Source: Candidatus Kuenenia hertensis (GTDB lineage: Bacteria; Planctomycetota; Brocadiia; Brocadiales; Brocadiaceae). Taken from it: a stretch of DNA of 36,155 nucleotides. Position 1 is the stretch's first letter, and each line of letters starts with the position of its first letter. The notes beneath the pieces are model-generated. The model saw only the letters and a program-made list of their open reading frames with translations. It had not been told where the DNA came from and made no database searches. The translations under genes were made by a program, and so were the position numbers. Where the stretch lies: positions 1 through 36,155 of the forward strand of contig SOET01000041.1 in the NCBI GenBank assembly GCA_021646465.1, given 5' to 3'. Below, in pieces: positions 1 through 36,155 of this stretch.

Positions 1-59
1 TGTATCATTGCTACTTATTATATCTTATTCTTTCCTTAACTTAACACCTATGCCCCCTA

Positions 60-105
60 CCCCCGCCAGCGGGGGTCAAACACCTGTCCCCCTCACGGAG
101 GGGGA
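60..105. repeat. Two adjacent GC-rich hairpins (dispersed repeat)
   Basis: Two hairpins lie side by side: positions 60-75 (six-base arms CCCCCG/CGGGGG, loop CCAG) and 87-105 (eight-base arms TCCCCTC-type, three-base loop). The first 16-bp core recurs exactly at 31755-31770 and in inverse orientation at 31346-31361. The repeat supplies the last codons and the stop of the minus-strand ORF at 76-858. Confidence 0.75.
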
Positions 106-858
106 TAAAAGAGGAGGATTTCCAGGGAGTTGTATTCCGCTTAGGCTTATTTTTATCTGGTCGGGGTCGGCGCCCGGTTTTACTTGAAAGAGTTTTTCTA
201 CGTTGTTGCCGTATGCCTTGAGTTTTAATTCTATGCCCTTATAGACTTCTCCAAGATTAACCACATCATACGTTGGGATATTGGATTTCCACTTTTTCTG
301 GTCATTTCCCCTGAAATAATTTACCTTTGTTACGGATTTGGCTTCTCCCTTTATTTCCTTTACTTTTGCGCCAATGAGCGTTTCTTTTAAGGCAACTCCC
401 TGTAATTCGGAGTTTACGAGTTTTGAGTTATGAGTTTGGGAGTTGTTGAACGACTTATTATCCTTGATACATGATTCGGGATTGTCCTGTAGCTTGCATC
501 CGGCATTGTGTATCACATTGGGCGAATGCTTGAAAGACGCAATGCATTGCGTCTCTACATCTGAACTCTCAACTCTTGACTCCGCACTCTCAACTCCCAA
601 TGCTTTCGGCATTGAATACACTATCTCCCCGTCTTTTGTGATAAAGACTGTCCCACCAAAGGTGTTTGCATAATAGGCAACCTTTTTATCTGCCTGCCCT
701 TCATTGGCAATGAAAGGGATTTGGAGTTTTTTGATCTTTTGACTAACAATCTGACCAGAGGGTTTGTCTTTATTTTCCTGCGCAAATGAGGAAAACGCAA
801 AACCAAACAGCACTAAAAGCACTACCGAAAAGAGAAAAAAACGGTTCCTTTTTTTCAT
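76..858 (-). pseudogene. Truncated SBBP/DUF7948-type exported protein, invaded by repeats
   Basis: This 260-residue ORF begins with a signal peptide (MKKRNRFFLF, hydrophobic core to about residue 22, SFAQ cleavage region). Residues 40-87 and 154-240 resemble the N-terminal domain that precedes SBBP beta-propeller repeats in large surface proteins; NEGQ, VNYFRGND and VKPGADPDQIKISLSG look characteristic. Two things are odd. Residues about 88-153 are a low-complexity insert encoded by short direct repeats of the AACTC/GAGTT type and by a 20-bp perfect palindrome at 535-554. The C-terminus (about GNPPLLSPSVRGTGV) is encoded by a GC-rich hairpin repeat that supplies the stop, so the beta-propeller is missing. 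It is probably a decaying gene whose 3' part was cut off by repeat insertion. A weak ribosome site (GGGGACA) precedes the ATG at 858. Confidence 0.6.
535..554. repeat. 20-bp perfect palindrome inside a coding region
   Basis: AGACGCAATGCATTGCGTCT is its own reverse complement. A close relative with a four-base loop (AGAGACGCAT, agca, ATGCGTCTCT) lies at 31124-31147 in non-coding DNA, so this is a dispersed palindromic unit that has landed in an ORF. Confidence 0.8.
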
Positions 859-1273
859 AGGTATTGTCCCCCATTACTATGAAAAGAGTAACGATCGTAT
901 TACAAGCATCCTGCTTGTGCTGTTTAATGCTCAAGCTGGAAATTTGAGTTACTTTTAATTCCTCACTAATTGTTTTTTCCTGTTTCCATAATACTTGTTC
1001 CTGAAAGTGTGCCATGTCGCTATGCATTCACAATATTTTACAAATGATATGCCATTACATGGCACAGTGTCACACGTGTCACAGTAACACGATTTTCATG
1101 TTAGCGGATTTGAGAAATGAAAAAAGCCTGTCCGTAGTCTTTATGGCAGAATTACGAACAGACCGTAAAACGTTTAATGGTGAGTGTATAGTAGCAAGGC
1201 ACTTTTCAATGCCAACGGAAATTTTTACCACGATCGTTTTCACAAAATATTGCGCGTAACAGAAACAGCTAAA
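859..1273. other. Intergenic region, no convincing gene
   Basis: About 415 bases separate the SBBP remnant from the 3' end of the DEAD-box helicase gene. Short ORFs here have no recognisable protein. A 9-bp inverted repeat (GTGCCATGT at 1009-1017, ACATGGCAC at 1057-1065) and a GTGTCACACGTGTCAC stretch near 1067-1082 are visible, but nothing ties them to a function. Confidence 0.5.
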
Positions 1274-2491
1274 TTATGTTTCTTTTTCTTGTTCTGTTTT
1301 TTTTCTTCCCTTAGAAAAAGGACGAAGGAATGGTCTTCTTCTCTTTTGCTTTTTTCGTTGCCCGGGCTTGATGTTTTCGCTGAGAGGGTCTTTCCCCAGC
1401 CAGCAGGGAGAGATTTTTTTGGTGTGAATGAGTTTGTTGAGGAGAGAAAGATCATGTTTTGTGACAAAGGTAAAGGCTTTCCCCTTTTTCCCCATACGGC
1501 CGGTACGACCGGTTCGATGCATGTATTGTTCTCCGTCTCTCGGCATATCCCAATTAATCACATGCGATACATGAGAAAAATCAAGCCCCCTTCCCGCAAC
1601 GTCACTCGCAATAAGATAACGGATTTTTTGATTCCGGAATCTGCGTATAATTGACGAACGTTTATCCTGGGTGAGTCCGGCATGTATGTAATCTATATCG
1701 TTAAAATCTTTCCGAAGCGACCTGAACAAAGTATCAACCTTGTGCCGCGCATTGCAGAAAATGAGCACCTGGCTTACTTCCTCCCCTTCAAGGTATTTAA
1801 CGAGTTCCGCATGTTTTTGTTTCGGATGGATGTAAGTAAAATAATGCTCAATGCTTTCCGGTGCGGCTCTATTTGTAATAAGCGATATATACTGAGGGTT
1901 GCACAAACAATCGTGCGCGAGTTTTTTGATATCATCAGGCATCGTTGCGGAAAAAAGAAGCGTTTGATGTTCATGCAATATGCATGACATAATAAATTCT
2001 ATATCTTCAAGGAATCCAACTTTTAACAGTTCATCAGCCTCATCAAGGATGGCACACTTTACCTGCGCAAAAGAAAGTATCCCTTCGTACAAAAGATCAA
2101 TAAGCCGCCCCGGCGTTGCCACCAATACATGTACTCCCTGTTTAATCCTGGCTATTTGAGCCGCCTTATCAAACCCGCCATACACGGCATAAGTGATAAC
2201 ATCAGTCTTTGCGGCGATCTTCTGTATCTCCGCAACATACTGCATACACAATTCACGCGTTGGAACAAGCACCATTCCCTGAATGGCGTCAAGGGAGGGA
2301 TCAACTTTCTGGATAAGAGGGATAGCGCATGCCGCTGTCTTTCCTGATCCTGTCTCGGCAAGCGCACACAAATCATGTCCTGCAAAAATGATCGGATACG
2401 TTGCCTCTTGAATAGGCGTCATTTCATCGTAGCCCATTTTCTCAAGTGCTTTGAGGATGTTTGGCGGAAGATTGAGTTCGCTAAATTTCAT
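1274..2491 (-). CDS. DEAD-box ATP-dependent RNA helicase
   Basis: A 405-residue superfamily 2 RNA helicase of the DEAD-box family, expected to unwind RNA duplexes in ribosome assembly or mRNA turnover in the cytoplasm. The motifs appear in order: Q motif with TPIQ near residue 25, motif I AETGSGKT (45-52), Ia PTREL (77-81), Ib TPGR (126-129), II DEAD (150-153), III SAT (181-183), IV VLIFCNARHK, V VAGRGLDF and VI HRTGRTGR. Only a short, very basic tail (KKQKRRRP) follows the helicase core, and there is no DbpA-type RNA-binding domain, so the subfamily (RhlE- or CshA-like) is open. It lies 95 bp downstream of glycogen phosphorylase on the same strand. A second, distinct DEAD-box gene lies at 5872-7245. 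Confidence 0.93.
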   Translation of the reverse strand: MKFSELNLPPNILKALEKMGYDEMTPIQEATYPIIFAGHDLCALAETGSGKTAACAIPLIQKVDPSLDAIQGMVLVPTRELCMQYVAEIQKIAAKTDVITYAVYGGFDKAAQIARIKQGVHVLVATPGRLIDLLYEGILSFAQVKCAILDEADELLKVGFLEDIEFIMSCILHEHQTLLFSATMPDDIKKLAHDCLCNPQYISLITNRAAPESIEHYFTYIHPKQKHAELVKYLEGEEVSQVLIFCNARHKVDTLFRSLRKDFNDIDYIHAGLTQDKRSSIIRRFRNQKIRYLIASDVAGRGLDFSHVSHVINWDMPRDGEQYMHRTGRTGRMGKKGKAFTFVTKHDLSLLNKLIHTKKISPCWLGKDPLSENIKPGQRKKQKRRRPFLRPFSKGRKKTEQEKET

Positions 2492-2586
2492 GAATGCTTA
2501 CCAGACCCTTAAAGCAATGGCCAGAGAAAATACTGTAACAAGGTGTTCGGTGTTTTATAAGGTTTTTTGTACATAATAATTTTTAA

Positions 2587-5175
2587 TTATACAGGCACCG
2601 GTGACATTTTCCAAATATCATTATTATATTCACTGATAGTCCTGTCAGTGGAAAATTTACCACTGCTGGCGGTATTAAGAATACTCATTTTTGTCCATTT
2701 TTCCTGATCGTGATATGCCTCTGCAACCCTTTTTTGAGCGTTAACGTAACTTCTAAAATCAGCAATCGTCATCCACGGATCACCCGGACTGGTAAGTGAG
2801 CGGATGATGGCGTCAAATATTTTATACTCGAACTGATTAAAATGTCCGCTGGTAAGCAGTTGCATAACGTGCAACAAGTCCTCGTCTGCTCTGATAATCG
2901 CATTTGGATCATAGTTTTTCCGCAATTCGGCAACTTCTTCAGCAGTCATGCCGAACAGAAAGAAGTTTTCATCTCCCACAGCCTCCCGAATCTCAATGTT
3001 GGCGCCATCAAGTGTACCAATGGTTAACGCGCCGTTCATCATAAATTTCATATTTCCCGTACCCGAAGCCTCTTTTCCCGCTGTAGAAATCTGTTCGGAA
3101 AGATCAGTGCCGGACGCAATAATTTCCATAGCTGTTACACGATAATTTGGCAAAAAAACTACTTTTAAAAACTCATTTATTTTTGGATCATCGTTAATCA
3201 CATCTGCAACATTGTTTATTAACTTGATAATGGTTTTTGCCATAGCATACCCCGGAGCTGCCTTACCGCCAAAAAGAACAAATCGAGGGGTCCAGTTTGC
3301 AACATCACCACGCTTAACACGATCATATAAATGTATAACATGCAGAATATTAAGCAATTGACGCTTATACTCATGAATACGCTTTACCTGCACGTCAAAC
3401 ATAACAGATGAATCAATATCGATATCGCAATCAGCTTTAACAAACGCCGCTAATCGCTTTTTATTTTGTTGTTTTATCTCTCTCCATCGCAAACAAAATT
3501 CTTTATCATCAGCGAATTCTTTCAAGAGATGCAGTTGAGATAAATCAGTTATCCATCCGTTCCCGATTTTTTCAGTAATAAGCCTGCCCAATCCGGGGTT
3601 TGCCGATGCAAGCCACCTTCGCGGGGTAACGCCATTGGTCTTATTGTTAAACTTTTCCGGCCACATTTCATAAAAATCACGAAATAATCCCTCAGTTAAT
3701 AATCTCGTATGCAACGCTGCAACTCCGTTTACTGAAAAACTACAGACAATTGCGAGGTGCGCCATACGGACATACGAATCATGACCATCTTCGATTATCG
3801 ACATGCGCCTTTGTCGTTCAATATCTCCCGGCCAACGCCGCGCTACCTCGGAAACAAAATGCGCGTTTATTTCATAAATAATCTCGAGCAATCGGGGCAG
3901 CAATTCCTGAAACATGCGCACCGGCCATTTTTCCAATGCTTCTGGCAATAAGGTATGGTTCGTATAGGACATAACATGCCGGGTTATATTCCATGCCGCA
4001 TCCCATTCTAATCGGTATTCATCCATGAGCAACCGCATCAATTCCGCCGTTGCTATAGTCGGATGAGTATCATTCATTTGAAAACAGTTTTTCTCCGCAA
4101 ATTTACTGAAATCATTACCATGTATTTGCACCCAATGGCATATTACATCCTGCAGACTGGCTGAAGCAAGAAAATATTGCTGTTTTAAACGCAACACCTT
4201 GCCATTTTCACTTGCATCATTCGGATATAAAACCATGGTAATACATTCCGCAGCATTTTTTGAAGCAATAGATTCAGGATAGCTGCCAGCATGAAACTCG
4301 CCAAGATCGAATTCATCTGTGGCGGCAGAAGACCATAACCGCAAGGTATTAACGGTTCCATTGCCGTATCCGGGAATGGCAATGTCATAAGGCACCGCTA
4401 ACACATCATGAGTGTCTACCCAGCGTGCAAGCATCCGTCCATCATCGCTGCGATAAAATTCAGTACGTCCGCCAAAATGAACGCGACACGTATATTCCGG
4501 GCGTTCCAGCTCCCAGGGATTCCCATCACGCAACCAATGGTCGGGTTCTTCCACTTGTTCACCATTTTCAATATATTGCCGGAACATTCCATATTCGTAC
4601 CGGATCCCGTATCCCATGACCGGCAACTGCAACGTGGCACAACTATCAAGAAAACACGCCGCAAGCCTTCCCAATCCTCCATTGCCTAAACCGGCGTCGT
4701 GTTCTGCTTCACTCACTTCTTCCAGTATAAGGCCCAGTTCCTGCATGCCTTTAAATACCTCATCAGTAATACCGAGATTGAATATTGCATTGCTTAACAT
4801 CCTACCCATAAGAAATTCCAGGGACAAATAATACGTACGTTTGCACTTGCTTTCATGGTAAGCATAACGAGTTTTTTTACTCCGTTCTAATAACCGGTCG
4901 CGAAGCGTTAAAACCAGTGCACTATATGAATAGTGTAAAGAACGGCAATACTTGTCACGTCCCAGGGTATAACTGAAATACCGTCGATAATCCTCTTTTA
5001 TATTATTTGCATTCATGCCCAACGGTGGGAGTTCCGTGAGTGTGGAAACCGGGTTACTCTGTTTTAACTTTGTATCCCAAAGGATTGTTTTTTTAATTTT
5101 TTCCATTGCTAACCAAGATGAAGTTGTTTTAAAAAAAACTAAACTGTTACCATGTTCAAAACTGTTTAAAAACAT
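2587..5175 (-). CDS. glgP: Glycogen/alpha-glucan phosphorylase
   Basis: Pyridoxal-phosphate enzyme that phosphorolyses alpha-1,4-glucan to glucose 1-phosphate. The 862-residue product is close to the usual 800-850. Family signatures visible include LEFLMGRML, GNGGLGRLAACFLDS, GYGIRYEYGMF, the NDTHP segment, VKRIHEYKRQ and the cofactor segment EASGTGNMKFMMNGAL; the Schiff-base lysine is K710 counted from the first ATG. The N-terminus is uncertain: ATGs at 5175, 5106 and 5016 are all possible, none has a clear Shine-Dalgarno sequence, and family similarity starts around NNIKEDYRRYF, just after the 5016 Met. No other glycogen gene is in the window. The UreI-type channel gene ends 44 bp upstream on the same strand, so co-transcription is possible. 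Confidence 0.96.
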   Translation of the reverse strand: MFLNSFEHGNSLVFFKTTSSWLAMEKIKKTILWDTKLKQSNPVSTLTELPPLGMNANNIKEDYRRYFSYTLGRDKYCRSLHYSYSALVLTLRDRLLERSKKTRYAYHESKCKRTYYLSLEFLMGRMLSNAIFNLGITDEVFKGMQELGLILEEVSEAEHDAGLGNGGLGRLAACFLDSCATLQLPVMGYGIRYEYGMFRQYIENGEQVEEPDHWLRDGNPWELERPEYTCRVHFGGRTEFYRSDDGRMLARWVDTHDVLAVPYDIAIPGYGNGTVNTLRLWSSAATDEFDLGEFHAGSYPESIASKNAAECITMVLYPNDASENGKVLRLKQQYFLASASLQDVICHWVQIHGNDFSKFAEKNCFQMNDTHPTIATAELMRLLMDEYRLEWDAAWNITRHVMSYTNHTLLPEALEKWPVRMFQELLPRLLEIIYEINAHFVSEVARRWPGDIERQRRMSIIEDGHDSYVRMAHLAIVCSFSVNGVAALHTRLLTEGLFRDFYEMWPEKFNNKTNGVTPRRWLASANPGLGRLITEKIGNGWITDLSQLHLLKEFADDKEFCLRWREIKQQNKKRLAAFVKADCDIDIDSSVMFDVQVKRIHEYKRQLLNILHVIHLYDRVKRGDVANWTPRFVLFGGKAAPGYAMAKTIIKLINNVADVINDDPKINEFLKVVFLPNYRVTAMEIIASGTDLSEQISTAGKEASGTGNMKFMMNGALTIGTLDGANIEIREAVGDENFFLFGMTAEEVAELRKNYDPNAIIRADEDLLHVMQLLTSGHFNQFEYKIFDAIIRSLTSPGDPWMTIADFRSYVNAQKRVAEAYHDQEKWTKMSILNTASSGKFSTDRTISEYNNDIWKMSPVPV

Positions 5176-5219
5176 TTTGCATACGTTAAATAAATAATAA
5201 AGTATGCGCTGATTTTAAT

Positions 5220-5729
5220 CTAATACTGCCGCCATGGCCAGGTTCCAACGAGGATAGTATATCCTGCAATACCAGTCAATACGGCATTAACAATTGTCCA
5301 GTAACCGGTAATTTTCTCAATAGCCTTCCCTAGCCCAAGCAGAAGAAAAAACATAAACCACAAACTTGCCCACATTAACCATAATACAACTAACCCTATA
5401 TCGGGCATAGTGGTAAACGCCGTTGGAACAGCAACGACAGATACCAAAAGACAATACCACCCCAGTCCCTTACCCTCATAATTCCATAAAGAGTTGATGC
5501 CAACCCATAGATAAGTAAATCCAAACAACAATGATTGCATGGCATAAAAATAGGAGGTTATTTCATTTCCATGGAATAAAACAGTCCTCATGGCTCCGGC
5601 AACAATGAGAAAACCGGCAAATAAGTTCATGGGAAATACATGTTTTGCGTTTAATTTTCCCAGAACCATTAAACCATTCATAAACAAGACAAATCCGACA
5701 TACACCAACGCAACACCTAACATTCCCAT
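5220..5729 (-). CDS. AmiS/UreI family urea or amide channel
   Basis: A 169-residue, strongly hydrophobic protein with about six membrane segments, the length and layout of the AmiS/UreI family: proton-gated urea channels such as Helicobacter UreI and short-chain amide transporters such as AmiS. Family-like segments are LVYVGFVLFMNG at the N-terminus, LLFGFTYLWVGIN in the middle, and GLGWYCLLV and LWLMWASLWF near the end. The ATG at 5729 is preceded by AGAGGTGT at good spacing. No urease, amidase or nitrile-degrading gene is nearby, so the substrate cannot be told from context. Inner-membrane uptake of urea, an amide or another small neutral solute is the best guess. Confidence 0.85.
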   Translation of the reverse strand: MGMLGVALVYVGFVLFMNGLMVLGKLNAKHVFPMNLFAGFLIVAGAMRTVLFHGNEITSYFYAMQSLLFGFTYLWVGINSLWNYEGKGLGWYCLLVSVVAVPTAFTTMPDIGLVVLWLMWASLWFMFFLLLGLGKAIEKITGYWTIVNAVLTGIAGYTILVGTWPWRQY

Positions 5730-5871
5730 AACCGCTACACCTCTTTTTCGATGATTTCCTTAAACGATTATTATGTTCAGAAAAATAACAGATTTCCCAC
5801 CGATAATCGATAGAAAATTAGTAGTCTGCATGGACAGATATGCTAAAATACACACGCATGGAATAGCAACT

Positions 5872-7245
5872 CTAAAGGGTTGTTCCGCTCCTGTTTGACA
5901 TACGTGTATGTAATTGAGACGATATCCTTTTATTTGCAGAAAAGGGAGCGGCCGTTTGGGCCTCCACTCTGAAATATTTCTTTTTCCTTGAGGTACTGTG
6001 CGTTTCCTTTTTCAAATCAGTCCTTTTCTTCGTAACCCTTTGCTGGTTCCTTTCATTTTTGCTGCGTATTATTTTTTGCTGTGTTGGCACAATATGTATT
6101 CCTTTATTTTTTAACGCCGGCCTGGAATAGTCGAAATTTTCCAAAGTATGCCGTTCGATGCGTGAACCAAGGATATGTTCTATGTTGCGCACCATTGCTT
6201 TATCATCTTCTGTTACCAGGGTAAAAGCATCTCCGTTACGCGCGGCACGGCCGGTTCTGCCAATGCGATGAACATATGCTTCCGGAGTATCAGGAATATC
6301 ATAATTAATAACGTGTGAAATCTGAGAGACATCTATTCCACGCGCGGCAATATCGGTTGCCACAAGTACCTGATAGACGCCTTTTCTAAAACCTCCCAAA
6401 GCCGCCTGCCGTTGTTGTTGTGACATATTCCCCTGAAGTGATGCGGCCCGGTATCCAGCCCTTACTAACCGTTGCCCCAAACTCTTTGCCCGGTACTTTG
6501 TGCGTGCAAAAATCAACACAGACTGAGTGTCAGTCTGATGCAATATTTCAAGGAGAAGAGGTATTTTAAGGTGCTGTTTCACCGGATATATGGCATGTTT
6601 TACCGTAGAAGCCGGAGAGGGTTTCCCAAATTGAACAATTGCAGGTTTTTTTAGCGCCTCATGCGCAAGAGATTTGATCTCATCCGGCATGGTAGCAGAA
6701 AAGAGTAATGTTTGCCGTTCATGCGGCAGACATTTCATTAATTTTTTGACATCCGGAAGAAACCCCATATCGAACATATGGTCTGCCTCATCGAGTACCA
6801 GCACCTCTATCCCGGACAGATCGATGGTTCTCTGTTTGACATGATCCAGAAGTCTTCCGGGGCACGCAACAACAATATCTATTCCGCTTTTGATTTTTTT
6901 AATCTGCTGAGTAATACTGACGCCTCCGTAAACAGTAGCGCTTCTTAATGTTGTTTTTGATCCGAGAATACTGAAATCCTGATGAACCTGCTCTGCCAGT
7001 TCCCGGGTTGGAACTACAACAAGCGCACGTATTTTACCGCGTTCACCTTCCGACAATCTTTGTAATATTGGCAATACAAATGCAGCTGTCTTGCCCGTGC
7101 CTGTCTGCGCCAAACCCATCACGTCGCTTCCCTTCAAAATCAGCGGAATTGCCTGTATCTGTATCGGCGTGGGGGTAACATACCCTGCCGTGGTAATACC
7201 TGCTGCAACGTTAAAATTAAAATTAAACGATTTAAAATCTTTCAT
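5872..7245 (-). CDS. rhlE: DEAD-box RNA helicase, RhlE-like
   Basis: A 457-residue DEAD-box helicase. Motifs: FxxFxF aromatic N-terminus, TPIQIQ Q motif, AQTGTGKT (46-53), PTRELAEQ, ACPGRLLD, DEAD (152-155), SATMPDE, VLIFARTK, TDIAARGIDV and HRIGRTGR. After the core comes a basic, poorly structured tail (KKRTDLKKE and RKKKYF), typical of RhlE-type proteins that act on ribosome assembly or the degradosome. The start is supported by AAGGAG five bases before the ATG. The C-terminus is rich in Arg, Lys, Ser and Thr. It differs clearly from the helicase at 1274-2491, so the two are paralogues rather than a recent duplication. Confidence 0.94.
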   Translation of the reverse strand: MKDFKSFNFNFNVAAGITTAGYVTPTPIQIQAIPLILKGSDVMGLAQTGTGKTAAFVLPILQRLSEGERGKIRALVVVPTRELAEQVHQDFSILGSKTTLRSATVYGGVSITQQIKKIKSGIDIVVACPGRLLDHVKQRTIDLSGIEVLVLDEADHMFDMGFLPDVKKLMKCLPHERQTLLFSATMPDEIKSLAHEALKKPAIVQFGKPSPASTVKHAIYPVKQHLKIPLLLEILHQTDTQSVLIFARTKYRAKSLGQRLVRAGYRAASLQGNMSQQQRQAALGGFRKGVYQVLVATDIAARGIDVSQISHVINYDIPDTPEAYVHRIGRTGRAARNGDAFTLVTEDDKAMVRNIEHILGSRIERHTLENFDYSRPALKNKGIHIVPTQQKIIRSKNERNQQRVTKKRTDLKKETHSTSRKKKYFRVEAQTAAPFSANKRISSQLHTRMSNRSGTTL

Positions 7246-7372
7246 ATACTCCTTCTTTCATAAAATATTAAAGGGAACAGTGTGTTTTTTGTTAATCCTT
7301 TCCTTTCAATGTAAAATAATCTATAATAAATTCGTAATTAGTTTAAATATATTATGTTTTAAAAAAAAACCC

Positions 7373-7687
7373 ATGTCTGATTGGATTCATATCGAAAAAG
7401 ACCCGAAACATTTTGCCAGGGAAAAACTGAAGGCCCAGGAAATGAGAAAAACCCAGTGGTGGTTTAATAAAATTTCCCGGGGAATATGCTTTTATTGCCA
7501 CGCAACGTTCTCCCCTGAAGAACTCACCATGGATCATGTGATACCCCTTTCGAGGGGAGGAAGAAGCACGAAAGGAAACATCGTTCCTTGTTGTAAGGAG
7601 TGTAATAACAGGAAAAAGTATTTAACTCCGGCGGAAATTGTATTAAACAAATTAAAGCAAGAACAGTCAACACAAGATAGAGACTGA
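7373..7687 (+). CDS. HNH endonuclease domain protein
   Basis: A 104-residue protein from the ATG at 7373; the longer upstream reading frame is antisense to the rhlE start and is not used. The C-terminal half is an HNH nuclease fold: zinc-binding CFYCH, then MDHVIPLSRGG with the DH pair, GNIVPCCKECNNRK with the second CxxC and the Asn, then KKYLTPAE. The N-terminal 40 residues (FAREKLKAQEMRKTQWW) are helical and basic. Small stand-alone HNH proteins of this type are common and often of unknown role (DNA repair, restriction or mobile DNA). A TATAAT at 7322-7327 may be its -10 box. It is transcribed divergently from rhlE. Confidence 0.88.
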   Translation: MSDWIHIEKDPKHFAREKLKAQEMRKTQWWFNKISRGICFYCHATFSPEELTMDHVIPLSRGGRSTKGNIVPCCKECNNRKKYLTPAEIVLNKLKQEQSTQDRD

Positions 7688-7779
7688 TCTTTATTGAAAT
7701 ACGATCTCCCGGAAATGGTGAATATATATGCCCGCCCGTTTAAAAATGGAGATAGACAACCGACACATCCTTCCTTGAT

Positions 7780-8160
7780 TTACGATTTCTGCTTTATTTC
7801 AATCAGGTTACCGGAAAAATCTTTAAGAAAATATACGGTTTTTTCTTTATGTTTTCCGATGATTACATCCACATTAAACCGCTTTGCCTTCTCTTCAATT
7901 TCCGGAAAACTATCGATCATCATACCGAAATGAATGAAATTTGGGTTAGCGTGTTGAAAATCTGACAGAAATACTTCAAGTTTTATCCCGGGTTTTTCAA
8001 AAACCAACACCTTGATCTCCTCAGAAAGAGAGAACAACTGCTCTGAAAGTTCCGGGGCTAAAAGTATCTCTCTTGTATTCTCAAGACCCAGGAAGTCCCG
8101 GTAAAATTTTAGCGCCTGACTTTCGTTATTATTTATAATACCAACGTGATTTAATTCCAT
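7780..8160 (-). CDS. Glyoxalase/bleomycin resistance (VOC) family protein
   Basis: A 126-residue single-module vicinal-oxygen-chelate protein. It starts MELNHVGI, with the first metal-ligand-type His, followed by the FYRDFLGLE helix-turn; the second half has FIHFGMMID and ends YFLKDFSGNLIEI, with the terminal Glu ligand. This is the usual beta-alpha-beta-beta-beta pattern repeated twice. VOC proteins include glyoxalase I, dioxygenases, epimerases and resistance proteins; nothing here identifies the substrate. It is convergent with the HNH gene. Confidence 0.85.
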   Translation of the reverse strand: MELNHVGIINNNESQALKFYRDFLGLENTREILLAPELSEQLFSLSEEIKVLVFEKPGIKLEVFLSDFQHANPNFIHFGMMIDSFPEIEEKAKRFNVDVIIGKHKEKTVYFLKDFSGNLIEIKQKS

Positions 8161-8229
8161 GACCTATTTTAGCGGGTAATTCTTCAATATGCAAGTCTTA
8201 CCATAATTAGTCAGAAAAGATTCAAAGAA

Positions 8230-8265
8230 ATAGTTTATCTGATTAATATAGTTTATCTGATTAAT
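8230..8265. repeat. 18-bp perfect tandem duplication
   Basis: The unit ATAGTTTATCTGATTAAT occurs twice head to tail (8230-8247 and 8248-8265). It lies in the 298-base gene-free stretch between the VOC gene and the exported NTF2-like gene. Confidence 0.85.
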
Positions 8266-8280
8266 AGCGATATATACATT

Positions 8281-8390
8281 CCCGCCTGTCGGCAGACAGG
8301 TCATGGCTAAATTGCCACGTATGAAACGTGAGGTACAAATCACAGACCTGAACCTGACGGGGAGGTTACTGGTTATCTGTTTTTTCATCC
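8281..8390. repeat. Probable dispersed repeat with hairpin
   Basis: The hairpin CCTGTC-GGCA-GACAGG (8285-8300) starts a GC-richer block that reads on the minus strand as a pseudo-peptide containing RFIRGNLAMTCLPTGG. Such LPTG-type translations are typical of multicopy intergenic repeats in some uncultured bacteria, so I treat the 74-codon ORF here as repeat DNA rather than a gene. No second copy is in the window, so this rests on general knowledge. Confidence 0.4.
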
Positions 8391-8458
8391 ATCTTCTGAA
8401 AACAGGAGATACAACTCTACCAACGGCATAACAGTTAACAGTAAAATAAGACGAAAAA

Positions 8459-9055
8459 TCATAGTATCTGTTTTTCCTGTTTCTTTACAAAATCATCGAT
8501 TTTTTTATTTATTATTTCAGCCTCATCCTTACCGAGGATCTTTTCTGCAAAGTCAGTGGCAATCTCTGCTGCCTGACCAGCAGAAACACCCTTCACCTCT
8601 GAAATTTTCCAGGTATCATCTTCCACCACCAGTTTGCACTCACCCAATCTTTCCTTCACAGGCAATCCGCCCTGTTCGAAAAGAAACTGTATCTCATCAG
8701 GATCATGGATTACCTGTAATGTTTCTTTCATATCCGGGACTATAGAGTGAAGCTTTACTATCGCTGTGTTATCGTTTACTGATGCACTTACTACCTCCTG
8801 TACAGTTGCACCATGAGCAAGGTCAATAACCCTGGTTAGCTTTGGTGGAGCTATCTCTTTTACATACTTTATAATTTCAAGCCAGTCAATAATGGTGGTA
8901 TCCGTTTTAGAAATGTAGGAATACGCCCTGTCATAATCATTATTTCTTACAGCGCTAAGATATTTTTCAACTACCATCCGGGGCGAGTCCTGTGCATAGC
9001 CATGTCCGGCAAAGGCAATTATTGCAACAAAAAGAATTAAAATCATTCTCTTCAT
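8459..9055 (-). CDS. Exported NTF2-like (DUF4878-type) protein
   Basis: From the ATG at 9055, preceded by GTGAGGGT, the product is 198 residues; upstream in-frame codons lack this support. It begins with a signal peptide (MKRMILILFVAIIAFAGHGYAQ). The mature part starts with PRMVVEKYLSAVRNNDYDRAYSY, the pattern of the NTF2-like/DUF4878 fold in which a helical segment precedes a curved sheet, and continues with strands such as NTAIVKLHSIV and DTWKISEVKGV. The last 40 residues form a charged helix. Function is unknown; members of this fold are usually periplasmic or outer-membrane-associated ligand-binding proteins. It is located 142 bp downstream of the topoisomerase operon. Confidence 0.75.
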   Translation of the reverse strand: MKRMILILFVAIIAFAGHGYAQDSPRMVVEKYLSAVRNNDYDRAYSYISKTDTTIIDWLEIIKYVKEIAPPKLTRVIDLAHGATVQEVVSASVNDNTAIVKLHSIVPDMKETLQVIHDPDEIQFLFEQGGLPVKERLGECKLVVEDDTWKISEVKGVSAGQAAEIATDFAEKILGKDEAEIINKKIDDFVKKQEKQIL

Positions 9056-9197
9056 ATTTTTACCCTCACAAAAGAAAATACGAATTAAAACACTTAAAAT
9101 TATGATAGAACAATTACACGCCGGCAGCAAGCAGAACTTAAAAGAATTCATCAACAACGAATACTTCGGCTTTGAGATTCGCATGAAGACTTATCAC

Positions 9198-11804
9198 TTA
9201 CGCATTATCATTAAACAGCTTCAACTGGCGGTAATTTTCTTTTGCGGCAGGTTCAGGAATCGATTCCGGTTTTTCGTTCTCAACCGCTTTTTCGTTCTCA
9301 ACCACCTTAACACCAACTACCTCATAACTGCTTAAACGATTGCCCCTGGCCTTCCATCCTTTAATATCCACAAGGCCATTCAACGGCACGACTTCACATC
9401 GTTTTTCTTTTTTGCGTCCAAAAAGGTACTGTATCTCCGCTTTAGGGTCGGTTTCGGTAGTAACGAGTGAAAGGATACTGCCCTCATTGTCCCCGATAAA
9501 TTGGAATACACGGCCAATAACTTCGGATTCCGGTTTAAAGCGTTTAACGTAATAATATTTTGACTCTCCGTCGAAATATACTGCGGTTATAATAGTTTCT
9601 GGATTATACTTTTCAACCGTAGCAAGTTTTTCCCCATCGTAATGATTCGTCAATTCAAAATTCGTTAATTCCAATGTGCCGTCTTTATATATCACCAGTA
9701 TCTTATTTTCTTCTTCAAACTTGCCCAAATATTTGCCTCGGCTCTCATTATTAAGCCTTCCAACGGTCTCGTCATACCAGATGTCATGCCCACCGAGAGT
9801 AGAGGTTCCGGCTTTTTTATGAATTATTTTGCGCACCGGATATTTTGTAAGTCTGTTTCCTATAGAGGCACGTCCCTTAACGGCAAGCCCGGCAAAATCA
9901 TAGTCAAATACCAGTTTACGGGCGGAGCTCTTCGGGCTCAAATTCACCGTAACCTCTTCTGATTCGCTGTTTGGGTTTGCGCTGAAATAGAGTACTCTTG
10001 AACCTTTTTTCCCCTGTGATAAATCGTAAGGTTTATCGTACGTAATAGAGGTGACGGCAAAACGTTTTACATAGGCAGGACCGTCTTTTCCATCCTGATA
10101 GATCATATGGTATGTCATCCGGGTATCATTTTTTTTCCAAACCTGAGCGTATATAATATCTTTTCCGACAAATGCCTTTTCCGATACCCTCGTAACCAGG
10201 AATGTACAATCAGACAGGAAAACAATTACATCGTCAATGTCAGAACAATCACAGACGTATTCTTCTTTCTTCAGTCCATAGCCGATAAAACCATCTTTCC
10301 TGTTCATATACAGTTTTTGATTGGCCATGGCAACCTGTGTAACCTGAATGGTTTCAAAATTACGGATTTGAGTTTTTCTCTCCCTGCCCTTACCATATTT
10401 TTTCATTAAACTTTCAAAATAGGCAATGGCGTAATTGGTGAGATGCTTTAAATCGTATTTTACCTGTTTGATTTCGCCTTCAAGCGTTTTTATGGCTTCA
10501 TCAGCCTTAAAGGAATCGAAACGGGATATTCGTTTGATTTTAATTTCGGTCAGTTTGACAATATCTTCCTCAGTTATTTCCCTTTGAAAATTTTTCTTAT
10601 ATGGTTTCAATCCTTTGTCAATAGCGGCAATCACCTCTTCCCATGTTTCACATTCTTCGATGTCCCGATAAATACGTTTTTCAATAAATATTTTTTCCAA
10701 CGAAGAAAAATGCCAGGATTCCTGCAGTTCTCCAAGTTTGATTTCCAACTCGCGCTTCAACAATCCAACAGTGTGTTCTGTAGATATTTTCAGGATTTCA
10801 TTTACACCGAGAAACTTTGGTTTCTCATCAATGATGACACAAGCATTTGGCGATATTGATATTTCACAATCAGTAAAGGCGTACAGTGCGTCAATGGTAA
10901 CATCAGGAGAAATATTCGGCGGAAGTTCAATAACAATCTCCACATCCTTCGCAGTATTGTCCACCACCCGTTTGATTTTGATCTTGCCGTTTTCCCCTGC
11001 TTTTACGATGGAATCCATAACGCTCGCCGTGGTAGTCGTGAAGGGAATGCTGCGGATAACAAGTGTTTTCTTATCCAAAATCTCTATTTTTGCGCGAACG
11101 CTGATTCTGCTACCCCGCAATCCTTCGTTATAATTACTAAAATCAGCCATTCCCCCGGTTGGAAAGTCCGGAAAGATATTTATTTCTTTCCCGCGAAGCG
11201 TATCTATTGAAGCTTCAAGCAACTCGATAAAATTGTGAGGCATAATCCTGGTGGCAAGACCCACTGCAATTCCTTCAGCGCCCTGAGCCAGCAACAATGG
11301 AAACTTCATTGGCAAAAGCACCGGTTCTTTCTTTCGGCCATCATAAGAAAGCTGCCATTCGGTAATTTGACTGTTAAACGCCACTTCAAGCGCGAACTTT
11401 GAAAGACGTGCTTCAATATATCGGGGAGCGGCGGCGGCGTCTCCCGTAGAAATATCACCCCAGTTCCCCTGCGTCTCAATGAGAAGGTCTTTTTGACCCA
11501 GATTAACCAGCGCTTCTCCGATAGCGGCATCACCATGAGGGTGGTATTGCATGGTATGACCAATCACATTGGCTGCTTTATTAAACCGGCCATCGTCCAT
11601 TTGTTTCATTGAATGCAGAATACGTCGCTGCACAGGCTTCAAACCATCAAGCAACGCAGGAACCGCCCTTTCTAATATTACGTAGGACGCATATTCCAGA
11701 AACCAGTTGCTGTACATTTCCGAAACATGCAAGGCTTCATGAATGGTGTTATTCCCGTCCGGGGAATCTTTGAGATTTTTCTTTATTTTATTTTTTACAG
11801 GCAT
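9198..11804 (-). CDS. parC: DNA topoisomerase IV subunit A (ParC/GyrA family)
   Basis: An 868-residue type IIA topoisomerase breakage-reunion subunit, which with ParE relaxes and decatenates DNA. The DNA-cleaving region is clear: LLDGLKPVQRRIL (51-63), YHPHGDAAIGEAL (87-99, the quinolone pocket), TQGNWGD and the active-site tyrosine Y129 in AAPRYIEARLSKFA. The GyrA-box beta-pinwheel is not canonical: there is no QRRGG[KR]G, and the C-terminal part (VYKDGTLELTNFELTNHYDG) resembles the ParC type seen in Bacteroidota. The residue at the usual quinolone-resistance serine is Ala (GDAAIG), as in Bacteroidota ParC. It starts 4 bp after the parE stop, so the two are translationally linked. The tail after about residue 835 is charged and repetitive (VVENEKAVENEKPES). 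Confidence 0.92.
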   Translation of the reverse strand: MPVKNKIKKNLKDSPDGNNTIHEALHVSEMYSNWFLEYASYVILERAVPALLDGLKPVQRRILHSMKQMDDGRFNKAANVIGHTMQYHPHGDAAIGEALVNLGQKDLLIETQGNWGDISTGDAAAAPRYIEARLSKFALEVAFNSQITEWQLSYDGRKKEPVLLPMKFPLLLAQGAEGIAVGLATRIMPHNFIELLEASIDTLRGKEINIFPDFPTGGMADFSNYNEGLRGSRISVRAKIEILDKKTLVIRSIPFTTTTASVMDSIVKAGENGKIKIKRVVDNTAKDVEIVIELPPNISPDVTIDALYAFTDCEISISPNACVIIDEKPKFLGVNEILKISTEHTVGLLKRELEIKLGELQESWHFSSLEKIFIEKRIYRDIEECETWEEVIAAIDKGLKPYKKNFQREITEEDIVKLTEIKIKRISRFDSFKADEAIKTLEGEIKQVKYDLKHLTNYAIAYFESLMKKYGKGRERKTQIRNFETIQVTQVAMANQKLYMNRKDGFIGYGLKKEEYVCDCSDIDDVIVFLSDCTFLVTRVSEKAFVGKDIIYAQVWKKNDTRMTYHMIYQDGKDGPAYVKRFAVTSITYDKPYDLSQGKKGSRVLYFSANPNSESEEVTVNLSPKSSARKLVFDYDFAGLAVKGRASIGNRLTKYPVRKIIHKKAGTSTLGGHDIWYDETVGRLNNESRGKYLGKFEEENKILVIYKDGTLELTNFELTNHYDGEKLATVEKYNPETIITAVYFDGESKYYYVKRFKPESEVIGRVFQFIGDNEGSILSLVTTETDPKAEIQYLFGRKKEKRCEVVPLNGLVDIKGWKARGNRLSSYEVVGVKVVENEKAVENEKPESIPEPAAKENYRQLKLFNDNA

Positions 11805-11808
11805 ATTC

Positions 11809-13650
11809 TTAAGCTACATCCTTTTCAACATATAGGTTTTCTATAATAAACGTTTGACGATCCGGGGTATTCTTCCCCATATAGTAACCAAGCATCTGAA
11901 CAATCGAATCTTTCTGCCCCAGCACCAAAGGCTGCAAACGAATATTTTCGCCGATAAATTGTTCAAATTCATTTGGCGATATCTCTCCCAACCCTTTAAA
12001 ACGTGTTATTTCCGGATTTTTACCTATTTTATCAAGCGCCGCAAACTTCTCTTCCTCGCTGTAACAATAAATAGTCTCATTTTTGTTACGAACACGGAAG
12101 AGCGGCGTTTCCAGTATGTGCACGTGCCCGTTCTTGACAAGATCGGGGAAAAACTGCAAAAAGAACGTCATCAGCAACAAACGAATATGCATCCCGTCCA
12201 CATCTGCGTCAGTAGCTATCACAACGTTATTATAGCGCAGGTTTTCAATGCCATCTTCAATATTCAGGGCGTGTTGCAGCAGGTTAAATTCTTCGTTTTC
12301 ATACACCACCTTTTTCGTCAATCCAAAACAGTTAAGAGGTTTTCCCCGTAAGCTAAAGACGGCTTGAGTCTCCACATTGCGCGACTTAGTAAGGGAACCG
12401 CTTGCCGAATCTCCTTCAGTAATAAAAATAGTGCTTTCGTAACGTAGCTCATGATTGTTCGTATTGTAGTGGATACGGCAATCACGCAATTTTTTGTTAT
12501 GAATATTGGCCTTTTTTGCCCTCTGACTTGCCAGTTTTTTTATGCCGGCAATTTCTTTACGTTCCCTCTCAGACTGCAAGATGCGTTTCAAGAGCTTTTC
12601 AGCGGTATCAGGGTGCTTATACAGATAATCGTCCAATTCCTTTTTCACAAAATCGTTAACAAAGGTGCGAATAGTTATACCGTCCGGACTGATATTCAGT
12701 GAACCCAATTTTGTTTTCGTCTGTGATTCAAAAACCGGTTCCTGTACCCGTACGCTAATAGCTCCTACAATAGAAGCCCGGATATCTGCAGCGTCAAAAT
12801 CTTTTTTATAAAACTCGCGTATCGTCCTGACTATCGCTTCACGGAATGCGGCAAGATGCGTCCCCCCCTGTGTAGTGTGTTGCCCGTTAACAAAAGAATA
12901 GTACTCTTCACCGTACTGGTCGGCATGGGTAAAAGCAAATTCAATATCCTTGCCGCGGAAATGAATGATCGGATACTGCAGCGTCTCGGGATCGGTTTTA
13001 CGTGTCAATAAATCAAAAAGACCTTTTTCCGAATGAAATTTCTGCCCGTTAAAGTCAATGGTTAACCCTGCATTCAGATAGGCATAATTCCAGATTTGAT
13101 TCTCAAGGAAATCGGGGATAAAACGATAATTTTTAAATACCGTCTCGTCAGGAGAAAATTGGATGAATGTCCCGTTTCTTTGGCTGGTTTTTTCAACAGG
13201 GAAATCTTTCTTCATCTCACCTCTGGAAAACTCAATGGATTTCATCTTGCTATCACGAATTGATTGCACCTTGAAATAACTTGATAACGCATTCACCGCC
13301 TTCGTACCAATGCCATTCAGCCCCACCGATTTCTGGAATGCCTCGGAATCGTATTTCCCTCCGGTATTAATTTTTGCAACGCAATCGAATACCTTCCCCA
13401 GAGGAATACCGCGACCATAATCGCGCACCGTAACCTGATGTTCGCTGATTTTTATTTCGATTGACTTTCCGAAACCCATCACATGTTCATCAATGGAGTT
13501 ATCAACCACCTCCTTTACCAGTACATAGATACCATCATCCATGGACGTTCCATCACCAAGTTTGCCAATATACATTCCCGGACGAAGACGAATATGTTCC
13601 TTCCAGTCCAGCGATTTGATGTGTTCTTCAGTATATGCAGTCTTAACCAT
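11809..13650 (-). CDS. parE: DNA topoisomerase IV subunit B (ParE/GyrB family)
   Basis: A 613-residue ATPase subunit partner of ParC. The GHKL ATP site is visible (VDNSIDE near residue 50, [22 protein letters not shown]), followed by the transducer lysine loop QTKTKLGS, the TOPRIM motifs TEGDSASG and [12 protein letters not shown], and the C-terminal RFKGLGEI. At 613 residues it is the short ParE form without the GyrB insert. The N-terminus ([21 protein letters not shown]) matches the Bacteroidota-type ParE. It lies 12 bp downstream of nnrE in the pyk-nnrE-parE-parC operon. Confidence 0.93.
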
Positions 13651-13662
13651 AATAATCCTTTT

Positions 13663-14337
13663 TTATGACAATAAATCTCTCGGAATACTTATATCAGTAA
13701 CGACAATCTCCCCCGTATAATTTGACCCTTCGCCCAAATAAAATCCTTGTTTGGCAACGGCAAACGTTACCGTTTTTTTCGCCTTTATCGCAGTTCCTAA
13801 TACTTTACCTGTATTACAATCCAAACCGGAAGGAATGTCCACAGCTATAACCGTTTTATTCAGAGCATCTACCCCACCTATCAATGTTTTAAACGGTTCA
13901 CGAACTACGCCGGATATCCCGGTTCCAAATAATGCGTCAATCAGAATTGTGTATTTCCCCAAATCGTCTAACACATCATTTACCCCCTGAAGATCAATAC
14001 ATTCTTTCACCGGTATTTTCATTTTCAGAAGTATTCGCAAGTTTGTACTGGCATCGCCATCCGTTAAAATATCCGTTATTTTGGCAAAGAGAAATACTTC
14101 AACCGGAATACCTTTATTATAAAGATGTCTCGCTATAACAAACCCATCCCCCCCATTGTTCCCCTTACCACACAAAACGGCTATTTTTTCTTTTTGCGGG
14201 TAGTCAATCTCTTTTACCACCTCCTCTGCCACATTCCTGCCAGCGTTTTCCATTAGGAGAATTCCCGGAATCTGATATTCTTCGATTGCCTTGCGGTCGA
14301 GTTCTCTCATTTCCTCTCGTGTTAACGATTTCGTCAT
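13663..14337 (-). CDS. nnrE: NAD(P)H-hydrate epimerase
   Basis: A 224-residue YjeF_N-domain protein, predicted to epimerise damaged (R)-NAD(P)HX to the S form for repair. Motifs: REMRELDRKAIEEYQIPGILLMENAG at the start, the nucleotide loop GKGNNGGDGFVIARHL (about 55-70), DALFGTGISG and AVDIPSGLDCNTG. The C-terminal ADP/ATP-dependent dehydratase domain found in NnrDE fusions is absent, and no nnrD is in the window. One base separates its ATG from the pyk stop, so translation is probably coupled to pyruvate kinase. Confidence 0.92.
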   Translation of the reverse strand: MTKSLTREEMRELDRKAIEEYQIPGILLMENAGRNVAEEVVKEIDYPQKEKIAVLCGKGNNGGDGFVIARHLYNKGIPVEVFLFAKITDILTDGDASTNLRILLKMKIPVKECIDLQGVNDVLDDLGKYTILIDALFGTGISGVVREPFKTLIGGVDALNKTVIAVDIPSGLDCNTGKVLGTAIKAKKTVTFAVAKQGFYLGEGSNYTGEIVVTDISIPRDLLS

Positions 14338-14338
14338 T

Positions 14339-15757
14339 TTAATATACCCTCAATAAATTCGTTGAACCTGGCAGCCCGACAGGCACACCACCCGTAATCG
14401 CAATGGTTTCATCTTCACCGATATAACCCGCCTGTTTGGCGGATTCTATACCCTTTTTCATCATATCGTCAGTATTTTTCATAGCCTCGGTAAGTATCGG
14501 TATAACTCCCCATACCAAAGCAAGCCTTCTGTATGTATCTACCGCTGGGGTTACCGCAAGAATTTTCTGCCGCGGACGATATTTTGAAATAAATCGCGCC
14601 GTACTTCCCGATTGGGTACAGGTAATAATCGTCTTCATATGTAATTCATTCGCAACCTGGCATGTAGCGATGCTTATGGCGTCAGGAATAGTGGTATGAT
14701 TTTCCGACATGCGCAATCTTTCAAAGGTATTGCTTTGCACCAGGCCGGGCTCAACTTCTTTTGCAATTTTTGTTAACATGCGCACAGCCGCGACAGGATA
14801 ACGCCCTTTCGCCGTCTCTTCAGAGAGCATAACTGCATCACTGCCGTCGAAAATCGCATTAGCAACGTCAGTAACTTCCGCCCGCGTTGGACGATAATTA
14901 ATTACCATAGAACCCAGCATTTGCGTCGCAGTAATTACCGGTTTGCAGTATTTGTTTGCAAGTCTTATTATCATTTTCTGTACAGAAGGCACCCTTTCCA
15001 GTGGTATTTCAACGCCCAAATCTCCCCTTGCAACCATAATTGCATCAGCGGTATTCACGATTTTTTCAATATTATTTACTGCTTCATGCTTTTCAATTTT
15101 TGCAATAATCGGTATCGATTTGCCTTTTTTTTGTATAAGATCACGTAATTCCATTATATCCTCAGCAGTTTTTACAAAAGACAATGCTACATAATCAACC
15201 CCATGCTCTATCCCGAATTCCAGATCATTTTTGTCCTTTTCCGTTAATGGGGATATCGGCAAGGTCCGCATAGGAACATTAACTCCTTTTCTGGGAGTCA
15301 AGACTCCCCCTACAACTACTTTGCAATGAATATTTTCATCATCCTTTTGTATGACTTCTAATTCTATTTCTCCGTCGCTTAATAAAATCGTATCGCCAAT
15401 AGATACATTCGATGGCAATTCCGGATACGTTATGGATACCACCCGTTCATTTCCTTCTATGCTTCTGTTTGTAAGGGTAAAAGCATTGTTTGTTTTTAAC
15501 GTAACCGATTCACCGGAAAGCGTTCCAATTCTGATCTTTGGCCCGGACAAATCCTGTAGTATTGCAACAGGTTTCATAAGCTTTTCCGCAATAGTGCGAA
15601 TATGGGTAATACACTCCTTGTGCTGGGACAATTCTCCATGAGAAAAATTGAGCCTGGCCACATTCATCCCCGCACATATTAACTGTTCGAGCATAGCAGG
15701 AGAATTACTCGCAGGGCCAATAGTGCATACGATTTTTGTTTTTGGGTAAGTATTCAT
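14339..15757 (-). CDS. pyk: Pyruvate kinase
   Basis: A 472-residue enzyme converting phosphoenolpyruvate and ADP to pyruvate and ATP. It shows the classic start TKIVCTIGPAS, the RLNFSHG loop, LQDLSGPKIRIG, the active-site segment IIAKIEKHEAV with the catalytic Lys, MVARGDLGVEIPLE, ITATQMLGSM, RAEVTDVANAIFDGSDAVMLSEETA, and a C-terminal domain ending GVPVGLPGSTNLLRV. Length is normal for short bacterial forms without the extra PEP-utiliser domain. It is first in the operon and is preceded by a consensus-like promoter at 15815-15843. Confidence 0.96.
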   Translation of the reverse strand: MNTYPKTKIVCTIGPASNSPAMLEQLICAGMNVARLNFSHGELSQHKECITHIRTIAEKLMKPVAILQDLSGPKIRIGTLSGESVTLKTNNAFTLTNRSIEGNERVVSITYPELPSNVSIGDTILLSDGEIELEVIQKDDENIHCKVVVGGVLTPRKGVNVPMRTLPISPLTEKDKNDLEFGIEHGVDYVALSFVKTAEDIMELRDLIQKKGKSIPIIAKIEKHEAVNNIEKIVNTADAIMVARGDLGVEIPLERVPSVQKMIIRLANKYCKPVITATQMLGSMVINYRPTRAEVTDVANAIFDGSDAVMLSEETAKGRYPVAAVRMLTKIAKEVEPGLVQSNTFERLRMSENHTTIPDAISIATCQVANELHMKTIITCTQSGSTARFISKYRPRQKILAVTPAVDTYRRLALVWGVIPILTEAMKNTDDMMKKGIESAKQAGYIGEDETIAITGGVPVGLPGSTNLLRVY

Positions 15758-15814
15758 GATTCGAATGGAATATTCATAGATATTTCAAAAGTACTAAAAT
15801 AAATCGAAGGTTTG

Positions 15815-15843
15815 ATAATATAATAGTTACGAACCAATGTCAA
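15815..15843 (-). promoter_or_regulatory. Sigma-70-type promoter for the pyk-nnrE-parE-parC operon
   Basis: On the minus strand TTGACA (15838-15843) and TATTAT (15815-15820) are separated by exactly 17 bases, about 58 bp upstream of the pyk ATG. The -35 box is perfect and the -10 box differs from TATAAT at one position. Confidence 0.7.
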
Positions 15844-15911
15844 CTTGTTGAATGTGAAGTTAGAAACAATTTAACACTATAATTTTTATCGGCTTACTAT
15901 CCAGAAAATTC

Positions 15912-15940
15912 TTGACCTGAGAAACAAATTACCATAAAAT
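15912..15940 (+). promoter_or_regulatory. Sigma-70-type promoter for the zinc-ribbon protein gene
   Basis: TTGACC (15912-15917) and TAAAAT (15935-15940) have 17-base spacing and lie 63 bp upstream of the ATG at 16004. This promoter is divergent from the pyk promoter about 70 bp away. Confidence 0.6.
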
Positions 15941-16003
15941 TTTGTTTTAAATGATGATAAGTAGTAAATAAAAATTATTACCAATTGACAAAGGAGATAC
16001 GAA

Positions 16004-16342
16004 ATGGCAAAGGTTAAATGCCCGGGGAGTATTAGAAATGCAACACCTACACCAATCGACCGAAAATGTCATAATTGTGGTTGCGATGTTGAAATGTGGA
16101 GTGATGAGGAAAAGGCGGATTGTCCTAAATGCGGAACCACAATATTTAAAGACAAAGTCCCAACCTGCGTTGAATGGTGTAATTCTGCCGAAGAATGCAT
16201 GGGTGACATCCTCGATGTAAAAAAAATCAAAGAAGAAGCCAGAAAACGAGCGGAAAAAGACGGAGATCCCAAATTTTTTGATAAGGTTTCAGAAATGATA
16301 AAAAAGAAGAGGGAAGAAAAAGGATGTGACTCTGAAGAGTAA
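16004..16342 (+). CDS. Small zinc-ribbon protein of unknown function
   Basis: A 112-residue protein with a strong ribosome site (AAAGGAGATACGAA) before the ATG. Cysteines are spaced as a zinc ribbon: CHNCGC at about 22-27 and CPKCG at about 40-44, with further cysteines CVEWCNSAEEC at about 55-65 that could form a second metal or iron-sulfur site. The C-terminal third is a very charged helix (KKIKEEARKRAEKDGD and MIKKKREEKG). Similar small proteins starting KVKCPGSI.TPTP occur in anaerobes, but I know no assigned role. It is a single-gene unit with its own promoter and a very strong terminator. Confidence 0.85.
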   Translation: MAKVKCPGSIRNATPTPIDRKCHNCGCDVEMWSDEEKADCPKCGTTIFKDKVPTCVEWCNSAEECMGDILDVKKIKEEARKRAEKDGDPKFFDKVSEMIKKKREEKGCDSEE

Positions 16343-16357
16343 AAAAAATAGTTCGAA

Positions 16358-16412
16358 ACAAAAAATGCAGATATTTGTATTTTTATGCAATGCAAATATC
16401 TGCATTTTTTGT
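16358..16412. terminator. Strong bidirectional rho-independent terminator
   Basis: A perfect 20-bp inverted repeat (16358-16377 and 16393-16412) around a 15-base loop. Arms end in A6/T6 runs, so a U-tract follows the stem in both directions. It closes the zinc-ribbon gene and insulates the downstream glycosyltransferase. Confidence 0.88.
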
Positions 16413-16493
16413 TTGTGGTAATTGCTTTCTTTCACGTTATTTCATAATCCTTATAACACCATTCCTTCACATATAAAAAACTTCAACCACAAC

Positions 16494-17501
16494 ATGTCGC
16501 CGATAAAAAAGCACATACTCATCATCCGTCCTAGTGCTATTGGAGATATCATCATTACACTACCCACTCTGCATGCTTTGCGAAATCACATTCCAAATTC
16601 CCATATTGAAATCATGGGATATCCATCTTATCTGGAACTCGTTCATGGCCGTTTTTATGCCGATACCATTAGCAGGTTTGACCACCCGGACATTTCGATA
16701 TTATTGAGAAAAGATGCACGAATCCCTGACTCGTTAAGAGAAAGATTTTCAAAATTTGATCTCATCATCGCCTTTATTGCAGACAGAGATAAAATCTTCT
16801 CGGAAAATCTTCAGGCATCGGGAGCAAAAGAGGTTCTCTGCTATAATCCTTTCCCCAACGATTCAAAACCAATACACATCATCGACCATTTTCTGAATTC
16901 TCTGAAGTTGTTGGAAATACCTTATTCAAACACTACACCAAATATTTACTTGAACAAAGAAGACCTGATCGAAAGAGAAAATATTTTACGCAACTCCTTA
17001 GAAAACACCAGACAAAAAAGAATAGCAATCCATCCCGGAAGCGGCAGTACCCATAAATGCTGGTTATTATCAAATTATTTCTCAATAATTCAATGGTTAA
17101 CAGAACACCATAACGCAAAAATTTTTATCATAGCCGGGCCCGCAGATATTGTAGTAAAACAAGAGATAGATAAATTACCCAAAAATAATATCTGTGCAAT
17201 TGATACACCGCCGCTGACAAAACTTGCCGCGATATTACAACAATGCGACCTCTTTATTGGAAATGATTCCGGCATCACCCACCTTGCAGCAGCCATGGGC
17301 GTTTCCACACTTGCAATCTTTGGCCCTACCGATCCAAAGGTATGGGGCCCAAGGGGAAAATCGGTAAAAATATGTTACCACCCAACACCATGCAGCCCCT
17401 GTTCGGACGAAAAAAGAAAAAACTGTTTCCCCAAAACCTGTTTAGAATCTATTACCACAAAAATGATAAAAGAAGAAATCCTAAGATTCCTCTCCTTGTA
17501 A
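16494..17501 (+). CDS. Glycosyltransferase family 9 (heptosyltransferase-like)
   Basis: From the ATG at 16494 the product is 335 residues (MSPIKKHILIIRPSAIGDII); an upstream in-frame TTG at 16422 overlaps the region just after the terminator and is less likely. GT9 signatures: N-terminal RPSAIGDIIITLPTLHALR, the mid-protein IAIHPGSGSTHKCW, and the C-terminal donor-site loop DLFIGNDSGITHLAAAMG with FGPTDPKVWGPRG. ADP-heptose:LPS heptosyltransferases (WaaC/WaaF) belong here and act at the inner face of the inner membrane in LPS core synthesis. A C-terminal cysteine cluster (CYHPTPCSPCSDEKRKNC) is also common in the family. No other LPS gene is adjacent, so the sugar and acceptor are unknown. 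Confidence 0.88.
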   Translation: MSPIKKHILIIRPSAIGDIIITLPTLHALRNHIPNSHIEIMGYPSYLELVHGRFYADTISRFDHPDISILLRKDARIPDSLRERFSKFDLIIAFIADRDKIFSENLQASGAKEVLCYNPFPNDSKPIHIIDHFLNSLKLLEIPYSNTTPNIYLNKEDLIERENILRNSLENTRQKRIAIHPGSGSTHKCWLLSNYFSIIQWLTEHHNAKIFIIAGPADIVVKQEIDKLPKNNICAIDTPPLTKLAAILQQCDLFIGNDSGITHLAAAMGVSTLAIFGPTDPKVWGPRGKSVKICYHPTPCSPCSDEKRKNCFPKTCLESITTKMIKEEILRFLSL

Positions 17502-17707
17502 AATACTCAGATAACTAAATCCTGTAAGGACAAATTTGGTTCAGGAACCACAGGAGTAACAATGGAGACTAAAAGAAAAATAGGGGTCTCTAAAATTTAG
17601 TATAGTTTTCCCCCCCCACCCTTCAATAGAAGTATTGAAACTCCTGAACGCCGAATTAGGTCATCTTTGGCAGCGACTTATAAAACTGCTTGACATAGTC
17701 ATGGCCA
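17502..17707. other. Intergenic, possible gene relic
   Basis: A ribosome-site-like AGGAG is followed by an ATG at about 17562 that opens only 12 codons (METKRKIGVSKI, stop). It may be the truncated start of a lost gene. A C9-type homopolymer tract follows near 17611. No other feature was found. Confidence 0.3.
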
Positions 17708-17893
17708 TTATTCTGTTGCTTCCTGAATTTTCTCGCCCGCCTCTTCTATCTGTTCCGCGGTTTTTTCTGCTGCCTTTTCAAGTTCCTTACCGGCACGTTC
17801 CACCGAACCTTCTTTTTTCTGACAGCCGATAAAACATGTAACCAAAGCGCTTATTGCCAGTGCTGTTAAAACATTCTTGCCATATTTCATCAT
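17708..17893 (-). CDS. Small lipoprotein with amphipathic helix
   Basis: A 61-residue protein with a type II signal peptide: KYGKNVLTALAISALVTCFIGC, where Cys24 follows a lipobox-like VTCFIGC. The mature 38 residues (QKKEGSVERAGKELEKAAEKTAEQIEEAGEKIQE) form one charged helix with Ala/Glu heptads, like small entericidin-like or Lpp-like lipoproteins. AAGGAGAT sits seven bases before the ATG pair. Its first ten codons and about 240 bp of upstream DNA are repeated at 19501-19772, where the coding part is destroyed. Confidence 0.75.
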   Translation of the reverse strand: MMKYGKNVLTALAISALVTCFIGCQKKEGSVERAGKELEKAAEKTAEQIEEAGEKIQEATE

Positions 17894-18134
17894 TTTTATC
17901 TCCTTTGTTAATTGTGGTCTTTAAGTAATGTATCAGCAAAATAATACTAATGGGTTCAGGTTATAAATCCGCCTGAAGATATCTGTGATTGAGATACCGA
18001 TATTATTTGCAAAATTTATATATACGTCAATACACCTAAATGGGTGCCTGCATTTGTGTGTATATAATTCATAAATTTTCAGATTATTCTGGAGATGAAG
18101 GAAAAATAATTAAATATGGTGCCCCTGGATTTCC
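17863..18134. repeat. 272-bp direct duplication, copy A
   Basis: It covers the first ten codons, ribosome site and upstream region of the small lipoprotein. Hand alignment with copy B (19501-19772) gives about 15 mismatches and three short indels, roughly 94% identity. Its upstream part contains the segment TACACCTAAATGGGTG, identical in both copies. Confidence 0.9.
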
Positions 18135-18331
18135 CATAACTAAAAAAATCTGAAAATACGGGTGCAGTCATTGGGATAAATACCTTTGGACATTATAATT
18201 TTTCATTTGATAAGGCAAAAAATCTGCGATTTTTTGCTATGGGAAAACTTTTTTGCTTGACAAAAGCCTTCCTAACGGGCGACCACAAGAATTTCCCAAA
18301 CAAAACCACTTTCGAAAAAGCCAAAATAAAA

Positions 18332-18431
18332 GTAACTATTCAGCATGTAATACACACCCCGTCAGCTACGCTGCCACCCCTCTTTTTAGAGGGGATTTAG
18401 GGGTGTGTTATTAATTACGCTGAATAGATAC
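18332..18431. mobile_element. 100-bp miniature inverted-repeat element, IS66-like ends
   Basis: Ends are GTAACTATTCAGC (18332-18344) and GCTGAATAGATAC (18419-18431), 12 of 13 bases inverted-complementary. The same 13-bp terminus bounds the larger element at 31258-31858. Flanks AAATAAAA and AAATAAAC agree at 7 of 8 positions, compatible with an 8-bp target duplication. The interior is a hairpin repeat: CCCCTC/GAGGGG (18377-18394) followed by GGGGTGTG. Elements of the IS66 family end in GTAA and make 8-bp duplications, so this looks like an internally deleted derivative. Confidence 0.7.
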
Positions 18432-18454
18432 AAATAAACTCTGGAAAAGAGATT

Positions 18455-19231
18455 CTATTTGAGGAATTCAATACGCTTAATATACGCCTCAGCCTTTCCT
18501 CCACCTTTCGTTGTGGTTGTGTCAACTTCAAGACATAAACCGGATATTGCGAGAGACTCTTTTTCGTAATATGTTTGAAATGCACCAGCCAAATCGAACA
18601 CCGAAATCACTGTTTCATTAAGTTCCGGGTTTCCTACACAAACAAAACGCCCGCCTGAGTGAAAATACCTCCCTTTATAAGGTACGTTAATTTTGTCAGC
18701 TTCGCTAAGAAATAGGCTTATGAAGTAAGGTAAATCCGGTATCATAAAATGCCCGCTGGGCAATCTTTCTAAACCAAAAAATACGTATAAAGCCAAAGCT
18801 TGATTCCTGTTTCCATTCTCAAATGTTGCATCCTTTGGGTACTTCACAATTCCCCATTCAATGCGCACTTTAGAAACTTCCGGAAGATTGATATCCTTTA
18901 AAACAAGAAAACCTCTGACAGGCTGTTTGGTTTCAATAAACAACATACCATCCTGAATGGAGAATTCAATTTCCGGATGATACTTAGCGGCGCCCTCACA
19001 ATAAAGCCCCTTCGATTCCAACCATTTACGGACAGAACCTCCTTGATAATCTGAAAAATCGATTACGTATTTTAACTCCTGAACCTTTTCATTGTCTTGT
19101 TTTTTCAGATTGTTGCCCTTAGTAACTTCGGATGGCCCCCTGGTCTCAACTACTTTATTTTCTTCCGAAAAAACGTTTCCACTTAAAACAAATATTACTA
19201 TAAATATAATGCCTGCAATAAAGCTTTTCAT
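18455..19231 (-). CDS. Exported DUF3047-like protein
   Basis: A 258-residue protein with a signal peptide (MKSFIAGIIFIVIFVLSGNVFS). The mature part reads like a beta-sandwich: YVIDFSDYQGG, FSIQDGMLFIETKQPVRGF, VRIEWGIVKYPKDA, QALALYVFFG and a final IKRIEFLK strand. The sequence of a tryptophan-containing strand, a Pro/Asp-rich loop and a Leu-Tyr-Val-Phe-Phe strand resembles DUF3047, a family of exported proteins of unknown function. That assignment is by eye and moderate. It is flanked by the duplicated segments and stands alone. Confidence 0.6.
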   Translation of the reverse strand: MKSFIAGIIFIVIFVLSGNVFSEENKVVETRGPSEVTKGNNLKKQDNEKVQELKYVIDFSDYQGGSVRKWLESKGLYCEGAAKYHPEIEFSIQDGMLFIETKQPVRGFLVLKDINLPEVSKVRIEWGIVKYPKDATFENGNRNQALALYVFFGLERLPSGHFMIPDLPYFISLFLSEADKINVPYKGRYFHSGGRFVCVGNPELNETVISVFDLAGAFQTYYEKESLAISGLCLEVDTTTTKGGGKAEAYIKRIEFLK

Positions 19232-19275
19232 CAGTGTAATTTTCTGGAATGCAAAAATAGGTTTTGAGATACCCT

Positions 19276-19422
19276 CTAAGCAGCAAATTTGATCACTTCC
19301 AATTCAACTGAACTATCTACACCCTCTAAAATCTCCTCCACCCGCTTCATAACAGCATCCTCAAGAAGATATTCACTGCAATTCTCGCACTGAAAGACGG
19401 GAACCCCTTTCGAAATGTTTTA
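19276..19422 (-). pseudogene. YgiT-type zinc-finger antitoxin, C-terminal remnant
   Basis: An open frame reads GVPVFQCENCSEYLLEDAV followed by MKRVEEIL and ends KFAA. This is the C-terminal half of YgiT/MqsA-type zinc-finger proteins, with the second CxxC knuckle (CENC). The N-terminal CxxC half is missing: the frame meets a stop about 20 codons upstream of the knuckle-to-helix region. No intact toxin partner is adjacent. Too short for a normal ORF list, it is a clear relic of another toxin-antitoxin module. Confidence 0.65.
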
Positions 19423-19500
19423 GGGATCAAACCTCATAGTTCAATTATCAAACATGTGAGATTACTATAATGTTGAATTATGAAGGAGCCTCCTCAGCCC

Positions 19501-19772
19501 CTGTTAAAACATTCTTGCCATATTTCATCATTTTTATCTCTTTGTTAATTGTGGTCTTTAAGTAATGTATCAGCATAATAGTAATAATGGGTTCAGGTTA
19601 TAAATCCGCCTGAAGATATCTGTGATTGAGACATCGATAGTATGTGCAAAATTCAAAAATGCGTCAATACACCTAAATGGGTGGCTGCATTTGTGTGTAT
19701 ATAATTCATAAATTTTCAGATTATTCTGTGGATGAAGGAAAATAATTAAATATGGTACCCCCCTGGATTTCC
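19501..19772. repeat. 272-bp direct duplication, copy B
   Basis: Second copy of the lipoprotein 5' region. The minus-strand frame keeps MMKYGKNVLT, then diverges (GAEEAPS) and stops at 19478-19480. The ribosome site has lost one base (AAGGAGAT in copy A, AAGAGAT here). Non-coding DNA farther upstream is as well conserved as the coding part. Confidence 0.9.
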
Positions 19773-19821
19773 AGGATTCGATAGAGATTCTTTGTTGGAG
19801 TGTGCTGAAGAAATTGGATGC

Positions 19822-20202
19822 TCAGATTAAAGATAACACAATATTTACATCTTTTTTTGATATGGTTGAAAAAGCCCATAAAAATACTGAATCGAAAAAA
19901 CTGCCTTTCGAGGTGAAAATATCGGAATTGAAAATAACGCAAGAGCAAAGAAGTCGAATAAGGTTGCCATCTGGCTTTATGAGATACGCAATTCGATAAT
20001 GTCCATACAGCGAAATACGAATATTCTGATCTGGTTTCCTATCATACATGTGGCCTAACTCCGGAAATTGGTGTAATTATTGAACTTTGTCATAAATACC
20101 GTCAACTACTCGAATCGCTGCATCTTGATTATCTTCAGCTATGTAATCATAAATATCTTTAAGCCATCGTTCTGCTTCTGCCGTCCAGTTTATTCTCGCC
20201 AT
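19822..20202 (-). pseudogene. ParE/RelE-type toxin interrupted by an in-frame ochre codon
   Basis: The frame opens at the ATG at 20200-20202 and reads MARINWTAEAERWLKDIYDY then IAEDNQDAA and GIYDKVQ, followed by TAA at 20077-20079. It continues in the same frame as LHQFPELGHMYDRKPDQNIR, then ISLYGHYRIAYLIKPDGNLI. This is the ParE/RelE plasmid-stabilisation toxin family: N-terminal helices, then the strand with Arg and YGHYRIAY. The stop falls where the family usually has Leu, so one base change TTA to TAA would explain it. After GNLIRLL the expected VFHG-type C-terminus has also diverged. The start overlaps the antitoxin gene by 13 bp, the normal operon arrangement. The toxin is almost certainly inactive. 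Confidence 0.8.
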
Positions 20203-20375
20203 GTTTTAATTCTATGTTTCATATTCTCATTACTGATAACACGGCCTGCCTTAGAATCTTCCAATCCACGTTCGACCATTCGGACAAATGCCAGTTCTCT
20301 GAGAATTTCATCAAAAGAACTATCGTCTGGTTGTTCTTGAACGATTTTTTTTATGAGTTCTTTTGCATGGGTCAT
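20190..20375 (-). CDS. Antitoxin of a ParE/RelE-type module
   Basis: A 61-residue protein, MTHAKELIKKIVQEQPDDSS and then FDEILRELAFVRMVERGLED. The pattern of a QPDDSSFDEILREL helix followed by VRMVERGLxDSxAG and a C-terminal KHRIKTW is typical of small antitoxins paired with MARINWT-type ParE toxins. It overlaps the toxin start by 13 bp. The antitoxin frame is intact while the toxin is broken. It starts only 16 bp beyond the end of the truncated hepT frame. Confidence 0.78.
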   Translation of the reverse strand: MTHAKELIKKIVQEQPDDSSFDEILRELAFVRMVERGLEDSKAGRVISNENMKHRIKTWRE

Positions 20376-20390
20376 TCTTCCCTCTCTTTC

Positions 20391-20639
20391 CTAATATTTC
20401 ATAAACTTCGTATTAAATAATACAATGTTGCGATAATCTCTTATCTTCCCAAGTACGGAAGCATCTTCATTTTTGATTCTGTTCAGCGCTTCTCCAATGA
20501 TCTCAAACTTTCTCTCAACGCCACTCCGAAGTAATTCGTCCTGTTCGTAATCCTCAAACTTCTTACCGTGCACAAATTGGAAAATAGCTAAAGCAGCTTC
20601 TCTGATGTCAAAGAGATACTTTAGGATTTCATCCTTCAT
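20391..20639 (-). pseudogene. hepT: HepT-like RNase toxin truncated before its catalytic motif
   Basis: The 82-residue frame is HepT/DUF86-like: KYLFDIREAALAIFQFVHGK, then FEDYEQDELLRSGVERKFEI and IGEALNRI, then KIRDYRNIV. In active HepT proteins the segment after the last helix contains RN(x)LVHxYxxxD, with the catalytic Arg and His. Here the frame passes into unrelated codons (LFNTKFMKY) and stops at 20391, so His and the C-terminal 25-30 residues are gone. The break lies immediately before the next antitoxin gene, suggesting replacement by recombination. It is 6 bp downstream of the mntA-like antitoxin. Confidence 0.75.
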
Positions 20640-20645
20640 AGATGG

Positions 20646-20939
20646 TTATTTTTTTTTTAATATATGGCGGCGAAAATAGGGATTTCTTAGCCCACTGATT
20701 GTGAGCAGATCAACTCCGCAATCAAAAGCATCCTCAAGCCGATGAAGCAGTCCGAAGTATCTTTTTGAAAGGTTCAAAGTGGGGTTCTCAAATTCAACGA
20801 GCAAATCTACATCACTCCCAGCAGTCACTTCTCCACGCGCAAGTGATCCAAAAACATCTAATTTTTTAACATGAAACTCCCTACAAGCCGGAATTGCAAT
20901 CTTTTTAATCTCTTCTAATGTCATCAGTTCGTCCTCCAC
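20646..20939 (-). CDS. mntA: MntA-like minimal nucleotidyltransferase antitoxin
   Basis: A 97-residue minimal nucleotidyltransferase with the signature GSLARGE followed by SDVDLLVEF (GSx10DxD) at about residues 32-50, so the catalytic pair of aspartates is present. In characterised HepT-MntA pairs the MntA antitoxin AMPylates a HepT tyrosine. The order mntA then hepT is the usual one. The Met at residue 6 is an alternative start. With HepT truncated, this gene is probably a leftover. Confidence 0.85.
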   Translation of the reverse strand: MEDELMTLEEIKKIAIPACREFHVKKLDVFGSLARGEVTAGSDVDLLVEFENPTLNLSKRYFGLLHRLEDAFDCGVDLLTISGLRNPYFRRHILKKK

Positions 20940-21143
20940 ATAAACTCAAAATTCGATAATCGGGCGAATCAAATATAACCCTTTAGAGATCAAATTGAGG
21001 TAAACGAGAGCTCAATCAATCCACAAATACTATACTAAATATTGTTGACAAAAGCACAGAAAAGATTCTGAATGTTACAATATTCCCTAACTTTTACAGA
21101 ATTACTTACAAAATACTTATATACACTTATTTGTTTGAAACAA

Positions 21144-21168
21144 GCACAACCAGTGGATACGGTTGTGC
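21144..21168 (-). terminator. Terminator hairpin after the three-gene operon
   Basis: GCACAACC and GGTTGTGC arms flank a nine-base loop. On the minus strand the stem is followed by TTGTTTC, and on the plus strand by CTTTCTTT. It lies 57 bp beyond the stop of the FtsK-nuclease gene. Confidence 0.6.
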
Positions 21169-21225
21169 CTTTCTTTCCCCTGGTAAGGACAGCGACTATC
21201 TAAGAAGGTCATGGACGGTTCATTG

Positions 21226-23040
21226 TCAGCAAATTTTAGCCAGTGACAGAAGCTCATCCTGTGAGATGTAAAGAGATTGTGCGCGTTCTATTCCTTTTCC
21301 CCGGTCACAAAGAAGGTCGCCTCTCCCTAACAATAATTCCCCACCGGCATGGTCAAGGATAATTTTTGAATTGGTGGCAGTGGTCACTTTCATGCAAATC
21401 TTTAACGGCAGATTGGCCTTTACGATGCCGGTAACAATGTTTCTGTCGGGTCTCTGCGTGGCAAGCACTACATGTATTCCTGCCGCCCGGCCTTTCGCCG
21501 CTAATCTGGCAACCAGTTTCTCAAATACCTCTTTCTCCTTTTTTCCCTGAAGCACCAGGTCTGCAAATTCATCAAAAAGAATAATATAAAAAGGGATATC
21601 TTTTCTTCCGGCTTTTATGCGATTGCTCAGGTCATTAAATCCCTCGTCCGCTAGCTGCTTATAGCGGTTCTCCATTTCATGTACCGCTTTCTCTAAACAG
21701 GCAATAGCTCCTGTAACGTCATAGATAACTGGTTCTGCCAAAAAAGGAGAGGTCTTTAATGAACCAAACGTCAAAATTTTGGGGTCGATAAGGGAGAGCC
21801 TGAGGGTTTCGGGACTGTTCCTTTTCAATAATGAGCCTACCAGCGATTTTAAAAATTCGCTTTTACCGCTACCGGCAGCCCCGGCAACCAGTGCATGAGC
21901 CATATTGGAATCTGCAAAATCAGCGAAAAGCATCTCGTTATTCACACCTACGCCTATTGGAAAAGAAACACAATCATTCTCTTTCGCATCATCCGGATTT
22001 TTTTCCCGGTCATTCCAATATACGACATCAGGCGTTTCTTTTGGTATATCAATTGACACATAACCCACAGAAGGTTCTATTCTGGGGGGCGAATTTAAAC
22101 TTAATGCAACCTGTAAATCGTCAGCCCTGTTCGCTAATGAAACAACCTTTACCCCGGAATCCGGTTTTATTTTATACCGCACCAGTTGAGGCGCTTCCTG
22201 TTTGTCAACTATTTCGATTTTAAGCCCGAAATCAGCATAGGTTTGTTTTATTATCACGGCAAATCCGTCTATGCCTTTTTTATTAACGCGTGCACATTTG
22301 CTCCTCTCCTTACCTGCCAACTCATGCAAAACCGGCAAAACACTATCATGAAAAAGTTCGGCAAGCTCTTTATGTGTTACAACAACTTCACGTAAATCCG
22401 GGGCATAATATTCAACGGCTCCGTTACATTTCATTTCAGGTTTCAGCTTTTTTAACAATTCTGCATAGATAGCCAGTTGCAAGAGATCGTGCTCCCTGTT
22501 ATCGCCTTTCGTAAGCTTGTAATCCACAATCTCAATGTTTCGGGCAGGATGTACCCTCACCAAATCTAATTGGCCGGAAACAAAAACGGAATGATCACCA
22601 ACCTTATACTGGATATCCTTTATGTGGAACTCATTCGTTATGTATATATCGTTCCAAGAGTGAAAATTGTTTGTCTGATCACGTAAGGTAACGGTACGGT
22701 CACAAAAGGCCTTTAATGCATTTGCAAGATAGTGCGCAGATTCTAATCTGTTATTATTCAGCACTTCGTTTATCTCACTCTCTGCAAATCTGGTATACAT
22801 TTCATCCCATATCAAATTCCTGTCTTTGAGGTTTAGGGTGATGGTGTTATTTTCCGGCAGTGACAGCCAGTCTAAAAACTTCTTCACAATGTTGTGGAAT
22901 TTAGTTCCGTAAACAGCTATTGAATTTGGAGGATGCAGAGGAGTTGTCTGAGGATTTTCACCGGCAAGCCATCGGTCTTTCCAATCCTTGTCCAGACAGG
23001 CATGTTTTAGTTCTGTTACCGTTATCGATTTGACTGCCAT
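21226..23040 (-). CDS. Cas4/RecB-like PD-(D/E)XK nuclease fused to an FtsK-type DNA translocase
   Basis: From the ATG at 23040 the product is 604 residues; the longer frame to 23097 uses a TTG and is not preferred. Residues 1-240 carry all RecB/Cas4 nuclease motifs: H49 in GTKFHNIV, D159 in GQLDLV, D173 and K175 in IVDYK, and Q188 and Y192 in QLAIYAELL. Residues about 260-345 resemble the FtsK alpha/beta region (IKPDSGVKVVSLANRADDLQ). The motor follows: Walker A GAAGSGKS (387-394), LIDPK (418-422), Walker B ILFDEFADL (487-495), VVLATQRPDRN (524-534), LLGRGDLL (570-577). FtsK's membrane segments and gamma DNA-reading domain are absent. The start overlaps the upstream ATPase gene by 19 bp, so translation is coupled. 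Nucleolytic processing coupled to DNA pumping is inferred; a cellular target is not known. Confidence 0.88.
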   Translation of the reverse strand: MAVKSITVTELKHACLDKDWKDRWLAGENPQTTPLHPPNSIAVYGTKFHNIVKKFLDWLSLPENNTITLNLKDRNLIWDEMYTRFAESEINEVLNNNRLESAHYLANALKAFCDRTVTLRDQTNNFHSWNDIYITNEFHIKDIQYKVGDHSVFVSGQLDLVRVHPARNIEIVDYKLTKGDNREHDLLQLAIYAELLKKLKPEMKCNGAVEYYAPDLREVVVTHKELAELFHDSVLPVLHELAGKERSKCARVNKKGIDGFAVIIKQTYADFGLKIEIVDKQEAPQLVRYKIKPDSGVKVVSLANRADDLQVALSLNSPPRIEPSVGYVSIDIPKETPDVVYWNDREKNPDDAKENDCVSFPIGVGVNNEMLFADFADSNMAHALVAGAAGSGKSEFLKSLVGSLLKRNSPETLRLSLIDPKILTFGSLKTSPFLAEPVIYDVTGAIACLEKAVHEMENRYKQLADEGFNDLSNRIKAGRKDIPFYIILFDEFADLVLQGKKEKEVFEKLVARLAAKGRAAGIHVVLATQRPDRNIVTGIVKANLPLKICMKVTTATNSKIILDHAGGELLLGRGDLLCDRGKGIERAQSLYISQDELLSLAKIC

Positions 23041-25061
23041 TGTAATAGGGTCATATGGGGACTTTGATAAACCTTTATTTGTGGAATTTTCGTACAAATA
23101 TCTAAAACCTTTTCTTTATCCAGTGATTTTGACAAACTCATGAGTAATTCATCGAAACTTAACACCTTTTCCTTTTTGATATATGCCTTAATCTCATTTG
23201 CAACACCTTCTGCCGGACTCATAGTATTTTCACCTTTTTTCACCCTTTCCTTTCCGGCAGAAAAACCACCACTAATTGTATCCCAAAACCACGTAAATTT
23301 TTTTCTTATAAATGCTAAAACCTCATCGCGTGAATACGGTATATCCCCTTCTACCGCATCTCTGTAAAGTTCATTAGCGGCATAGATATTTATCACCATA
23401 TCTTTCTTCAAATCTACTATATTGAAAAACTCATTTTTCGCCTCATTTATCTCAGTCCCTATTGTTTTCCATGTTGCTTTAGGTATCTTTGGCAAATCAA
23501 ATGTTCTTAACATCACTGCCTTCAATCCCTTTTGAGACGTTGCATATCTCTTCGCCTCCCTTACAATTGATCGCCATCTCATGCTATTCGCACCCGATTC
23601 AAATCCAAATATAAGAGAACGAGTATTGAATAACCAATGAATAGAAAAATATCCCTTTTCTGTTTTATATTTTTTTACCGTAACCCCGGCAAGTCCTTTA
23701 GACACTTCAAAGATCATCCAATACAAAATATCAGGATCAAACACATGCCTTTTTGGCTGTGATCTTATATCTTCCAAACTCTTCTCAAAATACTGTTCGA
23801 TGGGCGCTACTTTGACCTCTCTGTTTTGTTCAATATCCCATTGATCCCTGCATTTGTTTATAAAGTGGCGAATCCCTATTTGGGACCTGTCTTTAAATAA
23901 ATTATGTAACCATTTTTCATCAGCAAAAAGTTGCGCCTCTTTGCTGTCAATGTTAAAGAGACGCAGTCTTTGTTGAATAAGTTCTTTACCCTGTTCTTTG
24001 TTTATTCCTGCAAGTTCAAATCGTTTATTGAATCGATGCTTATGTGCTTCCTCCATAGACTCCAGGAGCGTCTTTTCCCATACATACTGATTTGCCGTTA
24101 CGACAGTCATTTGATTCGGACATGAGCTCACCAGGTTTTCAATTACGATCCCGAAAGACCTCACCAGTTCCGAATTCTTACCATAATTTTCCGTCTGATC
24201 AAAACAGAACAGAAACGGTCTGAAAAACCCTGCAAGATAGCAGAAATCAATGACTCTTTGTTTACAAAGCTCGTTCATTTCATCTGAAGTCATTTCCGGA
24301 AGCGACACATCCCTGCTCCTGATACCAACGGTCTTAGCCTCATTCCGGTCGATACATTCGCCTCTCAGCCATTCAAGACACGTTTCTCTGATTACAGCAT
24401 CGGACCTGTTATACATATACTGTAACAACACCTGTAGCCAGCTTAACGGGGAGGCGTTTAATGGTATTCCATTCGTTTTAAGCTCTTTGATAAATTGTGC
24501 CGTAAGATTGGCTATATTTGAAAAGACCCAATGAGCCTTTTCGGATTCACTCAAAAAATTATTCAGAAGTGAATAGTCAGAGGATGTACCGTTTGTCTTC
24601 TCCGCATTAATCTCCATGAAACCGCTTACACGCAATTGAGAGAGTAAAAATGCCACGATCCCGTGGGAAAAGACTTCAAGTTGCGTGGGTGTTTCATTAT
24701 TACTACGATCCGCAGAATCCAATTTTTCTGCAAAATCCAATTCCTGGACAATTTTCAAGAGGATCGATTTCCAGCAGGTTGAGTTGTTTTCAAAAGGCCT
24801 TATATAGACCAATGTCGCCTTTTGATTCAAGGCGTTAAAGAGCCTTCCAATCAAGTGCGACTTCCCATAACCAGGCTCTCCGGATGTAACGAGCCAGGCG
24901 TGTGTTTGACGTAATTTTCTGGGAAATGGAGATTCTGACAGGAGGTGAAATCTTTCAATAAGGGCCAGGAGTGATTTTTCATTGAGACTTGACACGCATG
25001 TCTTAATTGATCGTGGATCTTCAACGATATCATCTTCAAACGGATTTATCTGTACATCCAT
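23022..25061 (-). CDS. Large AAA/STAND-like ATPase of the three-gene operon
   Basis: A 679-residue cytoplasmic P-loop ATPase. It begins NPFEDDIVEDPRSI; Walker A is SGEPGYGKSHL (60-70), Walker B is FLFCFDQTE (283-291) and a sensor-1-like VVTANQYVW follows at 320-328. A RFNKRFEL-x-GIN segment near 343-354 looks like the arginine-finger and lid entry of Orc/Cdc6-type AAA ATPases. Residues about 400-600 match nothing I recognise; they contain an aromatic and basic stretch (FGFESGANSMRWRSIVREAK). The last 65 residues resemble a small winged-helix tail. It has a good ribosome site (GAGGT) before the ATG and starts 18 bp after the wHTH gene. Its likely role is an ATP switch or loader for the FtsK-nuclease partner, by analogy with ATPase-translocase pairs in other defence systems; this is inference. 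Confidence 0.82.
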   Translation of the reverse strand: MDVQINPFEDDIVEDPRSIKTCVSSLNEKSLLALIERFHLLSESPFPRKLRQTHAWLVTSGEPGYGKSHLIGRLFNALNQKATLVYIRPFENNSTCWKSILLKIVQELDFAEKLDSADRSNNETPTQLEVFSHGIVAFLLSQLRVSGFMEINAEKTNGTSSDYSLLNNFLSESEKAHWVFSNIANLTAQFIKELKTNGIPLNASPLSWLQVLLQYMYNRSDAVIRETCLEWLRGECIDRNEAKTVGIRSRDVSLPEMTSDEMNELCKQRVIDFCYLAGFFRPFLFCFDQTENYGKNSELVRSFGIVIENLVSSCPNQMTVVTANQYVWEKTLLESMEEAHKHRFNKRFELAGINKEQGKELIQQRLRLFNIDSKEAQLFADEKWLHNLFKDRSQIGIRHFINKCRDQWDIEQNREVKVAPIEQYFEKSLEDIRSQPKRHVFDPDILYWMIFEVSKGLAGVTVKKYKTEKGYFSIHWLFNTRSLIFGFESGANSMRWRSIVREAKRYATSQKGLKAVMLRTFDLPKIPKATWKTIGTEINEAKNEFFNIVDLKKDMVINIYAANELYRDAVEGDIPYSRDEVLAFIRKKFTWFWDTISGGFSAGKERVKKGENTMSPAEGVANEIKAYIKKEKVLSFDELLMSLSKSLDKEKVLDICTKIPQIKVYQSPHMTLLQWQSNR

Positions 25062-25079
25062 TTTTACCTCATCTATTTC

Positions 25080-25808
25080 CTAGAGAAAACGAATAAGCAG
25101 GTATGGTCTGCCATCCAAATATACTGCACCGGATCTTGTCTCTCCAGAAGAGAGAGACCAATCTCCCAGGCTGAAAACTGCCCGGCCGGCCCTCGATTCT
25201 TCGAGAAGAAAGGACTTCAGATATTCCATAGGGACTCCCAAATCCCGTTGCAGTTCATATATCTCTATATTTGAAAATCCTTTTTGTCTTTTAATCTTTT
25301 CGTATGACGTTAACACTTTGTTATGATTTATTTCCTCTTCGAACACCCGGCTTTCAGGTTGTAACCCCGAAAATGCTTCTGATAATACGTATGGTTCTAT
25401 TGAAGAAACATGCAGGAAATATGTTCCTCTTCCTATCTTTATCTTCAGTAATTTTTTTTCCTGGATCAAAATTTCGATCGCCTCATCTGCCTTTTCACGG
25501 ATGCATCCCGAAGGAAGTTTATTGCGTATCGTTGTCAAGGTAAAAGGTATTAACTCATTTTGTTTTTGTGGCATCCTGGTAATGCATTCTATCTCATTAT
25601 ACGCCCTCTCAAGGGGGTTATAATACGCCTTCAGGACATAACGCGGCCTTGCTTTACTGCCTAAATTCCTGATTTCCCTGTCTCTTAAAAGCTCCTGAAA
25701 TGCCTGCTCCGAATTTTTTGCAATCTTCAATTTTGATTTGCTTAATCCGTCAGGCCCTGCATCCCTGAGTTTTTGTAAAATGATTTCCTTTTGTGTTTCT
25801 ATGCCCAT
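25080..25808 (-). CDS. Winged-helix-like protein, first gene of the three-gene operon
   Basis: From the ATG at 25808 the product is 242 residues; a GTG at 25850 would add 14. Nothing clearly names the family. The N-terminal 60 residues (ETQKEIILQKLRDAGPDGLSK, then a second helix EQAFQELLRD) and a wing-like RPRYVLKAYY look like a winged-helix domain. A second unit (IREKADEAIEILIQEKKLLK, then GRGTYFLHV) and a third (FSNIEIYELQRDLGVPMEYL, then AVFSLGDWSLSS) repeat the helix-turn-wing pattern, suggesting tandem DNA-binding modules. It is the promoter-proximal gene and may also bind the palindrome at 25942-25959. A DNA-recognition or regulatory subunit is the best guess. Confidence 0.6.
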   Translation of the reverse strand: MGIETQKEIILQKLRDAGPDGLSKSKLKIAKNSEQAFQELLRDREIRNLGSKARPRYVLKAYYNPLERAYNEIECITRMPQKQNELIPFTLTTIRNKLPSGCIREKADEAIEILIQEKKLLKIKIGRGTYFLHVSSIEPYVLSEAFSGLQPESRVFEEEINHNKVLTSYEKIKRQKGFSNIEIYELQRDLGVPMEYLKSFLLEESRAGRAVFSLGDWSLSSGETRSGAVYLDGRPYLLIRFL

Positions 25809-25941
25809 AATCAACGATAGATGAAAGATGCTTACTCTGTAAATAACCACATAATACTATCTGATTAATTTATTTTCTATCATTTTCTATAAACTATGAA
25901 GTGCTTTTGTCGATTTAACTTGATCATATAGTTTCGTTCAC

Positions 25942-25977
25942 ATTAAAATATATTTTAATTTCAAAAATCATAGTCAA
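25942..25977 (-). promoter_or_regulatory. Possible promoter and operator of the three-gene operon
   Basis: On the minus strand TTGACT (25972-25977) precedes TATATT (25947-25952) with a long 19-base spacing. The -10 region is inside a perfect 18-bp palindrome, ATTAAAATATATTTTAAT (25942-25959), about 135 bp upstream of the first ATG. It is an all-AT palindrome, so chance cannot be excluded. Confidence 0.35.
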
Positions 25978-26037
25978 TGATAAAAAGGAAAAGGTGATAC
26001 AATATTAAATATTGATGGAAAAAGTATATACATTCAG

Positions 26038-26058
26038 ACCCGGTAATATTACCCGGGT
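26038..26058. promoter_or_regulatory. Near-palindromic leader element before the exported CNA_B-like gene
   Basis: ACCCGGTAATATTACCCGGGT is an inverted repeat with one bulged C, centred 50 bp before the ATG at 26099. It could be an operator or an RNA hairpin in the leader. There is no poly-T tract after it. Confidence 0.4.
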
Positions 26059-26098
26059 GATTCACTAACAATATTGTTTATGATAAAAGGAGGGTAAC

Positions 26099-26524
26099 AT
26101 GTTTAAAAACATTGTGTTATCTTTATGCTTTATAATGGCTTGCGGTTATGTATTTTCGTACAAATCGATACACGCCCAAACACCTACCCCTACTTTAGTA
26201 CCTACACCTGTTTCACAAGGTAGTGTATCCGGTACAGTAACTGCCAAAAAATCCGGCAAACCAATTAAACGAGCAAAAGTTACTTTGAAAAGCAAAGAAC
26301 TGAATTTTAAGGAAAAAATCAATACCGATAATGACGGGAATTATCTCTTTTCAGATTTAAACGCAGGGAACTATACGCTGAAGGTAAAGAAGCAAAGCTT
26401 TAAGAATGCAAAAGAGAAAATTGAACTTGCAGAAGAGGAAAATGAGATAGTCGATTTCCAATTAAAAAAACAAAAGAGCGATGAAGGTGATGGCGGTGAT
26501 GATGATAGTGGTGGATATTATTAA
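26099..26524 (+). CDS. Exported carboxypeptidase-regulatory/CNA_B-like domain protein
   Basis: A 141-residue protein with a strong ribosome site (AAAAGGAGGGTAAC). A signal peptide (KNIVLSLCFIMACGYVFSY, cleavage near IHAQ) is followed by a Pro/Thr linker (TPTPTLVPTPV). Next comes one beta-sandwich domain: GSVSGTVTAKKSGKPIKRAK, strand VTLKS, and DNDGNYLFSDLNAGNYTLKV with the usual Gly-Asn-Tyr turn. The tail is acidic and glycine-rich (DEGDGGDDDSGGYY). Such domains act as structural modules in surface proteins; a catalytic role is unlikely. It lies 83 bp upstream of the dioxygenase-like gene in the same direction, and both encode exported proteins. Confidence 0.8.
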   Translation: MFKNIVLSLCFIMACGYVFSYKSIHAQTPTPTLVPTPVSQGSVSGTVTAKKSGKPIKRAKVTLKSKELNFKEKINTDNDGNYLFSDLNAGNYTLKVKKQSFKNAKEKIELAEEENEIVDFQLKKQKSDEGDGGDDDSGGYY

Positions 26525-26607
26525 CGAAATAGAGTCTGTTTATTGATATCAAAATACTTAATATTTTCTCTGTATCTTGAATGGTTAAATTTTGGAGGAC
26601 AGATATT

Positions 26608-27141
26608 ATGAAACAACTGTTACTATACACCGCTCTATATTTTCTGTTTTTAGCCTTTTTTTGCCCGGGAGGCGCCCTCACTAAAATGCCCCTATTGGGG
26701 CTAACACCGGTGAAAGCCGAAGAATATACAAAACCATCCCGGATGACAAATACAGGCCAGTGCAAGCCTACGCCCCCTGATGCCCTGGGACCATTTTATG
26801 CGCCAAATGCACCGGAACGAACAAGCGTTGGTAAAGGGCACATCCTGAGTGGTGTTGTCAGATCAAGCACAGACTGTTCGCCTCTTACAGGGGCACGGAT
26901 CGAGTTCTGGTTAGCCGGCCCTGATAGGGAATATGACGATGATCATCGTGCAACGATACTCTCCGATAAAGACGGTGCGTATAAATTTGAAAGCAACTTT
27001 CCACCGCCTTATAGAGGAAGACCTTCGCACATCCATATTAAAACCACGGCTAAAGATTACCGGACACTGGTTACCCAGTATTATCCTGCTAAGGGACAGA
27101 CCGAAGGTAAATTCGACTTAGTGCTGATTCCGGAAGATTGA
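26608..27141 (+). CDS. Exported intradiol ring-cleavage dioxygenase-like protein
   Basis: From the ATG at 26608, with GGAGG ten bases upstream, the product is 177 residues. The N-terminus is a long hydrophobic signal (LLLYTALYFLFLAFF), cleaved near VKAEE. The rest is the catalytic core of intradiol dioxygenases (catechol 1,2- and protocatechuate 3,4-type): DALGPFYAP, GARIEFWLAG, DKDGAYKFES, PPPYRGRPSHIHI and TLVTQYYP. The four ferric ligands all appear: Y109, Y135, H141 and H143. It lacks the catechol dioxygenase N-terminal helical domain, as in short protocatechuate-type subunits. An exported, oxygen-using enzyme is unexpected if the host is an anaerobe. Its substrate is unknown. Confidence 0.83.
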   Translation: MKQLLLYTALYFLFLAFFCPGGALTKMPLLGLTPVKAEEYTKPSRMTNTGQCKPTPPDALGPFYAPNAPERTSVGKGHILSGVVRSSTDCSPLTGARIEFWLAGPDREYDDDHRATILSDKDGAYKFESNFPPPYRGRPSHIHIKTTAKDYRTLVTQYYPAKGQTEGKFDLVLIPED

Positions 27142-27207
27142 AGTTACTGGTTTGAAGCTTTCAGAAGAACACTTGTTGATTACGTTTCTTTTTCAAAAAA
27201 TTCATTC

Positions 27208-27236
27208 ATTGATTATAAGCTAAAAAAAAAATCAAT
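27208..27236. terminator. Possible bidirectional terminator
   Basis: A 7-bp inverted repeat, ATTGATT (27208-27214) and AATCAAT (27230-27236), with an A-rich loop lies between two convergent genes. The stem is weak. Confidence 0.3.
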
Positions 27237-27246
27237 CAATAGCTGA

Positions 27247-30156
27247 TTACTTTTCAATACTTTTCATTAATTCATATGCAATATTACCACTTACAATGCG
27301 CATGATGCTTTCTTCCGCATTATCGAAACTTAATAAATTTATACTGCCATACCAAACAATCCTTTGATCAATAATCGAGAATTTTTGATGTATATTAGAT
27401 TTTAACACTAAGTTAATTCCCATGTTTTTTAAGACATCAAAAATCATTTCTAAAGCCATCTTGCTTTTATTTTTAAAATCTTCATATGGCCTTGTTACAA
27501 TTGTTACCTTTACCTGTTTATCTACTACATTACTAAGATATTGAAGCATCTGTGAGACACGTTTATTGGTGATAAACGGACTGACAATCATGACTTCTCT
27601 TGATGCGCTTACTATATCATTACAGTAAACCGGGAAGAAACTATTCTTATCAAAGATACTATCTGAAGAGACTGCTGCTGCACTTTCGCCTTTTATTTTA
27701 TAGCCAATAGAGGCATATCCGTTTAATCGTTTACCATACATTTTTTCCGGCATTTTTACATGGACATCCACATAATCATATATTTGTACTTCATTTTTAT
27801 TTTCATATAATCTATGCAGCCTGCCTGCATATTGCTGTAATGTGCCTTTCCAGGAAATCGGCATTGCCAGAAAGAGGGTATCAAGCCTTGGTTCATCAAA
27901 TCCTTCGCCAATAAACTTACCCGTGGCAACTAAGGTTAATTGCCGACCTGAAGGCACTGCTGATATTTTATTTAATATCTCTCTGGTTCCCTTCAATCCC
28001 ATGCCACCCATCAGTGTGAACACATCAGGAATCCTTTCTCTCAACTTCTTTGCAAGCAATACAACATGTGCAGTTCTTTCTGATAACACCAGGGAATTTC
28101 TGCCATTTTCATAATTATTTACAACATCATCTACAATTAACTGATTACGTATTTCATCCCCTGCTATTTCTGCATATAATTCCTGAATGGTTATTTCTTT
28201 TGCATTGTTGTCAACCGGCATTCTGAAACTTGTGAATCTCGGGACAACATAATGATCGAACGGTCTTTTTTCTGCCTGATTTTTTGCGTCAACCCTGAAT
28301 CTTTCCGGCCCGCAATGCATAACTATTATCGGATGATGCCCATCCCTCCTTGTTGGAGTAGCAGTCAGTCCATATACGAATTTTGCGTTAACCTTTTTCA
28401 GTACCTGCTCAAAACTAAACGCCGGAACATGATGACACTCATCAACAATTACCATTCCATAGTTTTTCACACATTCCTTTACCTCACCCGAATGATATAA
28501 AGACTGTATGATTGCAACATCAATAATGGAGCTTGGAGTCTCTTTCCCCGCCCCTATTTGTCCAATCAAACCGATTTTCTTTTTCCTTCCGTGCTTTTTC
28601 TCATGAACGGGTATCTCTTCGTTAATCCTCAGAAATTCAGATAATCTGCTAATCCATTGCAACAAAAGCTGCTGTCTGTGCACCAATATCAGAGTATTTA
28701 CCTTTCTCCGGGCAATCATGTTCGCTGCTACAACTGTCTTCCCAAAGGCGGTGGTTGCTGTTAACACTCCATTGTCATGATTTAACAACTCGTTTATTAC
28801 TTCCTGCTGATCTTTTCTCAGGGTTCCAACAAACTCAACCTCGATGTTTCGACCATGATTTGTTTCATCTCTCCAATCAACATCGACCTTGAATTTACTA
28901 AAAAGATTGTGCATTTCATCTTCACAACCTCTGGGCAGGCACAAATACTCTTTTAAATCTTCAGAACATGATATTACCCTTGGTTTATTGTAAGTAGGCA
29001 TTCGCATTGCTTGCGCTTTATAAAAATCAGGATTTTTGAAAGCAGCCAATCGTTTCAAAGCATTTAAAGCCCTTTGCGAAAATCCATCTTTAGGCAGATA
29101 CAGCATACCTGCTTTTACAATTCCGACTCTTTTTGGAAAATCGAGTTTCGTCAATCTAACCCTGTTTGTTTTCCAGGTATTTTGAACTTCATCGCCATAT
29201 TCCATTAATTCACCTAATTCATTACCCGTATATAAACGGGTTATTAAAAACTCTATATGATCTTCAGAAAGTTTGTTTACTTTACTTAAATATTCCCACT
29301 GGTCTGCATAAGGCTCGAAGTTTTCATCAATAAAAATACTATTGCCATTTTTTCTTGCATCCATCTGCAGCGGCAGTGCAATCAGATTTCCAAAACCACC
29401 CTTGGGCATTGTATCCTGGTTAGGAAAAAATCTGTCGTATGACTTGAAATTTATCTCGTGCCTTTTATTCATGGCATAGGTAAGTAATGCGGTTCCAAAT
29501 TTTCGCGCCAAAGCTGATGGTACTTTATCTTCAAAGAAAAACCAGATATGGGCCCCGTTACCAGACCTTGAACGTTCAACTGCATACGAAATCTCAAATT
29601 CGTTGCACACCCCTCTCAATAGAGAAACATCTTCTTGCCAGCCAGCATCATCAAAATCAATCGCCAGAAAATAACACATTTCATCCAAACACATAGGGTA
29701 TATGCCAGCCACCATATTCCCTCTCAGATGGTTTTCTACAACCTTTTCATCAAATTTCGCATATGACTTCTGAGAACACGCAGAACACTTTATCTTTGGT
29801 TTATGACATACACCCGGATTCCATTCATTCAGGCAAACTGGTGTGTATCCTGACTTTGCCGCTTTATTTTCCCATCGTTTGGCATATACATCATCTCTGC
29901 CCCTAAAAAGAGACATAAATAAATCGATCTTGTCCTTATTTTCAGAATAGTTATTGAGCTTGTTGTTTAATTCCTCAGTGGTATTGTGTTTATCTGAGAT
30001 TTGAGTTTGAGTACTTCCTGTGTTAATTTCATTGATAACAATCTCCTCTGGTTCGGAAATACCAAGTTGCGACTTTAATCTTTTTATCACAGTTTTTAAT
30101 TCGATGTTTTCATCAAGCAGAGTCTGGTATTTTGTATATAATTCCTCATAATTCAT
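27247..30156 (-). CDS. TOTE-type primase domain, SF2 helicase and phospholipase D fusion
   Basis: From the ATG at 30156 the product is 969 residues; the frame extends to 30234 without support. Residues 1-30 look like a coiled coil (YTKYQTLLDENIELKTVIKR). Residues 78-300 resemble the archaeo-eukaryotic primase domain of TOTE conflict systems: FRGRDDVYAKRWEN, a cysteine cluster (CHKPKIKCSAC, 117-127), FLAIDFDD (163-170) with the catalytic Asp pair, SGNGAHIWFFF (198-208) and NLIALPLQ. Residues 445-800 are a superfamily 2 helicase: ATTAFGKT (467-474), VDECHH (571-576), LTATPTRRDG, LVATGKFIGEGFDEP and QQYAGRLHR. The C-terminus is phospholipase D-like with HQKFSIID (923-930) and WYGSINLL. Proteins of this layout occur scattered in bacteria, often with defence or mobile genes. 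It is oriented like the three-gene operon but separated by two plus-strand genes. Confidence 0.87.
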   Translation of the reverse strand: MNYEELYTKYQTLLDENIELKTVIKRLKSQLGISEPEEIVINEINTGSTQTQISDKHNTTEELNNKLNNYSENKDKIDLFMSLFRGRDDVYAKRWENKAAKSGYTPVCLNEWNPGVCHKPKIKCSACSQKSYAKFDEKVVENHLRGNMVAGIYPMCLDEMCYFLAIDFDDAGWQEDVSLLRGVCNEFEISYAVERSRSGNGAHIWFFFEDKVPSALARKFGTALLTYAMNKRHEINFKSYDRFFPNQDTMPKGGFGNLIALPLQMDARKNGNSIFIDENFEPYADQWEYLSKVNKLSEDHIEFLITRLYTGNELGELMEYGDEVQNTWKTNRVRLTKLDFPKRVGIVKAGMLYLPKDGFSQRALNALKRLAAFKNPDFYKAQAMRMPTYNKPRVISCSEDLKEYLCLPRGCEDEMHNLFSKFKVDVDWRDETNHGRNIEVEFVGTLRKDQQEVINELLNHDNGVLTATTAFGKTVVAANMIARRKVNTLILVHRQQLLLQWISRLSEFLRINEEIPVHEKKHGRKKKIGLIGQIGAGKETPSSIIDVAIIQSLYHSGEVKECVKNYGMVIVDECHHVPAFSFEQVLKKVNAKFVYGLTATPTRRDGHHPIIVMHCGPERFRVDAKNQAEKRPFDHYVVPRFTSFRMPVDNNAKEITIQELYAEIAGDEIRNQLIVDDVVNNYENGRNSLVLSERTAHVVLLAKKLRERIPDVFTLMGGMGLKGTREILNKISAVPSGRQLTLVATGKFIGEGFDEPRLDTLFLAMPISWKGTLQQYAGRLHRLYENKNEVQIYDYVDVHVKMPEKMYGKRLNGYASIGYKIKGESAAAVSSDSIFDKNSFFPVYCNDIVSASREVMIVSPFITNKRVSQMLQYLSNVVDKQVKVTIVTRPYEDFKNKSKMALEMIFDVLKNMGINLVLKSNIHQKFSIIDQRIVWYGSINLLSFDNAEESIMRIVSGNIAYELMKSIEK

Positions 30157-30212
30157 AATTATTTCTCGTGGAGTACACACATATATTAAATATTCGGAGG
30201 TGCTATACGTTT

Positions 30213-30721
30213 TCAGTTCGTGCTTTGGCAGCAAAATGATAAAGATGTTTCCGTCTTAACAAGAATAATCAGAAAGTCCGATGCAATTCTCGCTATGCCA
30301 CGGAAGATGCGGATACCGGATGAGATCTTTTTACCGGAAAGTTTGTCTCTCTTTGACAGGACATTACTGAGGAAATTGATTGCGCCTTCAACATCGTCCT
30401 GAAGATAAAACGTCGATACGCTCTGTATGCCTTCTTGTATCGCCAGTAGACCTTCTATGATTAATGCGACATGTCACCTTCATTGCCCGCAGATATATCT
30501 TCCTCAAGGCGGTTGATCACACAGGGTACGAGGAACACCAATCGGTCAAGACCGGGCAAACGACCGATACCTTCCCTCTGGTCATCCGGATCATGGGAAA
30601 TACTTTCATCTGCATTGCGGATGAAATCATCCAATTCGGTAAAAACATCCCTGGTTTTGGATATTTCAGCAAGAAGCTGTTTCCGCCCCGCCATGTTTTG
30701 TCTATTCATTTTTTTGCGCAC
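30213..30721 (-). pseudogene. Unrecognised gene split by a frameshift
   Basis: Two minus-strand frames abut. The first (30461-30721, GTG start, or ATG at 30709) gives MNRQNMAGRKQLLAEISKTR onwards and ends EEDISAGNEGDMSH. The second is open from 30473 to a stop at 30213 with no good start: ALIIEGLLAIQEGIQSVSTF, then YLQDDVEGAINFLSNVLSKR and GIRIFRGIARIAS. Together they would make one mostly helical protein of about 170 residues if a single frameshift occurred near 30470. I do not recognise the family. The upstream end runs into the miniature element at 30718-30906, so the original N-terminus may also be lost. Confidence 0.45.
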
Positions 30722-30906
30722 CTATTTAGCCAATTAAAAGATATACATACACACCCCCTGACCACTCTTGTTAGAGCGAAAACAAAGGCTCTCTGCGAAG
30801 TATGCGTTTGCGAAAAAATATACATATACATTCTGATTTCCCCTCTAAAAAGAGGGGATTAAGGGGTGTGTTTTCAATACACGAATTCAATTGGTTAAAT
30901 ACTTAC
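30718..30906. mobile_element. Miniature inverted-repeat element with hairpin core
   Basis: The right end reads inward as GTAAGTATTTAACCAATT and the left end as GCACCTATTTAGCCAATT, 14 of 18 bases the same. Inside, ACACACCCC near the left and GGGGTGTG near the right form an outer stem, and CCCCTC/GAGGGG (30840-30857) forms an inner hairpin. Outer flanks TTTTTTGC and CTTTTTCC agree at 6 of 8 positions, weak support for an 8-bp duplication. It resembles the 18332 element in interior structure but has a different terminus. Confidence 0.5.
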
Positions 30907-31257
30907 CTTTTTCCGAATTTTACTCACCGTGGATGAATGAAACCTTTCATTCTCCTTACGAAAAAATCGAGCACCGTGCTTCTTATTGTTACCAAAATGT
31001 ACTTTTTAGATAATTATTGCTTATTATTTCCAACTGTCAATTACAAAAATAAAACACTTCATGTATATTCAAGATGCTCATAAAATGTGAATTTTAAATT
31101 GATGACAAGGTGGCACGGACTGCAGAGACGCATAGCAATGCGTCTCTCTACGTTTGTCCGTGTTGAACCTGTACGACATTGCCTATAAATCACAAATGAT
31201 GAACCCATTAAGTATATTTCACTTTTGGCATCTGACGGGGATTACAAGGAAACCTTT
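30907..31257. other. Gene-free repeat-rich stretch
   Basis: No credible coding sequence was seen. At 31114-31162 an outer inverted repeat (CACGGAC/GTCCGTG) encloses the AGAGACGCAT/ATGCGTCTCT hairpin at 31124-31147. Confidence 0.6.
31124..31147. repeat. Dispersed palindrome (AGAGACGCAT type)
   Basis: Ten-base perfect arms with loop AGCA. It is related to the 20-bp palindrome at 535-554 inside the SBBP remnant. Confidence 0.75.
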
Positions 31258-31345
31258 GTAACTATTCAGCGAAAATACACATTTGTCCGTGCCGTTTATG
31301 ACTTACAGTGGCAATGAAACGGCGTTGGATGTGGCACCCAACTGT

Positions 31346-31361
31346 CCCCCGCTGGCGGGGG
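31346..31361. repeat. GC-rich hairpin repeat, inverse copy
   Basis: CCCCCGCTGGCGGGGG is the exact reverse complement of the core at 60-75 and 31755-31770. It is followed by ATTAAGGGGGTG, matching the GGGGTGTG tails of the hairpins at 18377 and 30840. Confidence 0.75.
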
Positions 31362-31510
31362 ATTAAGGGGGTGGACTGTCATAGAGGAGCATTCCGGCCT
31401 GCTGATAATATATTTGCTTTCCCCTACAGCGTTCCATGCATTAAATAGCGAATTAACTATAGCGTTCAATATGAAATTTGTATTCATAGATAAATGGATA
31501 ATTAAAGCAA

Positions 31511-31725
31511 TGTAACACTTTAGTTTTTTGAAAAACTATCAAGGCAAAGCCTTGTGCTGATTTCGTCCTGGAGGGGCGAATGAAGATTGTGGATAATCAA
31601 TCGTCCCTACGGGACTGTATTTCTGTTTGGTAAAAATACAGGCAATAAATTGCCTGTCTATTGCCTCACGTCCCTACCGGAACTTAAAAAGCACAACTAA
31701 TTTTTCAAAAAACCAAATTGTTACA
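31511..31725. mobile_element. Nested 215-bp inverted-repeat element
   Basis: Imperfect 28-bp terminal inverted repeats: 31511-31538 starts TGTAACACTTTAGTTTTTTG and 31698-31725 is its inverse, with about four mismatches. Inside are small hairpins: CAGGCAA-TAAA-TTGCCTG (about 31640-31657) and GTCCC-TAC-GGGAC. It sits wholly inside the 601-bp element, so it inserted later or was carried along. Confidence 0.55.
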
Positions 31726-31754
31726 AGCATGAAACAATCCTGTTCACCCCCTGA

Positions 31755-31770
31755 CCCCCGCCAGCGGGGG
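31755..31770. repeat. GC-rich hairpin repeat
   Basis: CCCCCGCCAGCGGGGG, identical to 60-75 some 31 kb away. Flanks CACCCCCTGA on the left and ACAG on the right resemble those of the other copies. Confidence 0.75.
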
Positions 31771-31932
31771 ACAGTTATTTGCCATATCTTTACAGCTTCA
31801 GTACCACCGTTGTCCACAAACGGTAGGGGCAAAGGTAATACCTTAGCTGAATAGTTACAAACCTTTTTTTATTAAAGGCAAGAGCGGGGCAGTTGTTAAT
31901 ACGCACAAAATAGTCGCTCTTTATTTGCTATT

Positions 31933-31967
31933 TTTAATCTTGATTTCGTGCAAATATTAAGATTAAA
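31933..31967 (+). promoter_or_regulatory. Inverted repeat in the sulfite oxidase promoter region
   Basis: TTTAATCTT (31933-31941) and AAGATTAAA (31959-31967) are perfect 9-bp arms with a 17-base spacer, 30-64 bp before the ATG. A -35-like TTGATT (31940-31945) overlaps the left arm. This may be an operator. The ribosome site AAAGGAGGTGATACG just after it is nearly perfect. Confidence 0.5.
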
Positions 31968-31996
31968 TCATCTAAAATGTTAAAGGAGGTGATACG

Positions 31997-33292
31997 ATGG
32001 CAGAAGAAAAACCCGGAGTGATGTCTCGCAGGTCTCTCATAAAAATATTTGGGGGAGGAGCAGCCGGGTATATTCTGGGGAAACTTACACCCTCCTGGGC
32101 ACAGATTCCGGGAGAACCGATCCGGCCTCTGCCTGATTTCACCGGACCGGAGGCCAATCCGTATTGGGGATCGGTTGGACCCTTTGTTGTTCATCCTCAG
32201 AAACTGCCTTTGATTCAGCTTACTGACAGACCCGTTCAGCTTGAAACACCCCGGCAGTATTTCCTTACTACTCTTACCCCTAATGCCGCATTTTACGTGC
32301 GTTGGCATCTGGACGTTATTCCAAATGCCGTGAGTCTTTCCGGGTGGCGTCTCTCGATAAAGGGGAATGTCAGAAAATCACTGAATCTATCCATGTCCGA
32401 TCTCATCAGTCAATTCAAGCCGGATTCTATCGTTGCCGTAAACCAGTGTTCCGGTAATAGTCGCAGTCGCTTCCAGCCGCGGGTACCCGGAGGTCAGTGG
32501 GGGAATGGTGCTATGGGGAATGCCGTATTCACCGGGGTGCGTTTAATGGAATTGCTAGATGCGGCAGGGATTAAGGCAGGTTCAATGTGTGTACAGTTTG
32601 AAGGTCTTGATCGCGGGCGGGGACCAACGGGAAGAGGTTCATATGAGTATAAAAAATCATTGGATATGAATGACTCCGTAATGGATAAGGTTATTGTCGC
32701 TTACGAAATGAACAATGAGCCGCTTCCCATTCTAAACGGATTTCCGGTACGTCTTGTTGTACCCGGTAAATTTGCAACATACTGGGTCAAGGCATTGACC
32801 TGGATCCGTGTGCTGACTGAACCCGACTCTAATTTCTGGATGGCAAAGGCATATCGCGTTCCCAACACGGCAAGGGGTGATACCACATCTGCCGATGTCA
32901 GGGAAGACAAGGTTAAGATGATTCCAATAGGATCCATGCCGGTACGTTCTTTTCTTATAACCCCTGACGGATCAGGCGAAATGCCGGTAGGGATGCCGGT
33001 TACCGTGCGGGGTATCGCATTCAGCGGTTACGGGCGTGTGGTAAAGGTAGAGTTTTCAGATGACGATGGTAAAAATTGGAAAAATTCGGAACTCGGAGAG
33101 GATTACGGTCCTTACTCTTTTCTCACCTGGGATATTCCCTGGGTTCCGAAGCGCACCGGCAAATACCTCCTTGCGGTAAGGGCTACCGATGAGAAAGGCA
33201 ATGTACAACCTGATAACGGTCTTTGGAATCCCGGTGGCTACCTGTGGAATAAGATAGAGAGGCAGGAAATTATCGTAGATACGGCAAAATGA
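31997..33292 (+). CDS. sorA: Tat-exported sulfite oxidase-like molybdenum enzyme (SorA/SoxC type)
   Basis: A 431-residue periplasmic molybdopterin oxidoreductase. The N-terminus has a twin-arginine signal ([18 protein letters not shown], residues 10-27) and ends near SWAQ. The molybdenum domain shows [23 protein letters not shown] and the cofactor cysteine C151 in [32 protein letters not shown] and the FEGLDRG-type segment follow. The C-terminal Mo-co dimerisation domain is present ([20 protein letters not shown], then [15 protein letters not shown]). This is the sulfite dehydrogenase or SoxC layout: two electrons from sulfite to the downstream cytochrome. It is translationally close to sorB (20 bp). 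Sulfite is the most likely substrate; other members act on different substrates. Confidence 0.9.
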
Positions 33293-33311
33293 TAAAAAAT
33301 AGGTGCAAGTG

Positions 33312-33734
33312 ATGAAAAAGAAGACAGGTATATTGTTGGGACTTCTTCCATTGTTATTGAATGTATCAGTTGTCATTGCAGCCAATAATCTTCCCGGTTT
33401 AGCCAGGAGTGGTCAATACAAGAGAGACATGCGGACTGGGATTATTCAATTAGGACCGGTTCAACACTTACCTGACACGGTTTATAGCGTTGGTACGTAC
33501 CCCCTTTATACCCCTGAGCTTGCAGATGGCAAAGGTCGGGAGATTGTTCAAATCTCCTGTCGGTTCTGTCACAGCACCACGTATATAACCATGCAGCCAC
33601 CACTTCCAGCAGCTATCTGGAAGGCCGAGGTGGATAAAATGATCAATACATACGGGGCGCCTGTTCCGGAAGACGAGGCAAAGCTGATTATTTCATACTT
33701 ACAGGCTCATTACTCGCCTGAAACGCGTAAATAA
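33312..33734 (+). CDS. sorB: Monohaem c-type cytochrome, SorB-like partner
   Basis: From the ATG at 33312 (AGGTG ribosome site) the product is 140 residues. A signal peptide (ILLGLLPLLLNVSVVIAA) is followed by a small domain with one haem-binding CRFCH (83-87); Met94 is a candidate distal ligand. The arrangement VGTYPLYTPELADGKGREIV, then the haem motif, then a C-terminal helix (EDEAKLIISYLQAHY) is typical of SorB-type electron acceptors of sulfite dehydrogenase. It starts 20 bp after sorA, so the two should form a periplasmic SorAB complex passing electrons to the respiratory chain. Confidence 0.87.
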   Translation: MKKKTGILLGLLPLLLNVSVVIAANNLPGLARSGQYKRDMRTGIIQLGPVQHLPDTVYSVGTYPLYTPELADGKGREIVQISCRFCHSTTYITMQPPLPAAIWKAEVDKMINTYGAPVPEDEAKLIISYLQAHYSPETRK

Positions 33735-33850
33735 TAGCGTGGTATCTTTGTCAAAGAAAGGGAATCGAATAAATATAATATTGAATTATGAAGGTCTGAT
33801 AATCTTTAAATATTCAGATAAGGAGAATGTGTAATGCGATGTTTTTTTCT

Positions 33851-34387
33851 TTATTTTTCTATTATGTAGTTCAAATCCGACAGTTTTTTTATTATTTTGT
33901 CGGCAGATGCTTCAGCAGTTTCTTTATCTGTTTCCACTACAAGATCGGGATTTAATGGTTCTTCATAGGGGTCTGATTTGCCTATAAATTCGAGTATTTC
34001 ACCGTTTAATGCTTTGAGGTGTATCCCTTCAACGTCTCTTATTGCAGATAATTCAAGGGGGCATTTTACGTAAATTTCTACAAAATTGTCTATCTCAATA
34101 CGTGCCTTTTCTCTTGAAGCTCTTTGGGGAGATGTTACGGTGGAGATCACTGCTATTCCGTTGCGAGCTAATACTTTGCAAAGGAACATCGCGCAATGTA
34201 TGATGACGTCCTGGTCTAGTTTGTTGTATTCCATCTCAGGACTGAGGTTTGTTCTGATTAATTCACTTGTGAGAACTTCAGGGTTTATTCCATAATTTTC
34301 TTTTAATCTCTTTTCCAGCAAATGAGAAATTGTTGCTTTGCCAGCCCCCGGTAAACCGGTAAGCCAAACGGTAAAGCCTTTATTCAC
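33851..34387 (-). CDS. APS kinase-like protein with altered nucleotide motifs
   Basis: A 178-residue protein with the overall fold of CysC/APS kinase (ATP plus adenylylsulfate to PAPS): FTVWLTGLPGAGK, RTNLSPEMEY, FVEIYVKCPLELSAIRDVEG, then GKSDPYEEPLNPDLVVETD. Two positions deviate. The P-loop reads GLPGAGKA (11-18), with Ala where the family has Ser or Thr to hold magnesium. The DGDxxR segment that binds APS is replaced by LTSELIR (39-45), so its aspartates are gone. Length is slightly short of the usual 190-200. It could be inactive, or a relative with another substrate. It lies 191 bp downstream of the phosphatase-superfamily gene on the same strand and convergent with sorAB. Confidence 0.78.
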   Translation of the reverse strand: MNKGFTVWLTGLPGAGKATISHLLEKRLKENYGINPEVLTSELIRTNLSPEMEYNKLDQDVIIHCAMFLCKVLARNGIAVISTVTSPQRASREKARIEIDNFVEIYVKCPLELSAIRDVEGIHLKALNGEILEFIGKSDPYEEPLNPDLVVETDKETAEASADKIIKKLSDLNYIIEK

Positions 34388-34578
34388 CTGAATCCCTCTG
34401 AATAGTTATTTTTTTGGATGCAACTGGCTAACGGTAAACAATATAACATTTCACCCATCTTCTTTGTAGAAGATTTTTAGATAAAATGCCGGATGTATCA
34501 GAATGTTTTCAAATAAATCTTTGCTAATATGATGAGTTACAGAAAATCGAGAATATTCCCGATGCAGAATGCATGATG

Positions 34579-35967
34579 CTATGCAATAACCTTTCCTTCC
34601 ATACTTTCCGGTATATTCACGCCTAAATACTGCAGGATTGTGGGCGAAACATCGTACAAGGTAACTCCTTTCTTCCTGATCCCTCCTGAGTTCTCATTTT
34701 TTTTCAAGATAAAAATACCCTGTTGGGAATGGTTCGCATCGTCCGGGCCGGTATCGTTCTCATCGGCCCAAATGGAGCCGCTTCCAACACTGCCAATTGA
34801 CCTCCAGTCCAAATTGCCATAATATACAATTAAGTCAGGGGGTATCCCGGCACATTCCGAATAAATCTCTTCAGGCTTGAATACTTTTGTATTGATATTG
34901 TTACCGTTTTCGTCCCGTAAATCTTCCAGTTTTCGTATTAATTCATTCCTGAAATTTTCATAGTTATGTTTTGGGATTACGCCATGAGGTTCACGATCTT
35001 GTACGTTGAGAAATATTCTCCCATAATATCCCCCTTCTCCCCATGCCGATGTGTTTTTCCAGTCTACCATAAGTTTATTAAAGGGAGTTGATGTTTTCGG
35101 ATACTCAACCAGTTTCATATAACCGTTTTGTATAAGCCATTCGTTGATGCATATCCCTCCTACCATCTTTTTTGAACCGTGATCGGATACAATGATGACC
35201 ATTGTACTTTCGTCTAAAAGTGCAAGGGTTTCGCCGATCTCCTTATCCAAGTATTTATAGTAATTTAAAATAGCATCTTTATATGGGGACCCTGAGGGAT
35301 GTTTAGGATGTGTTTCATCAAAATACTTCCAGAATGCATGATGTATTCTGTCCGGCCCCATTTCCACCATCATAAAAAAATCCCATTCTTTAGAATGGAG
35401 AAAATTTCTTGTCAGTTTAAACCTCTTTTCGGTCATATCGTATATTTTTTTCAGTATATACTCTTTCTTTTCACTCCTGAATTCATCAACATCGAGAATA
35501 TAACCGTTTGTTATGCTTTCTACCTCCGTCTTTAATTCGGCAGGATAGGTATACTGACTCTTCGTATCAGGGGTCATAAAACACGTGATCATACATCCGT
35601 TTACCGGTTGCGGAGGATAGGTCATGGGAATGCCAATCAACACAACCTTTTTCCCAATTCTGGAAAGGATATTCCATACAGCATCTATTTTAATTGCTTT
35701 TGAACTTGCGAAAAACAATCCGTCATAATTATAATTCGAACGGTTTCTAAAACCATACAAACCGAGTCTTCCGGGATTAGCGCTTGTCATCATAGATGAC
35801 CATGCCGGACAGGTAATAGCGGGAATGGTGCTCTCCAAATCTCCGTAAAGACCCCCGGAAACCAATCTTTTAATATTGGGTAACTGATCCAACCAACGGT
35901 CAAAAAGTAATTCGGGAGGTATGGAGTCCAATCCCAAAACGAACACTCTTTTTTTATTTATAACCAT
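34579..35967 (-). CDS. Alkaline phosphatase superfamily hydrolase (COG3379-type)
   Basis: A 462-residue predicted phosphohydrolase or phosphodiesterase. It starts VFVLGLDSIPPELLFD with the first metal-ligand Asp (D14), then the nucleophile region LESTIPAITCPAWSSMMTS (44-62). GLYGFRNRSNYN, VEMGPDRIHHAFW (metal Asp and His), IIVSDHGSKKM and a final GTxGPDDANHSQQGIF-type His segment complete the bimetal site. No signal peptide is seen. Members cut phosphate diesters or sulfate esters of small molecules and often sit beside APS kinase-like genes, as here. The substrate is unknown. Confidence 0.85.
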   Translation of the reverse strand: MVINKKRVFVLGLDSIPPELLFDRWLDQLPNIKRLVSGGLYGDLESTIPAITCPAWSSMMTSANPGRLGLYGFRNRSNYNYDGLFFASSKAIKIDAVWNILSRIGKKVVLIGIPMTYPPQPVNGCMITCFMTPDTKSQYTYPAELKTEVESITNGYILDVDEFRSEKKEYILKKIYDMTEKRFKLTRNFLHSKEWDFFMMVEMGPDRIHHAFWKYFDETHPKHPSGSPYKDAILNYYKYLDKEIGETLALLDESTMVIIVSDHGSKKMVGGICINEWLIQNGYMKLVEYPKTSTPFNKLMVDWKNTSAWGEGGYYGRIFLNVQDREPHGVIPKHNYENFRNELIRKLEDLRDENGNNINTKVFKPEEIYSECAGIPPDLIVYYGNLDWRSIGSVGSGSIWADENDTGPDDANHSQQGIFILKKNENSGGIRKKGVTLYDVSPTILQYLGVNIPESMEGKVIA

Positions 35968-36103
35968 AGTATTGAAAATGTATCTAAAAAATTAATAATG
36001 CGAACATACACTATACATAAAGATATTGAATTGCCGTCACATACATTACTAATGCGTGTTGTGCAGCGCTGAGGAAGGAAAATAACGACCGGAAATAATA
36101 AAA

Positions 36104-36155
36104 AGCCCGCGATCGGAGTCGAACCGACAACCTCATCATTACGAATGACGTGCTC
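36104..36155 (-). tRNA. tRNA-Thr (anticodon CGT), 3' part, cut by window edge
   Basis: On the minus strand the window holds the D-arm end (GAGCAC), the anticodon stem CGTCA/TGATG with loop TTCGTAA (anticodon CGT at 36141-36143), variable loop AGGTT, the T arm GTCGG-TTCGACT-CCGAT and the acceptor 3' strand CGCGGGC with discriminator T. No CCA is encoded. The 5' part lies beyond the right edge. Confidence 0.88.

Follow-up and report, generated by a model that had tools for sequence, protein, structure and literature searches.

A winged-helix, Orc/Cdc6-like ATPase and nuclease-FtsK gene trio as a probable counter-invader operon of the predicted HerA/FtsK capture class

In 2024, Rakesh, Aravind and Krishnan predicted in silico a class of Orc/Cdc6-linked 'HerA/FtsK capture systems' (PMC10853773). 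As set out in the main text of that work, the class combines an Orc/Cdc6 ATPase, whose core and C-terminal wHTH are separated by an inactive REase, with an active REase from one of two REase families and a HerA/FtsK motor, sometimes accompanied by FtsK-alpha; a subset also has a separate protein of 2-4 wHTH, related to DndG, SspB and FokI. The theme was later extended to BREX-related capture (BRC) systems, which likewise join a HerA/FtsK translocase, an Orc/Cdc6 AAA+ protein and a wHTH DNA-binding module (PMC12839542, 2026). Partly similar sets are found in DndFGH, with a wHTH protein (DndG), a P-loop protein (DndF) and a REase joined to HerA/FtsK (DndH), in SspFGH, with a Walker-A protein and a protein of C-terminal FtsK similarity, and in HerA-nuclease pairs (HerA-NurA and anti-phage complexes), which bring together a hexameric-type DNA motor and a nuclease. 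No experimental test of the capture class was found in the literature searched, preprints and many journals lying beyond that search.

We have analysed a stretch of 36,155 nucleotides (hereafter the window), contig C39 of the 4.17-Mb genome of Candidatus Kuenenia hertensis, in which three adjacent genes, here called A, B and C, span 4.6 kb (Table 1). As the preliminary description had read them, these are three joined minus-strand genes with an 18-bp gap between A and B and a 19-bp overlap between B and C, through which the translation of B and C may be coupled. Alternative starts are open for A, at a GTG at 25850, and for C, at an upstream TTG. The same description had taken the set for an undescribed system, which no longer holds, since the class predicted in 2024 has, as far as its main text gives it, a matching domain set.

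Table 1. Positions of the trio, its domains and associated features (window coordinates, except for L035)
Feature	Residues	Position	Strand	Basis or remark
Gene A	242 aa from ATG	25080-25808	minus	ORF
Gene B	679 aa	23022-25061	minus	ORF
Gene C	604 aa from ATG	21226-23040	minus	ORF
B/C overlap, 19 bp		23022-23040	minus	kept at relatives' loci
A, three winged helices	about 1-62, 64-145, 158-242			model
B, Walker A GEPGYGKS	61-68	24858-24881	minus	sequence
B, Walker B region FCFDQTE	285-291	24189-24209	minus	invariant in 33 homologues
B, inserted domain	415-600	23262-23819	minus	model secondary structure
B, C-terminal winged helix	612-679	23025-23228	minus	model
C, nuclease domain	1-240	22321-23040	minus	PDDEXK_1
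C, FtsK-alpha and FtsK motor	235-333 and 358-531	21448-22338	minus	Pfam
Hairpin 3' of C, possible weak terminator		21144-21168	minus	-15.2 kcal/mol
HepT-like and MNT nucleotidyltransferase pair		20391-20939	minus
Large TOTE-type protein		27247-30234	minus
L035, B-STAS/GHKL-like fusion and downstream		69-2882 and 2904-3798		small genes downstream; by eye

The product of gene A, which has no family match in Pfam, is modelled by AlphaFold2 as three winged helices with a mean pLDDT of 92.9, bearing out its earlier description as a wHTH-like protein. Each part matches winged helices in a fold search (e.g., Z 8-9), and the closest fold to the full-length protein is that of the tandem winged helices of the RNA polymerase III subunit RPC6. 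DNA binding by A is presumed from this model. DndG, SspB and FokI are not among the fold matches of A, an absence that excludes nothing.

Only sub-threshold AAA matches were obtained for B in Pfam. In its model (pLDDT 88.1, pTM 0.83), however, residues 1-414 are an Orc/Cdc6/TnsC-like AAA+ ATPase, the best fold matches being ORC (Z 14.2), TnsC (13.5) and Cdc6 (13.4), followed by NSF-type AAA+ proteins (12.5); the Orc/Cdc6-family ATPase of the capture class is thus present as far as the predicted fold goes. Both motifs by which B had been called an ATPase, GEPGYGKS and CFDQTE, are in place, and G66, K67 and S68 of Walker A are, like the Walker B stretch, invariant across 33 B homologues. The inserted domain follows a helix and strand order like that of PD-(D/E)XK proteins, with W448, W476, F485, E488, R495, W496 and R519 conserved, but no D/(D/E)xK set is conserved, a complete catalytic motif is missing, and no sequence link to the nuclease of C was found. 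By predicted topology only, the domain is a candidate for the inactive REase of the capture class, whose position and element order it fits. The last domain of B is predicted to run helix-helix-helix-strand-strand wing, as would suit the C-terminal wHTH of the class ATPase. This domain is missing in homologues that lack C or have B fused to C, and this pattern suggests, short of proof, that C docks on it.

For C, Pfam matched PDDEXK_1 (7.5e-12), FtsK_alpha (1.9e-10) and FtsK_SpoIIIE (3.2e-37), in agreement with the Cas4/RecB-like nuclease fused to an FtsK motor that had been described. With H49, E137, D159, D173, K175, Q188 and Y192 conserved to 90% or more across 29 homologues, C is apparently an active RecB/Cas4-like PD-(D/E)XK nuclease, and as such it fits the active REase of the capture class. 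The motor of the class is represented by the FtsK-alpha and FtsK parts of C, and by a HerA-like motor in three relatives (L039, L043 and L055); A, with its three modelled wHTH, falls within the 2-4 of the separate protein. The trio and the class have in common an Orc/Cdc6 ATPase, the position of an inserted domain, a C-terminal wHTH, an apparently active REase, a motor and a multi-wHTH protein, and none of the features given in the main text of PMC10853773 speaks against membership. That main text mentions neither the constant gene order A-B-C nor a 19-bp overlap nor the taxon of the window, although its supplement may list the same loci. On the other hand, BRC systems (PMC12839542) have PglZ and a STAND NTPase, often with GNAT/TGT, none of which is seen in the trio, and the trio differs from HerA-nuclease pairs in that its nuclease is fused to FtsK-alpha/FtsK and stands alongside an Orc-like ATPase and a wHTH protein.

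The expectation that the three genes travel together was borne out across genomes. A genome-contig scan with the single B protein gave zero matches, but a second scan, with a three-sequence B alignment run over 84,980 species genomes, yielded 40 loci, including once more that of G036 (see below), which span Planctomycetota, Desulfobacterota, Nitrospirota, Nitrospinota, Verrucomicrobiota, Acidobacteriota and Proteobacteria. Gene B is directly preceded by A in 38 of the 40, the remaining two being cut at the contig start, and C is downstream of B or fused to it in 31; the order A-B-C is kept in nearly all intact loci of seven phyla or more. Among these 31, C is a separate nuclease-FtsK gene in 23, the nuclease with a HerA-like motor in the three loci named above, the nuclease part alone in two (L031 and L032), and part of a B-C fusion in three (L048, L052 and L057, of which L057 lacks the nuclease). 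As for the other nine, L041, L061 and L063 stop at contig ends and L062 and L064 are broken; L037, L050 and L054 hold A and B without C, and in L035, from a Desulfobacterales bacterium, B appears by eye to be fused to a STAS/GHKL-like part with no C after it. Of the 28 loci where C is a separate gene, 16 share the 19-bp overlap, as does G010. Since the loci with a HerA-like motor fall into a single clade in the tree of B (100/98), the FtsK motor was probably exchanged for a HerA-like one once. Among the strains with homologues are Rhodoplanes elegans DSM 11907, Rhodoplanes tepidamans DSM 9987 and Bradyrhizobium sp. SSBR45G; the Rhodoplanes elegans trio, a mesophilic version, lies at 7189-12031 of L042. 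Altogether, an arrangement found again in about 30 other genomes is not due to chance: the trio is one conserved unit, and the proposal that a protein binding DNA, an ATPase and a motor-borne nuclease act as one functional unit is supported by the conserved order, the fusions and the apparent joint transfer.

More remote relatives show further arrangements. In G400, a remote relative of B is flanked by A and C in the same order, and the planctomycete G084 encodes a protein of 1708 residues (L020, 4153-10367) made of a B-like ATPase, two Cas4-like nuclease stretches and a HerA-like motor; the gene upstream of the latter ends, by eye, in a winged helix. Two other planctomycete contigs (L022, 6161-9872, and L024, about 6800-10039) carry a remote A-B-like pair, near which a nuclease-motor gene was not found, and which is possibly an older two-gene form.

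Within the closer relatives the distribution is patchy. Counting that of the window itself, three of the 59 genomes searched have B, which was absent from both genomes of the same genus; across 392 genomes from the phylum, A matched strongly in exactly the three genomes that have B, and remote B relatives came from five further ones, G400 and G084 among them. Homologous trios lie in G010, of the same family, and G036, of the same order. This patchiness argues against a housekeeping role, for which a locus conserved in all relatives would have been expected. Moreover, the window and G010, which belongs to another genus, are 83.1% identical in DNA over 21229-25811, that is, over the three genes and not beyond, compared with 76.1% between their topoisomerase genes, and core genes within the genus of the window reach 79-87%. 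The higher identity of the trio fits lateral transfer, with two core regions as a thin baseline. Pyruvate kinase (51%) as the sole baseline was misleading, topoisomerase giving 79%, and DNA identity was therefore taken instead. In the left flank, similarity to the same-genus genomes stops at 15757 (G001) or 17514 (G002); proteins of the right flank were not found in these two genomes, so no empty site is definable.

The patchiness, the apparent transfer as a unit, the swapping of parts, the nuclease placed on a motor and the argument published for the class make defence the best reading, and a defence function is plausible. We therefore regard the trio as, probably, a compact operon against invaders that moves laterally and belongs to the predicted class of Orc/Cdc6-linked 'HerA/FtsK capture' systems. 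In such an operon, the three winged helices of A would bind DNA, some feature of the invader, or both, and the Orc/Cdc6-like B would assemble with ATP on the A-bound DNA, as a loader or a licensing switch. The C-terminal winged helix of B would dock C, whose FtsK motor would pump the captured DNA past its own RecB-like nuclease, to be cut there; we infer, in short, that A recognises, B loads, and C pumps and cuts. A modification gene in constant linkage with the trio, by which self DNA might be spared, was not seen. What was already known is the class as a computer prediction, to which this locus adds a conserved and well-anchored trio with, probably, a counter-invader role. The fixed order, the small size of 4.6 kb, the conserved catalytic residues and the named strains anchor that predicted class and make defence by an Orc-like ATPase with a captured FtsK directly testable. 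The trio is also a candidate immune system for a relative of anammox bacteria, and may illustrate the reuse of housekeeping DNA motors in conflict.

A tentative alternative is that A and B form a constant core for DNA sensing and loading, in a distinct and self-contained system where the C-terminal winged helix of B docks exchangeable effectors. On this proposal, the effectors would be the nuclease-FtsK, nuclease-HerA and nuclease-alone forms of C, and even the STAS/GHKL-like part of L035.

The genomic company of the trio bears on defence in both directions. The defence island previously proposed around it holds for this window, where the TOTE-type protein unites an AEP-TOTE primase domain (4.4e-105) with superfamily-2 helicase and PLD nuclease parts, and where a HepT/MNT pair lies on the other side; the HepT-like ORF spans half of its family (1-62 of 120) and so looks like a remnant. 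The TOTE-type protein is 83% identical in G010, where it is located elsewhere, and its gene is patchy in relatives, of which G020, G011 and G046 hold broken copies. In the Verrucomicrobia bacterium LW23, the trio (L055, 10010-17002) lies directly upstream of the type I-G CRISPR genes Cas3g, Cas8g and Cas7g. These single cases of defence company count for a defence role. As a general rule, the island does not hold: PADLOC matches at 1e-10, counted as families and not as distinct genes, were no commoner among 111 neighbours of the relatives than among 90 random planctomycete genes, a control drawn from fewer phyla, with a handful in both and several of them generic (ClpB-like DolB; mad2, mad3). 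This lack of an excess, the mostly ordinary genes next to the relatives and the three loci with A and B but without C count against defence. Ordinary neighbours such as ruvB beside L033 would rather suit an accessory module of DNA repair or chromosome maintenance, in which an Orc-like loader and a nuclease-translocase act on host breaks or stalled forks, comparable to end resection by HerA-NurA; a RecB-like nuclease and an FtsK motor with FtsK-alpha, as in cellular FtsK, would be equally at home there. We nevertheless judge such a module unlikely, given a distribution that is patchy even inside the genus and the family, the motor swaps, the loss of C and the transfer as a unit.

TnsC/Orc-like folds act in transposition and replication, and FtsK-type motors in transfer. 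The match of the ATPase part of B to such folds could accordingly speak for a part of a mobile element, serving transposition, plasmid maintenance or DNA transfer and not defence. This is quite improbable, as no relaxase, transposase or replication gene emerged as a consistent neighbour, B had no match in phage records or in a scan of viral contigs, the DNA similarity between the window and G010 ends at the gene borders, and on plasmids just one organism had a fragment of B, near IS6. That fragment, on a plasmid of Methylosinus trichosporium (L012, 7869-8735), lies beside IS6 transposases and near rtcR/rtcB, with neither A nor C.

The best PADLOC label for C, SspH (7.3e-54), proved to be generic, since the alignment is confined to the FtsK part and the housekeeping FtsK of the same genome matches SspH better (1.1e-64), a control that ruled out membership of C in SspFGH. 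A phosphorothioate restriction module of the SspFGH or DndFGH type, which this label and the similar Walker-A and FtsK-like architecture might recall, is accordingly dismissed as extremely unlikely: neither A nor B matched SspF or SspG up to E 1, the Dnd models matched none of A, B and C, the published description makes DndF a P-loop kinase and gives DndH about 1700 residues and eight domains, compared with the 604 residues of C, and SspFGH is linked to phosphorothioation genes, none of which is seen beside the trio.

Regarding local signals, the promoter-operator suggested at the start of the operon is not supported, with 8 promoter-like sites observed and a mean of 14.7 in shuffled sequences, that is, fewer than in the shuffles. 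The terminator suggested at its end fared better in part: the hairpin after C, folded with four flanking bases for the energy in Table 1, makes it plausible, but its T tail is weak and the consensus scan for terminators does not list it. Further to the right, a dispersed repeat of about 26 bases at 31511-31539 has several copies, on both strands, in same-genus genomes (L069 and L071).
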